Assembly: GCA_024636975.1 (NCBI GenBank)
Contig: JAGXGA010000019.1
Coordinates: 248,001 to 312,000 of the forward strand
From: Mariniphaga sp.
GTDB taxonomy: Bacteria; Bacteroidota; Bacteroidia; Bacteroidales; Prolixibacteraceae
Length of the DNA: 64,000 bases
Direction of reading: 5' to 3'
Shown: in pieces, positions 1-64,000 of the stretch
Layout of the letters: the number at the start of each line of letters is the position of its first letter
How positions within the stretch are numbered: position 1 is the first letter of the stretch
The notes under the pieces: generated by a model
Told to the model about the DNA's origin: nothing
Databases searched by the model: none
The model's input: the letters and a program-made list of their open reading frames with translations, nothing else
Made by a program: the position numbers and the translations under genes

Positions 1-1316
1 ATGCAGATGAGGAAATATGGACAGATCCACAAAAGAAAAACGAATACCTGGCTGAAGCAATGTTTTTTAGAGCCTGGACCTATTATTTTCTAGTATCACT
101 TTATGGAGATGTTCCATTAGTTTTAGAAAAAATTACATCCGCGAAAGCTGACTTTGTGAGGACACCCAAAGAAGAAATTTTTCAGGCAATGGAATCAGAC
201 CTGAAGTTTGCTGCTGACAATTTACCCCTGCCTCAGAATATGGAAGCACCCGGAAGAATAAATCAGAAGGCAGCCTGGCATAAATTATCTGAGGTATATT
301 TAAGCTGGGGGAAATATCAGGAAGCAGTAAATGCTGCCTCAAAAGTAATTGATGGTTATGGCTCAGCGTTAATGACTGAACGATTTGGATCAACGGTTGA
401 TGTATTTGGAACAGGTGACGTATTCTTAGATTTGCATGCATATGGAAATCAGGATTTGGCTGAAAATTCAGAGGCCATTTGGGTTATACAATATGAACCT
501 TTTGTTACAGGTGGTCTTGATTTCCCTGGTGAAAGAGGTTGGGGGCCTGCATATTTTAGAATGGGCAATGCACCAGATGGGAAAAAAGCTTTTAGAGGTG
601 AATTTGTAGATGGAAAATATACCGGATATCTTGATATTTATGGTCGTCCAGTGGCATGGATTAAGCCCACTAATTATGCAGCAAATTATATTTGGCAAAG
701 CGATTGGGACAATGACATTCGAAATGCAGAACATAATATCATAAGAACTTTTTACTTTGATAATCCGGAATCGGAATATCATGGGCAGGTAATTGATTTT
801 GATCTTTATCCGGAAGGAACAAGAGATGCAGTGAAAGATACAAATCAGTATATCTACCCTTATTTCATGAAACATGCTGATCCTAAAAATCATTTTACAA
901 ATCCTGCACAATCGGGTGGAGGAAGAAATCATAAAGAAGTGTATGCAATGCGTTTAGCTGAAACCTATCTAATACGTGCTGAAGCATATATCCGATTAAA
1001 TCAACCTGATAAGGCGGCTGAAGATATCAATGCGGTTCGCACCCGGGCAAATGCAACCCCTGTTGCCGCAACAGATGTTGATATGGATTATTTGCTTGAT
1101 GAACGTGCAAGAGAATTGTATGGAGAGGAATTCAGACACATTACCTTACGACGTACCGGCACTTTTCTGGAACGGGTCAGGCAATATTGCAACAACCCAA
1201 TATACCCCGGATGTAATGTGCAGGATTATAATGTTTTATTCCCCATCCCTCAATCCCAGATTGATTTGAATATTGATGGGGATATGCCGCAAAATCCAGG
1301 CTATCCGAGCAGTTAA
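1..1316 (+). CDS. SusD/RagB family nutrient-binding lipoprotein, C-terminal part (5' end outside window)
   Basis: The reading frame is open from the first bases of the window, so the ATG at 60 is internal and the gene starts upstream. What is visible is the C-terminal part of a SusD-like outer-membrane glycan-binding protein: a helical TPR-like stretch (AWHKLSEVYLSWGKYQEAV), the typical AETYLIRAEAYIRL segment, then DERARELYGEEFRHITLRR and the terminal L-F-P-I-P...QNPGY ending seen in SusD proteins. SusD proteins cap SusC transporters and bind the glycan at the cell surface. Its SusC partner should lie upstream, outside the window. The substrate cannot be told from this fragment. A strong hairpin terminator follows the stop codon, so it is the last gene of its operon. 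Confidence 0.93.
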   Translation, partial: ADEEIWTDPQKKNEYLAEAMFFRAWTYYFLVSLYGDVPLVLEKITSAKADFVRTPKEEIFQAMESDLKFAADNLPLPQNMEAPGRINQKAAWHKLSEVYLSWGKYQEAVNAASKVIDGYGSALMTERFGSTVDVFGTGDVFLDLHAYGNQDLAENSEAIWVIQYEPFVTGGLDFPGERGWGPAYFRMGNAPDGKKAFRGEFVDGKYTGYLDIYGRPVAWIKPTNYAANYIWQSDWDNDIRNAEHNIIRTFYFDNPESEYHGQVIDFDLYPEGTRDAVKDTNQYIYPYFMKHADPKNHFTNPAQSGGGRNHKEVYAMRLAETYLIRAEAYIRLNQPDKAAEDINAVRTRANATPVAATDVDMDYLLDERARELYGEEFRHITLRRTGTFLERVRQYCNNPIYPGCNVQDYNVLFPIPQSQIDLNIDGDMPQNPGYPSS

Positions 1317-1365
1317 ACAGGTAAACTTGATATCTGAAACAAAAGATACCAGATAAAATTACAAA

Positions 1366-1400
1366 AGCACCATTCACTATTGAATGGTGCTATATTTTTT
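1366..1400 (+). terminator. Rho-independent terminator after the SusD gene
   Basis: A perfect 11-bp stem (AGCACCATTCA / TGAATGGTGCT, 1366-1376 and 1381-1391) with a four-base loop is followed by a run of seven T. It lies about 50 bases after the SusD stop and ends that operon. Confidence 0.85.
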
Positions 1401-1444
1401 TAAGCTAATTCTCATATTTTATTCGCTTACCCACAGAAAAATTC

Positions 1445-1452
1445 TATTTTTG
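1445..1452 (+). promoter_or_regulatory. Candidate Bacteroidota promoter -7 box (TATTTTTG)
   Basis: TATTTTTG matches the Bacteroidota -7 consensus TAnnTTTG and sits 43 bases upstream of the ATG at 1495, just after the SusD terminator. A clear TTTG -33 element is not obvious, so this is a tentative promoter for the oxidoreductase gene. Confidence 0.4.
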
Positions 1453-1494
1453 TATGGTGTGTACGTACACGGAATCAACTAAAGGATAAATACA

Positions 1495-2901
1495 ATGAGA
1501 CAAATGTTTTTTTTAATACTGGCTACCGCACTATTTATTTCAGCATGTTCAGGTGGCGGCCAAAATTCAGAAACCCAGGAAACGAAAGATATGTTTACAG
1601 GAGCTAAAGGAGAAGTTAAATTAATAACCCTCGATCCGGGCCATTTTCATGCTGCCCTGGTGCAAAAAAAAATGTATGAGATGGTTGATTCGGTGGTGCA
1701 TATTTATGCACCTGAAGGAGCTGAACTTAAGGGACACCTTAAATTAATTGAAAGCTATAACAACCGTTCAGATAACCCGACTTCGTGGGAAACTAAAATT
1801 TATACCGGCCCCGATTATCTTGAAAAAATGATTGAAGAAAAGCCGGGTAACGTAGTAGTACTTGCAGGGAACAATGCCAAGAAAACTGAGTATATAATGG
1901 AAAGCGTAAATGCCGGATTGAATGTTTTGGCTGATAAACCCATGGTGATAACACCTGAGGAGTTCCCTGATCTGGAGAAAGCGTTTCAGTTGGCAGCAGA
2001 AAAGGGAGTATTGCTTTACGACATCATGACTGAAAGGTATGAAATAACTACCATACTGCAGCGTGAGCTTTCCCAAATACCCGAAGTTTTTGGTGAACTG
2101 CTGGAAGGATCACTTGAAGATCCTGCAATTACAAAGGAAAGCGTGCACCATTTTTCAAAGCAGGTTTCCGGAAGCCCATTAATCAGACCCGCATGGTTTT
2201 TTGATGTGGAACAACAGGGCGAAGGAATTGTGGATGTTACCACACACCTGGTGGATTTAATTCAATGGGAAGCATTCCCTGAAGTTGTTTTAAGCAAGGA
2301 AGATGTGGAAATAATTTCTGCCCGACGCTGGACTACAGATCTTACTCCTGAGATGTTCAGGAAAGTAACAGGAAGGGATGAATTTCCGGACTACCTTCTA
2401 AAAGATGTAGAGGATGATGTTCTCAAAACATACAGCAATGGTGAAATTAACTATCGGTTAAAAGGGGTGCATGCCAAAGTATCCGTTATATGGAATTTTG
2501 AAGCACCTGAAGGAGCTGGCGATACCCACTATTCCATAATGAGAGGATCAAAAGCCAATCTGATTATTAAACAGGGAAAAGAAGAAAATTTTATTACTAC
2601 CCTATTAGTAGAGGCTATCACTGACGAAGGGCTTGAAGATTTTGAAAGCGAACTTGACAAAGCTGTAAACCAAACACTGGACCCTCTCTATCCCGGTATT
2701 GCCTTAAGCAAGTTAAACGATAAATTATGGGAAGTTCAGATTCCTGTAATACACCGTAAAGGACATGAAGCACATTTTGGGCAGGTTACCGAAAAATACC
2801 TGCGCTACCTTGCCTCCGGAAGCATGCCCGAATGGGAAATTCCCAATATGGTTGTAAAATATTACACTACCACTCAGGGGATGAAAGTAGCTGCCGAATA
2901 A
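1495..2901 (+). CDS. Gfo/Idh/MocA-like putative oxidoreductase, lipoprotein
   Basis: 468 aa. The N terminus is a lipoprotein signal (hydrophobic run ending in ISACSGG), so the mature protein is probably lipid-anchored in the periplasm or outer membrane. Residues from about 40 form a Rossmann-like NAD(P)-binding domain; ADKPM around residue 145 corresponds to the EKP/DKP motif with the catalytic lysine of the Gfo/Idh/MocA family. The long C-terminal half fits the Bacteroidota 'putative oxidoreductase C-terminal domain' type. Such proteins probably oxidise or reduce sugar hydroxyls, but no substrate can be read from the sequence. It follows the SusD gene after a terminator and has its own candidate promoter, and is followed by an aldo/keto reductase, which suggests sugar redox chemistry. 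Confidence 0.8.
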   Translation: MRQMFFLILATALFISACSGGGQNSETQETKDMFTGAKGEVKLITLDPGHFHAALVQKKMYEMVDSVVHIYAPEGAELKGHLKLIESYNNRSDNPTSWETKIYTGPDYLEKMIEEKPGNVVVLAGNNAKKTEYIMESVNAGLNVLADKPMVITPEEFPDLEKAFQLAAEKGVLLYDIMTERYEITTILQRELSQIPEVFGELLEGSLEDPAITKESVHHFSKQVSGSPLIRPAWFFDVEQQGEGIVDVTTHLVDLIQWEAFPEVVLSKEDVEIISARRWTTDLTPEMFRKVTGRDEFPDYLLKDVEDDVLKTYSNGEINYRLKGVHAKVSVIWNFEAPEGAGDTHYSIMRGSKANLIIKQGKEENFITTLLVEAITDEGLEDFESELDKAVNQTLDPLYPGIALSKLNDKLWEVQIPVIHRKGHEAHFGQVTEKYLRYLASGSMPEWEIPNMVVKYYTTTQGMKVAAE

Positions 2902-3036
2902 TAATTAAACTGACAGATTTTTTGTATTTTCTAACAAATAATGAACCTAAACACCGTAATGGGTGTTGGTGGTTTTGGAACGATGCTATTTACATTAATT
3001 CACCCGGAACTAATTCTGTGCAAAAATTGAAATAGA
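2902..3036 (+). other. Gap with a 29-codon ORF (2941-3030), probably not a gene
   Basis: Between the two reductase genes there is an ATG-started ORF of 29 codons whose translation is hydrophobic and glycine-rich (MGVGGFGTMLFTLIHPE). It resembles nothing I recognise and has no clear ribosome binding site. It may be a remnant or chance. Confidence 0.2.
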
Positions 3037-3978
3037 ATGAATAAGTCAGCAACAGTTGTATTGAATAATGGTGTTAAAATGCCATTGTTAGGTTTCGGTG
3101 TATTTAAACTGAAAGAAGGGACAGAAGTAATCGATGCAGTAAAGACAGCGTTGAGAAACGGCTATCGCAGTATTGATACAGCATATGCCTATCATAATGA
3201 AGCAGGTGTAGCGAAAGGAATTAAGGAAAGTGGAATTAGTCGTGAAGATATCTTTATCACTTCAAAAGTCGGCAACAATCAGCAAGGATATAAAGGCACA
3301 ATTAATGCCTTTCATCAAAGTTTAAAAGAACTGAAAACTGATTACCTTGATTTGTACCTTATTCACTGGCCGCAGGAAGATCTTTCGATTGAAACCTGGA
3401 AGGCCATGGAAGATCTTTACGAAAAAGGATTAATACGGGCAATTGGTGTAAGTAATTACTGGATACACCACCTTGAATATTTTTTACCCCGCTGCAATAT
3501 AATTCCGGCAGTAAATCAGGTTGAATTTCATCCCCATTTAAGCCACCCCGAATTACTGAAATATTGCGAGGACAGGAAGATTCAGGTTGAATCATGGAGT
3601 CCGCTTATGCAGGGAGAAGCTTTAGCGATACCCGAAATTCAGGCTATAGCCATAAAAACTAAAAAAACACCTGCTCAGGTTATCTTGCGTTGGCTAGTTC
3701 AAAAAGGAGTGGTGGTTATTCCCCGCTCGGCCACAAGAGAAAGGATAATTTCGAATTCTCAGTTATTTGATTTCCATCTTGATAATGAAGACATTCGAAT
3801 ACTGGATAGTTTGAATAGGAACAAAAGCATGAGACCATATTTTGATAAATTCATGTTTTTGATCAGAACCTTGATATACAACAAGCAGAAAAAGCATGTT
3901 TGGCCTGTTTTGGCAAAAGCTACAGCATATAAGGCAAATCAAAAGATAAAAACATATCTCGGCGCATTAAATCTTTGA
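3037..3978 (+). CDS. Aldo/keto reductase (2,5-diketogluconate reductase type)
   Basis: 313 aa, a cytoplasmic NADPH-dependent (beta/alpha)8 reductase of aldehydes and keto sugars. The catalytic tetrad is complete: Asp47 and Tyr52 (SIDTAYAYHNE), Lys77 (ITSKVG) and His110 (YLIHWPQ). The GVSNYW segment and the cofactor-binding PRSATRERI near the C terminus are both present. Standard length is about 275-290 aa; here a basic tail of about 30 residues follows the usual end (FLIRTLIYNKQKKHVWP onward), perhaps from read-through into decayed sequence beyond. No signal peptide. It lies 135 bases after the Gfo/Idh/MocA lipoprotein on the same strand. Confidence 0.9.
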   Translation: MNKSATVVLNNGVKMPLLGFGVFKLKEGTEVIDAVKTALRNGYRSIDTAYAYHNEAGVAKGIKESGISREDIFITSKVGNNQQGYKGTINAFHQSLKELKTDYLDLYLIHWPQEDLSIETWKAMEDLYEKGLIRAIGVSNYWIHHLEYFLPRCNIIPAVNQVEFHPHLSHPELLKYCEDRKIQVESWSPLMQGEALAIPEIQAIAIKTKKTPAQVILRWLVQKGVVVIPRSATRERIISNSQLFDFHLDNEDIRILDSLNRNKSMRPYFDKFMFLIRTLIYNKQKKHVWPVLAKATAYKANQKIKTYLGALNL

Positions 3979-4180
3979 ATAAATCAGCCACTTGCGATTT
4001 AAATCAATTCGAAGGAAACTGGTAATAGCATTCTTGGAAGAGCGACCCGGATGATTTTCCCTGCCTACTGCAGAAATCCAAATGGATTCAACGTTTTTCT
4101 GAGTCCTGAGAAAATTAAGTTTCCTTATGAGTATAAAGGAAATGATCCATATCCCGTAAATGATAAAATTACGACGCAAA

Positions 4181-4531
4181 TTAATCCTTTATACATCTTA
4201 CGCTTAAACCACATTCCTTGTCGTAGAACTCACAGAATGAGTTGACATAGCAACTCAGTATCCGTAACCTGGCGATATCCGGATAGGTCTCTGTAGAGGA
4301 CCACCAGCAACCATAATATCCATAGGCATCGAAAACACCAGAGTGGTAACGGAAACCGCCCGGCAGACCAGAAAACCCGCTGCTGTTGTTGGCTGATAAA
4401 TCGGTACCAATTTCACCTGGAATTGTTGAAATATTCCAAAAGGATGTGGAAGAAGTGTTGTTTGCATTAAGGCTTGTGAAAAAAATATTCAGCCGAAAAA
4501 TAGAAAATAAATCTACTGTATTTAATTTCAA
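4181..4531 (-). pseudogene. FISUMP-domain protein, C-terminal fragment
   Basis: The last ~95 residues of this reading frame match the end of Fibrobacter succinogenes major-paralogous (FISUMP) domains: SGLPGGFRYHSGVF, YYGCWWSSTE and the terminal GLSVRCIKD. The N-terminal half of the domain and any signal peptide are missing, and the first ~20 residues look like unrelated read-through. FISUMP proteins are usually secreted surface lipoproteins of unknown role. It points away from the second FISUMP fragment at 4562-5157, so this is not one gene split by an insertion. Confidence 0.75.
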
Positions 4532-4561
4532 CCGGATTGCCGACTTGCTGGCGAGCCTGCT

Positions 4562-5157
4562 CCAAAATGGACTGCAACAGCGGGAGTGGCCGATGTATAT
4601 AACCCAACCACAGGCAAAGTCTGGATGGACCGCAACCTCGGGGCTTCACAGGTTGCTGAAAGCAGTAATGATGCCAATGCTTACGGTGATTTATACCAGT
4701 GGGGCAGAGGGACCGACGGACACGAGAAACGTACATCCGGTACAACCTCTAAATTGAGTGACCGCGATATACCCGGACATGACAACTTTATAACTACCGG
4801 CAGCAGTCCTTACGACTGGCGCAGTCCACAAAACGATAATTTATGGCAAAGCATAGACCGCACCAATAAACCCTGCCCAGGCGGATATCGCCTGCCCACA
4901 GAAGCTGAGTGGGAAGCCGAACGCCAAAGTTGGAGTAGCAACGATGCAGCCGGAGCTTTTGACTATCCGCTTAAATTGCCCATGGCGGGCCACCGCGCCA
5001 ATAATGGTATGTCTACAGTGAGGGTTCCACTGCTTACTATTCGTCAAGTACGGTTAGCAGTACCGATACATGGATCCTGTATTTCCATGACAGGACTGCC
5101 AGCGTGTACACCGACCATCGTGGATACGGTCGTTCTGTGCGGTGCATTAAGGAATAA
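4562..5157 (+). pseudogene. FISUMP-domain protein, frameshifted fragment
   Basis: From 4562 the frame encodes a FISUMP domain: VYNPTTGKVWMDRNLGAS, LYQWGRGTDGHEKRTS, PCPGGYRLPTEAEWE and KLPMAGHRANNG. At about 5009 the match jumps to the other forward frame, continuing as VYSEGSTAYYSSSTVSSTDT and ending RCIKE with a stop at 5155-5157. One base is therefore missing near 5008-5010. No start codon or signal peptide precedes the domain in frame, so the gene is both 5'-truncated and frameshifted. The GTG at 4586 is only the first formal start. Confidence 0.8.
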
Positions 5158-5202
5158 TTTTGAACAATATGCTTCTGAGCACCAATGCAGGGAGCAGGCT
5201 AG

Positions 5203-5916
5203 TTAATTGAATTCTCCGTAAAGTTTTTCACCTATTTCCCCCTTATCTCCCAAGGCTCTGCCTTTAATTAGCCAGGAAATTCCAAAAGAGAATAGCATCA
5301 ATGCTTCAAAAGTCAAAGTTGAGTAAGAAAAAACATCCAGGTATGAAAAAATTGGTGTTAGAATTAAGAATACAAGTATAAAATACCCACAGGATTTATA
5401 AATGTTATTTTCATTAATAATACTTTCAGATGTGTTTTGGGCTGTATCCTGACCTATCGTAAAAATATTTATCGAAATATAGGATAATAAAATAAAGAGT
5501 AGTGATGCAAAAGCATAATGTATATATCCTATAAATTCTATATTATATGGCAGTATTGTATATATCTTTTCAGACCATGAGGTCGGATTAGTTGGAATAA
5601 ATGCAAGTCCAATTGCCAGATAACCTGCAATATTTGTCAACAAGTTATCATTCTTCCAAATAGAAGAACTCTTATATCCGACATATCTAATAAAAAATAA
5701 TCCGATAGCACATACTGTTCCGGTAAAAATTTCTCTCAGGTTTGAATAATAGTATTCACTTATTGAGGGCTGAATTGATGTTTTAAAAAAGGGAATCATT
5801 GAAAAACATACAAGTAAAACAGGTAGAAAAATTCCTAAATATCCTATAGCTCTTCGTATTCTTCTATATGTTTTTCTATCATAATCAGAAACGTTTGAAA
5901 TTAATTGTTGGTTCAT
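5203..5916 (-). CDS. Multi-pass membrane protein of unknown function (DUF998-like)
   Basis: 237 aa with about six or seven hydrophobic segments. The N-terminal part has IGYLGIFLPVLLVCFSMIPF, then SISEYYYSNLREIFTGTVCA, a segment seen in a broad family of Bacteroidota and proteobacterial membrane proteins around the DUF998 type. The motif Y-Y-x-S-x-x-R-x-x-F-x-G between helices 1 and 2 is the best handle. Function is not known and no partner is evident: the neighbours on both sides are broken genes. It appears to be the only intact gene between 4 and 7.2 kb. Confidence 0.7.
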   Translation of the reverse strand: MNQQLISNVSDYDRKTYRRIRRAIGYLGIFLPVLLVCFSMIPFFKTSIQPSISEYYYSNLREIFTGTVCAIGLFFIRYVGYKSSSIWKNDNLLTNIAGYLAIGLAFIPTNPTSWSEKIYTILPYNIEFIGYIHYAFASLLFILLSYISINIFTIGQDTAQNTSESIINENNIYKSCGYFILVFLILTPIFSYLDVFSYSTLTFEALMLFSFGISWLIKGRALGDKGEIGEKLYGEFN

Positions 5917-6255
5917 AGTTATAATATTTAGAGTTAGCTGTTGTTTCGACTGTATTCCAATTGCTATACTTTATCCTCACTTGAATAAGTGACGTTCTCA
6001 GTGGGTAAATATAGTTATCCTGGTCAATACTTGCTATAGCTCAAAATGTTTCGAATAACACCATTATTTCTATAATAAAAAAGGGTAGTGCATCAGCCGT
6101 CCATTATATGTTAACCCTCATACGCACAAGCAATATAGAACGAATGACTCTTTCGATACAGAAATTTTGTTTTCCTGAAATTTATTTAAATAAAGATGAT
6201 TAAATTTTAAAACTTTTTGTCGATACCACCGTAATAAGTTAGAAAACCAAATAGT
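5917..6255. other. Non-coding gap, nothing recognised
   Basis: AT-rich sequence upstream of the membrane-protein gene. I see no convincing ORF, repeat or structured RNA. It presumably holds that gene's promoter on the minus strand. Confidence 0.5.
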
Positions 6256-6480
6256 ATGGTAGCTAAAAAAAACTTCTACATCTACCAATACATTGACAGA
6301 TACACAGGAATACCATTCTATGTTGGGAAAGGTAAAAATGCCTGAATTAATTCTCATCTTAATCAAGCTAAAAAAAGGCTTAGGTCAGTTCTCTATGATA
6401 GAATTCGACAATTGTTTTGAAAAAGGCGTTATAAAATGATTGATATAAATTAAACACTCTTGGAACAAAGGGCTTTCTAA
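6256..6480 (+). pseudogene. Decayed GIY-YIG endonuclease gene
   Basis: Starting at the ATG at 6256 the translation reads NFYIYQYIDRYTGIPFYVGKG, which is the GIY-YIG core (here Y-I-Y ... Y-V-G) with its GKGK continuation. A TGA follows after 28 codons, the frame then continues as SHLNQAKKRLRSVLYDRIRQ to another stop, and further similarity (LEQRAF, the usual glutamate helix) lies in a different frame ending at 6480. At least two in-frame stops and one frameshift make this a dead nuclease. Confidence 0.7.
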
Positions 6481-6573
6481 AAGTACATGTAAATTTCGTA
6501 GAAATTAATATTTTACATGATTAATTCTGTGTTTCAATTGTAGTTTAACTTTGTAAACAAAAAATCAAAAGCT

Positions 6574-6850
6574 TTGAAAAATTCACTTCTTCTTTTAGTT
6601 CTAACCATTTTGTTTAGCTCTTGTGCAACAATAAACAAATTGAGCAATGAAGCAATTCATCATGCAATTGTAGGACAAAATGAGATGATTGTTCACAGCA
6701 GTTTAGAATTGCCTGCAAGGACCATTAAAACTCCGGATGGAGGAAAAAATTCATATCTGAATTGAACAACAAGGGTATGTTTATTAGTCCGAATCAGTCA
6801 AAGGTTACTTTAACTTATTCTGGTGATATTGGAAACTCCGATAAATATCT
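6574..6850 (+). pseudogene. Small lipoprotein, frameshifted and truncated
   Basis: A TTG-started frame encodes a lipoprotein signal (LLLLVLTILFSSCATINKLS) and a short mature part (VGQNEMIVHSSLELPARTI) like SmpA-style small lipoproteins whose domain continues 'DGGK-ILIYE'. At the run of six A at 6744-6749 the likely continuation switches frame to FISELNNKGMFISPNQSKVT, consistent with a one-base slip. The sequence then runs into an IS4 transposase remnant at about 6850. No ATG start is present. Confidence 0.5.
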
Positions 6851-7179
6851 TGGATTCAACAACAATAACATTGTTCAAGGACATTTTACGTGGAGTTGGC
6901 CGCAACCCCAAAGAAGGCAAGAAAAAAGGGGGTATAAAGGCCCATACCATCATTAAGGCAAGCGAGAATATACCTTGTCTTATCCGCTACAGCGAAGCAG
7001 TCCGGCATGACCACATGTTCTTAAATGAGGTACATAATCTGGCCGCTGGTTCAATAATTACTTTCTATAAAGGATATGTCGATTATGCCCAATATGAAGC
7101 ATTTACTAAAAACTGTATATGGTATGTAACAAATAATTATAAATATTTCGGTTTACCGGACAACAATGATTTTTCATAA
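6850..7179 (+). mobile_element. IS4-family transposase remnant
   Basis: About 95 codons of the transposase core are readable: LDSTTITLFKDILRGVGRNP with the first catalytic Asp (LDSTT), KKKGGIKAHTIIKASENIP, then HDHMFLNEV and ITFYKGYVDYAQYEAFTK. In intact relatives that last motif reads DKGYVDY, with the second catalytic Asp; here it is Tyr, so the fragment would be inactive even if expressed. Both ends of the transposase and both inverted repeats are missing. It sits just upstream of giant cassette A. Confidence 0.8.
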
Positions 7180-7264
7180 AGATTTTTTCATTAAATTGTC
7201 TTGTATTAATTAGGTAAACAATACTTTTTTATTATATGCAACTAAGCATTTTAAATGTTAGTTT
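7180..7264. other. Leader region of cassette A
   Basis: 85 bases of AT-rich DNA between the IS4 remnant and the first giant gene. No clear TAnnTTTG box or Shine-Dalgarno site can be picked out, so where cassette A transcription starts is unclear. Confidence 0.3.
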
Positions 7265-10200
7265 ATGCCAATTATTAACCAACCACCACTATCTCTTTCT
7301 GGTGTCCAATTTCTTGGATACCATATATTATACGATGAAAAAATAGGAATACCCGGAAATCATTTAAGATGGAATTTTAATGCAGAAATAGGCTTTCCAC
7401 CAGGCGGCTTTACACTTACTAGAGCTGTTTGGAATCCCCAGTTTTTTTCCGGAGATAATAATAATTTAACTCATGGCTTTGGATCAATAGCTCCAGTTTA
7501 TGATTGGTCGATACATTTGAATCTGCCCCTCACACAAATCGAGGCAATTGAGAGGATTCATATTGGTTTTACAAATTCGGAGTTGAGTACAAAATTTGCC
7601 AATTCAGCAGATGAATTGGTTAAAGTTGCGCAACAGCTAACCGACCCGGGTGATCCTAACCCTATGTTTCTTCGCTATTTTGAACCTACAGAGGAAACAG
7701 GACTAAAAACAAAACTTCGAAAACTAGACACCGTCCTAATTGCTGCTTTGGATCCCTACTTGGCCAGAATGACCGGATTGTACTACATAGACGATACCGG
7801 TATTTCATCTGAAACATATCTATATAGGATAACAGGACACTGGGGTGACCAAACTTATCCTTTAATTCCCGTGAATTTTGGAAACCAGTACATTCGTCCT
7901 AAAAACCAGAGTCTGCAATTTGGCGCCGTAAAAGTAGTATCCTCCGGACGTACTGTTGGGGTGCGCACACCTGAGTCCTATGATCTTATTGAGCATCCAC
8001 AACTAACAGTTTACGGAACTGTTCCACAATCCATAAAATTATATTTTGACTTTCCAGTAGAGGAAGTCATTATCGACTATGACGCAGTAAGCAGTACAAG
8101 AACCACTAGACGAACCTTAAATATGCGGGGAAATGGCGCCCCGTTTAGAGCGCGGTTAGAAGAAACACAAATATTTATCAGTAGACCTGGGAATGCCTTT
8201 GAGCGTCTCGAATTTGTAGATCTACCTGCAGGTAACTGGTTCTTTTTCAGAATAAATTACCGAAAAAAAATAGGTCCCATAGAGGATGTTTCAGGCTTAT
8301 TTGTATTGGATCCTACAGCCTCTCAACCCGTAAAAACTCCGGAAATTACAAAATTAATTCCGGAGCCGATGCCCGCGCTTTTAAATGAGTTGGGAGAAAT
8401 AAATAATGAAGCTTCCCAGGTAGCCATTTCTGCCGGACTTATCAAACCGAATATTAGCGAAATAGATGTACCCGAGAGTATAGATTTTAACCGAATCCTC
8501 CATCTATTCGAGAAACCCATCTATCCTGTACGCCTACTCTTTGGGGCTTCTAGCCCTAGGGCAACCGCACTTCCTCAAAGGATTTTGAATTTAAGGGAAG
8601 GAATTTATTCACCCGCTTTATTTCGGGAAAATACGAGGGCAATGACCTTACCCAATCTATTAGGTTACTGGCCATTGAACGGGCAATACACAAATGCTAA
8701 GGGTAGAATTTCCCCAACGGTATTAGGGTCGCCACGGTTTGTAAAGGAACATGCGTTCAAACCCAGTGCCTTTTCTGTAAAATTTCATGGCAATGGGGCC
8801 TTGTCATTAGAAGCCCAGGATCATCTCAAAGCACTGGGCGCACAATTTACCCTGGAGGTAACCTTAAAAATTGATCCGGCCACAGTCACCGGGGCCATGC
8901 TCATAGGGAATAACCCACGTAGAGGTTTTCGGCTGGGATTGATAAGATCTTCGGATGGCAACTACAAACTTCGCCTAAATATTAATAACCGCCGTTTTGA
9001 TGCCACCTCCCCTCTTCTCCCCAATTATTGGGTAAGGGTCTCCGCGGTGTATTCAGGAAGTCAGGTTTGGTTTCACTATTCGGATCCTGCTTTTGCAGTT
9101 CCGGAAGACCCTATTGCTGCAGAACTTGGCTCTGTAACCATTCCTATTGAACCTATTGTGATCGGCGCAGAAGTTAGTTCAGTTGACAGTAGCCTCACTA
9201 AACCCTTTATAGGAACCCTGGCCGATATTTGTATTTGGCAAAAGGTAATTCACCCTTCTGAGAGCACAGCTTTACTCACCAAATGGGGCCCTTTTTTAAA
9301 TCAGCAGCATACTGTCGCTGACATGATCTATAACGATCAGAAAACCTATGTATGCTCTACCGGCAGGGACCCGATCTATATTGACCAAACCGGTCCTTTG
9401 TTGGCACTGGGAAACACGTTTTCGATATTCCTATTTGTTAATCCACATAATACCAATATTCAATATCCTACCGTAGTGGGAAATAAGTACTTCGAACGTC
9501 TTTGGATAGGCTTAAACAAAACTGGTTCAAGTTTTAAGGTCCGTGTGTATGTGAATGGCAGACGTTTTGATTCCACCAGTATTATTCCAGCACAACAATG
9601 GTCACATATAGGACTCCGATATGACGGCCGCAATCTTACAATATATATTAATGGTACTCAGGATAGCAATTTCTCCGCTACATTGGGGATTCTTACTAAG
9701 AATACTCTTCCCCTTGGTATTGGTTCCGATACAGGCACCACGGTTGTTAGCCAGCAGTATCGTTTTAACGGCTTTATTCAAGGAATACAATTCTGGAGAA
9801 AAGCAATTACCGTTGAAGAATGGCTTTCTAATATATCCACGGTTCAACATATCGACAAATATCTCGCAAATGGCCGCTACTTTTATGCTGTAAAAGGTAT
9901 TGATCTGTTTGGAAGGACCAGTACTTGGAGTAGAACAAAAGACGTGAGAACCCTGGCTGAACCTATATACCAACCCCCTGTTAACGTTCATGCTGAATTT
10001 TTGCCTTTAATAGGAATTGTGGAAGGAGTAATGGAAACTGATGATGCCGCTGGTAAATATTATGAATTAATAACAACCCTTGAATTCAATGCTGACATCG
10101 CATCAAAAATAATGGGGTATGATGCTACCATAAGTCGTATGGTAGAGCTACCAAATCAACTTACAGGTGTATCCGAAATGACCAAGGTTGACCAATTACT

Positions 10201-12853
10201 GGAAATAGACACTTATGAAAATAGATCCGGGAACGCTTTTATACGGGTTAAGAAAGTTCCTTTTATCCAATTATTCCCGGCAAATGGGGATATGATTTCG
10301 ATCAATTTAGATTATAACTTCCGATTAAAATGGGCATGGACCGGAACACAGCAACTGTATTTTCCAGAGGTAAATGCCTTTAAATTGTTTGAATTAAAGG
10401 GTACTCTTAATGAAATTACTGGAAGAATAGCATCAGTAACTTCTGTGGATGATTTTCACCATACTATTATAATGCAAGGAACCTTAAACGTAAGATCAAA
10501 TGAATTAAATGGGGAGAAATGTCTAATCGGACCTCATATGTTCACCATTGAAAGTCATACTGCTGGAAGTAGTCCTAGGTTTACTGTTGTTTATTCCGGC
10601 AGACCTGCAATAATTCCTAAAAAAAATGATCTACTTCGCATTACCTTAAAGGAAGAGCATTCAACATATATTCCTTATTCAGAACCTGAAGAAAAAAGAA
10701 GATGGACAGACCGAAGGGTTGAAATACCAACTGAAGGACCTAATCTTCATAGTACGAATACGCCTCAACGGCCTAGCGTTTTAGATTTAGCTACGGTTAC
10801 ATTTGCTGAATTAAAAACGGACCCTCCTTCAAATGATTCTGTAAGGCAAAGACAAGAGTTATTGCTTGCAGGAGTAGATTGGCTGCCTATGTCACGGGTT
10901 TACAAAATTACCTTTAATAGATTTCCACGGCCAGACGGATATACGCATCCAATTGTAAAGAACTATATACCAGGCGCCCTAGTGTTTTTTGACAATCACA
11001 CGGAGCGTAATCGATGGCGGTCATTTTATGTACTTTGGCACAAATGGGAAACCGCACAACAACTAACAGTATTTGTTACCGCCGGCGAAAAAGATGAAGA
11101 CCTTCCTAGTTTACAAATCGACGCCGCTCATGCGATTCGGCTTTATATTGGTACGCAATATCAGTATGAGGAATCGCTAAGTAGTGTCCCCACTTTTGAA
11201 AATGGTACAGCGACAATTCAATATCATTTGTCATTGACCGCCAAAGACAATAGGAACAGAGAAAGTATGCTTTCTAGAAATGCCACCTTTGTTGCTGTAA
11301 ATAGGAAAAGACCCCCCAAGGGACCACAGCCAGATGCAAATATTAAAAAGAAAGCAGATTATTATGATCAATGTCAAGTAGAAGTCAGTTGGGATGATCT
11401 CAATAGCCCGATAGACAAATTTATTAAGTACAAGTTATACCGAGCAAACGACAGCGCCATTTATACGCGTGATCTGGAACTAAGGCGAACACGCCAGGCT
11501 TTCTATCGGGGTTTAAGTCTAGCTGAAGTTTTTGCTGATGACCCTGATTTTGGGGAATGGTTTAATACCCTCAACCCAAGGGTGACTATGGCTGCCCTTT
11601 TTCCTGAGAAGGATACTAGTGCCTGGCAGGAAATCACTGTAGTTTGGCGACGCTGGGCCGATCGTTTTTACCCGGCATTGAATAACGAAGAATTAAATGT
11701 CATAGGCATGCGGGCAGGAAACGAAAAGGCCTTTGTGCTAATTACCGCAAAACCCATCGCGCAGCCCAAATATCTAGATTCAGTAAATGGAATTGTACGA
11801 AACCGCTATTATTACCGATTGCGCCTTATAAACGACTCTCTTTCTGAAAGTAGTATTTGGGGACCGCTTAGCGACCCCATTGTAACACCGGCCGTAATGC
11901 CACCCAGACAGCCCGTTTTTACCAAGGTTGAGGCAGGTGACCGGCAGATAACGCTTCACTGGGCCTTGAACCAAGAACCTGATCTGAAGGAATACCTTTT
12001 GTATCGGGCAGAAACCAAAGAAGAGTTGGAAGACCTCCGCTGGTGGAGCCGAGAAGCCGATCCAAGGATTGTAACTACCATTCCAGACCCCAGGATTAAA
12101 ACCCTGACAAGAGCGGTAAGCCTTCCCGGGGAATTACCCATTGGTGCCGACGGTATTTTAGGGGTTTACATGCTGGACGAATTTGATAGGGAAGCTGATG
12201 CGCCGAACAGACAAACTCATGCATTAAATTATTGGAATCCGACTCCTGCCAATGCAGATGAGCTGGCAAGCGTATTTACTATTTCCCCGGACGGTGTAGT
12301 AGACCATGCTGTCACAAATCTAAGAAGGGTGGCCAACGGTAAATCCGTGGCTGTGGTCTATCGGGATACCTCTGGTGAGGTACAGGTAGTGACCCAATTG
12401 CACGAGCAGATTCCCTATGTTGATGAAGGTTTAGAAGGATTAAAAGATTATTATTATAGGTTGGTGGCAGTGAATGATAATAATAACAAATCCACGGCAT
12501 CAAAAGTACAACGAATCAGAACCCTAGAATTAACAAATTATTCTGCGCCATCAATAGTTTTGGTTCATAGGCAAAGATCAACGGATCATGATGAGATTCG
12601 GTTGGCTGTGGAAGTTATGCAGCCGGGCGTTGAGTTACTCTTACAGTATAGAGCACCTGAACAACAATTTTGGAGAACTTTAATAGCTTGGACTCCTACT
12701 TACGGTAGTCATATTTTTGATGACACCGCCGATATAAATGAGAGCAAAATTTATCGTGCAATTGTACGTGGTAAATCGCTACGAACGAGCTTTCCTTCAA
12801 TGGAACTACTATCAATTCCTAACAGCCTAATCTTGGACGACTTAATATCATGA
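7265..12853 (+). CDS. Giant LamG/fibronectin-like protein of cassette A (A1)
   Basis: 1862 aa, no signal peptide and no membrane helix. The N terminus carries HLRWNFNAEIGFPPGGF, matching LRWLLDPSVGFP at the start of the partial gene at 60927. Two laminin-G/concanavalin-like beta-sandwich domains are apparent at about residues 465-655 (LLGYWPLNGQYTNAKG; FTLEVTLKIDP) and 690-860 (FSIFLFVNPHNTN; WSHIGLRYDGRNLTIYINGT). They are followed by YAVKGIDLFGRTSTWS near 875. The C-terminal third has fibronectin type III-like repeats near 1360, 1550 and 1720 (ITLHWALNQEPDLKEYLLYR; YYYRLVAVNDNN). These are adhesion or carbohydrate-binding folds, but the role is unknown. The stop overlaps the next start by ATGA, implying translational coupling. 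Confidence 0.85.
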   Translation: MPIINQPPLSLSGVQFLGYHILYDEKIGIPGNHLRWNFNAEIGFPPGGFTLTRAVWNPQFFSGDNNNLTHGFGSIAPVYDWSIHLNLPLTQIEAIERIHIGFTNSELSTKFANSADELVKVAQQLTDPGDPNPMFLRYFEPTEETGLKTKLRKLDTVLIAALDPYLARMTGLYYIDDTGISSETYLYRITGHWGDQTYPLIPVNFGNQYIRPKNQSLQFGAVKVVSSGRTVGVRTPESYDLIEHPQLTVYGTVPQSIKLYFDFPVEEVIIDYDAVSSTRTTRRTLNMRGNGAPFRARLEETQIFISRPGNAFERLEFVDLPAGNWFFFRINYRKKIGPIEDVSGLFVLDPTASQPVKTPEITKLIPEPMPALLNELGEINNEASQVAISAGLIKPNISEIDVPESIDFNRILHLFEKPIYPVRLLFGASSPRATALPQRILNLREGIYSPALFRENTRAMTLPNLLGYWPLNGQYTNAKGRISPTVLGSPRFVKEHAFKPSAFSVKFHGNGALSLEAQDHLKALGAQFTLEVTLKIDPATVTGAMLIGNNPRRGFRLGLIRSSDGNYKLRLNINNRRFDATSPLLPNYWVRVSAVYSGSQVWFHYSDPAFAVPEDPIAAELGSVTIPIEPIVIGAEVSSVDSSLTKPFIGTLADICIWQKVIHPSESTALLTKWGPFLNQQHTVADMIYNDQKTYVCSTGRDPIYIDQTGPLLALGNTFSIFLFVNPHNTNIQYPTVVGNKYFERLWIGLNKTGSSFKVRVYVNGRRFDSTSIIPAQQWSHIGLRYDGRNLTIYINGTQDSNFSATLGILTKNTLPLGIGSDTGTTVVSQQYRFNGFIQGIQFWRKAITVEEWLSNISTVQHIDKYLANGRYFYAVKGIDLFGRTSTWSRTKDVRTLAEPIYQPPVNVHAEFLPLIGIVEGVMETDDAAGKYYELITTLEFNADIASKIMGYDATISRMVELPNQLTGVSEMTKVDQLLEIDTYENRSGNAFIRVKKVPFIQLFPANGDMISINLDYNFRLKWAWTGTQQLYFPEVNAFKLFELKGTLNEITGRIASVTSVDDFHHTIIMQGTLNVRSNELNGEKCLIGPHMFTIESHTAGSSPRFTVVYSGRPAIIPKKNDLLRITLKEEHSTYIPYSEPEEKRRWTDRRVEIPTEGPNLHSTNTPQRPSVLDLATVTFAELKTDPPSNDSVRQRQELLLAGVDWLPMSRVYKITFNRFPRPDGYTHPIVKNYIPGALVFFDNHTERNRWRSFYVLWHKWETAQQLTVFVTAGEKDEDLPSLQIDAAHAIRLYIGTQYQYEESLSSVPTFENGTATIQYHLSLTAKDNRNRESMLSRNATFVAVNRKRPPKGPQPDANIKKKADYYDQCQVEVSWDDLNSPIDKFIKYKLYRANDSAIYTRDLELRRTRQAFYRGLSLAEVFADDPDFGEWFNTLNPRVTMAALFPEKDTSAWQEITVVWRRWADRFYPALNNEELNVIGMRAGNEKAFVLITAKPIAQPKYLDSVNGIVRNRYYYRLRLINDSLSESSIWGPLSDPIVTPAVMPPRQPVFTKVEAGDRQITLHWALNQEPDLKEYLLYRAETKEELEDLRWWSREADPRIVTTIPDPRIKTLTRAVSLPGELPIGADGILGVYMLDEFDREADAPNRQTHALNYWNPTPANADELASVFTISPDGVVDHAVTNLRRVANGKSVAVVYRDTSGEVQVVTQLHEQIPYVDEGLEGLKDYYYRLVAVNDNNNKSTASKVQRIRTLELTNYSAPSIVLVHRQRSTDHDEIRLAVEVMQPGVELLLQYRAPEQQFWRTLIAWTPTYGSHIFDDTADINESKIYRAIVRGKSLRTSFPSMELLSIPNSLILDDLIS

Positions 12854-15800
12854 GTATACCATTATTTCCATTAAGGGCGCTGGATGGTTCAACTTTAACC
12901 GTTCCGATTGGTTTTCCAACAGATAACCAACTTCTGTCATTAGATACAAATCATTGGCCAAGTTTTAGTGCTCAATACCAAACGTCGCCGGCAAGCGGTA
13001 GAGTTTCTGTTTTAGCGCCACTAGATGGCAGAATTCGCTTCGTTGAACGCACTATTTTAGGTACTCCGGTGTATCTATTAGAATTCAGACCAGATATTCC
13101 CTTAGATTTCCAAGCGATGCCCGGGTGGGCGTCACCAATACCACGATCTATTGTTATAAGTGTTTCTGCCTTAGATGATGAATCAAGTCGTTTGGTTGTC
13201 TTCTCTGATGCAATTAGAGTATTCCGGCGTAGAGGAGGGCATAGAAAGAGAGCTCGTTTCGAAGGAGGAAGACTTAGACAAGTAGACCCAATAGATTTGT
13301 CTTCAGGAGATATCACCACGCTTGCACAAAATGCATTGGATGGCAATTATGACATTAGTGTGGAAAAAGGGCAAGAAATTTTGAACACAACTGCTTCCAT
13401 TAATTTGGGTATGATTCACTATTCAGGCGAAAACCTTGATGCTACAGATGCCTCTATTTATTGGATGGACGTGCATGAATACTTTATACGACTAAAAAGA
13501 GCTTTTCCAGATGATTCCTCAATCGGTTTTTCATTTCGACATAACCCAAGTGATATGCCTTTTCGTATGCGACATGAAAAGAAGACTTCTACTGCCATGT
13601 CAGGTGACAACCATATAAATACCCTTATTGGGGGTATGCAAGAAGTAGCAATTTATCATCCTCCAACTCAAAATCTTACGGCTGATCACACCCGATATAC
13701 AGATAGATCATTGGCAATACCTGATGAATTATTCCTGCTATCACCAGGAGCAGATGCTTCGCTAACATTTTCAAGATCCACTGTTGACCACCGGCTGTAT
13801 TTATTTCGAAATCAAGAAAATGAATCCCGAGTTTGGCGGTCCGATCCACGTTCAGGAAGGGAAATTTCCTTGCGATTTTCAGCTGTCACCTATAGCTGGC
13901 CTGCAACGCGGTTTGAACCTTATAATTTGGCCTTAATCGCGAATAATAATGTCGGGATTTCTTTTAATATAATGAAAGACTTGCTAGATACAGTAAGAAG
14001 GCTAACTAGGACCGTATTTGAACAAAAAGAGCGCTTTGCAAATTATATCAGACAAGGTGACAATGCTATTAAAATAAAGATGCTTGAAAACATCAATCGA
14101 ATCATCAATGGAGCACCTTCCAGTTTCCGTGATGATCTGCGAGGGGCCTTGGACAATTCAGTATTTACAGGCTTTTCTGTTTCTTATATGGGTATTAAAA
14201 ACGATAAAGATCGTGCTGTTATCCTTCTCAAAAACTCCATGAACGACCAATTCTTCGCCCAATTTAAGGCTGATCCTACAGATGCAAATATTGAGATTTT
14301 TAATAATGCATTAGACGCTTTAGAAAATGAACATGAAGGCGATATTTTCATTCGATCAATAACGAATGGGTTTATGGTAAAAGATATTCATAATTCATCA
14401 GCCACGGCTCCTGTTGACTTTGACTGGTTTAAATCCATCTGGAGCACGCAAAGGCGTTTTAGAGGTCCAGCTGTAGCGTGGTGTTTCAAAATGGTCCGAC
14501 AAGATATGTTCCATCATGCCCGAATTGCTCATCAGCAAATCCGTCTACATCCGGATCAAGTTAGATATCTCATTCGAATACGAGGAGCATATCGGGCTCG
14601 ATTTGGAGAATTATTTAGTATTACAACTAGCGAATATACTACTACGTCTAGTCAGGTAAGGAATATTTTAACCGATGAAGTAATCACACGTACACATACA
14701 CAAAGGACGACTATCTCTTTCAGTCTCGATACCGATGTGGAAATCCCTGGCGCAGGATCCATGAGTGGTGGGACGATAGTGGCAGATGCTTTCGGGCACG
14801 CACTAAATGCATTTAACTTGTTAGGCTCACTTTGGAGGATATGTGAAGATACGGTTAAGGTATACCGTGGAGACCAAAGCTATCAGGCTATCTATGACTT
14901 GACTAAGGATATGGTAAGTTTGTCAAGCGATATATACCATCTAATGCCATCTAGGCATTATACCGGAATAAGTCGAGGACCTGGGTTTGCAGAATTTTTT
15001 CGAGGATTTAGTGTAGTTTTTGGAACTGTAAGCATGGCAAAAATGCTAATGAGCACTAATGATCTTCATGCCTCAGGAAACTATCTGTCGGCCGATCTTA
15101 CCGCAATTGCCGCTGCAGGGAGTGCGGTAACTATCAGTGCGGAGGCATTGGTTATTATGGGTCTAGGTTCTGCTAGTTCAGGAGGAATGGCAATTATCAT
15201 TGTCGCTGGCGCGGTATTCAGCATTGCATTTGAGCTAATGGCAAATGCCCTAAGAGATCCTGAAATTGTAGTAGACTTTAGTCATACCATGTTTGGAGAG
15301 GATTATGCAAATTTACAAACCAATTATGATGGTTTAACTGATACAGTTCGTAATAATTTTGTACAATCTTTTTTGCTCAATAATCGTAATAGTTGGGTCC
15401 GCAATCTTTACCGACAAGTAGCCCATCTAAATAATTATTTATGGCCCCTGAATGCAACTTTAACAAATCGAGAGGTGAATGAGCCAGGCAGTACGAGAAG
15501 AGTTAGGGAAATCAGCATTAGTATTGTCAGATCTAGGGCTAAAGCTTATTCACGAGTTTACTTTGAGTTGTTCTCACCGGGTACTCCAGATTTTGGCACC
15601 AAAGGTACTTTCGTAATTGATCCGCGCTCTTTTAGAGGTGTAGGTTGGCACCCTATAGTTATTGGTACTGCAGGAACTTCACCTTCTCTGCAGTATCAGG
15701 CTACCGCAGGGACTGGTGAGTCAGTTTCACTTCAAATAAAGACGTATGCACCACTAGGCAGCCCACTTTCAGGCATTAATAAAGGAGTAATAGCTGTTAC

Positions 15801-15975
15801 TTTTGATGAAAGTATAGAATATACTCTTGACCCGAGTGATCCTAATTTGTCATCACTTGGAATAGCTCCAAGTCTCATTCGGAATATGCGCAGCAACCCA
15901 TTTGATTTGAGGTTGCACGAATCGCCCATGGAAAACAACGCAAACAAGTCGCAAGCATTCATCTCAACTTCCTAA
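12850..15975 (+). CDS. Giant protein with hydrophobic hairpin region, cassette A (A2)
   Basis: 1041 aa, not recognised as a known family. The start overlaps the A1 stop (ATGA). Residues about 50-75 (LAPLDGRIRFVERTILG) recall the barrel hinge of M23/lipoyl-like folds, but no catalytic site follows. The middle is predicted helical and charged. Residues about 745-800 form two long Ala/Gly-rich hydrophobic stretches (AIAAAGSAVTISAEALVIMG; GGMAIIIVAGAVFSIAFELM) separated by a glycine turn, the kind of hairpin found in membrane-inserting toxins and translocation domains. The C terminus (from ~890) returns to beta-rich sequence. No counterpart is visible in the part of cassette B inside this window. 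Membrane insertion is my inference from hydrophobicity only. Confidence 0.8.
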   Translation: MSIPLFPLRALDGSTLTVPIGFPTDNQLLSLDTNHWPSFSAQYQTSPASGRVSVLAPLDGRIRFVERTILGTPVYLLEFRPDIPLDFQAMPGWASPIPRSIVISVSALDDESSRLVVFSDAIRVFRRRGGHRKRARFEGGRLRQVDPIDLSSGDITTLAQNALDGNYDISVEKGQEILNTTASINLGMIHYSGENLDATDASIYWMDVHEYFIRLKRAFPDDSSIGFSFRHNPSDMPFRMRHEKKTSTAMSGDNHINTLIGGMQEVAIYHPPTQNLTADHTRYTDRSLAIPDELFLLSPGADASLTFSRSTVDHRLYLFRNQENESRVWRSDPRSGREISLRFSAVTYSWPATRFEPYNLALIANNNVGISFNIMKDLLDTVRRLTRTVFEQKERFANYIRQGDNAIKIKMLENINRIINGAPSSFRDDLRGALDNSVFTGFSVSYMGIKNDKDRAVILLKNSMNDQFFAQFKADPTDANIEIFNNALDALENEHEGDIFIRSITNGFMVKDIHNSSATAPVDFDWFKSIWSTQRRFRGPAVAWCFKMVRQDMFHHARIAHQQIRLHPDQVRYLIRIRGAYRARFGELFSITTSEYTTTSSQVRNILTDEVITRTHTQRTTISFSLDTDVEIPGAGSMSGGTIVADAFGHALNAFNLLGSLWRICEDTVKVYRGDQSYQAIYDLTKDMVSLSSDIYHLMPSRHYTGISRGPGFAEFFRGFSVVFGTVSMAKMLMSTNDLHASGNYLSADLTAIAAAGSAVTISAEALVIMGLGSASSGGMAIIIVAGAVFSIAFELMANALRDPEIVVDFSHTMFGEDYANLQTNYDGLTDTVRNNFVQSFLLNNRNSWVRNLYRQVAHLNNYLWPLNATLTNREVNEPGSTRRVREISISIVRSRAKAYSRVYFELFSPGTPDFGTKGTFVIDPRSFRGVGWHPIVIGTAGTSPSLQYQATAGTGESVSLQIKTYAPLGSPLSGINKGVIAVTFDESIEYTLDPSDPNLSSLGIAPSLIRNMRSNPFDLRLHESPMENNANKSQAFISTS

Positions 15976-15984
15976 AAATAAATT

Positions 15985-18900
15985 ATGCCAGATAAAATCA
16001 TATATCCTGCTTCATATTTATTAAAAGATTTACTCCCTGCGGAGCTAATTATGGGACTAGATGACGCCATTGATTTTTTAGCCGTAGATCCCGATTTTAT
16101 TAATGTGCAATGGACAAGTGAAGGCCTAGCAACACGCTATCGTTTTTATATACTTCAGGAGCTAAGTTTTAGGCTTCCATTTCTTTCAGACATTTCAATT
16201 CATATTGGTGAGCCTGATAGTTTTCCGTATTTCGACTTATCTTTTCAAAGTAGTCCGATGGCTAAATTCTCCATTGACAACCTTATACTTAGTATTAAAG
16301 CTAACGCAAATATTTTACAGGCTTACGAAAAAGATGGTGAAGTATGGCAACCAAAAGCTGGAGTAGTCGGGTACGAATTGGCTTGGAATACAGGTCTTTC
16401 AGTTGATATAACTGGAAAGTTCAACTTTAAATCTCCCGAACTATCTGGCGTACCTCCGTTTATGATAGGTGATTCTGGTTTTATAATTGATTTTACAGAG
16501 TCTGCTTCTTCAGATTCCGCCGCTGATATTCGATGGATTAATGACGATATTCCGCCTGAACTTAGCGAGAAAATACCGCCTGGATTCAAAGGAATGTTTA
16601 TTTCCAGAGCGGCTATGTATTATAGCAAATTAGATTCAGGAACCCGATTACCGCGTATAGGAATTGCGAACGCTAATATTGGTTCAGGAGGATTTTCTGG
16701 TAGCGCAATTGTCGGTGATGAACGAGAAGATCCCGCAATATCTGAAGAAAGATTGAAAGAAGAAGATTTTGATGTATCTGAACTCACAGGTGATCATATT
16801 GCTGGTTTTGAACTAGGTGGTCTTGAAATAATACTATGGCATTTGAAAGTATCTTTCATGCAATCAATACCAGATGGCTTTCTACTTACAGGCCTGGTCT
16901 TTCTACCCTTTGCAAACAAATGGATAAAATTTAAAGCTTCGGCAGGGGGTCCAGAAGCCGATTTTATGTTGGAAATTGGCGGGACTGCAGACGCCCCTTT
17001 AATTAGTATCGAACACGAACTTTTTGAAATTAAGGCAGATAGCATTGCCTATAAACTGCAAGATGATATTCATTATGCCATCATAACTGGCAGTATTAAA
17101 CCCAAAATAGAGGGTTTTGACTGGCCCGAAATGAAGGTTGATGGTCTTTCCATCAGTTCGGAGGGAGATATCAGTATTCCTGGAGGTTGGCTTAAAGCGC
17201 CTAATGAGATTACCTTGGATTTTAAAGCCTTTAAAATAGGAATAAGCGAAATAGGTTTTGGAAACGAAGGCGAGGAAGAAGCCACCAAAAAACAATGGCT
17301 TGGCTTCTCAGGTTCCATAAACCTAGTAGAAGGCCTAGAATTAGGCGCTTCCGTTGAAGGACTAAAGTTTAGCTGGCTTAAGAATGGCACAGGTCCTGTA
17401 GACGTTTCAATGAAGGGAATTGCGGTTGAGTTCGAGATTCCAAATACACTCTCCTTTGAAGGTTCGGTAAAATATGAAACACTAACAGAAGAAAATAATG
17501 GGGGAACAGGTTTAACTGGTGACCTCTTTAAAGGTAATATTAAGCTCAACCTTATGGCGGTTCGCCTCGAAATTGAAGCCGAACTCATGATAGGGAAGCT
17601 TAAGGATGCAGAAGGCCATGAGTTTACTACCTTTTTTATTGTCCTTGGTGCCGAACTCCCAACTGGGTTACCACTGGGAGCCACAGGTACCAGCCTCTAT
17701 GGAATTAAGGGCCTTGCCGCTATTCATGCCGGACCAACAAAAACCAACGAACAGAATTGGTATGAGTGGTATTTGTCTAATCCAGAGCGCAATATCACCA
17801 GCATACAGAAATGGAAACCAATTTATGACGAATATGGTTTTGGTGCCGGTGTTACAATAGGAACAATGTATGATGACGGTTTTACACTCAATATGAGTGT
17901 GATGCTCGTTGTCCTGATTCCTGGACCAGTTATAATTTTAGAGGGTAAGGCCAATATATTAAAACAACGCAGCGCCGATAAAAAAGAGGAAGGTGCATTC
18001 TATTTACTCGCTGTTCTTGATGGCCGTGCGGGCACCTTCATGATCAATATAGATGTTCGCTACTCCCTAGAGGATGTTATTACTGTGGGAGCAAACCTGG
18101 AAGCCTTCTTCGACTTTAATAACTCCAGCAACTGGTACCTGCACATCGGGAAGAAAGAACCTGAAGCGAAACGCATTAGGGCTGAAATTCTATCGCTTTT
18201 TAAGGCCAGTGCCTATTTTATGATAGACAGCAAAAGCTTGCTTTTCGGTGCCAGTGTGGGATTGGACATTCGCAAGACCTTTGGACCTGTATCTTTTAGT
18301 TTGATTGCTAAAATTTCCCTGGACGCCGGGATCTTTTGGAAACCCTTGCAGATGGAAGGCAGGTTGGAGTTGTATGCCGAAATTGCGCTTAAAATATTTG
18401 GTATTGGGATAGAACTCTATCTGCAGATGTTATTGGAAGGTAAAGTCCCGGAACCTTATTGGATCCATGGACTGGCCAAAGTAGGCATAAAACTCTTCTG
18501 GCCCTTACCCGATTTGGAGTTGGAAGTGGAGTTTACCTGGGAACAGCCTGGCGAGGTACAACCAGTTATGCCTTTCCTAAAAGAATGTTCATTTATTCAC
18601 CACAAGGATAATGGGGCTACCTGGGCTATGGAACTACTAACAGATGATCTAAGGGCAACTGATCTCAGTAACCTAAGTATTATTCCAATAGACGCACGAC
18701 CGGTACTAACCTTTGCCCGCCCTGTCCATAATCTAAAAAGACATGCATCCGGAGGTGTAGCACTTCCCGTGCTAAGCCTGTTGAGTGATGAGGTTGGAGG
18801 CAAGAGCCTGGAATATAAAATGGACCAACTGGAACTCCAGGAGTGGACAGTCACAGGATGGAACTCGATAAGGACCGGAATAAATACAGGAGCAGACGAT

Positions 18901-20733
18901 GAGTTCACAATTGATCAGGATAATATTCGCAACTTGGAGGAAGGAACCGAACCCAATGAACCACAAATTGAATTGTGGCGCTACCATGCCGCCGATATGG
19001 CCGATAGATATCAGCGCGAGGACTTCAATGACCGGCATCCACCTTGCAATCATATTACTACCCAGCAATGGATCAGAGTAGACTGGAGAGGCCAAGCGGA
19101 CACCTTGTATGATTATCAGTTTGAATATGCTGGCTTACACTTTGTTTGTGATGAAGTGGCCGGAGAACAGGCACCCAATGTTTCGCGCAGTGAACTGTTA
19201 CATACCCCAGAATTCTTAATTCAATTTCCGGAGCTGGTATATCAGGTGGCTGTCTACCTCACCCAGGAGTCTGCAGATATTGCAGGGTATGTTCTCAAGG
19301 ATGGAGCTAAGATCGGCGATATGACCAAAACAGGGCCAGTCCTGTTCTATAGAGGTTTTGATCCTATCGAAGGAATAAGAACTGAGGGCAGAACTTTAAT
19401 TATTACCAGTATTGTTTACATGACCCAAAAGAGTGTCATTGATCAGCTGGCTCGGACCAACGATAACCATCCTAACGTCACAGAGCAAAATATCAATGGG
19501 CCACTGGTATTGAGTCCTGCTACCTATTATCGTTTAAAAGTGGCCACCTCGGTAGATGTTGATAGCGTATTACGCACGGACACGGTAACTACGAATTACG
19601 CTTATTTCAGAACGGATGAAGGACCAGGAATTTCAGCCTTGCAGGATGGTCACGGAACAAATGAAGAGTCTAAGGAGCTCGCATATAAGAAAAAACCCGT
19701 TCAACAATTTGCCAGTTATATTGAAAAGACCTTACCAATTGACGGTGCCAAAAACTTCTACTCCGGATATGATATGGGGATTCAGTTTAATGAAGCCTAT
19801 GTAGCCAAAATGTTCAGCAATCCTATAAACATGGTAATTAAGGACCGAAATGGAAAAACACTTGAAGCACCTGAAGGGAGTTTTAGAGAAGGATTCCTTC
19901 CATTAATGCCATTCGGTCTTTTAACATGGTTACAAGGTAAAGTTGCAGGTGAATGCTCAACAATTATACCTTCCACACCAGCCCCTTACTTGAATTTTAT
20001 TACTTCGCTTCCCTTTAAACTAAATAGTTTGTATACGGCAGAGGTAATGACTCAAGGAAGTAATGGGGATCAGCTTTTACATAATTTCCAATTTACAACT
20101 TCTATGTATGCTAATATCACGGAACATTTTTTAAGTAAATATCCGGACGGAAGAATAAAAACTATTGATTTGCCTAAAGTTGCTATATCGAGAGTTGAAG
20201 ATACACGTCCCTTGGTACTTGCGTTAAAAGCTTACAGATTAGCTTTAAATGATTTTAGAGGAACAAGTGGTGATTTAATAAATGTGTATACTATTATTGA
20301 GCAGGTAAAATACAAATATAACAGGTTGAATGAAGAAAGTATTACGTTATTTGATTCACTTGATAAGATTGTTAATAAATCTCTTCGCAAAATTAATATG
20401 GAGAAAAGATCTCGTGCTCCAAAATTTGAGATTTTTAAAATTCCAATAAACAATGATACTGATAATTTAATCTTGTTGGAATCTCCTGAACCTATTGATT
20501 GGTTACGAATAACGGCATCTTTAATACATGAAGGAATAATATTAAAAACATCTATAATATCCAATGATGACAAAACGCGAGCATTTTTGATGCATTCCAG
20601 AAGTTTATTATTTAAAAGTGGGGAATATACAGTGAAAATGAACTTCTCAGGCGAAGCCGATCCCATTACCGGAATTATATTACAAAATGGATTAATTGTT
20701 AATGAAGGAATTCGATTTCAAATGAATGTGTAA
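15985..20733 (+). CDS. Giant DUF6603-like beta-rich protein of cassette A (A3)
   Basis: 1582 aa, no signal peptide, nine bases after A2. The region ~550-850 is clearly homologous to ~1105-1415 of the 2389-aa protein of cassette B. Shared landmarks are LPLGATGTSLYGIKGL, a W-rich linker, YGFGAGVTIGTMYDDG, IPGPVIILEGKANIL and, near the end, long alternating hydrophobic/polar beta strands finishing in FWPLPDLELEVEFTWEQ. I would place this block with DUF6603-type proteins, from memory. The N-terminal 550 residues are also beta-rich (repeated I-x-I-x-x-E-x-F patterns); the C-terminal ~700 residues look like Ig/FN3-like modules. The strand pattern suggests a long beta-groove or solenoid, but function is unknown. 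Confidence 0.85.
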   Translation: MPDKIIYPASYLLKDLLPAELIMGLDDAIDFLAVDPDFINVQWTSEGLATRYRFYILQELSFRLPFLSDISIHIGEPDSFPYFDLSFQSSPMAKFSIDNLILSIKANANILQAYEKDGEVWQPKAGVVGYELAWNTGLSVDITGKFNFKSPELSGVPPFMIGDSGFIIDFTESASSDSAADIRWINDDIPPELSEKIPPGFKGMFISRAAMYYSKLDSGTRLPRIGIANANIGSGGFSGSAIVGDEREDPAISEERLKEEDFDVSELTGDHIAGFELGGLEIILWHLKVSFMQSIPDGFLLTGLVFLPFANKWIKFKASAGGPEADFMLEIGGTADAPLISIEHELFEIKADSIAYKLQDDIHYAIITGSIKPKIEGFDWPEMKVDGLSISSEGDISIPGGWLKAPNEITLDFKAFKIGISEIGFGNEGEEEATKKQWLGFSGSINLVEGLELGASVEGLKFSWLKNGTGPVDVSMKGIAVEFEIPNTLSFEGSVKYETLTEENNGGTGLTGDLFKGNIKLNLMAVRLEIEAELMIGKLKDAEGHEFTTFFIVLGAELPTGLPLGATGTSLYGIKGLAAIHAGPTKTNEQNWYEWYLSNPERNITSIQKWKPIYDEYGFGAGVTIGTMYDDGFTLNMSVMLVVLIPGPVIILEGKANILKQRSADKKEEGAFYLLAVLDGRAGTFMINIDVRYSLEDVITVGANLEAFFDFNNSSNWYLHIGKKEPEAKRIRAEILSLFKASAYFMIDSKSLLFGASVGLDIRKTFGPVSFSLIAKISLDAGIFWKPLQMEGRLELYAEIALKIFGIGIELYLQMLLEGKVPEPYWIHGLAKVGIKLFWPLPDLELEVEFTWEQPGEVQPVMPFLKECSFIHHKDNGATWAMELLTDDLRATDLSNLSIIPIDARPVLTFARPVHNLKRHASGGVALPVLSLLSDEVGGKSLEYKMDQLELQEWTVTGWNSIRTGINTGADDEFTIDQDNIRNLEEGTEPNEPQIELWRYHAADMADRYQREDFNDRHPPCNHITTQQWIRVDWRGQADTLYDYQFEYAGLHFVCDEVAGEQAPNVSRSELLHTPEFLIQFPELVYQVAVYLTQESADIAGYVLKDGAKIGDMTKTGPVLFYRGFDPIEGIRTEGRTLIITSIVYMTQKSVIDQLARTNDNHPNVTEQNINGPLVLSPATYYRLKVATSVDVDSVLRTDTVTTNYAYFRTDEGPGISALQDGHGTNEESKELAYKKKPVQQFASYIEKTLPIDGAKNFYSGYDMGIQFNEAYVAKMFSNPINMVIKDRNGKTLEAPEGSFREGFLPLMPFGLLTWLQGKVAGECSTIIPSTPAPYLNFITSLPFKLNSLYTAEVMTQGSNGDQLLHNFQFTTSMYANITEHFLSKYPDGRIKTIDLPKVAISRVEDTRPLVLALKAYRLALNDFRGTSGDLINVYTIIEQVKYKYNRLNEESITLFDSLDKIVNKSLRKINMEKRSRAPKFEIFKIPINNDTDNLILLESPEPIDWLRITASLIHEGIILKTSIISNDDKTRAFLMHSRSLLFKSGEYTVKMNFSGEADPITGIILQNGLIVNEGIRFQMNV

Positions 20734-20811
20734 TTTATTTTTCTGTTATGGCTTCTAAACAAGGCAATAAATCCCCGGATATGCAACAAAAAGCTGGACG
20801 ATAAGTTAAAG
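20734..20811. other. Short junction between cassette A and IS3 fragment
   Basis: A truncated ATG frame of 18 codons (20748 onward) abuts the transposase fragment. It may be the start of a further cassette gene cut off by the insertion, but it is too short to identify. Confidence 0.2.
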
Positions 20812-21365
20812 CTATGCAGCGATTTTTTGATTTATGTTTAAAATTTCAAATTCTTCAATTGTTTTATAACCCAAAGTTGAATGTCTTCTTTTTCGATTAT
20901 ACCAGGTTTCAATCCATTTAAAGAGAGATAAATTTGCATGGTCCTGGTCATGATAATTTTCGTTATAAACGGATTCAATTTTTATGGTTTTAAAAAAGCT
21001 TTCAGCAACTGCGTTATTCCAGCAGTTCCCTTTTCTGTTCATACTTCGACAAACCCATTTATTTCCATTCAATATATTGCAAAATGCAGAACTGGCGTAT
21101 TGAATGCCCCTGTCAGAGTGAAAAATGAGTTTTTGTGTTAGCGACCTGTTTATGATTGTCATTCTCCATGCAGCAATTGAAGTTTCTTCAGCACTTAGTC
21201 CTTTGCTCATTGCCCTTCCGATAACCTTGCGGTCAGACAAGTCGATAATAACCGTTAAATACATCCAGCCTTTGTTGGTTCTAATATAAGTAATATCAGA
21301 ACCCCATACCTGACTTGGTCTTGTTGCTGTAAACTCCCTGTTCAGCACATTTGGAACAATTTTAT
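20812..21365 (-). mobile_element. IS3-family transposase (OrfB) C-terminal fragment
   Basis: 178 codons of an IS3-type DDE transposase. The catalytic residues can be seen in order: Asp in VWGSDITYI, Asp in FHSDRGIQYAS and Glu in NNAVAESFF; the KRRHSTLGYKTIEEFE ending is complete. The frame extends upstream of the formal GTG start as NKIVPNVLN before meeting a TGA near 21370, so the N-terminal HTH_21 half and OrfA are gone. The cut end lies within 15 bases of the stop codon of the neighbouring metallohydrolase gene. I could not find terminal inverted repeats. Confidence 0.9.
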
Positions 21366-21378
21366 TGAATCAGTATAG

Positions 21379-22203
21379 CTAATGAATTAGCATTTTATCC
21401 CCTGGTTTCAATATATGATACTTTTTTCTCATTTCCTGAGATAAAAGCACCTTCACTTCATCGGGGTAACCTTTAGTCCAGAACCGGTTATCATCAGTGA
21501 CTACCATAGTACTGTGATGCTGGGGGAAAATATAATCAGGATTTAATTCATTTATCAGGACAAGTGAGGGAGTGATATGCATGTTGTGCTCAGTGGGCGA
21601 AAAAAACAGGACATCAACTTCCTTTAAGAACAAATGATCTTCCAATAAATAAGAATCTCCCGGTTGAAGCAGTTTAATTCCGTTTATTGTAATTAAATAT
21701 CCGCAATCCTTCATGTTTGCATCATAATAGATTGCAAAATTTTTATTCCCATGTATAGCTCGTATTGGCTCAACCTTTATTCCATCCAATTCAAACGGTT
21801 CCCTGGGTCGGGCAATTGTTATCCGGTTAGCAGGTATATTCAGATTCTGTGCTGTTTCTATGCAACTTTCCGGCAGAATGAACCTGCAGGCTGAATTCTT
21901 TGCCAATACACGTGCTGTTTCCCTCCCAAAATGATCTCCATGGTCATGCGTTACAAAATAAATATCGACAACTTCAGCTAATTCATCTGCAGTAACCGGA
22001 ACATTAATAATTCTCTCACCTTCAAGGTAAAGATCAGTTGCAATTACTACTTCCTCTGACTTTATAATCCAACTGTTCTGTCCAATCCACCAAACAGCAG
22101 TTCCGGAATGATGATTTTTAATCTGATCAATAATTTTTTGTTCCTGACCGGGGGCAGACATATGCAGGAATAATGTCAGTAATATTAAAATAGATGGTTT
22201 CAT
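21379..22203 (-). CDS. Secreted metallo-beta-lactamase-fold hydrolase (UlaG-like)
   Basis: 274 aa from the ATG at 22203, chosen because a signal peptide (SILILLTLFLHMSAPGQEQK) begins there; an upstream ATG at 22287 would add 28 residues before it. The zinc-binding motif is VTHDHGDHFGRE (H-x-H-x-D-H), followed by downstream histidines at AIHGNKNF and PQHHSTM. The pattern LYLEGERIINVP...LQPGDSYLL fits UlaG/RomA-like beta-lactamase-fold hydrolases, which act on lactones or phospholipid-derived substrates. The signal peptide points to the periplasm. The exact substrate is unknown. The stop lies next to the IS3 fragment. Confidence 0.85.
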   Translation of the reverse strand: MKPSILILLTLFLHMSAPGQEQKIIDQIKNHHSGTAVWWIGQNSWIIKSEEVVIATDLYLEGERIINVPVTADELAEVVDIYFVTHDHGDHFGRETARVLAKNSACRFILPESCIETAQNLNIPANRITIARPREPFELDGIKVEPIRAIHGNKNFAIYYDANMKDCGYLITINGIKLLQPGDSYLLEDHLFLKEVDVLFFSPTEHNMHITPSLVLINELNPDYIFPQHHSTMVVTDDNRFWTKGYPDEVKVLLSQEMRKKYHILKPGDKMLIH

Positions 22204-22574
22204 AGTCATTAAAATATGTTGTTTTAAATCTGACAACAAATCCTGCAATAGTATTAAAGATTTTAAACAATTTTGCTTGTGGCTCATAAAAAAAATTGTC
22301 GAATGCAGCTAAAAAATTATTATCAGTATTTATTTCGTATCCCGCTGGTATTATCCGATGCTGAAGCTTTGGGCAATGAATTAAACTGAATGTGCAGTTA
22401 AATAATAATTGGTGATTGCAGGTGAAACTATTGATAAACTCATGAAAATATCACTTTAGATTTGCCCCGGAAAGATAACAATAGCAGGTAAAGGATAATA
22501 AACCACAATGAACCATTTCGAACGATTCTAACCATCATTTCAGCCGCCAGTCTCGGGCCAATGTGGCAAGTAGA
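22204..22574. other. Non-coding gap, nothing recognised
   Basis: About 370 bases upstream of the metallohydrolase gene and downstream of the AraC gene. A 32-codon hydrophobic minus-strand ORF begins near 22540 but resembles nothing I know. Confidence 0.4.
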
Positions 22575-23424
22575 TTACCGCTGCCTGTATGTTAGTGGCG
22601 AACAGCCAACATTCTTTTTAAAAAAAGTTACTAAAATGCTCCGGTTCGGAAAAGCCTAGCTGTGACGAGATCACCTTTACTGAAGAATTGGTGAATTTAA
22701 GTTCCCGTGTTGACCTGATGAGCAGCAGTTCGCTGATAACGGATTTTGCCGTAACTCCCATCACATCTTTCACAATTTTATTAAGATATTTGGGTGAAAT
22801 ATGCATCAGTTTGGCATAATCAGATACCCGGTGAGAAGTATCCAGATTTTGTGAAACAAGGTGTTTAAACCTGCTTACAATATTGAGGTAATAGTTATTG
22901 CTTTTTGTTGTTATATGCAAATTGCATTTGCTGTCGCAATATATCAGCAGGGATTTAAGAAGTGAGGATGACGCAACTTCTTTATTGGGAATATTGGATT
23001 GCATAATTTCGTTAATCATTTCGGCAAGGGAGTTAATCCGATCTCCGATTTTGGGGCTTAACACCATGCCTGGAATTTCGCCTGAAAAGAAAATATCAGC
23101 ACGTTGAATATTGAAACCCTCCATGTGTTGTCGTAAAAAGAGGCGGGAAAATTTTATTATCCAACCTTTGGGATGAAAACAATTAAATCGGAGGTTTACC
23201 TCTTTGCCAGGGTAAATAAAAAGTATGGTGAAAGGAAATGAATCACGTTTTTCATAATCTGCATCAATACCTCCCACCCCGTCTTCCAGCCAAAGAATCT
23301 GGTAATTTTCAGGGTCACTAAATTTCCGGGAATGCCGGGTTAATTTCTGAACAAAGATAAATCCTGATATATCACTTAATTCATCAATCCCTCCAACCTT
23401 TTCTTTGAATGCCACGATACTCAT
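22575..23424 (-). pseudogene. AraC-family regulator with frameshift near its C terminus
   Basis: The continuous frame (23424 down to 22618, 268 aa) is an AraC-type regulator: an N-terminal cupin-like sensing half (PFTILFIYPGKEVNLRFNCF) and a C-terminal double helix-turn-helix (YAKLMHISPKYLNKIVKDV; VKVISSQLGFSEPEHFSNFF). It stops directly after HFSNFF at a T7A5 run. Skipping one T restores the invariant AraC ending KKNVGCSPLTYRQR with a stop at 22575. The gene therefore has a one-base homopolymer expansion; it could be a real mutation, slippage-based phase variation or a sequencing error. Only about 15 residues are affected, so a partly functional product is possible. Confidence 0.8.
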
Positions 23425-23488
23425 ATTTCAAAATTTTGCTTTGCTCCAGCCATGGGCATTAAAAAATTCTCAGCGACATAAAATAGGA

Positions 23489-23514
23489 GTGGAATGGACA
23501 AATATCCATTCCAC
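23489..23514 (-). terminator. Hairpin between AraC gene and secreted-protein gene
   Basis: Perfect 10-bp stem GTGGAATGGA / TCCATTCCAC with a six-base loop, lying downstream of the minus-strand gene at 23621-24229. There is only a weak T stretch after it, so it is a likely but not certain terminator. Confidence 0.55.
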
Positions 23515-23620
23515 CGATATTCCTAACTTAAACAAGGTTATCCTAAAAAAAGTTTAGTGCTGTTATTAAATGACAAAACCAGACAGGTCTGAAAAACTGA
23601 TACAAATAGTCATCGTCTGC

Positions 23621-24229
23621 TTATTGGCAACGCACGTTTGGATTGAATGGGAAATACATTCCGTTGGGGTTGTTCTTCCATACCCAGACATGAAGCTGGT
23701 AATGCGGGAATGGCGGTCCACCTTTGGCATTGACCTCAACAAGTTCGCCAAATTCATTTTCAACCTCAATGATTTCCCTGTGATCAGCAAATTCTACTTC
23801 ACCCAGCATGGGTGGCCCTGGATTCGCAAGATCCCATGGTTCTGCAGGGACAAGGAATTCTACAGCTACCAGTCTGTATTTTCCGTTTTTCATGGGCTCG
23901 TAAACCAATACCCCGGGTTCTGACGGAACCACAGCAGGTACGATCCTTGACATATTAACTGCATGATGTCCCATTGCGCCTAAAACAGGATGTTCCACAC
24001 AGTGAGGATCAAGCTCATAACCATCTGCAACTGCTGCATCAAGACGATGATATTTTGCAGTTGCACTCTTGATTTGCGCCAGTATCTTATTCTGCGCACT
24101 GGCTTTTTTCAATTCAACATCCTCTGCTTCCAGATCATCCAAATGTTCGGTTGAACATGCAGCAAATATAAATGCAGCAAGAATTACCCAAAAAGGCATA
24201 ATCAACAGTTTTGTTTTTGCATTCTTCAT
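23621..24229 (-). CDS. Conserved secreted lipoprotein of unknown function
   Basis: 202 aa. A lipoprotein signal (VILAAFIFAACSTEHLDD) opens the protein. The mature part contains AAVADGYELDPHCVEHPVLG, GAMGHHAVN, LVAVEFLVPAEPW and the C-terminal GPPFPHYQLHVWVWKNNPNG. These aromatic, His-rich blocks recur in uncharacterised periplasmic proteins of many bacteria. The two His-containing motifs (CVEH, MGHH) and PHYQLHVW could bind a metal, which is speculation. It is monocistronic between an ORF6N remnant and the frameshifted AraC gene. Confidence 0.75.
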   Translation of the reverse strand: MKNAKTKLLIMPFWVILAAFIFAACSTEHLDDLEAEDVELKKASAQNKILAQIKSATAKYHRLDAAVADGYELDPHCVEHPVLGAMGHHAVNMSRIVPAVVPSEPGVLVYEPMKNGKYRLVAVEFLVPAEPWDLANPGPPMLGEVEFADHREIIEVENEFGELVEVNAKGGPPFPHYQLHVWVWKNNPNGMYFPFNPNVRCQ

Positions 24230-24253
24230 AATTGTAACTTTAATAATTAATTA

Positions 24254-24700
24254 ATGATATTAATATCTGTTTTTACAAAGTTCCATAACTATCTGCATTG
24301 TTTCCCTGCAAAAAAGGAAACTAAAAATGTAAAAAAAATAAAAAAAAGAGTCGGATGTATTTTAATAATTGAATTGAATGAAGCCGAAATAGAAAATATG
24401 GTATCACAATATGTGATACCTTCAAAACAACATCCGGTAGTTGAAATGCTGTCAGGTGTTTTGAAAAGCATAAGGGCAAAAGAAATGAACATTGCAATTA
24501 TGCGTGCTTTTGTTGTCCTTCGAAAAATGCTTTAAAACCATACTGAAATACGTTTGGAAATCGAAGAAATCAAAAAGAAAGTTGCCAGTCAGGATAAAAA
24601 CATTGAACTGGTTTTCAGCTATCTGGACGAACTCATGGAGAAACAGGAAAACCCGGAACCAAGAAGGCAAATTGGGTACAGAAAAATTCATGATAAATAA
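24254..24700 (+). pseudogene. ORF6N-domain DNA-binding protein, degraded
   Basis: The frame reads IENMVSQYVIPSKQHPVVEM, then LSGVLKSIRAKEMNIAIMRA and FVVLRKML, a stop at 24535, and after the stop in the same frame NHTEIRLEIEEIKKKVASQD and FSYLDELMEKQ, ending at 24700. This is the ORF6N/KilA-N-type phage and mobile-element protein with its coiled-coil tail. About 20-25 residues (the usual PYAFTEQGVA block) are missing before MLSGVL, and an in-frame stop splits the tail, so the gene is dead. Confidence 0.75.
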
Positions 24701-24920
24701 TGCCCCCTCAAGAGCAACCATGGTTTTGCAAAAAATAAAAAATGCAAAAGTTATTTAAATCCGGCTAAATTAAAAGTAATAGAATCTGATTCAGGAATTA
24801 TAACATTTAATTATTATTAAACCACTCAAGTCGTAAGCATTCAGTGAGCTACAAATTTCCAAAAGTTTACTGGTAAAAATACAATGATTTATAAAGTCTT
24901 GTATATGATTAAGATAGGTT

Positions 24921-25027
24921 CTGCGGTAGTGTATGTTTAACTGAAAATGAGAAATCGTCGTAAGCCAATTCCATTTATCAATAAAATTCCTAAATTTAGC
25001 CAGCTAAAACCATAAAAGATACCGCAG
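24921..25027. repeat. Inverted-repeat pair CTGCGGTA ... TACCGCAG
   Basis: An 8-bp perfect inverted pair bounds about 107 bases with no ORF, between the ORF6N and HsdR remnants. This is the size and shape of a small MITE or IS scar, but the repeats are short and flanking duplications are not evident. Confidence 0.25.
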
Positions 25028-25031
25028 CATA

Positions 25032-25310
25032 ATGTTCAACCAAAATCCGAATCAAATAGCAAGAGGCCACATCGATAAGCAATTAGTTGCCTGCGGCTGG
25101 ATAATTCAGGATATTAAAAAGATAAATCTATATGCCGGAATTGGGGTAACAATCAAGAAAATTTGCCAAAGCTAAAAGGATATTATTTTCTTGTTGATAC
25201 CAAAAACCTTGGAGAACAGGCAGAACAGGAGTTTATGTCATTTGTCCCCAATGATGATAACCGGAAGTTTACTGAATTATATAGTGTCCAAGGTAAAACC
25301 GACTATTTTT
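25032..25310 (+). pseudogene. Type I restriction enzyme HsdR remnant
   Basis: Two pieces in neighbouring frames are recognisable: the N terminus NQIARGHIDKQLVACGWIIQ with NLYAGIGVTI (25032-25175), and from about 25163 YYFLVDTKNLGEQAEQEFMS plus DDNRKFTELYSVQG. In intact R subunits these are several hundred residues apart (N-terminal nuclease region and motor domain), so a large internal deletion has joined them, with a frameshift at the junction. No hsdM or hsdS is seen nearby. Confidence 0.75.
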
Positions 25311-25608
25311 TCACTGAATGAACCTAATTATCCCGAAAGGATATATTTAAACCAAAAAAACAGCAAAAAAATTGAGATTTCCTAAATCAGGATTGTCCTT
25401 TAAAGAAAATCCATGCATTGTTTACGACAAAAAAGGTTAAGTGTCCGCTTTCAGCGTTACTGAATTTTACAAAATCGTAGGTATCTAAAAAATGTGGTAG
25501 TAAAAAAGGAAAAATTTATTAACCACCTTTTACTTTGGTAGAAAGTATAAGTTAATGTTCAATCAATAACAAACCTTCTACTTTTGTTATTAAAAAATTC
25601 ATCATGAT

Positions 25609-25696
25609 GTAACATACGTAGCATTCATGTAACATACTTCCAAATGCACTAATTTTCAAGGCAAAAAGTAACATATAAACCACTCTTTGTAACATA
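25609..25696 (+). promoter_or_regulatory. Four phased direct repeats GTAACATA upstream of the fructose operon
   Basis: GTAACATA occurs at 25609, 25629, 25668 and 25689, i.e. spaced 20, 39 and 21 bases, close to whole numbers of double helical turns. The array ends about 70 bases before the MFS transporter start. Direct repeats about 20 bases apart are what a dimeric AraC-type regulator would bind; the hybrid sensor encoded at 30442-33246 is the obvious candidate, by inference. Confidence 0.55.
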
Positions 25697-25724
25697 GCTG
25701 AAATACGAAAAGTGGATGTCGATC

Positions 25725-25732
25725 TATATTTG
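25725..25732 (+). promoter_or_regulatory. Candidate -7 box TATATTTG for the fructose operon
   Basis: TATATTTG fits TAnnTTTG and lies 29 bases after the last GTAACATA repeat and 34 bases before the transporter ATG. The placement fits activation from the upstream repeats. No good TTTG -33 element is present, as expected for an activator-dependent promoter. Confidence 0.5.
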
Positions 25733-25766
25733 ATGTGGAATTTTAAACGAATAATTCGATTCAAAT

Positions 25767-27119
25767 ATGAAACAGCAAAATGTTTTAACAGTAGCTATCA
25801 TTATCGCACTTGGCGGATTTCTTTTTGGATACGACATTGCAATGATGTCGGGAACTACATCTCAATTAGAAACTCTTTTTAATTTAAACAGTACCTGGTT
25901 AGGATTTACAATAGCAATTGCAATTCTCGGAACAATCGCCGGTACATTAATAATAGGTAAACCAGCCGAAAAATTTGGGTGCCGTCGCTCATTAATTGTA
26001 CTGGCAGGTTTGTTTGCGATTTCAACAATTGGGAGCGCAACTGCTTTTAACTGGGAATTGCTTTTGTTTTTCCGTTTTATAACGGGGATTCTGTTAGGTT
26101 GTATTACCGTAATAACACCCATGTTCATTGCAGAAATTTCGCCGGCAAAAAAACGCGGACAATTGGTTTTACTCAACCAAATCTTTGTTGTTTCGGCTAT
26201 CTTTCTGGCATTTGTAGTTAATTATCTGTTAGCACAGGTCTTGGCTGAATCGTCGTGGAGGTGGATGATTGGTGTGGAATTTTTTCCTGCCGTACTGTTT
26301 TTCGGATTACTCTTTTTGGTTCCCGAAAGTCCACGGTGGTTAATAAATCAAAACCGCAGCGAAGAAGCATTAATTATATTCACCCGTGTAAAAGCTGAAA
26401 ATCCTGCAGAAGAGGTTTCAATAGTAAAGAAATCTGTAGAAATGGAACTTAAACTCGGACATGGGAAATTGTTTGTAAAAGAAAACCGCTTCCCTGTAAT
26501 GATTGCCATATTAATTGCAGCATTTAATCAATTAGCTGGTATTAATGCTATTATGATTTATGCACCACGTGTTTTTGAAATGGCAGGATTTGGAACCAAC
26601 GCATCCCTGTTACAATCTATTTCAATAGGAGCAACCAATTTACTTTTCACAATTGTAGCCCTCTTTCTAATCGATCGTTACGGAAGACGAACTTTATTAA
26701 TGGCCGGCTCAGTAGGTATGGTTTTCTTTCTTGGAATGTTGTCGAAAGCATTTTTCACCAATAATTTTGATGAACTCGGTGGATATGGAGTAATGATTTA
26801 CCTCATGGGATTTATTGCCTTTTTTGCTTTTTCCCAGGGAGCCGTTTTGTGGGTTGTAATCTCAGAAATATTTCCAAATAAAGTACGCTCAAAAGGTCAG
26901 GCATTGGGAAGTTTTACCCATTGGATATTTGCAGCAGCGCTAATCTGGGGGTTTCCAATTTTCGCTAAAATGCCCGGCATAGGTGGTGGTCCGTCGTTTG
27001 CATTTTTTGCCATAATGATGGTGCTGCATTTCTTTTTTGCATGGAAAGTTCTTCCCGAAACCAAAGGAAAATCTTTGGAAGAAATACAGGTTGAATTTAC
27101 GAATCGAAGAAAATCATAA
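25767..27119 (+). CDS. Sugar-porter MFS transporter, probably fructose
   Basis: 450 aa, 12 predicted membrane helices. Sugar-porter signatures are present: FGCRRSLIVLAG after helix 2, PMFIAEISPAKKRGQ, PESPRWL before the central loop, DRYGRRTLLMAG after helix 8 and PETKGKSLEEI at the C terminus. It moves a monosaccharide across the inner membrane by proton symport. It starts a run followed 17 bases later by a PfkB kinase, then SusC and GH32 pieces, so fructose released by the periplasmic GH32 enzyme is the likely substrate. Intact. Confidence 0.92.
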   Translation: MKQQNVLTVAIIIALGGFLFGYDIAMMSGTTSQLETLFNLNSTWLGFTIAIAILGTIAGTLIIGKPAEKFGCRRSLIVLAGLFAISTIGSATAFNWELLLFFRFITGILLGCITVITPMFIAEISPAKKRGQLVLLNQIFVVSAIFLAFVVNYLLAQVLAESSWRWMIGVEFFPAVLFFGLLFLVPESPRWLINQNRSEEALIIFTRVKAENPAEEVSIVKKSVEMELKLGHGKLFVKENRFPVMIAILIAAFNQLAGINAIMIYAPRVFEMAGFGTNASLLQSISIGATNLLFTIVALFLIDRYGRRTLLMAGSVGMVFFLGMLSKAFFTNNFDELGGYGVMIYLMGFIAFFAFSQGAVLWVVISEIFPNKVRSKGQALGSFTHWIFAAALIWGFPIFAKMPGIGGGPSFAFFAIMMVLHFFFAWKVLPETKGKSLEEIQVEFTNRRKS

Positions 27120-27136
27120 ATCAATAATATCTCATC

Positions 27137-28033
27137 ATGGAAATTAAAAATAACCAGATTTTATGTATTGGCGAAGTTCTTTGGGACAGGTTACCTTCGG
27201 GTGCCAAACCCGGAGGCGCACCTATGAATGTTGCTTTACATCTGAATGCTATCGGGCAAAATGTTTCTATAACCAGCCGCGTTGGAAACGATGAACCGGG
27301 GAAAGAACTGAAATTATTTTTGGAAAAATCAGGCATGAGTACTGAATTTATTCAAATTGACGAACATCTGCCAACCAGTGAAGTACTTGTTCATTTAAAT
27401 GAAAACAACAATGCTACTTATGAAATTTGTGAACCGGTTGCCTGGGATAACCTTGAATTAACCGATTTATTAATGACAAAAGCCCGGGAGGCAGGACTCC
27501 TTATTTATGGTACGCTGGCATCACGGAATCCAATGTCAGGGAGAACAATCATGAGACTCCTCGAAAATGATGCAGTTAAACTGATTGACGTGAATTTCAG
27601 AAAACCTTATGATTCGCAGGAAGTAGTTGAAAGGCTACTTGAGAAAACCGACATCGTAAAACTATACGATGAAGAACTGGTGGCATTTGCCCAATGGTAC
27701 AATAAACACAGGCACGACGAACAAAGCCTTGTAAAATGGTTTGCTTCGCAATACAACCTTAAAATGGTTTGTGTAACCAAAGGTGACAAAGGTGCATTGC
27801 TCTATTGCGAAGGTGAATTTTACGAACACCCCGGATTTAAAGTAAATGCTGTTGATACTGTTGGTGCCGGAGATGCTTTTCTTGCAGGATTAATTGCATC
27901 TCTGCTGGATAAAAAATCGCCTGCCGATGCATTGGCTTATGCCTGTGCAACCGGCGCTTTTGTGGCTTCAAAAGCCGGGGCAACACCGGAATATCATATA
28001 AACGAGATTGAACAAATTTTAGGTAACATCTAA
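27137..28033 (+). CDS. PfkB-family fructokinase
   Basis: 298 aa cytoplasmic ribokinase-family enzyme. It has the N-terminal CIGEVLWDRLPSGAKPGGAP substrate-binding glycine pair region and the C-terminal VDTVGAGDAFLAGLIA ATP/anion-hole motif with the catalytic Asp246. The family phosphorylates fructose and related sugars; the transporter in front and GH32 behind make fructose the best substrate. It is co-transcribed with the porter (17-base gap) and followed 10 bases later by the SusC fragment. Confidence 0.9.
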   Translation: MEIKNNQILCIGEVLWDRLPSGAKPGGAPMNVALHLNAIGQNVSITSRVGNDEPGKELKLFLEKSGMSTEFIQIDEHLPTSEVLVHLNENNNATYEICEPVAWDNLELTDLLMTKAREAGLLIYGTLASRNPMSGRTIMRLLENDAVKLIDVNFRKPYDSQEVVERLLEKTDIVKLYDEELVAFAQWYNKHRHDEQSLVKWFASQYNLKMVCVTKGDKGALLYCEGEFYEHPGFKVNAVDTVGAGDAFLAGLIASLLDKKSPADALAYACATGAFVASKAGATPEYHINEIEQILGNI

Positions 28034-28043
28034 TTATATAATT

Positions 28044-28493
28044 ATGAAAAGAAGAAAGCAGTTGAAAAGATTCACCGGATTATTCATTTTAGTCCTCGTC
28101 TGTATGTTTTCAATGAATGTAAATGCCCAGCAGGTAACTGTTAGCGGACATGTAAAAGATTCCAAGGGAGAGGTTTTACCCGGGGCAACAGCTGTTGAAA
28201 AAGGAACTATGAATGGTACGGTTACCAATATCGATGGTAACTATTCAATTACTCTCGGACAGAGTGGTACACTTGTATTCAGTTTTATTGGAATGTCAAC
28301 TCAGGAAATCGGGGTAAACAGGCAAACTACCATAAATGTTGTAATGGTCGACGAAACTTTTGGATTGGAGCAAGTTGTAGTAACGGGTTACCAATCACAA
28401 AAGAAAGCCGACCTAACCGGGGCAATCGAAGTGGTTGAAATGGAATCAATTGAAAACGTAAGCTTGACCTCCGGAAACCAGTTTACGGAGTAA
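28044..28493 (+). pseudogene. SusC-type TonB-dependent transporter, N-terminal stump
   Basis: 149 codons holding the signal peptide (FILVLVCMFSMNVNAQQ), the carboxypeptidase D-like domain (VSGHVKDSKGEVLPGATAVE) and the start of the plug (LEQVVVTGYQSQKKADLTGA). Full SusC proteins are near 1000 aa, so more than 85% is missing. At about 28475-28490 (after LTSGN) the sequence continues in another frame as the C-terminal domain of a GH32 protein. The promoter-proximal location and intact start suggest it may still be translated. Confidence 0.9.
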
Positions 28494-28816
28494 TTCTTGA
28501 AAACGAAAACCACGAAAAACTTATTATAGGATACCATAATTTGAGACGCTATTTTTTCATCTCCTTTCAAAATGAAAATGATGCCGAAAATACAAAAGTT
28601 GATTATGCTCCGTCCATTATCGATAATTCGGAGGTGGATATCAAACTAATTATAAATGAATCCTCAGTTGAATTATTCGCCATGGAAGGACTTGTAACAA
28701 TGACGAAAAAATATAACTCACAATCTGTTTTAAACCGGATAAAACTATTTACCGAAACCGGTAAAATAATTTTAAAAGAAGGCAGCATAACGCAATTATC
28801 TGGCATATTAAATTAA
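28480..28816 (+). pseudogene. GH32 C-terminal beta-sandwich fragment
   Basis: In the frame +2 relative to SusC the sequence opens directly as YGVILENENHEKLIIGYHN and continues DNSEVDIKLIINESSVELFA and FTETGKIILKEG to a stop at 28816. This is the C-terminal beta-sandwich of a GH32 enzyme; the intact neighbour has the matching EMEIRLFVDEASVEVFVDNG block. The catalytic five-bladed propeller is absent, and the formal TTG start at 28541 is not meaningful. It is the right side of the SusC deletion junction. Confidence 0.85.
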
Positions 28817-28835
28817 AATCATCAACTCAATTAAC

Positions 28836-30416
28836 ATGAATAGAAGAAATATTTTATTAGCAACCCTGGTTCTCACAATTTTAGCATTTAGTTGCACCGT
28901 TAAAAATAAGCAACAACCAACTAGCGAACCTGCAACCAGTTACTACACAGAAAAATATCGTCCGCAATTTCATTTTACGCCCGATTCAATGTGGATGAAC
29001 GACCCCAACGGAATGGTTTATTACGAAGGTGAATATCACTTATTTTATCAATATTATCCCGACAGCACGATTTGGGGACCCATGCACTGGGGACACGCTG
29101 TTAGTAACGACATGGTTCATTGGGAACACCTGCCAATCGCAATTTATCCAGATGAACACGGATATATTTTTTCAGGCAGTGCAGTAGTGGATTGGAACAA
29201 CACTTCCGGACTTGGAAAAGACGGTCAGCCACCTTTAATTGCCATTTTTACCTACCACGAACCCTCAGGTGAAAAGGCAGGAGAAATTGATTTTCAAACC
29301 CAGGGATTAGCTTTTAGCAATGATAAAGGCAGAACCTGGACAAAATACGACGAGCCGGTGCTGAAAAATCCAGGAATCAAAGATTTTCGTGATCCTAAAG
29401 TAATTTGGAATAAAGACAGTAAAAAATGGATAATGACATTGGCTGTGCAAGACCATATTGAATTTTATTCGTCACCAAATTTAATCGACTGGACACGCGA
29501 AAGTGGTTTTGGAAAAGAGTTGGGTGCACATGGCGGTGTTTGGGAATGTCCTGATTTATTTCAAATGAATGTGGAAGGTTCAGATGAAAAACGATGGGTA
29601 CTTTTGGTTAGTATCAACCCTGGAGGACCAAACGGTGGTTCGGCAACCCAATATTTTGTGGGTAATTTTGATGGTAATAAGTTTACTACATCGCAAAAAG
29701 AAACAAAGTGGATAGATTCAGGCCGCGACAATTATGCCGGTGTAACATGGTCTGATATCCCCGATAGCGATGGGAGACGTTTATTTATAGGCTGGATGAG
29801 TAACTGGAGTTATGCCACGGTTGTCCCCACCGAAAAATGGCGCAGTGCAATAACAATACCGCGTGAGTTGATTCTGGAAAAATCGGAGAATAATTATATA
29901 TTGGCTTCAGTACCGGTTGATGAATTAAAAACCCTGAGAAGTGAGAACGTGGAGTTACAAGCTCAGGTAATTTCGGGGAAAGTGGAAATGGATACAAAAC
30001 AGATCCAAATCAGTCGCTCCGAAATGAATTTTCAGTTTAAACTTTCAAACGAATCCCAATTTGGATTGCCCGAAGAATTTGGAATTACATTAAGTAATGA
30101 AAAGGGAGAAGTTTTTAATATTGGATATTCCATCCAGGACGGTACTTTTTATACCGATCGTACAAATGCTGGCAACAACTCTTTTTCCAACAACTTTTCA
30201 GGTATTCATAAAGCAGAATATAAACCGGATGAAAATATGGAAATCCGTTTGTTTGTTGATGAAGCCTCAGTAGAAGTATTTGTCGATAATGGAAAACTGG
30301 TGATGACTGATATTGTTTTTCCAAGTACACCCTATAGTAAATTAATACTTTTTTCAACCAATGGAAATGTAAAACTCCAGGGAGCAGAAATCTGGAGTTT
30401 AAAATCAATCTGGTAG
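28836..30416 (+). CDS. GH32 beta-fructosidase, lipoprotein (levanase/inulinase/sucrase type)
   Basis: 526 aa. Lipobox LAFSC with Cys20. The five-bladed propeller carries all three catalytic acids: nucleophile Asp56 in WMNDPNGM, transition-state stabiliser Asp186 in DFRDPK, and acid/base Glu237 in WECPDLF. The C-terminal beta-sandwich ends at IWSLKSIW. It hydrolyses beta-fructosyl links in sucrose, inulin or levan; which of these cannot be decided here. Lipidation places it in the periplasm or at the surface. It is the only complete GH32 left in the locus and converges on the hybrid sensor gene across a shared terminator. Confidence 0.93.
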   Translation: MNRRNILLATLVLTILAFSCTVKNKQQPTSEPATSYYTEKYRPQFHFTPDSMWMNDPNGMVYYEGEYHLFYQYYPDSTIWGPMHWGHAVSNDMVHWEHLPIAIYPDEHGYIFSGSAVVDWNNTSGLGKDGQPPLIAIFTYHEPSGEKAGEIDFQTQGLAFSNDKGRTWTKYDEPVLKNPGIKDFRDPKVIWNKDSKKWIMTLAVQDHIEFYSSPNLIDWTRESGFGKELGAHGGVWECPDLFQMNVEGSDEKRWVLLVSINPGGPNGGSATQYFVGNFDGNKFTTSQKETKWIDSGRDNYAGVTWSDIPDSDGRRLFIGWMSNWSYATVVPTEKWRSAITIPRELILEKSENNYILASVPVDELKTLRSENVELQAQVISGKVEMDTKQIQISRSEMNFQFKLSNESQFGLPEEFGITLSNEKGEVFNIGYSIQDGTFYTDRTNAGNNSFSNNFSGIHKAEYKPDENMEIRLFVDEASVEVFVDNGKLVMTDIVFPSTPYSKLILFSTNGNVKLQGAEIWSLKSIW

Positions 30417-30421
30417 GTTAG

Positions 30422-30450
30422 AGCCCGGTGGAAACATCGGGCTATTTTTT
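30422..30450. terminator. Bidirectional terminator between GH32 and hybrid sensor
   Basis: AGCCCG...CGGGCT stem followed by seven T on the plus strand, lying between two convergent genes. It overlaps the last codons and stop of the sensor gene (stop at 30442-30444). Confidence 0.75.
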
Positions 30451-33246
30451 TGCATATTCTGTTGGCGATATACCAAATTGTTCCTTAAAACTTTTAGTAA
30501 AATATGATGCCGAAGAAAACCCAACTTCGTAAGCAATTTCCGATATGCTTTTTCCGCTGTTTTTAATCAATTCAAGGGAACGTCTGAGTTTTACAGAACG
30601 TACAAATTCACTAACAGACATTCCTGTCAGTTTTTTAATTTTTCGGTAAACATGCACCCTCGAAAGACCAACAATCTGGCTTAATTCTTCTATTGAAAGC
30701 TCTTCTTTGTCATGATATTCTTCAACAATTTTTGATATTTTATTCAGGAATTTCCTGTCCATTCTCGAAATCTGTCCTTCCTCTTCTTCAACAACAAGAT
30801 GTCCCCGGTATGATTCCTGCAGTTTTTTACGCAGTTCAAGTAATTTCTTCACCCTTACCTGCAGGTGTCTGCGGTTGAATGGTTTTGGAATATACGAATC
30901 GGCACCTTCCTCCAATCCTTCCAATTTCTGTTCCTGCGATGCTTTTGCAGTTAAAAGAATAATGGGGATGTGGCATGTTTTTAGCTCTGCTTTTAGTTTT
31001 CGGGTCATTTCCAACCCATCCATTTCGGGCATCATAATATCGCTGATAATGAGGTCAGGATCTTCTTCCTCCACAATTTTTAATCCTTCAAGGCCATTTC
31101 CGGCTTCAAAAATAATATACAATTCACCCAGGCTGTCTTTAATATATTCACGAACATCCTTTTGGTCTTCAACAATTAAAACTACCGGTTTTTCATCAGA
31201 ACTTTGTTTCTCCTTCTGTACATCCTGCACTTCGTTGTATTCCGGATTAAAATGAATTTCGTTACTAATCAATCTTTCATGGTGTTTATTTGCTTTTTGT
31301 GAGATTTTATCGTCTATCAATTCATCGGTTTTCAGACATGTGTTACCCATTGGCAACCTAATAAAAAAAGATGTTCCTTTTTCCAGCTCACTTTCCACTT
31401 TTATTTTGCCATGATGTAGTTTAATGAAACCTTTTGATAGCGAGAGTCCAAGACCTGTTCCCTGAAATTCCTTTGATTTTTCAACCTGGTAGAAACGGTC
31501 AAAAATATGTGGTAAATGTTCTTTAGATATTCCACAACCTGTATCTATAATCTGAATTAAAAGTTCTTCTTCCGAAATGGTTTTCACCACAGGTATTTCT
31601 TTTTTTACATTGATAATAATTTGCCCTCCTTCGCTTGTGAATTTAAATGCATTGGAAAGTAAATTGAAAACTACTTTGTCAAGTTTATCCCAGTCGAACC
31701 ACAAAAATATTTCTTCTTCCGCGGCATAAATATTAAAATCAATTCTCTTTTTAACGGCATATTCAACAAACGATTCATGTATTTCTTTTAAAAAGGCAAC
31801 TATATTGTAATGTCCTGCCTGGAGTGTCATTTTTTCATTTTCAAGTTTTCTGAAATCCATTAACTGATTTATCAACCTAAGCAATCGTAATGAATTGCGG
31901 TGCATCAGGTTTAACTGTTTCTGCAATTCAGGAGCCAACCGCCCGGAATGAATTAAATCTTCAAGGGGACCAACAATTAAAGTTAAAGGAGTTCGAAATT
32001 CGTGTGAAATATTGGTAAAAAAACGAAGTTTAGTTTTAGTTGCTTCTTCCAGTTTTTTGGAAATTTCAATCAGTTGATCGCGTTGTTTTGAAATCTCATT
32101 ATTTCTTCTTTCAATCTGCTGTTTCTGAAGTTCCAGTTTCGTGTTTGCCCTTTTTTTATTTCGGAATGCACGAAAAATAAGAACAACCAAAACCACGTTC
32201 AACCCCAGTAAAACAAGCGATAAAATCAATAAATTCCGTTGACTTTGAAACTTTGAAATTTGTTGATTCAGCACTAGATGCTGATTTTCAATTTTATTCT
32301 GCAACGACAATACCTGGTCGGTCTGCAATTTTATAATTTTAGCATTGGTAGAGTCAATTACCACTGTTTCAAGTAAATTTTCACGTTCGTAAGGCAAATT
32401 ATTTAATATTTTGTGTGCTACCTGTATCGATTTTTCACCTCCGGTAGGGTACAAAAAGGTGGCATCCAGTTCGCCATTTATTACATATTGAATTCCACCT
32501 TCATCGCCGTATAAACCATCGATTCCCAAAAAATATTTATTTGCAGGGCTGTGTTCAGAAACAACGGTGTATGCTGCTTTGGCCATAACATCATTATAAG
32601 CGAAAACCAGATCAAAATCCACCTTGTCAGAAATAATCTTTTGCATTTGAACTTTTGCATCGCTATAATTCCACTTTCCTGAAATCGATGCAACAATCGA
32701 AATACCGGGGTAAATATTAATACTCTCCATAAAACCTTTGTGCCTGTCAATTGAAGGAGTAGAACCTGCAAGTCCTACTATTTCAACAATTTTCCCCTTT
32801 CCCATCAATAACTTTGCAGCATATCTTCCGGCCTCCTGTCCAATCAGGTAATTGTCTCCACCAACAAATGCAGTGTAGTTATTTGAAGCTATTTTTCGAT
32901 CAACCACAATTACCGGGATACCTGATTTAAATACTTTTTCTACAACATGAGTAAGTGGTTCTGATTCATTTGGTGAAACAATAAGTAAATCGATTTTCTG
33001 TTGTATCAAATCTTCAATATCATTAATCTGCCGTCTGTTGTCGCTGTCGGCGTCCTTCATTATCATTTCAATTTCAGGGTAAAACGCCAGTTCTATTAAC
33101 ATTTCACGGTACATAGTTTCGCGCCATATATCGGCAGTTGTGCATTGAGAAAACCCAATTTTGTATTTTTCTTTGGCCCTGGCTGTATTGGTCAAAAAAA
33201 TAATAGCTGCAACTATTAAAAAAGCTTGTATATAATTTCTTGTCAC
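30442..33246 (-). CDS. Hybrid two-component system sensor with periplasmic sugar-binding domain (fructose-type HTCS)
   Basis: 934 aa. Signal peptide ~1-24; type I periplasmic-binding-protein domain ~25-300 (KYKIGFSQCTTADIWRETMY; VVDRKIASNNYTAFVGGDNY); membrane helix ~338-360; histidine kinase with His415 (NISHEFRTPL) and ATPase boxes (NLLSNAFKF, DTGCGIS, GTGLGLSLSKG); receiver domain with phospho-acceptor Asp736 (DLIISDIMMPEMDG); C-terminal AraC helix-turn-helix (ISEIAYEVGFSSASYFTKSF). Most HTCS have beta-propeller sensors; a ribose-binding-like sensor is the hallmark of the fructose-sensing BT1754 type of Bacteroides. This agrees with the porter, kinase and GH32 genes next door. It likely activates that operon through the phased repeats at 25609-25696. 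Confidence 0.93.
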   Translation of the reverse strand: MTRNYIQAFLIVAAIIFLTNTARAKEKYKIGFSQCTTADIWRETMYREMLIELAFYPEIEMIMKDADSDNRRQINDIEDLIQQKIDLLIVSPNESEPLTHVVEKVFKSGIPVIVVDRKIASNNYTAFVGGDNYLIGQEAGRYAAKLLMGKGKIVEIVGLAGSTPSIDRHKGFMESINIYPGISIVASISGKWNYSDAKVQMQKIISDKVDFDLVFAYNDVMAKAAYTVVSEHSPANKYFLGIDGLYGDEGGIQYVINGELDATFLYPTGGEKSIQVAHKILNNLPYERENLLETVVIDSTNAKIIKLQTDQVLSLQNKIENQHLVLNQQISKFQSQRNLLILSLVLLGLNVVLVVLIFRAFRNKKRANTKLELQKQQIERRNNEISKQRDQLIEISKKLEEATKTKLRFFTNISHEFRTPLTLIVGPLEDLIHSGRLAPELQKQLNLMHRNSLRLLRLINQLMDFRKLENEKMTLQAGHYNIVAFLKEIHESFVEYAVKKRIDFNIYAAEEEIFLWFDWDKLDKVVFNLLSNAFKFTSEGGQIIINVKKEIPVVKTISEEELLIQIIDTGCGISKEHLPHIFDRFYQVEKSKEFQGTGLGLSLSKGFIKLHHGKIKVESELEKGTSFFIRLPMGNTCLKTDELIDDKISQKANKHHERLISNEIHFNPEYNEVQDVQKEKQSSDEKPVVLIVEDQKDVREYIKDSLGELYIIFEAGNGLEGLKIVEEEDPDLIISDIMMPEMDGLEMTRKLKAELKTCHIPIILLTAKASQEQKLEGLEEGADSYIPKPFNRRHLQVRVKKLLELRKKLQESYRGHLVVEEEEGQISRMDRKFLNKISKIVEEYHDKEELSIEELSQIVGLSRVHVYRKIKKLTGMSVSEFVRSVKLRRSLELIKNSGKSISEIAYEVGFSSASYFTKSFKEQFGISPTEYAKK

Positions 33247-33540
33247 TCTTAAATGTTATAGTTTTTTCTTCTTGATAAAGATAGAAAATGAATGCTATTA
33301 ATAGAATTGTATGCTCTTTTACTTCATATTACTTTTTTAAAATAAAAAAATCACTTTACCTCTATAAAAAGATGTAGGAGAAATTATTCAACAAAAATGA
33401 TTACTTGAGATTGTACGAAATTGATAAAAACAGAGAAAGAAATTGAAAAGCTAAAAATTACGTATTACTAACCTTCAGGGATGATTATGGCTAGAAAAAA
33501 TCACAATCCAAGAATATCATCCCTTGAAACAAAAAACTGA
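33247..33540. other. Non-coding gap upstream of the sensor gene
   Basis: AT-rich DNA that should include the sensor promoter. A 9-bp inverted pair AGGGATGAT / ATCATCCCT (33478-33525) is present; otherwise nothing recognised. Confidence 0.35.
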
Positions 33541-33795
33541 AAACAAGGTCACCAGGCATGCCAGAAAGGGGATAAAGTTACTTACCGTAACTGTTCAAAA
33601 ATGTTCGATGAATTTAAGATTGCAAAAGCTGATGGGAGCTACATAAAAGAGATAGATAGTATCGAAAAGCAGGATCTTCTCATATTGGATGATTTTGCAT
33701 TAAAACCACATGATAATAATCAGCGATTAATTTTACTTAAATTACTTGAGGACAGGCATGGAAAAAGATCAACCATTATAACATCACAAGATTCC
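33541..33795 (+). pseudogene. IS21-family IstB ATPase fragment
   Basis: The frame reads KQGHQACQKGDKVTYRN, MFDEFKIAKADGSYIKEI, KQDLLILDDFALKP (Walker B region) and LLEDRHGKRSTIITSQ. This is the middle of an IstB-type transposition ATPase; the Walker A end and the C-terminal third are absent. At TSQ the sequence changes to an ORF6N domain, so it is a chimeric scrap. Confidence 0.8.
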
Positions 33796-33930
33796 CGGGT
33801 GACTTTATGTTTGAACTGACAAAAGGTGAGTTTGCAAACTTGAGGGTCACAAATTGTGACCTCAAGTTGGGGAGGTGCACGATATGTTCCAATGGTGTTC
33901 ACAGAACAGGGTGAAGAAAGTAAATATTTG
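33789..33930 (+). pseudogene. ORF6N-domain fragment with frameshift
   Basis: Directly after the IstB piece: RFPGDFMFELTKGEFANLR, then with one extra G skipped at about 33843, SQIVTSSWGGARYVPMVFTE followed by QG. This is the N-terminal half of an ORF6N domain. The extra G explains why the DNA around 33838 reads as an almost perfect palindrome. Confidence 0.7.
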
Positions 33931-34044
33931 CCAACATTTAAGCACAATCATTGAGTGCCCTTTTTGTGCTCAAAATTGCTGCAAAATGCACTCTTTTTTG
34001 ATTTCATGAATTTATATTAATCACAAAATCAAATGAATACATGT

Positions 34045-34100
34045 TTTGCTGGTTTCCATGGCAGTCAGGATGTCATCGGTTCGACTCCGGTATGCTTAAC
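34045..34100 (+). other. tRNA-like 3' half (scar)
   Basis: ATCGGTTCGACTCCGGT is a canonical T-arm (5-bp stem with wobble, TTCGACT loop). It is preceded by a variable region and a possible anticodon arm with CCA (tRNA-Trp-like). No D-arm or 5' acceptor strand precedes it, so this is at most a partial tRNA. Confidence 0.35.
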
Positions 34101-34348
34101 TTGATATCAAAACAGTACAGTGATGTATGGTCATTTCTATTTCTGGAATGCACATCCGGAATGCCCATTGAGTCACAAATCTTTTATATGCCCTCCGATG
34201 AATCGCAGCCATTGAAGTTAACCAGCACCTTTAAAGTTCAGCTATTTTCAAACTGCTTCAACTCGAACTCCTTCAGTGATAAAAAGCAATTCATTTTTTT
34301 TCACATGTTTCCAAATATTAATTCAATTAAGCTTGGAAAAGAATAGAA
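34101..34348. other. Non-coding, nothing recognised
   Basis: An open frame of about 100 codons spans this stretch, but its translation is compositionally unlike a protein and begins inside the tRNA-like scar. I do not call it. Confidence 0.4.
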
Positions 34349-34355
34349 ACCTGGC

Positions 34356-34396
34356 AAAAAATAAAAAAACACTTACCCTGTAAAGCGTAAGTGTTT
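34356..34396 (-). terminator. Terminator following tRNA-like scar
   Basis: Read on the minus strand: AACACTTAC...GTAAGTGTT hairpin followed by seven T, then A and more T. Almost the same terminator recurs at 49640-49683. Confidence 0.75.
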
Positions 34397-34406
34397 CATT
34401 CTGAGC

Positions 34407-34443
34407 GTAAGCCCACCTGGGCTTGAACCAAGAACCCCCTTAT
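34407..34443 (-). other. tRNA-like 3' half (scar)
   Basis: Minus strand: AAGGGGGTTCTTGGTTCAAG followed by CCCAGGTGGGCTTAC. It contains a canonical T-arm (CTTGG-TTCAAGC-CCAGG) and a 3' acceptor strand, then the terminator. The 5' half of a tRNA is not present; instead the epimerase gene stops at this point. Confidence 0.6.
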
Positions 34444-35207
34444 TAAACCGTCGTTGGAAAAAATTCCATTTCAGTAAGCACAGTTGAATTGACTTTATCA
34501 AATACCTCTTCAGCAGCATTTTCAGCTGGAATTAATGTTTTCAGCTTAATTTGCTGCAATACTCTTTTAAAAACCGGATCGGTATTAATCTCTTTTTCAA
34601 AAAGGTATTTTAAGCCTGCGGAGGTTGAATCCCTGCTGCTGACCAGGGTATTGCCCAACACTTTCGAAGGTGAGACGAAAATCACTTCCAAACGTTTGTC
34701 CTCAAGTGTTTGTAAGACATTTTCCTGTACCCTTTTTGCATGGTACACAGCTTTCTGAGATTGCAGGTTTATTCTGTTTTTCGCATGTGCCGGATATGAA
34801 GATTCAGTTGAATTAAAATTCACCGGTGGTGAAATAAATATTAACTTCTGAATGGTGGGAAATTCATTTAATACTTTAAGCAGGGAGCCAGTGCCCCTGA
34901 TTTCAGGAACAAATAGCTGCGGTTCTTTATTCCGTTTATTTAAACTGATAGGGGCTCCGCAATGAATGATGACATCGCAATCGCTCATAAAATTTCGAAT
35001 TCCAGATAATTCGTGTAAATCTCCGTGGAACTCTTCCAGATTATTATTGGTCAAAAGCCCGGGTATGTTTAATACCTTTTCCCCAGTTCTATATTTGGAA
35101 ACCGGAACTTTTACCCGATAGTTTTCGGAAAGAAATTTAAGAGTCATGTAGCTTCCAATAAATTCCAAACCGCCTATAATGCCTGCTTTTCTCATTTGCC
35201 TGAACAT
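34443..35207 (-). CDS. NAD(P)-dependent epimerase/dehydratase-like protein, probably C-terminally truncated
   Basis: 254 aa from the ATG at 35207 (the longer frame begins with TTG at 35231). An extended-SDR pattern is visible: a Rossmann start GIIGGLEFIGSYMTLKFL (degenerate TGGTGFIG), a D-x-x-D-like acidic segment FHGDLHELSGIRN, SDCDVIIHCGAPIS and KLIFISPPVNF. The Y-x-x-x-K is probably SQKAVYHAKRVQ-like but shifted. The frame ends exactly where the tRNA-like scar starts, and family members are usually more than 300 aa, so the 3' end has probably been replaced. Activity is doubtful. Confidence 0.55.
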   Translation of the reverse strand: MFRQMRKAGIIGGLEFIGSYMTLKFLSENYRVKVPVSKYRTGEKVLNIPGLLTNNNLEEFHGDLHELSGIRNFMSDCDVIIHCGAPISLNKRNKEPQLFVPEIRGTGSLLKVLNEFPTIQKLIFISPPVNFNSTESSYPAHAKNRINLQSQKAVYHAKRVQENVLQTLEDKRLEVIFVSPSKVLGNTLVSSRDSTSAGLKYLFEKEINTDPVFKRVLQQIKLKTLIPAENAAEEVFDKVNSTVLTEMEFFPTTV

Positions 35208-35323
35208 TGTTTTACAATTAGTTACAAGCAAAATTAAGGCACAAACGTGTCAGCTTATTTGTATTATTTACGCAATGATTAGGACTATTGGATCATTGGG
35301 AGATGCTTTTAAAAATAAGGTAA

Positions 35324-38131
35324 TTAATTACCGTTTTTATAGGAAGAAGGGCTGCATCCGAACTGTTTTTTAAATGCACGCGAAAAATAAGCATGATCGT
35401 TAAATCCCAGGTTGTAACATATTTCTGATACACTGGCTGAATTTTGTTTCAGCAAATCGGCAGCCCTTTGTAAACGGAGCGATCGAATCAACTGGCCGGA
35501 TGGCTGGCCGATTAAAGCGTTTAACTTCCTGTTCAGTTGGGAAATACTCATATTCAGGTGTTCAGCAAGATGCTCCACCGAAAACTGAGAATCCCCGAAA
35601 TGATTTTCGATTTTCTGTATTGTTTTTTGAAGGAAAACCTGATCGGCTGAAATTGCGGAAACTTCAGAAGGTTTAATTACAGTTGACTTGCTGAAACGTT
35701 CGCGTAAAAGTTTTCTTTGTTTTAAGAGGTTGTCTATTTGTACTATGAGTTCTTTCGCTTTAAATGGTTTGGTTAAGTAGGCATCGATTCCGGATTCAAG
35801 CCCCTCTATTTTATCATCAAATCCTGCTTTTGCAGTTAACATGACAAGCGGAATATGGCTGGTTTTTTCGTTGTTCCGTACTTTTTTGCAAAATTGAAAT
35901 CCATCCATTTCCGGCATCATTACATCAGTAATAATAAGATCGGGAATTTCATCTTTTGCCTTTGAAACACCTTCTTCACCGTTTGAAGCTTCTATTACTC
36001 TGTAACCTGTTTCCAGCAACTCGCGAATGTAATTCCGTACGTCAGGATTATCTTCAACTATTAAAATTATTTCATCGTTGTCAGAGCCGGAAGAACTTAA
36101 TACAGTATTTTTTTCTTCTGCTTCAGTTGTCTCAAGATTATTAATCTGTAAAGATTTATCTGCTAGTTGTTTATAAAGCTCATCTTTTTTAATTTCATAA
36201 TCACCCAATGGAAGCTGAAGTATAAACTCACTGCCTTCGCCTTCTTTACTATTTACTGAAATATTCCCTTTATGAAGTTCAATCAATTCTTTTGTCAACG
36301 CCAATCCTATTCCTGTACCTTCATGTTTTCTTGTGGCTGATCCGTCCACCTGGTAAAATCTGTCAAAGATATTTGGCAAGCGGTCGGAAGGTATACCGAT
36401 TCCGGAATCAGTGATCCTGATTTCGACAATTGAATCAATGGTGCTTAAACCGACTTCTATTTCACCTTCCGTATCAGTAAAATTAAATGCGTTTGAAATA
36501 ATATTAAGAAAAATCTTTTCCATTTTATCCGGATCGAAAACAACAGGAATGATGTTAAATTCCGATTCAAACTTCAGTATTATTCTTTTAGATTCTGCAA
36601 GCGATTCAAACGAATAAAACAAACTTTTTAAAAATGAAACGATGTTATGCTGTTCTGCTTTCAGCTCCATGCTTCCGGATTCAAGCCTGGAAAGATCCAG
36701 CAACTGGTTTATCAAAGTGAGAAGCCTTTTTGCATTCCTGTCTGCAACCTGCAGTTTCCCTTTTTCCTTCATCCCGATATTTCCAGACATTATACTATCA
36801 ATCTGACCAAGTATTAAGGTCAGTGGTGTCCGGAACTCGTGGGAGATATTAGCAAAAAACCGGGATTTCAACTTGTCAAGCTCCTGGAGTTGTGCCTGTG
36901 CTATTTTCAATTCATTTAAAGTTATTTCAATCTTGTTTTTTGCTTCTTCAACATTTTTAAAGTCTTCATACCGGGCATAAGCTATGGAGAATGCTTCAGC
37001 CAATGTTTTAACCAGTTCCAGTTTTTCATTTGCAAGGGTGGAAACATTTCCAACATAGAGTATGCCCTGGGTGAAGGGAACAAAGTGCAGGTGAAGTGCC
37101 TCGGGTGGGATAGATGAACCCTGGTAGGTTTCTGCATTTTGAATTTGCCCGGTATCAATCATTGATTTTGTCCATTCAATGAATTTTTCCTTATTCCAGT
37201 GCTCTTTGTATATTTCGTTTTTTTTCCAGTGTTTAACAGCATTACTTGTGATCTCATTTGCATCAAATGATAAACTCATCGCTGCAAGCGACTTACCATC
37301 CGGTGTAGTTAAAAAAACCTGGACTTCTTCAGTTTCCTTATCAACAATAAAAACACCGCAACGTATAAAAGGTACCTCCAGTGTTTCCAGTTCCCTCCAG
37401 ATAATCGTGGTAATACGTTTGAGGTCTTCGGAGGTGCGCATGCTGGCAATTTCACCCCGGACCCTGTCTGCAGATGCTTGTTTTATTGCTTCACGCGCCA
37501 GGGCTTCTGCTTTTTGGATGTCGAGAAACCGGGTGTAGCTCTGTTCAAAAACTTGTCCAAAGCGCTTTAAAATCTTATTATCATCATCAGACAATCTTCT
37601 TCCAAAATGATTAACTACAAAAATGGATGTATAATGAGAAACAGAAACAGACCTTGTATATCCGCCCTCACGGGAATAAACCTGCTCCTTCCACTCAGGA
37701 GTAGATGAATTATAGGGCGGATATTTAAATAAATGCTCAAAGAATTCATTTTTCTCCTCCCTTGTATATTCCTCAACGAAAAAATGCTCCCCTTTGGTTG
37801 TAGCCTCAGCCAATACTCTGTAAATGGGGCGATCCAGGAAAGGGATAGCCGCTTTTTTCATATAAATTTCTGCCACACCTGTAGATCCCCAAAAAGTGAA
37901 TTGTTTATCAATTTCGTCATTGTTGATAAGCATAAACACCCCTGTTATATCCAGGTTCATATTGTTCAATTCCCGGGCAACTATATTGACAATATTCTGC
38001 AAATCAGATGAATGACGCATTGACATTGCATGTTCTCTTACTTTCTCAAAAGCTTTCTCAATTTTTAATTCACGGTTTTTCGATGCGAGTTCTTTTTTGA
38101 GAACTTCAATATATGATTCTGAATGTGTCAT
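35324..38131 (-). CDS. Soluble hybrid sensor kinase / response regulator with AraC output
   Basis: 935 aa without signal peptide or membrane helix, so cytoplasmic. Order: short coiled coil; two GAF-like halves at ~25-205 and ~215-395, each opened by a similar R-x-x-x-x-S-M-R-x-S-x-D-L segment (EHAMSMRHSSDLQ; GEIASMRTSEDLK); histidine kinase with His431 (NISHEFRTPL) and GTGIGLALTKE; receiver with Asp736 (DLIITDVMMPEMDG); AraC helix-turn-helix at the end (SEICYNLGFNDHAYFSRAF). It should sense a cytoplasmic ligand or redox/light cue and directly regulate transcription. The target is unknown; no metabolic operon is directly attached. Confidence 0.9.
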   Translation of the reverse strand: MTHSESYIEVLKKELASKNRELKIEKAFEKVREHAMSMRHSSDLQNIVNIVARELNNMNLDITGVFMLINNDEIDKQFTFWGSTGVAEIYMKKAAIPFLDRPIYRVLAEATTKGEHFFVEEYTREEKNEFFEHLFKYPPYNSSTPEWKEQVYSREGGYTRSVSVSHYTSIFVVNHFGRRLSDDDNKILKRFGQVFEQSYTRFLDIQKAEALAREAIKQASADRVRGEIASMRTSEDLKRITTIIWRELETLEVPFIRCGVFIVDKETEEVQVFLTTPDGKSLAAMSLSFDANEITSNAVKHWKKNEIYKEHWNKEKFIEWTKSMIDTGQIQNAETYQGSSIPPEALHLHFVPFTQGILYVGNVSTLANEKLELVKTLAEAFSIAYARYEDFKNVEEAKNKIEITLNELKIAQAQLQELDKLKSRFFANISHEFRTPLTLILGQIDSIMSGNIGMKEKGKLQVADRNAKRLLTLINQLLDLSRLESGSMELKAEQHNIVSFLKSLFYSFESLAESKRIILKFESEFNIIPVVFDPDKMEKIFLNIISNAFNFTDTEGEIEVGLSTIDSIVEIRITDSGIGIPSDRLPNIFDRFYQVDGSATRKHEGTGIGLALTKELIELHKGNISVNSKEGEGSEFILQLPLGDYEIKKDELYKQLADKSLQINNLETTEAEEKNTVLSSSGSDNDEIILIVEDNPDVRNYIRELLETGYRVIEASNGEEGVSKAKDEIPDLIITDVMMPEMDGFQFCKKVRNNEKTSHIPLVMLTAKAGFDDKIEGLESGIDAYLTKPFKAKELIVQIDNLLKQRKLLRERFSKSTVIKPSEVSAISADQVFLQKTIQKIENHFGDSQFSVEHLAEHLNMSISQLNRKLNALIGQPSGQLIRSLRLQRAADLLKQNSASVSEICYNLGFNDHAYFSRAFKKQFGCSPSSYKNGN

Positions 38132-38510
38132 TTATATTAAATGGCTGAAATTTACTGCCCAAGTTATGTTTTTTTATAGTAACATGCTTACAATTGACAA
38201 ATTGAAGGTTCTGAGAAACGTTACGTCCTCGTTGATTATCTTTTGACATTGATTAGTTAAATTGTATCAATTGAATTCAAGTTTTCCAAATTTAAGAAAT
38301 TAATTCCTACTCCATGGCACCCGATGGACTGATGGTAAAAATAAATTATCACATTACAGAATAATCTCAATTCCATAGATAAAATCTGAACCTGAAAATT
38401 TCCAATTTGCAGAGACCATATTAGCTATTTCATTATTGTATTATTTAGTATTTTTTTTATTTCTAAATTTACCTGGGAATTATTATGATGTATAGAGTGA
38501 CCACTATTCC
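38132..38510. other. Non-coding gap, nothing recognised
   Basis: AT-rich region upstream of the soluble sensor kinase and downstream of the hydrolase remnant. It should contain the kinase promoter; no clear element is visible. Confidence 0.4.
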
Positions 38511-38930
38511 TTACGGTAAGTAATGTAGCCCTGGTTTAAAATGCTCTTGCAATTTTAAAGAGGACCTATAATAAATGAGCTCATCTTTATCTCCGTGAAG
38601 AATTATTACCGGCCCCTGAAACTTTTGAATATTTTCAAAATTTCTAAACTTATATTTTAATAAAGTAGTTGGAAGCACAAGTATAATTTTTAAAAAAGAA
38701 ATGTTTCTCATCATAACTTCCAAGCTATAGTAAGAACTTAACAATATCAACTTTTCAGCGTAATTGTCTGCTGCAATTTTTGAAGCCGCAGCAGTAACTA
38801 ATGAAGTTCCTGAAACTATTATTTTATCTTCAGGGTATATCTTTTACATGGTCATATGCAGCTTGAGCATCCTGATAAAATTGTTTTTCGGACCTTGTAA
38901 TCGAAAAAAAAAGTTGCTTAAACTTAATTA
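38511..38930 (-). pseudogene. Alpha/beta hydrolase remnant
   Basis: Reading from about 38930: FYQDAQAAYDHVKDI, a frameshift at the word for P-E, then SGTSLVTAAASKIAADNYAE, ILVLPTTLLKYKFRNFENIQ and VIILHGDKDELIYYRSSLKL. This is the C-terminal two-thirds of a small serine hydrolase. The nucleophile elbow G-x-S-x-G is altered to G-T-S-L-V, the N terminus is missing and the frame is broken. Confidence 0.7.
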
Positions 38931-38939
38931 AAAAAAGCT

Positions 38940-39581
38940 CTAGATTTTGAAGATCAATCCTGTACCTAATATAAATTTAGTATTCCAATCATGTGGTAAA
39001 TCTTTATTGAACTGTTGCCCTAAAAAAAGATTAAAAGTTGCTTTTTTTAAATGCAGTTCAGTGCCAATTATTGTGCGTTGTCGGGTATATTCAAAATTGT
39101 TAAGATAAAATGAAAATTCGGTAGACACATAGGGTACTATGCTCTTAAATTTTTGAAAAGTAAATTGAATTTGATTTCTATAGCGATTAATCAACTTTCC
39201 GTCTATAATTCGAAATTCATAACGATTTCTATCTCTGAATCTGAAATGACCCAAATCTTTATTATAATATAAATGCAACATAGGCCGATACTCTGTTCTC
39301 CATCGAATTGGAAATTCAACATATTCATGCTTATATCCTATTCCAAAACTTAAAATTTTTTTTGAAGGAAAATCCAAAGATAGTTGTGTGTGATTTAGAT
39401 AATAATCACTCCCGCTTTTGAAAAAGTTTGCACTGTGAAAATAAAAATTCAATTTCCTTGTTTTAGCAAGGGCTCCGACAAACGTCCAGGTTTCAAAATC
39501 AGTTGCAACCAATTTTTGGTTTAAAAACAAAAAAATGAATAGTACTATTACCAGTAGAACCGGCTTTTTTGATTTTTCCAT
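38940..39581 (-). CDS. DUF2490 outer-membrane-like beta protein
   Basis: 213 aa with a signal peptide (LLVIVLFIFLFLNQKLVATD). The mature part alternates short amphipathic strands with aromatic ends and contains FRDRNRYEFRIIDGKLINRY, the characteristic R-x-R-N-R ... RYRNR region of DUF2490 proteins, and ends with a strand in -FKI. It probably forms a small outer-membrane barrel. Function is unknown. It precedes the hydrolase remnant on the same strand. Confidence 0.75.
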   Translation of the reverse strand: MEKSKKPVLLVIVLFIFLFLNQKLVATDFETWTFVGALAKTRKLNFYFHSANFFKSGSDYYLNHTQLSLDFPSKKILSFGIGYKHEYVEFPIRWRTEYRPMLHLYYNKDLGHFRFRDRNRYEFRIIDGKLINRYRNQIQFTFQKFKSIVPYVSTEFSFYLNNFEYTRQRTIIGTELHLKKATFNLFLGQQFNKDLPHDWNTKFILGTGLIFKI

Positions 39582-39762
39582 ATTAAGAATAGTTCTATCA
39601 GCTTAATATACATGATGTTTTAAGTCTAAATTGATTGCCGTCTCCTCAGTTGGTCGTAATGTGTAAATTTAATTTAAATAACAGGCATATTAGTGATATT
39701 TATAATTTTATTTTATAAACCAGATAATTAGGGATAGCAGAAGCTCAATCAATAGCTAACAT
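39582..39762. other. Non-coding gap, nothing recognised
   Basis: About 180 AT-rich bases between two minus-strand genes. No terminator hairpin or clear promoter box found. Confidence 0.3.
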
Positions 39763-40512
39763 CTAATTGGCCTGCTTCAATATCTTAACTTTTATATTTC
39801 TGAAACTTGTTCGTGTACCTTCATATTGCAATAATATGTGTCCTTTATCAAAATTGCCCCATCCTGGTATATTCGCATACTTACTCTTAGCTAAGAGCTG
39901 ATTATACCGGGGACTATCTTTAATTATATCAACGGTTTTTATTCCATTCAACCAATGTATGATATGATTTCCTTTGACTCTGACTACAGCCTGGTTCCAT
40001 TCACCGTAAGGTTTAACGAATGTAGAATCCGGAGCACGGACCAAATCGTAGAGAGAACCACAGGTTCTGTTATAATTTGGTTTGTCATAAGGCCAGTTAT
40101 TATTATCCAGAATGGCATATTCAAGTCCAAGCCCATGATTCTCTGATGACTTCAGGGATTCATCGACAAAATATTTTATACCACTGTTTGCATTTTTTGA
40201 AATTTTAAATTCCAGTTTCAATTCAAAACTACCGTATTTTTTTTCAGTAATAATATCACCTCCCTGTAAAGAATCGGGCAGTTCATTTCCAAGACAAACC
40301 AGTACACCATTTTCAAGAATCCATCCATGGGCAGGAAAGTAATCTTTATGTATTCCTCTCCAGCCATCAAATGATTTCCCATCCCATAAAAGCATCCATC
40401 CATTTTTTTGTTCATCTCTTGATAAGAAATTCTGATATTTTTTGTTATCGTTTGAATTACAGTTAAAATTTAAAGACGCTAAATAAATAATAAGGATAAA
40501 AAAGTAATTCAT
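39763..40512 (-). CDS. DUF1080 (3-keto-disaccharide hydrolase-like) lipoprotein
   Basis: 249 aa. Lipoprotein-like start (FILIIYLASLNFNCNSND, Cys18). The concanavalin-like DUF1080 fold shows WMLLWDGKSFDGWRG, WILENGVLVCLG, GSFELKLEFKISKNANSGIK, GLGLEYAILD and IIHWLNG. Members of this family, such as BT2157 of Bacteroides thetaiotaomicron, hydrolyse 3-keto-glycosides made by Gfo/Idh/MocA-type oxidoreductases. A paralogue lies at 41967 with the oxidoreductase between them. I infer a periplasmic oxidoreductive glycoside-cleavage role. Confidence 0.88.
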   Translation of the reverse strand: MNYFFILIIYLASLNFNCNSNDNKKYQNFLSRDEQKNGWMLLWDGKSFDGWRGIHKDYFPAHGWILENGVLVCLGNELPDSLQGGDIITEKKYGSFELKLEFKISKNANSGIKYFVDESLKSSENHGLGLEYAILDNNNWPYDKPNYNRTCGSLYDLVRAPDSTFVKPYGEWNQAVVRVKGNHIIHWLNGIKTVDIIKDSPRYNQLLAKSKYANIPGWGNFDKGHILLQYEGTRTSFRNIKVKILKQAN

Positions 40513-40564
40513 TATTGATTTTAAAAAATTTAGTATTAAAAATAGCGATTATATTGATAGAATA

Positions 40565-40592
40565 CGAGAGAACCCGGTTTTAAGTTCTCTCG
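40565..40592 (-). terminator. Hairpin after the oxidoreductase gene
   Basis: Perfect 9-bp stem CGAGAGAAC / GTTCTCTCG with a 10-base loop, between the oxidoreductase and the downstream DUF1080 gene. There is no strong T tract, so attenuation or mRNA processing is as likely as full termination. Confidence 0.55.
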
Positions 40593-40610
40593 ATTCAAAG
40601 TTCAGTTTCC

Positions 40611-41939
40611 TCAAATTTTTGGTTCCCAGCCTGGTTCGTAAGATCTTGCCCAAAGTCCCATTGCCTGCGGATCATTTAAAATATGACCATTGTTTTGATC
40701 GATATTTAAAGTTCTTCGTGTTCTCTCTGCAATATTCCCCAATTGGCATAGTAATACACTTTTAAAACCCGTCTCAATCTCAGCATTAAGTTTTGTATCT
40801 GTACGAATGGCATTTATAAAATTGTTTAAATGTGGCACATCCAAATTTCCTGATGGGCTGGTTGTATCCAAAACATCAATGTCCTCGCCTTCTTTTATCT
40901 CATCGATCATATTTCCTTTTTTATCAAAAATCTGAAATTTATTTCCTCCATCCGTGAACATTGTCCCATCAGTTCCATAAAAAACAACACCCCTTCCGCT
41001 TCCTTCAACGGGTCTGCCATTGCAGCTTCTGCCTTCCCACATAGCGGATTTATCATCACCAAATTCAAAATTGATTATTTGTGTATCAGGCGTTTCCCAG
41101 TCATCATTATAATGGTATCTTCCTCCGACAGAACTCACTTTTGTGGCATAATCTTCATTGAAACCCCAACGAACCAAATCTAATTCATGGGTACCATTAT
41201 TTAAGGCTTCTCCGGTTCCCCAATGCCAGTTCCAGTGCCAGTTGTAATGAATAAGATTATCTTTATAAGGCATTCGGGGTGCTGGTCCCTGCCACAAATC
41301 ATAGTTTAAATTGTCGGGCACTGAAACAACTTTACCAATGCCAATAGGTCCACGATCATTTGCATACCAGGCTTTGGCAAAATAAACCTTTCCAATACAT
41401 CCGTTATGCAATTGCTCCATCGACTGTTGAATTACAGGCCAGGAACGGCGTTGAGTTCCCATTTGAACAATCCGATTATATTTACGTGCCGCTTGTATCA
41501 TTAATTCTCCTTCAGCCGGATTATGTGAACATGGTTTTTCGACATAGACATGTTTCCCTGCATTACAAGCTAATATAGTTGCCGGAGCATGCCAATGATC
41601 GGGTGCAGCTACAACTATTGCGTCGATTGTCTTATCATCAAGAGCCTTCCTGAAATCCTCCAATCCAACAGGTGCCTTTCCAGTTGCTTTCTGAACGGTA
41701 TCTATTCCTTTTGCTTTCGCCTCGCTGTCAACATCACATATAAAAGCTATTTCTGCATTATTTATACCGGACAAAGTTCTTGCAAGAGAATTTCCTCTAC
41801 CGTTCACACCCATTATAGCAATTCTTACTTTTTCGTTTGCACCTAATATATTAGCACGTGAAATTAATGGAGCTCCAGCAATTATACCAGCTGTTCCCAG
41901 AGAAACATTTTTTATAAAAGTTCTTCTATCGTCTTTCAT
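40611..41939 (-). CDS. Gfo/Idh/MocA family oxidoreductase with Tat-type signal
   Basis: 442 aa. The N terminus DRRTFIKNVSLGTAGIIAGA is a twin-arginine export signal, so the enzyme is folded with its NAD(P) cofactor before export. Rossmann start VRIAIMGVNGRGNSLA, DAIVVAAPDHWHAPA, and the family motif VEKPCSHNP with the catalytic Lys. His-rich NWHWNWHWGTGEALNNGTHE matches the active-site half of this secreted subfamily. It likely oxidises a glycoside at C3 in the periplasm, providing the 3-keto substrate for the DUF1080 proteins on either side. Confidence 0.9.
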   Translation of the reverse strand: MKDDRRTFIKNVSLGTAGIIAGAPLISRANILGANEKVRIAIMGVNGRGNSLARTLSGINNAEIAFICDVDSEAKAKGIDTVQKATGKAPVGLEDFRKALDDKTIDAIVVAAPDHWHAPATILACNAGKHVYVEKPCSHNPAEGELMIQAARKYNRIVQMGTQRRSWPVIQQSMEQLHNGCIGKVYFAKAWYANDRGPIGIGKVVSVPDNLNYDLWQGPAPRMPYKDNLIHYNWHWNWHWGTGEALNNGTHELDLVRWGFNEDYATKVSSVGGRYHYNDDWETPDTQIINFEFGDDKSAMWEGRSCNGRPVEGSGRGVVFYGTDGTMFTDGGNKFQIFDKKGNMIDEIKEGEDIDVLDTTSPSGNLDVPHLNNFINAIRTDTKLNAEIETGFKSVLLCQLGNIAERTRRTLNIDQNNGHILNDPQAMGLWARSYEPGWEPKI

Positions 41940-41966
41940 CTTTTTTATTGTTTTTAATAATTACTA

Positions 41967-42695
41967 CTACCATGTTCTAATTTTAATTGATCGAAAGGCT
42001 ACTTCATCACTATGCCCCTGAAGCAAGATATGCCTCTTTGGTATTTCTCCGAATTTTTGAAAGTCTTTATAATTGCTTAATGCAACCAATTGCCTGAAGG
42101 CATCACTTTTTCTGTCAAATTCCAGTACTTTCTGCTCGTTTAACCAATGCTCAACATGGTTTTCATCAACCAATATTTTCACCTTATTCCATTGTCCTGG
42201 AGGATTAACTTTTTTATTTTTTTCAGCAGGAATTAAATCGTATAAGGAGGCCATAGTCCTGTTGCCGTTGTTACCTAATTTGGCATCAGCATGACGTTCA
42301 TCAACTATTAACTGGTATTCCAGTCCCAAATATTGACCTTCATGGCCTGGAAAATCATTAACAACAAAATACTTTATTCCACTGTTAGCTCCTTCTGTCA
42401 GCTTAATTTCAAGTTCTAATTCAAAGTTGGAATATTGGTTTTTTGTAATGATATCTTTACCTGCGGAAGTAGAATCTGTTTTGGCAAGAACTGTCAATAC
42501 ATTTTCTTCTATATTCCAGCCTTGTTCTGGAAATTCACTGGAATGTGTAATTTGCCAGGCATCTGTTGAAGAACCATCAAACAGCCATTCCCAATCCGTT
42601 TTTCTACTGGTATCATTTTGCTCTGTATTACATTGTGCATGTAATAATGCTGTTGCAATTAATAATAATGGCAATACTAATATTTTTGAATTCAT
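41967..42695 (-). CDS. DUF1080 (3-keto-disaccharide hydrolase-like) secreted protein
   Basis: 242 aa from the ATG at 42695, chosen because it begins a signal peptide (MNSKILVLPLLLIATALLHA); the ATG further upstream at 42725 is less likely. Same fold landmarks as its neighbour: WEWLFDGSSTDAWQI, NVLTVLAKTDSTSAGKDIIT, NFELELEIKLTEGANSGIKY and EHWLNEQKVLEFD. It begins the operon with the oxidoreductase 27 bases downstream and may act on a different 3-keto-sugar linkage from the 39763 paralogue. Confidence 0.88.
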   Translation of the reverse strand: MNSKILVLPLLLIATALLHAQCNTEQNDTSRKTDWEWLFDGSSTDAWQITHSSEFPEQGWNIEENVLTVLAKTDSTSAGKDIITKNQYSNFELELEIKLTEGANSGIKYFVVNDFPGHEGQYLGLEYQLIVDERHADAKLGNNGNRTMASLYDLIPAEKNKKVNPPGQWNKVKILVDENHVEHWLNEQKVLEFDRKSDAFRQLVALSNYKDFQKFGEIPKRHILLQGHSDEVAFRSIKIRTW

Positions 42696-42752
42696 TATGA
42701 AAAATTTGAGTACTGGTTTGTACATTGATGTACAAACCAGTATGGTTCCTAT

Positions 42753-42972
42753 TAATTATATCCGGGATTTTGATTCATTTTCTCAGGATTTGATTCAATG
42801 ACTTCCAAAGGAATTGGTAAAACACGTTTTTCTTCAGATACATCATAACCTTTGGATGACATTACTTCAACCATTCTATCAGTGCGCAGCAAATCAAACC
42901 ATCTATGGTTCTCAAAAGCTAGCTCCACTCTTCTTTCATGTTCAATAGCTAATCTTACTGGGAAAGTGTTAA
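42753..42972 (-). pseudogene. SusD C-terminal remnant
   Basis: Minus strand: LAIEHERRVELAFENHRWFD, LLRTDRMVEVMSSKG, KRVLPIPLEVIESNPEKMNQ, NPGYN, stop at 42753. This is only the last ~72 residues of a SusD family protein. It lies directly upstream of the DUF1080 operon in the same orientation, so the operon was once preceded by a SusC/SusD pair. The break at about 42972 joins a T9SS tail in the opposite orientation. Confidence 0.85.
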
Positions 42973-43168
42973 CGGTTTCTGGTTTAAAAAACTACCGGGT
43001 TAATTATGCCATTTACAACCTTTCCGGTCAAATTTTAATCAGCGGGAATCAAAAGTTAACAACAATAGTATCGGAGTAGATTTAAAAGATTTAGAGTCCG
43101 GAACATATTTGTTAAAATTAATAATGAATAACGAAGTGTATTCTAATGCTTTAATGGTTATAAATTAA
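42973..43168 (+). pseudogene. Type IX secretion C-terminal sorting tail, orphan and frameshifted
   Basis: Translation shows YAIYNLSGQILISGNQK, a one-base shift near 43065, then NNNSIGVDLKDLESGTYLLK and LIMNNEVYSNALMVIN with a stop at 43166. This is a type A T9SS C-terminal domain (YNLSGQ ... SGTYLLKL pattern) from a secreted protein whose body is missing. Confidence 0.8.
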
Positions 43169-43447
43169 CAAATTGACAGCAACTTTTTAATACGGGTGGG
43201 TTTTATGTTTAATGCAATTTTTACTGGAAACAGTAAAATATTCATAAACCAATTCTCTTTTAATGATTATTTTAAGGTACAAATGAAAGTATAAAGAAAA
43301 AATGATTTTGTTTGCCCATTGCTTTTAAAAATATTAGCCTCTTACATCTCAAAACTAACCAACATATTAAAAGGGTGGCTATGTTCTTTATTCCGCTTGC
43401 AGCTAATCTTGATACTTGATACTCAAATTTCCAAACAAATTAGAACC
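43169..43447. other. Non-coding gap, nothing recognised
   Basis: About 280 AT-rich bases downstream of the Crp/Fnr gene. No hairpin with a T tract is evident. Confidence 0.35.
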
Positions 43448-44140
43448 TTATCCAACAATACTTAAATGCCTTACCATTTCAAAATTTAAAATCGAAATTT
43501 TATTTCCTTTCATATCAATAATCTTTTCTTTCGAAAAATCTTTAATAACTCTCGACATACTTTCCTGTGATACATTCATGATAGAAGCCATGTCTTTTTT
43601 CGACAAGGGCACTTTAAATTCTTTACGTTTGTAAATTCTTAAGCTCAGGCAAAGTAGCAAATCGGCAAACCTTCCATGTAACTGTTTTAGTGTAAGACAA
43701 GCCATGCGTTTATAAGAAAACAAGCTGTCTTCATTCAAAATAGTTATTATTTTTTCGCTAAATTTTGCATTGGTACTAATAAGTTCCCTGACAGAATTAC
43801 TATCAAGCAAACAAACGGTAACATCATCACATGCTGTTATGGAATAGGGATAAGTATTATGAGAGTATATGGCTTGAAGTCCTAACATTTTTCCTTTGCT
43901 TTCCAGTGACAATACTAACTCGTCTCCACCATGTTCACGAAACACTTTAACAAGCCCCGATTTAATATAAATAATATGTCCGGAAAGAGCTCCCTGTTTA
44001 ATGATTGTTTCTCCTTTTTTAAAACAAATCTCAACCCTGCTTTTGTTAATTTGAATTAATTCTTCAACAGTTAGCATTGTAAATGGCAACGATTTGCAAT
44101 TACAATCAACACATTTTTTTATAACCTTCCCTGAATACAT
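43448..44140 (-). CDS. Crp/Fnr-family regulator with possible iron-sulfur ligands
   Basis: 230 aa. Cyclic-nucleotide-binding-type beta-roll at ~30-150 (GETIIKQGALSGHIIYIKSG), dimerisation helix, then a winged helix with KKDMASIMNVSQESMSRVIK as recognition region. The N terminus holds Cys10, Cys13 and Cys15 (KKCVDCNCKSLPFT), and Cys110 sits where E. coli Fnr has Cys122. That suggests an oxygen-sensitive [4Fe-4S] Fnr protein, although the spacing C-x2-C-x1-C is shorter than in E. coli. A perfect Fnr box lies 73 bases upstream of its start. It likely governs the divergent lipoprotein and cytochrome-like genes. Confidence 0.88.
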   Translation of the reverse strand: MYSGKVIKKCVDCNCKSLPFTMLTVEELIQINKSRVEICFKKGETIIKQGALSGHIIYIKSGLVKVFREHGGDELVLSLESKGKMLGLQAIYSHNTYPYSITACDDVTVCLLDSNSVRELISTNAKFSEKIITILNEDSLFSYKRMACLTLKQLHGRFADLLLCLSLRIYKRKEFKVPLSKKDMASIMNVSQESMSRVIKDFSKEKIIDMKGNKISILNFEMVRHLSIVG

Positions 44141-44212
44141 ATTTAACTTTTCACAATGTGGTGTGAAGATAATGTAATATTTAATATTTTGCTTTGGAGA
44201 TCAATCATGTTC

Positions 44213-44226
44213 TTGATTTAAATCAA
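44213..44226. promoter_or_regulatory. Perfect Fnr/Crp box TTGAT-TTAA-ATCAA
   Basis: The 14-bp site TTGATTTAAATCAA matches the Fnr consensus TTGAT-N4-ATCAA exactly and is fully palindromic. It lies between the divergent Fnr-like gene (start 44140) and the lipoprotein gene (start 44328), a place to control both. Confidence 0.7.
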
Positions 44227-44327
44227 ATGCTAAATTGACGCGAAAATGTTTTTTACTTGATTAGGTGTATGACGATTTTTAAAGCTATTTCATTATGGCC
44301 AACTATTTTTGATACATTGATTTTAAA

Positions 44328-44537
44328 TTGAAATTATATAAATTATTGATCTTGGGTTTTATAGTAATGTTTGTTTCGTGCCAGAATACTCAGCAATCAA
44401 ACAATTCATCAACTATATACGAAAACTCGGACCAATTGGATGAAGCAGCTAAAAAGGTAATTACTGAAATCCCTGTTTCAGAATTTAAAACCATTTACGA
44501 TGGCGAGGACTATTATTTCAAAAGACAATTTTTATAG
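44328..44537 (+). pseudogene. Short lipoprotein, possible truncated rhodanese-like protein
   Basis: 69 codons with a TTG start, lipoprotein signal (LLILGFIVMFVSCQNTQQSN, Cys at FVSC) and a short mature part, ITEIPVSEFKTIYDGEDYYF, which resembles the opening of a rhodanese domain (V-S-E-F-K-x-x-Y-D). The domain's catalytic Cys loop and the rest are missing. It is therefore either a truncated gene or a small lipoprotein of unknown role. It is the first gene after the Fnr box. Confidence 0.4.
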
Positions 44538-44650
44538 GAGCCTTATTGTAGGTATAAAATTGGTGACAAAACTGATTAAAGGAGGGCTTTAATAAAATAA
44601 AAATGACGTAAAGAGATCTTAATATTAATAACTTTTAAAAATTACTTATT

Positions 44651-45763
44651 ATGACCAAAAAAACCATCACTCGTAAAGCGTTTTTTAGTGATTCGACTAA
44701 ACTTGTTGCAGGTAGTATTGCAGGTTTTGCTGGAATTAACCTTCTTATTAAAGGACAATTGAAAGCAGAAACTCTGAAACCTGCTACCACGCAGTGGCCC
44801 TATCCTTATGCCATTCTCGACATTGAAGAAGTTAGGGAAAAAGCACATTTTCTTTATTGGAATGGTAAAGACTGTGCATCGGGAGTATTTGGTGCATTTA
44901 CCGAACTTCTTTCTTTAGCTGTTGGGGAACCATGGACAAATATTCCTATGGAAATTATGCTCTTTGGCCGTGGTGGAGGTGTAGGATGGGGGTCACTTTG
45001 TGGAACATTAAATGGTGCCGGGGCTATTATAAGCATGGTAACCTCCAAAGCCGATTCAACGGCTTTAATTAATGAAATTTGGAGTTGGTACACTACCGAA
45101 AAACTTCCTTCTGATGCGGCAAATGCATCAACTTACACCACACAAAATTACGTTGGAACTTTGCCAAATAACATTTCAGGAAGCGTTTTGTGCCATCCAT
45201 CTGTAAGCCAGTGGTGCCTCATTGCCGACAAAAAAGTATCAGACGTTGAGCGGAAGGAACGTTGTGCCCGTTTGGCAGGCGACATAGCTGCTAAAACTGC
45301 AGAAGTTTTAAATGACCATTTGCATGCCAGCTTTGTTTCAACATTTCATGACTCTGCGAGTGTTACCGGTTGTATGGATTGTCATAGTAAAAACACATTG
45401 ACCCATATGGAATGTGTTTCATGTCATAGTACCGCCCATCATCAAACTGCGGTATCCGCTCAGAGTATAAGCGCCAATGCAGTTGGATATTCTCTCGATA
45501 ATGCTTATCCAAATCCGTTCTATTCATCAACAACCATTCAGTTTGCAATTCCGGATAATGAAAAAGTACGCCTTGAGATTTACGATATAAAAGGAAAATT
45601 GGTAAATTCTTTAATCGATTCCAATTTTATGGAAAAAGGTACTTATAACATGGAATGGAATGGTACAAATAATATAGGAGAAAGAGTAATTAATGGAATT
45701 TACCTTGCCAAATTAACTACCGGGAATTATATGAAAACAGTTAAAATCAGTTATTCAAAATAA
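44651..45763 (+). CDS. Split-Soret-cytochrome-like dihaem protein (C_GCAxxG_C_C type) with T9SS sorting tail
   Basis: 370 aa. Export-type N terminus (TRKAFFSDSTKLVAGSIAGF) resembling a Tat signal with one Arg lost. Residues ~70-125 carry the C_GCAxxG region: NGKDCASGVFGAF and FGRGGGVGWGSLCGTLNGAG. Two haem c motifs follow, CMDCH (241-245) and CVSCH (255-259). The last ~85 residues are a type A T9SS domain (NAYPNPFYSSTTIQFAIP, LEIYDIKGKLV, GIYLAKL). Desulfovibrio split-Soret cytochrome c shares the first two parts and carries bis-His haems plus an iron-sulfur cluster. The T9SS tail implies surface display or release, so an extracellular electron-transfer role is inferred. Confidence 0.82.
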   Translation: MTKKTITRKAFFSDSTKLVAGSIAGFAGINLLIKGQLKAETLKPATTQWPYPYAILDIEEVREKAHFLYWNGKDCASGVFGAFTELLSLAVGEPWTNIPMEIMLFGRGGGVGWGSLCGTLNGAGAIISMVTSKADSTALINEIWSWYTTEKLPSDAANASTYTTQNYVGTLPNNISGSVLCHPSVSQWCLIADKKVSDVERKERCARLAGDIAAKTAEVLNDHLHASFVSTFHDSASVTGCMDCHSKNTLTHMECVSCHSTAHHQTAVSAQSISANAVGYSLDNAYPNPFYSSTTIQFAIPDNEKVRLEIYDIKGKLVNSLIDSNFMEKGTYNMEWNGTNNIGERVINGIYLAKLTTGNYMKTVKISYSK

Positions 45764-45830
45764 TTCGATAGATAAAGGTTACAGAAATAAAATACATTAA
45801 AAATGAAATAACCAATACTTCAATAAAAGC

Positions 45831-45858
45831 TAATTCAGCATGGCAACATGCTGAATTA
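45831..45858 (+). terminator. Perfect 12-bp hairpin with GCAA tetraloop
   Basis: TAATTCAGCATG / CATGCTGAATTA with loop GCAA (a GNRA tetraloop), about 67 bases after the cytochrome-like gene. No T tract follows, so it may stabilise the mRNA end instead of terminating by itself. Confidence 0.55.
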
Positions 45859-46150
45859 TGCTACACTCGGTAAATAACTGCGATTTAAAAAACTGTATAT
45901 ATTGTTGTATAACAAAATATTATGTCATTAATGAAATCTCAATCAATTGCACGGGGCAGTATAGCAAAATTCTTACATATTGAGAAAATCATGATGGAAT
46001 ATAAAGTTGTCATGAGAAATAATGAACCATATATACAAGAATTGCAGTAAATTGCCATCATGCTAGATGCACTTTCGCATCCGGCACGGTTACAAATATA
46101 TTATCCGTTGCACGGCCTTTGCTATCCATGTTATAGAATAAAACATCATA
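45859..46150 (+). pseudogene. Mostly empty gap with an ArsR-like scrap at 46060-46110
   Basis: MLDALSHPARLQIYYPL (ATG at 46060) resembles the first helix of ArsR-family repressors (ALSHPARLQI), after which the match is lost. No winged helix follows. The rest of the gap shows nothing I recognise. Confidence 0.3.
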
Positions 46151-46274
46151 TCACTTGAAGGAAGTCAAAACCACCTTTCTTAACTTTGGCATCTTCTGTA
46201 AGTTCTCTTTCATGATCAAAGTCGAATTTAAAAATGGCGTCCGATGTTAACGATATATGTCCTTCTTCCGACAT
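46151..46274 (-). CDS. Unrecognised 40-codon ORF or fragment
   Basis: MSEEGHISLTSDAIFKFDFD, then HERELTEDAKVKKGGFDFLQ. The composition is protein-like (charged, aromatic) and it opens in-frame a few codons earlier as KNGLVRKTI. It may be the end of a lost gene; I cannot name a family. Confidence 0.25.
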
Positions 46275-46353
46275 AATCGTCTTCCTCACCAATCCATTTT
46301 TAAATCACAAATAAAATTAAGTCACAATTCGCTTTTTTCTTAGTTAATAAAAG

Positions 46354-46737
46354 CTATTTTAATAATGACTTAGCCATTTTAGCATGACGTAGTTCATCAT
46401 CAATAATTTGTTGGATTTTAGGAAAATCATTCTTTAACGGATTGTAATTATCAATGGATGCTAACTCTCCTTTCTCCAATAATCCAATTACAAAATTATG
46501 TCCCAGTAGTTTATAAAGAAAACCAACAAGTTTTGCTTTTGTTTCTTTGGGTTTTAATACGGTATTCGTATAGGATTTAAGGATTGCTGCATGTTTTCCC
46601 TCATCAGAAGCTATTTCTAAAAATATCTCTTTATCCTTTTCATCCTTGGTGAGTTTAGCTAATCGCTGATAAATTAATACCGCATTGAGCTCACCTTGTT
46701 GCGATTTCACTAACTTTTCTTTCTGTTTGTTTGTCAT
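46354..46737 (-). CDS. Ferritin-like / rubrerythrin-type diiron protein
   Basis: 127 aa, four-helix bundle. Metal-ligand pattern: Glu in SQQGELNAVLIYQRLA, E-x-x-x-H in IASDEGKHAAILKS, Glu in LEKGELASIDNY, and E-x-x-H in QIIDDELRHAKMAKSL. This is the N-terminal ferritin-like domain also found fused to VIT1-type iron transporters; here it stands alone. It probably handles iron or peroxide in the cytoplasm. The neighbouring MarR regulator on the same strand may control it. Confidence 0.82.
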   Translation of the reverse strand: MTNKQKEKLVKSQQGELNAVLIYQRLAKLTKDEKDKEIFLEIASDEGKHAAILKSYTNTVLKPKETKAKLVGFLYKLLGHNFVIGLLEKGELASIDNYNPLKNDFPKIQQIIDDELRHAKMAKSLLK

Positions 46738-46947
46738 TATTTTTAATTTTTTAGTCCCTAAAAATGCAAAAGGTTATATCTCTATTAGCATCAGCTTAAT
46801 CTTGCAAATTCAGTATTGCTAAAGTTCATATTGATTTTACAATACTATACACTCAATCCCATGATATCGTATCTGAGAACAAGAGGCATATTTAACGCTT
46901 CCCTCTTTACATTTTTATAAGACAATGATTTATTTAGTTTTCTATTT
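46738..46947. other. Non-coding gap, nothing recognised
   Basis: 210 bases between the MarR gene and the ferritin-like gene on the minus strand; it should hold the latter's promoter. Confidence 0.3.
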
Positions 46948-47382
46948 TTAAGAAAGTCGTACCAAGATTTTATACAGGTTTTCTTTGTCTTTCAGGTTCA
47001 GATTTAAAGTTTTTTTCAAGAGTTCTTTATCTGCTGCAAGATGCACTTTTTTACCCTCTTCTGTAATCTTAACAAAAACAACTCGCTGGTCAACCTGATT
47101 CCTGACTTTCTTAATAAATTTGCTATTCATTAATTTATTTAATGCTCTTGATACGTTGGGACTTTCATCAACCATGACACTTTTAATTTGACTTACCGTC
47201 AACTCTTCACTTGCACTTTCTGCTAATGCATGTAATATCTGTAATTGTGTAAATGATAAATTAAATTGAATCAAGATTCTTGTAATGTCAGCATTCAACT
47301 CTTGGGCTGTACAGATTAAGAGTAATATAGTTTTACTATCTAAATTAATTTCAGAATTAATGATAAGCTTTTTATTGGCCAT
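46948..47382 (-). CDS. MarR-family transcriptional regulator
   Basis: 144 aa. Winged helix: LSFTQLQILHALAESASEEL, SQIKSVMVDESPNVSRALNK (recognition helix), and the wing FIKKVRNQVDQRVVFVKITE. The D-x-R wing motif (here DQRV) is characteristic. The ligand is unknown. It is likely a repressor of itself or the ferritin-like gene downstream. Confidence 0.88.
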   Translation of the reverse strand: MANKKLIINSEINLDSKTILLLICTAQELNADITRILIQFNLSFTQLQILHALAESASEELTVSQIKSVMVDESPNVSRALNKLMNSKFIKKVRNQVDQRVVFVKITEEGKKVHLAADKELLKKTLNLNLKDKENLYKILVRLS

Positions 47383-47502
47383 GGAATATCTTTATATTAT
47401 TTTCAAAATTAATGAGATTTCCTTCATTTTTATGAGAAATACTTTTCTAATTTTTAAAATAAATATATTATAAGACTTCGTTCATTTTGGCTAACCCGTT
47501 TT

Positions 47503-47655
47503 TCACGCTTTCTTTTTGCCGATTAATAAGCATATTGGGTAACATATATTGCCACCTGTTGGACCACAGAAGCTACACCACCATTTTGTAGCGGGATAAA
47601 AGGCTGCTTTTAATTCTAAACATTTTGCCGGAAGTTTTGATTTTTTTGAATCCAT
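47503..47655 (-). CDS. Small cysteine-rich protein (50 aa), unrecognised
   Basis: Too short for usual gene calling but coherent: an ATG start, then KCLELKAAFYPATKWWCSFC and GPTGGNICYPICLLIGKKKA before a stop. Five cysteines are arranged as C12, C27-x2-C30 and C38-x3-C42, next to a WWCSFCGPTGG block. The pattern could bind a metal or form a disulfide-rich peptide. No leader-processing or RiPP enzymes are nearby. It follows the MarR gene's upstream region on the same strand. Confidence 0.45.
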   Translation of the reverse strand: MDSKKSKLPAKCLELKAAFYPATKWWCSFCGPTGGNICYPICLLIGKKKA

Positions 47656-47861
47656 AATGAGTTTTTTTATATAAGCTAATAATAATCCATGGAATTTAAT
47701 TCCATGGATTACAAATGTATCTTTTTATTTTATACAAAAAAATTATTGATTAAAATTTCCTTCAGGAGTTGAAGGAGGGGATATAAAAACCTGAAATAAG
47801 AATGATCAAATTTGTGAATCGATAGATGAAATAATTTCTTTTACTTCCAAACAAAACCAAA

Positions 47862-48335
47862 ATGGAACTTATCATACCATTTAATAAATCTAATTTTACA
47901 CCCGACGGTGAACATATCATTTCAGGAAAAATAATCTTTGAACTTCAAAAAGATTGGGAAAAATCATTTCACTATAAATATAATCCCATCCATGCTAATG
48001 TAATTGAAGGCCATCCTTTGGCAATGCAAAGACTTACCGTTTACAATGACCTCGGAGAATCAACAAACTATGATTTCGGGATGGAACTTATCAATGGAGA
48101 AATTAATATAGATACCAATCTAGCAATTGAAAAGTATTCTGAATTAAAGACGGTTTATGCCATTGGGTCCCAATATCAATTTGATGAAGATGGTAATGGT
48201 GTTCCATTGTTATTGGTAAAAAACGATAAATTGAAGGATGATATTCTGGTGTTTAAGTATGTGCCGGATGATGATGAGAATGAGAATGACCAAGAGATCC
48301 CAGTTGATGTACGTGAAAAGGAAAGATTGGGATAA
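47862..48335 (+). CDS. Hypothetical protein of the accessory region
   Basis: 157 aa, acidic, soluble, not recognised. The N-terminal half contains FELQKDWEKSFHYKYNPIHA and VIEGHPLAMQRLTVYND; the C-terminal half ends in a DDDENENDQE acidic tail. A diverged partial copy of its N-terminal region (FELQKDWKETFHHKYNPYYA) lies at 53215-53315, on the far side of the integrase. The duplication suggests it is tied to the mobile region. No neighbour suggests a function. Confidence 0.6.
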   Translation: MELIIPFNKSNFTPDGEHIISGKIIFELQKDWEKSFHYKYNPIHANVIEGHPLAMQRLTVYNDLGESTNYDFGMELINGEINIDTNLAIEKYSELKTVYAIGSQYQFDEDGNGVPLLLVKNDKLKDDILVFKYVPDDDENENDQEIPVDVREKERLG

Positions 48336-48404
48336 AATAATGATGTTAAAAATATATACTAACTGGCCATAAATGAACTAAAGAAATTTTCTGAAAAATT
48401 ACGA

Positions 48405-48980
48405 TTGTATTTAAAGGATAATCCTAAATCACGTCCTTTTGTATGTGATGGAAATCCCCTGGATTGTCAGGTGTTTATTGTTGGTTATAATGCTGCGACA
48501 GAAATGAAGTCTGAATTCTGGGATTATTGGGATGAAGAATCTGGGTTCAACAAGAAGAAGTGGTTAGAAGTATATGAGGCAGAAAGAAAGACCTCAGGAA
48601 AACTAAGAACCAGTCCTACACGTGAAAGAATTAACCGGATAAGTAATGGAGCCAAAACTTTCTTGGAGACTAACATCTATTTTATTCCAACTTCAAAAGA
48701 AAAGGATTTAAAGTCAAAGGACAAGGGCACCATTTTTAAATTTCTGATAGAGGAAATCAAGCCCAAGGTTGTTCTGCTTCATGGAAGGAAAGCTGTGAAA
48801 TTTTTTAATAAAATGGAATCTGAATCCCTAACAATTAATGAAGAAAAGAGGGTAAGATTATGTGGTAGTGAAACAATCATTGTTACCGTACCCCATCTTT
48901 CAAGAATGTCATATCCTGATGCTGAAGCTTTGGGAAAGGAAATTGTTTACGAAATAAAGCTGAACAATGTTGAAAAATAG
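48405..48980 (+). CDS. Uracil-DNA-glycosylase-like superfamily protein
   Basis: 191 aa from a TTG; the open frame extends about 14 codons further upstream (LAINELKKFSEKLRLYLKDN), so the true start may be earlier and non-ATG. VCDGNPLDCQVFIVGYNAAT corresponds to the G-x-N-P/A motif of UDG-fold proteins, KPKVVLLHGRKAVKFFN to the central strand, and VTVPHLSRMSYPD to the terminal His motif. This is the UDG-like fold used by several DNA-repair and defence-related hydrolases; activity is not certain. Its stop abuts a tRNA T-arm-like sequence. Confidence 0.55.
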   Translation: MYLKDNPKSRPFVCDGNPLDCQVFIVGYNAATEMKSEFWDYWDEESGFNKKKWLEVYEAERKTSGKLRTSPTRERINRISNGAKTFLETNIYFIPTSKEKDLKSKDKGTIFKFLIEEIKPKVVLLHGRKAVKFFNKMESESLTINEEKRVRLCGSETIIVTVPHLSRMSYPDAEALGKEIVYEIKLNNVEK

Positions 48981-49012
48981 GCCGATATTAAAGGGAATCG
49001 AACCCTTTATTC
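48981..49012 (-). other. tRNA T-arm-like scar
   Basis: Minus strand AAGGGTTCGATTCCCTT is a perfect T-arm (5-bp stem, TTCGATT loop) followed by seven bases as an acceptor strand. No D-arm or anticodon arm is present. It begins right at the stop codon of the UDG-like gene. Confidence 0.5.
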
Positions 49013-49202
49013 ATATGATTGGAAAAATTTCATTCAGCTCATTTCGTTTAATTTTAAACAAAAACAAAATCGATATTAACCAAAGGAAAATAAAGTTCCC
49101 TGACCAAAGAAAGGTGGTAACTACTACCCTTCTCAAAAATTAAAATCATCGAATTTCTGGAAAAACTTGGCAAGAAATGTGCAAGATTTGGGAAAAAGAA
49201 AA

Positions 49203-49230
49203 GAGTTACAAAATTTCACTTCTGTAACTC
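49203..49230 (-). terminator. Terminator after tRNA-like element
   Basis: GAGTTACA...TGTAACTC stem; on the minus strand it is followed by TTTTCTTTTT. It follows the tRNA-like sequence at 49255-49320. Confidence 0.7.
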
Positions 49231-49254
49231 TCTCATTTTTAGTCTTTTTATTTG

Positions 49255-49320
49255 TGGGCCCAGCTGGGCATGATCCAGCGACCCCCTGTTCCGATAGCTA
49301 TCGGAAGAGTCAGGTGCTCG
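49255..49320 (-). other. tRNA-like 3' part interrupted by a palindrome
   Basis: Minus strand: GAGCACCTGACTC (end of D-arm and anticodon stem), then an 18-bp perfect palindrome TTCCGATAGCTATCGGAA (49289-49306) where the anticodon loop should be, then AGGGGGTCGCTGGATCATGC and CCAGCTGGGCCCA (variable loop, T-arm, acceptor). The T-loop reads ATCATGC instead of TTCRANY, so it cannot be a normal tRNA. It overlaps the last codons and stop of the GIY-YIG gene. Confidence 0.6.
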
Positions 49321-49606
49321 TTTCATGTATCAGCTTATTTTGCAGCTCTGGATATTGTTTTAGATTTCTGATAAATGTTTTACTCTTCATTGATTTAATT
49401 TTACGTTCCATTCTGATAGCATGAGGATAATCATTCGCCTCTAAAGCAAGAAAAACTTCCCAGTCGTTGGCCGCTGCTGTATAGTGCTGTTTTCCGTAAC
49501 TGTGTGCATTGTGCTTTTCCCGTCGCTTTTCCACAGAATCATTTGTTGCACCAATATAAAATTTATTTAATGTTTTACTAAACAGAACATAACATGCAGC
49601 ACTCAT
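49310..49606 (-). CDS. Small GIY-YIG nuclease between two tRNA 3'-half copies
   Basis: 98 aa from the ATG at 49606 (the open frame extends upstream only into the terminator). CYVLFSKTLNKFYIGATNDS is the GIY-YIG core, with Arg in VEKRREKHN, the Y in KQHYTAAANDWEVF and the catalytic Glu in AIRMERKIKSMKSK. Small stand-alone GIY-YIG proteins are nicking or homing-like enzymes in many Bacteroidota. The gene lies between two nearly identical tRNA 3'-half plus terminator units (49255-49320 and 49695-49740), and its stop codon lies inside one of them, as expected for an element that targets a tRNA end. Confidence 0.85.
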   Translation of the reverse strand: MSAACYVLFSKTLNKFYIGATNDSVEKRREKHNAHSYGKQHYTAAANDWEVFLALEANDYPHAIRMERKIKSMKSKTFIRNLKQYPELQNKLIHETST

Positions 49607-49653
49607 GGTAAATTTTTTACTGTTTCCTGGCAAAAACCTGGCAAAAAATAAAA

Positions 49654-49683
49654 AAACACTTACCCTGTTAAGCGTAAGTGTTT
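49654..49683 (-). terminator. Terminator after tRNA-like half
   Basis: AAACACTTA...TAAGTGTTT hairpin with a long T run on the minus strand. It nearly matches the terminator at 34356-34396 base for base, including the flanking CCTGGCAAAAAATAAAAA. Confidence 0.75.
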
Positions 49684-49694
49684 CATTTTGAGAG

Positions 49695-49740
49695 TGGGCC
49701 CAGCTGGGCATGATCCAGCGACCCCCTGATTATGAGTCGC
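49695..49740 (-). other. tRNA-like 3' half with CAT anticodon-loop remnant, probable attachment site
   Basis: Minus strand GACTCATAATCAGGGGGTCG then CTGGATCATGCCCAGCTGGG: the 3' side of an anticodon arm (loop CTCATAA, tRNA-Met-like), variable loop, T-arm and acceptor strand. The sequence departs from a tRNA exactly at the 5' side of the anticodon stem, the usual crossover region for tyrosine recombinases. The integrase gene reads toward it from 136 bases away. Confidence 0.6.
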
Positions 49741-49851
49741 TAGTTTTTAAAAACGTGGTTTTTTTAATGCTTTGCATTTATCTAATAATTAAGCAATTAA
49801 ATATTCTGTGAATTTTGCAACTATCCATAAATGTCTATAAAAGTATGAAGA

Positions 49852-49875
49852 ACCTGGCAAAAAACCTGGCAAAAA
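49852..49875. repeat. Tandem ACCTGGCAAAAA repeats next to the integrase
   Basis: ACCTGGCAAAAA occurs twice in tandem (49852-49863, 49864-49875), again at 49636, and at 34349 next to the similar tRNA scar. They may be integrase arm-binding sites or attachment-site repeats. Confidence 0.45.
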
Positions 49876-51099
49876 TTAACTGACATTTTTTCGACATAGA
49901 TGTTCATTAATATCAAACAATTCATCAGTACCTAAGCCTGTGAGATAATGCTCGGTAACAACAGTATTGGAATGGTTTAGCATCTTACTGATTTTGACAA
50001 TGGATACATCAGAACGATATAAAGATGAAGCAAAACAATCTCTTGCTGATTTTATTTTTAAGTCCACTGATAATTTAAATTCTTTACTAAAATCTGATAA
50101 TTCTTTGTTTATCATTTTTTTCATTTTATCACTTTTGTTAGATAATTTTTTTTCGTTATAGAACTCATCAATTTTACCTAAAACATAAATGCTACTCTTA
50201 TTTCCTACTTGCTCGAAAAGTGATTGTAATTCGGGGAAAAAAGGAACTTCAACAGGACGAACATTATTTGTTCTGGTAAATTCTGTTTTCTTCCGGACAA
50301 AAACTATTTTCTTACCTTTAATATCAGACCACTTTAACCGAAGCAGATCAACAAAGTTGCTACCATTCAGATAGTAAAGAATTTTCCAGATACACAATGC
50401 ATACTTTTGGTCTTTATTCTTATAACTTTCAAAATTGACTATAAAATCAATTTCATTTTTTGTTAAAGCAGTTTTAGAAGGGAAATATCCTTTTATTTGA
50501 TAACCTCCCTTTCCAAAAGGATACTTATAAGAAGAATTAATTAATCCTTCAGTTTCCATGGCGAAATTTATTACACTTCTTAAATTACGTAAATAGCTAC
50601 CTATAGTCGCTAATGAAATATTATTCTTCATGTATTTTTTTTCAAATTGCTTTAAAAATTTGGCAGTTATATCATAGATTGTAAGTCCATTTTTGTATGT
50701 CATTAAAATATTCACAGTTGTTTGATAGTGTGACTTAGTTTTACTTTTTAAATCTTTTACTTGAATATATTGATCAAATAAATCGCTTATTTTACCGTCT
50801 GAAGGAATTTTTTTCTCTTCTTTTTCTTTTACCTTTTGCCTAAATAACTTAGAATTAAAAGGCTTTAATTCAGTATAGATACGTTCACATTTAGTTAAAA
50901 ACTCATTGCACTTCTCACGAAATTCTATACTTTTTTCATCAACAGCTTTCTTAACAAACACGTGATTATACTGCATCACTGTCATGGGAGCGATGGGAAC
51001 ATAAATTACATCCTTACCATTAATTACTCGAACACTAAGATTATAGGTGTTATTCTTCTTTTTATTACGTTTATCAAGCACAATATTAAATGTAGCCAT
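49876..51099 (-). CDS. Tyrosine recombinase / integrase
   Basis: 407 aa. N-terminal arm-binding domain (FNIVLDKRNKKKNNTYNLSV), SAM-like core-binding domain (~110-210, LKSKTKSHYQTTVNILMTYK) and catalytic domain with LLRLKWSDIKGKKIVFVRKK, ISKMLNHSNTVVTEHYL carrying the second His and the Tyr nucleophile. The first catalytic Arg region reads YYLNGSNFVDLL, where close relatives have R-G-M, and the HxxR motif reads KSARDCFAS, so two usual catalytic positions look altered. It may be a divergent clade or a weakened enzyme. It points at the tRNA-like attachment site, with a small HTH protein gene directly upstream (2-base gap). Confidence 0.88.
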   Translation of the reverse strand: MATFNIVLDKRNKKKNNTYNLSVRVINGKDVIYVPIAPMTVMQYNHVFVKKAVDEKSIEFREKCNEFLTKCERIYTELKPFNSKLFRQKVKEKEEKKIPSDGKISDLFDQYIQVKDLKSKTKSHYQTTVNILMTYKNGLTIYDITAKFLKQFEKKYMKNNISLATIGSYLRNLRSVINFAMETEGLINSSYKYPFGKGGYQIKGYFPSKTALTKNEIDFIVNFESYKNKDQKYALCIWKILYYLNGSNFVDLLRLKWSDIKGKKIVFVRKKTEFTRTNNVRPVEVPFFPELQSLFEQVGNKSSIYVLGKIDEFYNEKKLSNKSDKMKKMINKELSDFSKEFKLSVDLKIKSARDCFASSLYRSDVSIVKISKMLNHSNTVVTEHYLTGLGTDELFDINEHLCRKNVS

Positions 51100-51101
51100 A
51101 G

Positions 51102-51323
51102 TTAGTTAGGTAATTTTGGTAAATCGATTGAAAAAGAGCCACCATTTTGAAGCCATTCATCAATTTGAATAACATCAAATAAAATCCTTCCATCTATTCT
51201 GATGATTGGAATTGTATTACTGTCAATTCTTTTATAAATGAAACTACGCTTAAGTGATGTGTAAAACATTAATTCCTTCAAATTCATGTATCTTTTTTTT
51301 AATCCATCTGTATTTTTTATCAT
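51102..51323 (-). CDS. Excisionase-like helix-turn-helix protein (AlpA/MerR-type)
   Basis: 73 aa. KELMFYTSLKRSFIYKRIDS is a winged-helix HTH, followed by RIDGRILFDVIQIDEWLQNG, the usual end of the 'DNA-binding, excisionase' family. It lies just upstream of the integrase on the same strand. Its role is probably direction control of excision, or transcriptional control of the element. Confidence 0.8.
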   Translation of the reverse strand: MIKNTDGLKKRYMNLKELMFYTSLKRSFIYKRIDSNTIPIIRIDGRILFDVIQIDEWLQNGGSFSIDLPKLPN

Positions 51324-51799
51324 TTGTATTAATTAATTTTTGAACCTGGTGCACAGGATATACAGTTATAGGACAGTTCACACAAAAAGTTTATTTTTTA
51401 TGAAAATTAATTTCTGTCAGTATTGGGGGTAAGGCTAATTTAATGAGTTTTTGAATATGGCGAAGGAAAAATCTGAAATTTTCCTGTTTTATGGAATGGA
51501 AAACCATATTTGTCCATTTTTCTTAAAATTAGGTCTGCATTTCAGTGGGCTTTAGTATTTTTGTTTTAACCTAAAACAATCAACTTCCCATTAAAAACCT
51601 ATATTAATTAAGAGGTTACGATGTTGGAGGACATTGCGATGTATTATAAAAAAGCGGATGGAAAGACGAAAAGGAAGATTTTATGTTGCATTTTTTTCGG
51701 AAAACTGGTTTAAAAAAAATAAAGTTGCAACCTATGAATTCACAAAACCGATCCAAATCCTTCTCAATGCCAGTAAGGTGTTCAAAAATTCAGGCACAA
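51324..51799. other. Non-coding gap upstream of the integrase unit
   Basis: About 475 bases. Holds the integrase promoter on the minus strand. A plus-strand 69-codon ORF at 51634 is not protein-like and ends in the tRNA scar, so it is not called. Confidence 0.35.
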
Positions 51800-51824
51800 A
51801 AAAGAGGTCGAGAATGACCTCTTG
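51800..51824 (-). terminator. Terminator after tRNA-like scar
   Basis: AGAGGTC...GACCTCT stem with a T6 run on the minus strand, just downstream of the tRNA-like end at 51831. Confidence 0.7.
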
Positions 51825-51830
51825 TCCTGC

Positions 51831-51862
51831 ATGGCTCCCCTGACAGCCGGAAGTGGCAACCT
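51831..51862 (-). other. tRNA-like 3' end (scar)
   Basis: Minus strand GGTTGCCACTTCCGGCTGTC then AGGGGAGCCAT. The ending GTCAGGGGAGCCA matches the 3' end of Arg-type tRNAs as I recall them, but the T-arm is degenerate. Followed by a terminator. Confidence 0.35.
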
Positions 51863-51945
51863 AAATTGCGAAAGTTTGGTGGGAATTACCACCATTCTAA
51901 ACCCATTAAAAGGATTCTTATCTTTAAATCATTAATAAAAGTTTT

Positions 51946-52154
51946 ATGAAAGTTGTCCCTGAATCATCTAAATTGGCGGATAAAGGTGAAAAGTAATAAT
52001 CAGGAGGGATAAAAAACAAGCCTATCTTTTAACACCAATTGATGACGAAGATTTATATTTTACCCCGGCTATGCTTGATAAAATCAACTGGTCAATTGAA
52101 CAAGTGAAAGAAGGGAAGGTTAGGAAGATAGAAACGGAAGAAGAATTAATCTAA
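51946..52154 (+). pseudogene. Phd/YefM-type antitoxin, frameshifted
   Basis: ATG at 51946 gives MKVVPESSKLADKGEK and a stop; one base later the frame continues KVIIRRDKKQAYLLTPIDDE then DLYFTPAMLDKINWSIEQVK to a stop at 52152. The joined sequence matches Phd-like antitoxins (A-x-K-G-E-K-V-I-I-x-R ... LTP). A one-base slip near 51990 breaks it. Confidence 0.65.
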
Positions 52155-52167
52155 TTTCTTGACATCT

Positions 52168-52296
52168 ATGATCTACACCTTATATTTTACCGATGACGCT
52201 AAAAAAGACCTTGACGGAATAAAGAAAAATGAACCGGTTGCAGTCAAAAAAGCAAAAGCATTATTAACAAACTACAGCAGCATTCCAAGACATGAT
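52168..52296 (+). pseudogene. Txe/YoeB-type toxin, truncated
   Basis: 42 codons: MIYTLYFTDDAKKDLDGIKK and AVKKAKAIINKLQQHSKT, then a stop. YoeB-type toxins continue from H-P-x-T with G-T-G-K-P-E-x-L and the catalytic C-terminal half, which is gone. It follows the antitoxin by 13 bases, the normal gene order. Confidence 0.65.
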
Positions 52297-52333
52297 TTAT
52301 AAATTTTGAATAATGGATACGGTTTAACTTCTT

Positions 52334-52600
52334 CTAAAGGTTTTCCTGACAATTTGTTGTCTTTTTAATTTTTTCCTTACTCTCTGTTTCTTGTTTTGAA
52401 CCTTCAATAAAACCTGCACTTTTTAGTTCGTCTACTATATATTTTATAATCTTTTCTGATGCAAGATTGGCGGCATATGATCGCAGATTTTTCTTTAGTA
52501 ATTTAGGAAACAATGACAGTATTTTATCTGTAATACGACTAAATAATGAAGGCTTCTTCCTCTTTGTTTCGGATGAAATATCTAATATTTGACTCATCAT
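52334..52600 (-). CDS. Hypothetical small helical protein
   Basis: 88 aa, basic, predicted helical (ITDKILSLFPKLLKKNLRSY; EKIIKYIVDELKSAGF). Not recognised. The Leu/Lys-rich amphipathic middle could be membrane-associated, but there is no signal peptide. It sits between a dead toxin and a frameshifted gene, so its own status is unsure. Confidence 0.4.
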   Translation of the reverse strand: MMSQILDISSETKRKKPSLFSRITDKILSLFPKLLKKNLRSYAANLASEKIIKYIVDELKSAGFIEGSKQETESKEKIKKTTNCQENL

Positions 52601-52642
52601 GGCAGAACTACGTAAATATATTTTGTCTTTTAACTTTTGATT

Positions 52643-53205
52643 TTATTTTTCAGGAATCTGTGCAATATCAGGAACATCGTATTTATAGTTTTCATGGCGT
52701 CTATCAATACCATTAATCAATAAATTCATATCCGTAATCAAAGGTAGATAATCTGAGCCTTTAAGGTTAATTATAAAACTTATCACGCAAATTTTTTGTC
52801 TTTTTGGCCTGATCCCACAATGTTCCAATGATTCCAGGAGCAACCTCAATGATAAAAGTCAGGAAAAGGATCAATCATTATTATCCCATATTTCTGATAG
52901 TCTTTGCTATCAATTGGAACAGTTGCACAGCCATACCTGTGCTTAAGAATGCTTAAAACTTCAGCGTAAGGCTCATTATTAATTATTCCTCCTTCTATCG
53001 TGACCGATTTATAATTTTTCAGATATTCTTCATCCCAATATATTTTATATTTGATTTTGGGCTCCTTTTCACTCATATTCTGCTCAATTACTCTACTGAG
53101 AACATTTTTAATGTATTCAGCCTTAATATCCAACTTATCGAATTCTTGATATTGAAGACCCACAGGAAATACCCCGGTGGAAATAGCAGCTTTTTTAAGG
53201 TGCTC
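52643..53205 (-). pseudogene. Unrecognised protein, doubly frameshifted
   Basis: Three consecutive pieces in different frames read as one protein: KKAAISTGVFPVGLQYQEFD...MIDPFPDFY (to 52846), IEVAPGIIGTLWDQAKKTKN (about 52843-52760), then LKGSDYLPLITDMNLLINGI, ending YDVPDIAQIPEK at 52643. Family unknown. The 5' end is cut at about 53210, where the duplicated FELQKDW fragment begins on the other strand. Confidence 0.55.
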
Positions 53206-53214
53206 TTTAGTTCA

Positions 53215-53315
53215 ATATTTGAACTTCAAAAAGATTGGAAAGAAACCTTCCACCATAAATATAATCCTTATTATGCTAATGTAATTAAAGGTCATCTCTT
53301 GGCAATGCAAAGACT
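53215..53315 (+). pseudogene. Partial duplicate of the 47862-48335 gene
   Basis: About 100 bases closely match 47935-48036 (FELQKDWKETFHHKYNPYYA, NVIKGHLLAMQRLV). The similarity ends abruptly on both sides. Confidence 0.75.
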
Positions 53316-53760
53316 TGTTTTCAAAAAGTTTAGAAAAAGAATTGAAACATTGTTTTCTCAACAATGTGACCAGTTTATGCTGAAAGTGATTATGCCAAGA
53401 ACTTATTGGGCTTTCTGTCAGAATACTTACAAAGATTACTTCGGTAACTTTATTACAAAACATTAATTTAAAGAACAGTAAACCAATTAATAATTTAAAA
53501 TATGCGTAAGTGTGTTTATCCGCACAACGGGTTTTTATTAAATAATTTTGTAATTAAATAATTTTAGTTTAACTTGAAGATGTAATTGATAAATAATCAA
53601 TAGGATTTTTCAGAAGTTATTGATTAATAATAACTTTTACTCAATATACTTTGGGACTCATTTAGTTGGATTAACACACTTACCTGATTTGCGGAATATT
53701 TGCTAATTGTAATAATGTAGTTAACGTTATTTTATTACGTAAACATTAACCAATTTCACT
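53316..53760. other. Non-coding gap before cassette B
   Basis: AT-rich, no gene. The right end (GTTAACGTTATTTTATTACGTAAAC, 53718-53743 region) contains a loose inverted repeat just upstream of the giant gene start. G+C rises sharply from 53761 on. Confidence 0.4.
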
Positions 53761-56700
53761 ATGAGACTCGCACTTGTTGATATCATCCGTCCGTACTTTT
53801 TTATTGGAGTGGAGTTGGGACCTGGGGTACAACAAGCCCTAACCATTCTGCATGTTGATGAATATGATGCAGCGTGGGATGACGATGCAGTTGTTATTTC
53901 GGGAACTGCTCGAATAGATTCTGACGATCCTTCTTCTCCATTCTTTTCGGTGAATGCAACGGGAAGACCTTCTACTTCACCTTCGAGTACCTCAACTAGT
54001 CCACTGGAATGGGAATGGCATGACGTAGCCGTAAAGTTCAGACTAACAGCGGCAAGACAACCCGCAGCTGCTCTCCAGTTAAGTGATATCACACATGACT
54101 CTTCTAATGTACTGGAGGCTTTAGGAAATGATACCGGCACCGCTTCTACCGATTATCCCAACACTCAATTTCGATTGGAATTAATGTTCGACCTGGTCAC
54201 AGTTACTATTCCGTGGTTGATTGCAGCTAAATTGGATGGGTACCAGCTTGTTCGTGACCCCAACAATCAAAAGGTCAAAGTTTCCCTCCCCCGCGTATTA
54301 TTAATTTTAAATCAGGACTCTGCCAGTTCAACTGATTTTGACGTAAAACTTGGCAGTTTTGGCGCAGAAACACTTGAAGATACCGACCCGGCGATTGCGG
54401 AACTTCTCCGGATGAATCCGCCATACGCGTTATTCCCAGGGGAGACATGTGGTTTTGGGTTTAAAAAGGCTATTCTCGATCTTTCCGAAACAAAAACACC
54501 CCCAGAATTATTGTCGCTATTCGGACTGGGGGATGACTGGCAGGGTATTTATCTTCCCGAGCTCAGATTTTTTGCTTCAACCCAGAAATCCGCAGGTGTT
54601 TCTTTCAATATAGGAGCACGGGAATTGTTGATTGGCCTTGATCCAACGCCGGGAATCTGGGGTGACTTTAATTTTGACATAGATTTCCTGGGAGATGCCC
54701 TTAAAGCCGGTATTCGTCTTTACAGTGTTGGTGGAGAATTATTTGAGCCTGAGTTGCTTTCAACCCATGATGATGGAAAGATAAAACGGTACCAGGTGAC
54801 GGTACCTTCGACAGCCGGTCCTGAAACTGAAAATTATCTCCTTATGGTAGATATAGAATCAGGAGCGGCCCCATTTACCATCCTAGCGGTGAGTGGAATG
54901 GATCACCCTAATCCTTTGGCAAATCTTCCGGCCACCACCATTTTTGACCCTGCCAGCTCTCCGGAGGATATTTCTGTCCTTCAGCGCATGCGACTATTTT
55001 CACAGGACCAGCGAGTGGCAATACGTATTACAAGTACACGCAACCCTTCTCAGGTACATACCATTGTGCTGGATGTTTTTCCGGATTATGTATCAGCTTC
55101 TTCTCATACTAATAGTAGGAATAGAATTGAGGATGCTACACTTTCAGGAAGCACCACAGGAAATACAGGCACTGTGAGAATTGAGAGTCAGACATCGACT
55201 TCCGCCATATTAGTCCTGGATCCCCCGAACGGAACCCTTTCGGTTGATGGTGACAGTAAACCGGTCACTAATGGCAGGGCTACCGTAATTATTGAAGCAG
55301 GCAATTCACACGATATAAGTGTACACTGGGATGCCGCGGTTATACCGGTTCAGCGGCATTATTTTTTCTTTGCCTTTAATTCTTCTGTAGTCACAACGGC
55401 CAGGACGACTGATATAAGAGAGCTGGACGAACTTATCAATCAATTCGGTGGACTTGAGGAATCTGAGAGAATCATTCGAGTAGATGCTTACGCCAGTCGG
55501 CAAGCAGCTCCAAATAAAGCCCGTAACGATGAACTTTCCCAAGAACGTACGAATTTTGCCATCCAAAAAATAAGAGAACGAGCTGAAATTTTACGTGTTA
55601 CGATTCCTGCAGTAATTCCTGACCATGCTTGGGGAAATGATCGGTATGCAGAACCTGCTGCTGGTGTTGATACACGCCTTATTAACGGACAGATTCCGGG
55701 AAATCCGGATAACTTATCTGCCTCGGAATATAGTGCTAATCATCAGGAAAATTATGATCCGGATATTTTTCAGGTAGCTGTTATAAGTCTTCTTAGACTT
55801 GACTCAAGTCCAGGAGATTTTTCAGGCACGCTGAGCAGGGTCGATGAGGACTCTTCAGATGAGGTTGACCGACCGCAGGAGCCACCCACACCACAGAGCC
55901 AGCAGCCCGGGTTCTTCAGACATGTGGGGGCAAGCATCCGTTTTGAAAAAGATCCCGTTCCGGTCGGCTTTGAATTACGGCTCACGGTAGATTTTAAAAC
56001 CGCCCATGAAGAAGGACTTGAAGAATTCCGGGAGGATATTGATACGGTGGGGCCCGGATTGGAAGATCCGGATGAATTAGAAAATCTTCCCCAGGGAAAT
56101 CCCAACCCGGATGATGGTGTGGTAGAATGTCGTTTCACCTTAATGTATGATCCCTCCACCAGCACATTCCATGAAACTTTAGTGGCTAAGGCAGGGGAAG
56201 GTGATCGGGACGGGTTATGGAGTTGGGGAAATATTCCATCGACGGACGATACGTCAAGCCTGAGCACAGATGGCTGGAGGGATGTATTAGGACTTTATTT
56301 CACCCTTGCACCTCTTCTCGCCGAGACGGCCTCGGATACGGCGAATGGAGGAGAAGTAGTTCCGCTGGTCATTGGTTTGGCAGCACCGGTAGCAATTACA
56401 GCCCTTGGTATTGCCCATGTATTACGGTTCACCCATTACGGTATAGAGCTGGACGTCACCCATAATGACAATGATGTCAAAGCGTCATTGCTATTCGATG
56501 TAGAAAGTGCTATCTATCTGAATTTTAAAATTGGTGATTTTGTAATTGTGACTAACCGTCCCGATAAACCAGTTAAAATTCGTTACAAGGCCATCGGATT
56601 CCGGCTTGAATCTCAGGCCGATGCCCCTGTTTCTTTCCTGCCCGTATTTGATTCTTCCAGGGGCTATACCTTTGATCTGGGTGATTCAGGATCTTTACGC

Positions 56701-59700
56701 GTGCTACCCAGCCTGGGTGATAGTCTGGGAGATATAATTCAGGTTTTAGGAGCCCGGATTGCGCGAACAAACCCTTTGAATATTGAGGTAGAACTTGGAT
56801 TGGGCGTGGATCTCGGCATTATATCGGTTGACAAATTCGGTTTCCGATTACCTGTCGATCCGCTGGGAACACCTTCAATAACAGCAATCGGTGTGGGGGT
56901 AGAAATACCCGGCGTACTTACAGGCAAGGGCTACTTTAAAATCAATGATAGCGGATTTGTCGGGCAGCTCGACATAAGCCTGGAGACTGTAAAACTTCGC
57001 ATCGCCGGAGGTGTGGCTGTTCAGAGTGTTTCGGAAGGCAGTCGCTCGGCAACCTCTACAATCGTCACCCTGGCTGTAGAGATACCCGGTGGCATTCCGC
57101 TCGGCGGCACCGGAATGGCCGTATTCGGAATACTCGGTCTTTTTGTCATGCATCAAAAGAGAAATGAGAGTACAACGGCTCGGAATCCGGCACTGGAATG
57201 GCTTACCAGTGTAAGCGGTGATCCCACCGATTTACGGGGATGGGGGCCGTTGATTGATAAATGGGCTTTTGGTGTTGGCCTGGTTGCAGGTACCATTGAG
57301 GGAGGAACCGTATTGAATCTGAAAGGGATGCTTGTACTGGAATTACCAGGACCGCGTGTTCTTCTGTTTGTAAAAGCCAACATACTGACAGCAAAACCGG
57401 AAACAAAAGGAACCGGTACAGGCACGTTACTGGCGGTGGTTGATATCAGTCCGCAACGCGTGTTAATTGGTATAAAATTCTCCTATGAGATTACTAAGGA
57501 AGTACTTGAATTGAACATTCCGGTGGAAGCGGGCTTCTTTTATGATCCTCCCGAGCACTTTTATGTTGATGTAGGATCCATTGCGCAACCAATTACTGCC
57601 AAAATCCTCAACATAATTGAAGCTACCGCTTATTTTATGGTCCATGGTGATGGAATTCCTGACTTTCCACTGGGTGCCCTGGGTGGCTTTTCGGTGGCTA
57701 CAGGCTTTCGTGCTTCACTTACCTGGGGAAATACTGATATCGGGTTGTATTTAAGAATTGCAGCAGGTTTTGACATTGGCATTGGATTTAAGCCCCTGTT
57801 TTTTGCAGGACGTGTATATATTGAAGGAGAGTTACGTCTGTTTATTGTAAGCATTGAAGCCAATGCGGCACTTATTTTCAGAACCGATGGTACTGATACT
57901 ATCATATCCGGGGAGATTTGTGGCAGGGTGGATTTCTTCTTTTTCTCAGTTAAGGGATGTGTGGACTTTACCATCGGGGATGACCCTTCATTTCCTGAAC
58001 CACCGGATCCAATTCGCGACTTGATGTTACAGAGCCGCTCTCCCGCCCTCATAGAAGGAACCGGTGTTGACCGGGGTATTGACAACATTCTCTGTCGGGG
58101 CACCGAAGACGGCTCCGTACCACTTGTGGAAACCAGGGAAGGTGATGAAACGGTGATTAGAGAAGTATTTGTTCCAATTGACACGATCCCATTGATTCAG
58201 TTTGAAGTTGCTCCAGAAGTGGCACCTGATGCAACCATAGACGGCCAACTGAATGCCGGTCTTCCGGCAGGTTTCCCTGGTGGATGGCAAAAACGGGGAC
58301 AGAATTACCTTAGGTACAGGATTGAATTAATTGAACTAAAATTGGTTGCCATTGGAGGTGATCCGGTTCCGGCAGGGACTTCACCAGTGACCGAGGGTCC
58401 AAGGCCCTATACCTGGCGGCATCCGGATCAGCAAACCGGAAGTGATGGATTCCCTGTCGAACTCGCCTTACTTGACTGGAAACCGTCGAATGTCGACAGA
58501 GCACTTGTTCAAAGCGAGGCCCTGGATAGTCTTATTGATGGTCGCTGGGAAAATGTGTGTCGTCCGGTGGCAGAAGCAGCACAGGTACTTTGGACCTTCA
58601 GGTACGAACCTCTTGGTGCGTCGCTAACAGGATGGCTGATTGACGGAATGGCCTGGCCCGATGCACCGGATACAGTAAGATCACGTCCCGTAGATACAAA
58701 TGTGCGGGTGAAGGAAATATGGAGGACGGATACCTTTCTGGATGGCATGCTGCCCGCAAAAGAAGCCCATGTTGTCGGCCAGCAAGCGGTGTGCCCAAAA
58801 CCTCCGCGCCGCCCCTTCAGACCTGATGTGGAGATTATTGACAGGGCAATATTCAGTAGGAGAACTACCCCGGTGATTACTTCATTGAGAGGTAACCTGC
58901 CTGTTTCAAGGGTAAATTTACCTGGAATGCTTACCTCTGCCCGCTTACTTGCTTCAAGCAGAAAATGCATTTCAAAAGTTCTTTGTGCTCCGTACGAGAT
59001 TCCTGCCGCCAGCATAGGCATTCAAAATGACCCCCTGAGAAAGGCTCTTCTAAATCTCGATGATCAGAGGGCCGACACACTAAGGGATGTTGTCAGAATA
59101 CAAGGGGGTCCATTCCGGGAACTTAAAGTGTTGATATTTGCACGGTCAAAAATGGTCATTGAGGGACTGGTACAGCTACTGGCCTTCGCTCCCGGAAGGG
59201 TTGAAATAGGTATTGCCCCTGATTTCAAAAGAATAAGTAACGATTTAGATCTACCGGACAAATGGACCGATATGTCTGGACCCTGGTGGGATGACGTTAA
59301 ACTGGCAAGGTCTTATTTTCCGCATCTGGAAAGAGCCGGCGGTTGGGATGAGTTTCTGATTACAATCAAGACAGAAAAGCCCGTTCTGACTTTAGATATT
59401 GGAGTGACACCGCTTGCAGGCTCTATTGCCAATTTTGGCATGCAACCACCCCCTTTCTTCGTGGCTGTAATTGAAGGCTTATCAGAATATGAAGTTCTGC
59501 GAGAGACTGATGAAACCGAAGAGAATGAAGAGGATACAAACGGTCTGAATGAGGCTCTTGACAACCAGGAAAGGGCTATGTTGTTACCAGATGCCGAATA
59601 TGAAGTGGTGGTGCATTATTCGGGTGAAGTAGGAAGTAAACCTGAGGATCCCCAGGATGATGATGATCCGAACGAAATTATTTCGAGACGTTCTGTTTCA

Positions 59701-60930
59701 ATTAGACCTGTTTCAAGAACATTTTTTACCGATAGAGAGCCTCCCAGAAGCCTTGATCCCTGGTTGCTCGTTCAATACCCGCCGCCGGGTGAGCTTTATC
59801 ATTTTTATAAAGAAACCGTCGTGGTGGTCTTTGCTACCGACAACGTGCTTGAGTTATTTGAGGTTTATGACAGGAGACTCCGGGCCGTAGCACGGGCGGC
59901 CTCGTTTCGTGGTTCAGAAGAAACGCCGGATGCTCCATTCACCCACCTTCTGCTGGCCCCAGTATTTGAGAAGTTGGAAGGAGCTATTCTGTCTCCGTGG
60001 GAATCTTCCATAAGACACAGACTGGCAGACCGTGCCTGTCTTAACCTTGAAACCGCAGGAAACAGACATGGGAGGGTGAACTTGCCGTTCGCAATGGATC
60101 CGCTGACAGACTATATAATGGAGGTTGAAATGCTTGACCCCTCTGATCGGGTGGTAAAACCAAGTAACCTAGAGAAAGAGGTCGGTGAACGGCCCTTGTT
60201 CAGAATGAATTTCAGTACCTCGCGATATCCAACCCGGGAAGCATGTGCCGAGGCAGTAAGGATTGCGAGAGTTAGTGGAAAAGTAATCAGTAATTTCACC
60301 CCGCTTGCATCACTTTCCGGAATGGTTTCGGATGAAGCGCTGGATGTAGCAACCATGGCGGCAGAGATTCCGCTTAATGAACGTCCTGAATCTCCAACTA
60401 TAACCGTCCTTTGGTCAACAGATTCCACACCTCAACCCTTGGCAATAGTAATTGAAACGCCGGAACCATTATGGCGGATGAGGGATGAGCCGGAACCTGA
60501 ATACGATGATACGGGTGAGTATATACTACGTTGGAGATTAAACAAGCGTCAATGGCTGGAGGTTGATGAACTCGTACGGTCAGATCCAGGGATTCTGGTT
60601 CATGATGGAGGTGATTTTTTACGCAGGACTACTGCTTTGAAGCAGCATTCAAACCGTACCATTGCAGAATTTCGGAATGATTTTATCGGACCAAGGAAAG
60701 CTCCGTCTGCCCCGATACCACTTCTTCCATTAGCCCTGGTTGATAAATTTGTCAGGGACGAGAGTGGCACAAGAACACTGGCTATTCTTAAACCCGGCGC
60801 CAGGGGCAATACCCTTACACTGGGATTATCAAGGGTTTTACATCCTCTATTGGATATTGATACATCGGACACCCCTGTGGTCCTTTGTGAAGTAGATGTT
60901 TCATTTGCACCTTGGGAGGAATTATCATGA
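53761..60930 (+). CDS. Giant DUF6603-like protein with OmpA-type domain, cassette B (B1)
   Basis: 2389 aa, no signal peptide. Residues ~530-680 form an OmpA-like peptidoglycan-associating domain: HYFFFAFNSSVVTTARTTDI, ESERIIRVDAYASRQAAPNK, then ARNDELSQERTNFAIQKI (N-x-x-L-S-x-x-R). Residues ~1105-1415 are the block shared with A3: IPLGGTGMAVFGILGLFVM, WGPLIDKWAFGVGLVAGTIE, LELPGPRVLLFVKANIL, SIEATAYFMVHG-like strands and GRVDFFFFSVKGCVDF. The C-terminal ~970 residues are beta-rich modules with no family I recognise. It may be a very large scaffold that binds cell wall, but the absence of a signal means its route out of the cytoplasm, if any, is unknown. The stop overlaps the next start (ATGA). 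Confidence 0.85.
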   Translation: MRLALVDIIRPYFFIGVELGPGVQQALTILHVDEYDAAWDDDAVVISGTARIDSDDPSSPFFSVNATGRPSTSPSSTSTSPLEWEWHDVAVKFRLTAARQPAAALQLSDITHDSSNVLEALGNDTGTASTDYPNTQFRLELMFDLVTVTIPWLIAAKLDGYQLVRDPNNQKVKVSLPRVLLILNQDSASSTDFDVKLGSFGAETLEDTDPAIAELLRMNPPYALFPGETCGFGFKKAILDLSETKTPPELLSLFGLGDDWQGIYLPELRFFASTQKSAGVSFNIGARELLIGLDPTPGIWGDFNFDIDFLGDALKAGIRLYSVGGELFEPELLSTHDDGKIKRYQVTVPSTAGPETENYLLMVDIESGAAPFTILAVSGMDHPNPLANLPATTIFDPASSPEDISVLQRMRLFSQDQRVAIRITSTRNPSQVHTIVLDVFPDYVSASSHTNSRNRIEDATLSGSTTGNTGTVRIESQTSTSAILVLDPPNGTLSVDGDSKPVTNGRATVIIEAGNSHDISVHWDAAVIPVQRHYFFFAFNSSVVTTARTTDIRELDELINQFGGLEESERIIRVDAYASRQAAPNKARNDELSQERTNFAIQKIRERAEILRVTIPAVIPDHAWGNDRYAEPAAGVDTRLINGQIPGNPDNLSASEYSANHQENYDPDIFQVAVISLLRLDSSPGDFSGTLSRVDEDSSDEVDRPQEPPTPQSQQPGFFRHVGASIRFEKDPVPVGFELRLTVDFKTAHEEGLEEFREDIDTVGPGLEDPDELENLPQGNPNPDDGVVECRFTLMYDPSTSTFHETLVAKAGEGDRDGLWSWGNIPSTDDTSSLSTDGWRDVLGLYFTLAPLLAETASDTANGGEVVPLVIGLAAPVAITALGIAHVLRFTHYGIELDVTHNDNDVKASLLFDVESAIYLNFKIGDFVIVTNRPDKPVKIRYKAIGFRLESQADAPVSFLPVFDSSRGYTFDLGDSGSLRVLPSLGDSLGDIIQVLGARIARTNPLNIEVELGLGVDLGIISVDKFGFRLPVDPLGTPSITAIGVGVEIPGVLTGKGYFKINDSGFVGQLDISLETVKLRIAGGVAVQSVSEGSRSATSTIVTLAVEIPGGIPLGGTGMAVFGILGLFVMHQKRNESTTARNPALEWLTSVSGDPTDLRGWGPLIDKWAFGVGLVAGTIEGGTVLNLKGMLVLELPGPRVLLFVKANILTAKPETKGTGTGTLLAVVDISPQRVLIGIKFSYEITKEVLELNIPVEAGFFYDPPEHFYVDVGSIAQPITAKILNIIEATAYFMVHGDGIPDFPLGALGGFSVATGFRASLTWGNTDIGLYLRIAAGFDIGIGFKPLFFAGRVYIEGELRLFIVSIEANAALIFRTDGTDTIISGEICGRVDFFFFSVKGCVDFTIGDDPSFPEPPDPIRDLMLQSRSPALIEGTGVDRGIDNILCRGTEDGSVPLVETREGDETVIREVFVPIDTIPLIQFEVAPEVAPDATIDGQLNAGLPAGFPGGWQKRGQNYLRYRIELIELKLVAIGGDPVPAGTSPVTEGPRPYTWRHPDQQTGSDGFPVELALLDWKPSNVDRALVQSEALDSLIDGRWENVCRPVAEAAQVLWTFRYEPLGASLTGWLIDGMAWPDAPDTVRSRPVDTNVRVKEIWRTDTFLDGMLPAKEAHVVGQQAVCPKPPRRPFRPDVEIIDRAIFSRRTTPVITSLRGNLPVSRVNLPGMLTSARLLASSRKCISKVLCAPYEIPAASIGIQNDPLRKALLNLDDQRADTLRDVVRIQGGPFRELKVLIFARSKMVIEGLVQLLAFAPGRVEIGIAPDFKRISNDLDLPDKWTDMSGPWWDDVKLARSYFPHLERAGGWDEFLITIKTEKPVLTLDIGVTPLAGSIANFGMQPPPFFVAVIEGLSEYEVLRETDETEENEEDTNGLNEALDNQERAMLLPDAEYEVVVHYSGEVGSKPEDPQDDDDPNEIISRRSVSIRPVSRTFFTDREPPRSLDPWLLVQYPPPGELYHFYKETVVVVFATDNVLELFEVYDRRLRAVARAASFRGSEETPDAPFTHLLLAPVFEKLEGAILSPWESSIRHRLADRACLNLETAGNRHGRVNLPFAMDPLTDYIMEVEMLDPSDRVVKPSNLEKEVGERPLFRMNFSTSRYPTREACAEAVRIARVSGKVISNFTPLASLSGMVSDEALDVATMAAEIPLNERPESPTITVLWSTDSTPQPLAIVIETPEPLWRMRDEPEPEYDDTGEYILRWRLNKRQWLEVDELVRSDPGILVHDGGDFLRRTTALKQHSNRTIAEFRNDFIGPRKAPSAPIPLLPLALVDKFVRDESGTRTLAILKPGARGNTLTLGLSRVLHPLLDIDTSDTPVVLCEVDVSFAPWEELS

Positions 60931-63900
60931 GCAAACGTTATGTATTTCCGGAATTATTCAACGCCAGCGGTGCCCTGATTGCGGCAGGTGGACGAACCCG
61001 ATTGGCATTGCGGTGGTTGTTGGATCCCTCTGTTGGGTTTCCCAAGGCGCTATTCCATATTTGGCATTTTAAGGGCTCGGTAGACTACGAAAGAACGGGT
61101 CATCAGTTGCAGAGGACTGAAAATGGGCGGATGATTTCCTGGACAGGTGGAGAATCTGCCGTCTCACTTAAAATGAATGTGACAGTGAACAGCGGGTCGG
61201 CCACTTTTCGTGCTCACAGTGCGGCCCTAGGCGCTGGCCATATTGTTGATGAAAAAATAATTACCGGTCCGGTATCCAGTTTTATCCTGACACTTACCGG
61301 TAATCCGGTCAATAGTATTTCATTTTCTGGTGCAGCAATCATTAACAATATTTCCATCCTCAAAATGAGCAATTTTGTGAATAGTCCGGATTGGGAATTA
61401 GTGGAGATTGCAGGCTTGCCGGTTTCAAGCCCTCTGTTTGATTCCAGTGGCTATTCGCTGGATCCACAGGGACCGGTGGGTGCCTTGACGAGCCCGGTCA
61501 AAGCAGCCATTCGAAGGGTTAAAGAAGGCACCCCGGAAATTGGGTGGCCCAATACAACAGATTTGGGAAATTCCATCCCGACCTTTATTCCTCCTAATCC
61601 CGAAATACTCGTAACCAAGGAAATTCAACCACTGCTAGAGGGAATGAACGAAGTTTTTATCAGTACACCGGAACCTTCCGAACATGCTGAAAAAGTAATT
61701 AATATGGTCTCTAAGGCTCCCAGATCGGTACATGGCACTGATGCCCCTTTAGAATGGCAGGAACGAGTAAAGGAAACCCAGATTCGCCCTGCAGGAAGTA
61801 TTCTATTGGCATCTGGATCGGATCCATATGCAGCATTGGCTTTTGGATTCGGAACAACTCTGGACGTCAAGCAACAATTTAGAATGGCAGCTTCGGCAAC
61901 CAATCCGGGGCGAACAGGTGTTTATATGGTGACAGTAGAACACGAAGCCAGGTTAACATTTGACCTACTGTCGCTGACAATTGAAATTCCTATCGAGGGT
62001 GAACTGGCGGCCGTTTACCTCGGCGCTAATCCTGTATTTCCTCAGACACCATCAGGGGTATCAGCAAAGGCCAAACTTCCCGCTGGTGCCACTACTTCAT
62101 CTCGTCCACATCTCGACCCACCGGGTAGAATTGATGGTCCATGGCTTCAGACTGTGCAGGTAGGATGGAATCTTCCTGTGCCAACGACTGCGGCTGATCC
62201 CAAACCCGGAAGTTATGTGGTGGCAAGAGGTACCCTGGGTAGTAACCTGACGATCAAGAATGAAAAAAGGCTATCCGGCGGCTGGGTAATCATTGCTCCT
62301 GCGATTTCACGGGAAAAATCCCATAATGCAGCAATGAGATACCTGGATAATGGGGTGCCTGAACCTTTTCTGGGTGAAAATGAGGACCTTGTATATAGTG
62401 TGATTAACCAGGACCTATTCGGGAGATGGAGTAACTGGGCCTCTGCCAGCTATAATCTGTTAAAAGTGGGCGCACAGGTGCCTGCCATGTATAAAATTGA
62501 ATTAATTGCGATTGACCTCACAGCTATGTCTGCTTCTGCTGCTGTTGAATTTACCTGGGATTGGTCTCACAGAAGCCTGAATACACTTACGATTCGGTTA
62601 CTCACCCACCTGCCATCAACCGATGCACCGGCCGTACCGGGTTCGGTATTCAGCGTCGGAGGAACTGTAACTTCAGACTTTTCTATTGATTTCAGTACTG
62701 CAACAGTAGATACACCCCCCCTGGGAGTTGAACTTATTACCGAAGAATCACGTGGAAGTCTCCGAACCTATAAAGTAGTGATCCCTGGCATATCTCTGTC
62801 ATTCGAAGCTCACCCCCACCTACGCGTCTCTGCACTTGCCAAGGCCAGAGATCGAATTCCAACAGTAGCAACCGGTCGTGAAAGTGCGTGGTCCAATGTA
62901 ATAAGCACGGATATAAGTAGTCCTATCCCGCCACCAGCTCCTACTGTGCCTGAAGGTATGCAATGGTCATCGGTGCCGGATCCCCGGGGGATCTCAAGAG
63001 TTGAATTACACTGGAATGGATTCGCCCCTATGTATGCCATTTATGAGGCGGATGAAACAGCAATCCGGCGGGAGCTCAACATGGCCTCGGCAAACCTTGA
63101 AATAGCCGCGGCTGACAGACTGATTGCCCTGCGCGCCAGAGATTTTTCAGCCGCGAGGAGAGCATTCCGTCGAATTGCTGACAGACTTACCGAAAACAAA
63201 CATAGGGTGCAATTACCTCGTGGCTCACGAATGATCCATTTCTATGCAATTGCACCTGTCAGCGTGACAGGTCAGGAAGGTGCACTTCCCGGATTGACCA
63301 ATGACTATGTGGCTGTAGCTTCTCCCGGCATAAAAAAACCTGAGCAGCCCACGGTTATAGTACGGGAAAGTGAAGGTGTCATTCAGCTGTACATCAGGGT
63401 GAATGAAACACGGGTTGAAGCAGGGAAAATTGCCATACATCGAATCAGGCGTAAAGCACAGTCTTTATCGTTGGATACGATGGGCCCTCCGATTATCACA
63501 CTGGACGATTCCGTTGCTGTACGTACAGATAATTTTGTTGAATGGATCTTTACCGAGACGGTCAGTGATCGTCCCTGGATCCCAATCTTTTACAGGGTGG
63601 TTGCCTTTGGAAAAACCACAGTAGATCGTGGTATTTTCGGTGGAGAATCTGCCCCGTCGCGATCGGTGGAAGTCGTTCCTCAGTCACCTTCCCTGCCTGA
63701 AATGACTCCTCTTGCACAGGATGTAATTACAGATTTCCCTGACCACATCCTCATAAGTTTTGAAAGTAATGCCCCACTTAGTCAAACATCCCTCGGTTAT
63801 CATGAATTTACGGTCAAGGCCATTCAGCCTGACGGAGAAATGATAACAAAATCACAAGCAGGTCATCAATTGAAACTTTACAGTGAACGACCTGGTCCGG

Positions 63901-64000
63901 AAGATGAAGATTCTGTTTTTCGATTCGACCCGACAACTCCCAGGAATGGAAGAACAATGGCGTGGGTGCCTGTCAACACCACACTTGTCACAGTTGAAGT
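60927..64000 (+). CDS. Giant LRW...GFP / fibronectin-like protein, cassette B (B2), partial at window end
   Basis: At least 1024 codons, open to the last base. Starts at the ATG overlapping the B1 stop, with GGGAGGAATT as a good Shine-Dalgarno 7-16 bases upstream. The N terminus has ALRWLLDPSVGFPKALFHIW, homologous to the start of A1, and YSVINQDLFGRWSNWASAS matches A1's YAVKGIDLFGRTSTWS. Later parts read as fibronectin-like modules (VELHWNGFAPMYAIYEADET; PWIPIFYRVVAFGKTTVDRG). No signal peptide. Translational coupling to B1 suggests the two products are needed in fixed proportion. Confidence 0.85.
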   Translation, partial: MSKRYVFPELFNASGALIAAGGRTRLALRWLLDPSVGFPKALFHIWHFKGSVDYERTGHQLQRTENGRMISWTGGESAVSLKMNVTVNSGSATFRAHSAALGAGHIVDEKIITGPVSSFILTLTGNPVNSISFSGAAIINNISILKMSNFVNSPDWELVEIAGLPVSSPLFDSSGYSLDPQGPVGALTSPVKAAIRRVKEGTPEIGWPNTTDLGNSIPTFIPPNPEILVTKEIQPLLEGMNEVFISTPEPSEHAEKVINMVSKAPRSVHGTDAPLEWQERVKETQIRPAGSILLASGSDPYAALAFGFGTTLDVKQQFRMAASATNPGRTGVYMVTVEHEARLTFDLLSLTIEIPIEGELAAVYLGANPVFPQTPSGVSAKAKLPAGATTSSRPHLDPPGRIDGPWLQTVQVGWNLPVPTTAADPKPGSYVVARGTLGSNLTIKNEKRLSGGWVIIAPAISREKSHNAAMRYLDNGVPEPFLGENEDLVYSVINQDLFGRWSNWASASYNLLKVGAQVPAMYKIELIAIDLTAMSASAAVEFTWDWSHRSLNTLTIRLLTHLPSTDAPAVPGSVFSVGGTVTSDFSIDFSTATVDTPPLGVELITEESRGSLRTYKVVIPGISLSFEAHPHLRVSALAKARDRIPTVATGRESAWSNVISTDISSPIPPPAPTVPEGMQWSSVPDPRGISRVELHWNGFAPMYAIYEADETAIRRELNMASANLEIAAADRLIALRARDFSAARRAFRRIADRLTENKHRVQLPRGSRMIHFYAIAPVSVTGQEGALPGLTNDYVAVASPGIKKPEQPTVIVRESEGVIQLYIRVNETRVEAGKIAIHRIRRKAQSLSLDTMGPPIITLDDSVAVRTDNFVEWIFTETVSDRPWIPIFYRVVAFGKTTVDRGIFGGESAPSRSVEVVPQSPSLPEMTPLAQDVITDFPDHILISFESNAPLSQTSLGYHEFTVKAIQPDGEMITKSQAGHQLKLYSERPGPEDEDSVFRFDPTTPRNGRTMAWVPVNTTLVTVE

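Follow-up and report, generated by a model that had tools for sequence, protein, structure and literature searches.

Cassette B, at the downstream end of the 64,000-nucleotide stretch of Mariniphaga sp. DNA analysed here (the window; bases 248001-312000 of a 325,177-base contig), is a complete three-gene operon, probably acquired horizontally. It extends from 53761 to window-equivalent 67045, the end of B2 and the whole of B3 being read in contiguous DNA of the same genome (Table 1). The stop of B1 is overlapped by four bases by the ATG of B2 (ATGA), and the B2-B3 junction is likewise ATGA. GC content is 0.45-0.50 in the cassette versus about 0.30-0.35 upstream and 0.31-0.39 downstream; in cassette A it is 0.40-0.44. 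Since GC drops and other genes follow past B3, three genes make up the cassette as far as its relatives tell. The initial annotation had seen no A2 homologue in the visible part of cassette B and had pointed beyond 64 kb for one and for further partners; no counterpart of A2 was found on either side of that position, but a further partner was indeed there, namely, the phospholipase D (PLD)-like B3.

Table 1. Features of cassettes A and B (window coordinates)
Feature	Position	Strand	Description
A1, gene-2 relative	7265..12853	+	1862 aa; two Laminin_G_3 stretches
A2, third gene of cassette A	12850..15975	+	1041 aa; hydrophobic region at about aa 752-798
A3, gene-1 relative	15985..20733	+	1582 aa; DUF6603 (PF20248) over cut-off
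B1 (gene 1)	53761..60930	+	2389 aa; start of cassette B; conserved N-terminal region, OmpA-like aa 536-598, hydrophobic segment at about aa 866-884, DUF6603-superfamily core at about aa 1039-1406, C-terminal part kept in relatives
OmpA-like stretch of B1 (aa 536-598)	55366..55554	+	under Pfam cut-off in B1; stronger in relatives
DUF6603-like beta-sheet core of B1 (aa 1039-1406)	56875..57978	+	21 predicted strands, one hydrophobic face
B2 (gene 2)	60927..64000, on to window-equivalent 64046	+	1039 aa; ATG at 60927; predicted string of fibronectin-III/Ig-like domains; N terminus with LRW-GFP
B3 (gene 3)	outside window, equivalent 64043-67045 (locus L004 3044-6046)	+	1000 aa; C-terminal PLD-like domain with a detectable HKD motif lacking H and K

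Misassembly of cassette B is unlikely, since it lies inside a 325-kb contig with AT-rich DNA on both sides and its gene order recurs in relatives. Against the three other species of the genus, the flanks aligned in fragments no longer than about 330 bases, too short for an empty site to be read in the genus. GGGAGGA, which precedes B2, was considered as Shine-Dalgarno evidence of a foreign donor but set aside, since the same bases encode the C terminus of B1, where Trp-Glu is kept in three aligned relatives. Rfam gave no match on loci L003 and L004.

The proposed homology of B1 and A3 was borne out. BLASTP aligned the two proteins with 30% identity over 350 aa (E 7e-36), ruling out chance-level similarity, and they are homologous across the DUF6603 core; with B1 as query against its own genome, A3 was recovered at 2.1e-33. 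The Pfam model PF20248 matched A3 with 40 bits (cut-off 27) but had no match on B1 up to an E value of 1, short of the family's own gathering cut-off, and its search of the genome returned A3 and a third locus, C19, with B1 absent. Among 37 B1-type core segments, 16 were matched by PF20248 at E <= 0.1 (best 1.8e-15). Judged from sequence, B1 belongs to the DUF6603 superfamily without passing PF20248's own test. The OmpA-type domain that B1 had been said to gain corresponds to an OmpA-like stretch below the Pfam cut-off (E 0.033; 15 bits versus 27.2), but it is no gain of B1: eight of 15 relatives have a match in this region at E <= 0.1, the best at 6.8e-8, and, going by these profile matches, it is a trait of B1's clade. 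The hydrophobic segment before the core was found in all 10 B1-clade proteins listed (B1, Rt1 and eight loci), as well as in Pa1 and L055, and not in L053.

The relation between B2 and A1 proved far more distant. BLASTP gave nothing convincing (best E 0.021, off-register), but a profile of gene-2 proteins aligned with A1 in five sub-alignments, all colinear and reaching outside the two motifs on which homology had been proposed (profile positions 312-335, 566-618, 744-784, 920-989 and 1024-1126 with A1 30-53, 149-197, 869-911, 1330-1401 and 1488-1585). The block scores were 43.3, 34.6, 29.2, 24.6 and 19.3, compared with 15.3-22.6 for the best of eight shuffled copies of A1, so that blocks 1 to 3 stand out, the fourth barely does and the last does not. 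Both motifs are present in the two proteins, LRW...GFP at A1 34 and B2 33 and DLFGR-x-S-x-W at A1 880 and B2 501 (B2 counted from the TTG at 60912), but the former occurred in four of the nine gene-2 proteins scanned (A1, Az2, B2 and Rt2) and the latter in A1 and B2 only.

Intermediate sequences pointed the same way. Gene 2 of the Bacteroidia loci aligned with A1 in four colinear blocks (four requested) and with the gene-2 profile in blocks of which the best four were colinear and the fifth was not, each block being weak singly (probability 36.5 or less); against B2 alone, this set gave three blocks that were not in one order. The gene-2 profile matched one member, L106, at 4.5e-10 when searched against a small set. 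Gene 2 of Mycetohabitans matched A1 at E 6e-22 over 146 aa and the gene-2 profile with a probability of 92.4. We conclude that B2 is, to judge by block order and intermediates, a very remote homologue of A1.

Two short peptide patterns, searched for in 84,980 species genomes, matched 281 stretches and led to 41 relatives at 40 distinct loci, a lower bound, in named genomes of Pseudomonadota, Actinomycetota and Bacteroidota; near-duplicates among them are four Massilia loci and the R. tropici locus L038 with its plasmid counterpart L009. Gene 2 lay downstream of gene 1 at 39 of the 40 loci, the remaining one (L056) being ended by a contig edge. The two coding regions overlapped or nearly touched in all 34 junctions examined out of 39 (L043, L044, L049, L051 and L065 were omitted as broken or cut), with an in-frame gene-2 ATG lying between -3 and +12 bases relative to the final base of the gene-1 stop and, on these assumed starts, an overlap in 23. 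At L065 genes 1 and 2 are ORFs 1.5 kb apart in broken frames; such frames were also seen in L028, L029, L043, L049, L051 and L052. Cassette B, described as rearranged in the initial annotation, thus has the common gene order, while gene 2-X-gene 1 was found, among the loci read, only in cassette A and Mycetohabitans. Among flanking ORFs of at least 90 aa, taken out to 10 kb and grouped by BLASTP at 1e-6, no family recurred at more than 4 of the 40 loci. Compared with mobile elements, B1 matched 5 of 72,556 plasmid records at 1e-5 and none of 50,697 phage records at 0.01, and a scan of viral contigs with six peptide patterns returned no relative; a phage origin was rejected on the latter two results.

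Distribution at lower ranks is sparse. In the window's family, 7 of 140 genomes matched a six-row core alignment, its own included; the only other strong match, G089, has all three genes, and the remaining five were weak (2.3e-8 to 8.7e-4), their readable starts beginning with what looked by eye like a signal-type N terminus. None of the three other members of the genus matched. With a 37-row alignment, 15 of 395 genomes in the window's class matched, counting its own, and four of these had E values above 1e-6; in the class to which the Reyranella genome belongs the figure was 2 of 385, one of them the Reyranella genome itself. A3 as query matched 6 of 395 genomes of the phylum, again including its own.

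Gene 3 was present at 21 of the 40 loci and not found at 18, L056 being cut by its contig end, so that by this locus search it does not always accompany the two-gene core. All 21 aligned B-type rows, which comprise B3 itself, the plasmid copy from R. tropici and 19 of the 21 copies from named genomes, lack both H and K in H-x-K-x4-D: H is replaced by R, A, E or M and K by S, T, A, M or N, and D-D is kept. The two broken-frame copies outside the alignment show the same loss, and no H-x-K-(4-6)-D occurs in the B-type rows. Pfam gave no PLD match for B3 itself; a gene-3 profile built without Mycetohabitans matched the PLD of that genus with an hhalign probability of 96.8 (E 2.6e-10), and it is by profile only that the C-terminal part of B3 is assigned a PLD fold. 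In Mycetohabitans (L011 and L075) a 509-aa PLD with HSKLMIVDD and a separate NHQK stretch lies between gene 2 and gene 1, the slot that A2 occupies between A1 and A3.

Neither the plasmid records (1e-3) nor the remaining 139 genomes of the family contained a match to A2. In the window's class, an unnamed family, gene 0, was found upstream of gene 1, with gene 2 downstream, at all eight loci additionally retrieved (G566 and seven of the 15 class matches), one or two other ORFs often separating it from gene 1. Profile comparisons detected no mutual similarity among gene 0, A2 and gene 3, and A2 was rejected both as a divergent B3 and as the Bacteroidia gene 0. Downstream of gene 2 lie hemopexin-repeat ORFs in Streptomyces (288 bases away; E 1.1e-26) and Frankia (124 bases; E 9.4e-7) and, 39 bases away at a single Mesorhizobium locus, an ORF matching Beta-lactamase2 (2.9e-6), which may be chance neighbours, being seen at one or two loci each. 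The third gene is lineage-dependent: a pseudo-PLD, an intact PLD, A2, the unnamed Bacteroidia family or none found.

A tree of 47 core sequences (IQ-TREE, midpoint root) placed A3 with Mycetohabitans (97/94) and, one step further out, with three genomes belonging to the class of the window; this clade was separate from the 41 B-type rows (100/99). B1 grouped with Reyranella (Pseudomonadota) and a Chitinophagaceae genome (Bacteroidota) at 100/100, both of these records being MAGs, and R. tropici followed (98/95). B1 is 70% identical to the Reyranella protein over 411 columns; over a 781-aa segment the identities are 69% (Reyranella) and 66% (Chitinophagaceae). IQ-TREE warned that A3/Mycetohabitans and Azospirillum form long branches, whose joins are possibly false, but BLASTP agrees with the placement of A3 (A3-Mycetohabitans 3e-105 versus A3-B1 8e-35). 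C19, the third DUF6603 gene of the genome, had no match to the core model and is absent from the tree. Phylum labels require six changes on the tree, where the minimum is two (37 labelled rows, 10 unlabelled), an excess that alone is no proof of transfer. Because B1 and A3 group with these different partners, cassettes A and B were likely acquired separately; the tree, BLASTP and, listed with them, the GC contents of B, A and the flanks support what had been proposed at the outset, and the tree and the gene order in other genomes led us to reject derivation of B from A by tandem duplication or rearrangement. The operon has apparently been transferred between Bacteroidota, Pseudomonadota and Actinomycetota.

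We modelled residues 860-1640 of B1 from 37 sequences (pLDDT 73.9, pTM 0.58). In the core (model residues 181-550), 30 of 37 ten-residue blocks had a pLDDT of 85 or more, and about 21 long antiparallel strands were predicted, 19 of them with eight or more residues (mean, 13). The even-odd hydropathy difference over these 19 strands was 3.21, compared with 1.38 +/- 0.24 (maximum, 2.26) in 500 within-strand shuffles and 1.88 for the strands of B2, giving a predicted sheet with faces of +2.46 and -0.75. Foldseek against the PDB linked the core to no solved fold convincingly: three of the 638 matches reached E <= 0.001 (best 2.1e-4), and the best 50 of the 638 had TM values of 0.08-0.31 and rmsd of 14.6-30.5 A, too low to tell a barrel from an open sheet. 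Nothing convincing appeared among viral proteins either (best 2.4e-4 at TM 0.14), and a PDB sequence search with the core returned no match.

For B2 (1024 of 1039 aa modelled; pLDDT 82.6, pTM 0.58), the model predicts a string of FN3 domains; the Foldseek rows include FN3 strings and phage tail tips (best E 4.9e-13), with whole-chain TM values of 0.09-0.15 on the query, and the PDB sequence search gave nothing credible (best E 0.088). A hydropathy scan showed no evident N-terminal signal-like stretch in B1, B2 or B3, and a weak one in Pa2.

Taken together, we tentatively read cassette B, at rather less than an even chance, as a complete member, gained by horizontal transfer, of an undescribed operon family in which B1 would be a lipid- or membrane-engaging sheet, B2 a scaffold and the third protein exchangeable. 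The fixed core would consist of two very large proteins, the products of genes 1 and 2, that lack evident signal peptides. The coding overlaps suggest that B1, B2 and B3 are translated in a coupled fashion and in a fixed ratio, assembling as a complex for which B2 would be the scaffold. The predicted sheet with its hydrophobic face suggests that B1 uses this face to bind lipid or to enter a membrane, while the loss of H and K from an otherwise kept domain suggests that B3 acts by binding rather than by catalysis. Exchange of the third gene between lineages suggests that it sets the target of the core's action or attachment. The complex might act in the cytoplasm or exit by a Sec-independent route; an OmpA-like domain would be expected on the side of the cell wall, which is hard to square with the lack of an evident signal peptide. 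A membrane- or lipid-handling complex is the best reading we can offer, held with some reserve. Its more specific form, a mobile machine in which a giant sheet protein that engages lipid or membrane and a scaffold of FN3 domains, translated from overlapping genes, carry an exchangeable third module, which in one branch would be a catalytically dead PLD, must be considered less probable still.

Possible but unlikely is a released particle or adhesin-like complex, a large assembly that would leave the cell when it lyses or through some unknown exporter, gene 2 forming fibre-like arms and the exchangeable third protein acting as binder or effector. Surface-type domains in or beside relatives are consistent with it, namely, LamG in A1, the hemopexin-repeat ORFs of Streptomyces and Frankia and, at one locus in the class of the window (L078), matches short of the cut-off to vWA in gene 2 and to a phage-fibre repeat in another ORF, as is the resemblance of B2 to FN3 strings including phage tail tips. 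However, this FN3 likeness is generic, no phage record matched B1, no flanking family recurs beyond the four loci noted above, and the eCIS marker Pvc16_N occurs in 7 of 32 carrier genomes, a count without a base rate. The narrower idea of eCIS cargo was rejected on that count and for want of a recurrent neighbour.

A complex for lipid transfer or envelope maintenance inside the cell, comparable to the bridge-like proteins of AsmA/TamB/VPS13 type, is improbable. It would fit the long amphipathic B1 sheet with one hydrophobic face and a PLD-like third protein, but no AsmA, TamB or VPS13 match was found in Pfam or among the best 50 of the 638 Foldseek matches, occurrence within the two classes surveyed is sporadic, and the operon is also present in Actinomycetota, which as a rule lack a classical outer membrane. 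Least probable of all is an accessory cassette that acts against phages or competitors. In its favour are a patchy distribution, movement between lineages, some plasmid copies and matches of the Mycetohabitans PLD to DrmC-type PLD models (best 1.9e-6), which the PLD fold alone may explain; against it, A1-A3 and B1-B3 gave no PADLOC match at E <= 0.01 and the operon has no recurrent neighbour.

To return to the membrane- or lipid-handling complex, no described system was found for the operon in the libraries searched, and we claim no proven mechanism. The open-access literature held no paper on DUF6603 or PF20248 by name (subscription papers and preprints outside PMC lay outside this scope) and, as far as titles tell, none on this operon. 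About 13 kb of coding sequence is kept in one order across Bacteroidota, Pseudomonadota and Actinomycetota, with gene 3 present in part only; the operon is rare in the groups sampled, costly in DNA and had no function that we found named. Its variable third slot, including a PLD-like protein without the catalytic pair across phyla, offers a direct handle in comparing carriers with and without it, and DUF6603 would gain a genetic context and a testable role.

Among known systems, outer-membrane beta barrels (ushers, LptD and OprD-type porins) make up most of the top Foldseek rows and resemble B1 in its predicted long antiparallel amphipathic strands, but B1 reaches a TM of at most 0.31 among the matches listed, has no evident signal peptide and has relatives in Actinomycetota. 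Fibronectin-III string proteins, phage tail tips included, are alike in the predicted fold of B2; tail tips differ in that B1 matches no phage record and the operon has no recurrent neighbour. With the phospholipase D superfamily (PF13091 and PF00614), B3 and its relatives share, through the Mycetohabitans protein, a C-terminal stretch with the D-D, G-S/T and R-G/S-x-T/S-F/Y-D elements; that protein matches PLDc_2 at 8.1e-17 and keeps HSKLMIVDD, whereas the B-type rows lack H and K. From DUF6603 (PF20248) itself, B1 is set apart by its greater length and by its OmpA-like and other regions.

A variant of the two-gene core was found in the Bacteroidia, the class to which the window belongs, in which a family without a name, here called "gene 0," lies upstream of gene 1, the DUF6603-type gene. 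This order was seen in all eight additional loci examined (L103 to L110), and three further loci (L077, L080, and L081) also belong to this variant. Several "gene 0" members have the N terminus FFTE/D...FGP.

The source genome itself carries another DUF6603 locus, the third in the same genome, which a profile search of that genome matched to PF20248 with an E value of 8e-118 and which consists of six ORFs.

Cassette B is flanked by inverted copies of a dispersed repeat that are 79% identical to each other, and further copies are present elsewhere in the source genome and in the genus. A putative tyrosine recombinase-like ORF, recognized by reading the sequence, ends 2.7 kb ahead of B1. Close to the contig end, an 83-nt repeat (three copies) and a 136-nt repeat (two copies) surround small ORFs, perhaps representing a cassette array.

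In cassette A, the A2 protein contains a hydrophobic region rich in glycine and alanine, which might cross a membrane.

Features of the source genome (L004, locus of this genome that runs on past the window edge; L005, G000:C19:40000-59999)
Feature	Location	Strand	Detail
Third DUF6603 locus	L005, 2-15609
DUF6603 protein	L005, within 2-15609		1329 aa
ORF with Biotin_lipoyl match	L005, within 2-15609
PhoD-like phosphatase match	L005, within 2-15609
ORF with S74 chaperone match	L005, within 2-15609
Putative recombinase-like ORF	window 49876-51099	-
Dispersed repeat, first copy	window 51694-51886
Dispersed repeat, second copy	L004 11319-11515
Repeats around small ORFs	L004 13174-15898
A2	window 12850-15975	+	hydrophobic region, aa 752-798
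Pvc16_N	G000:C36:30326-30868		E 1.1e-28

The source genome also encodes the eCIS marker Pvc16_N, on a different contig from cassettes A and B.
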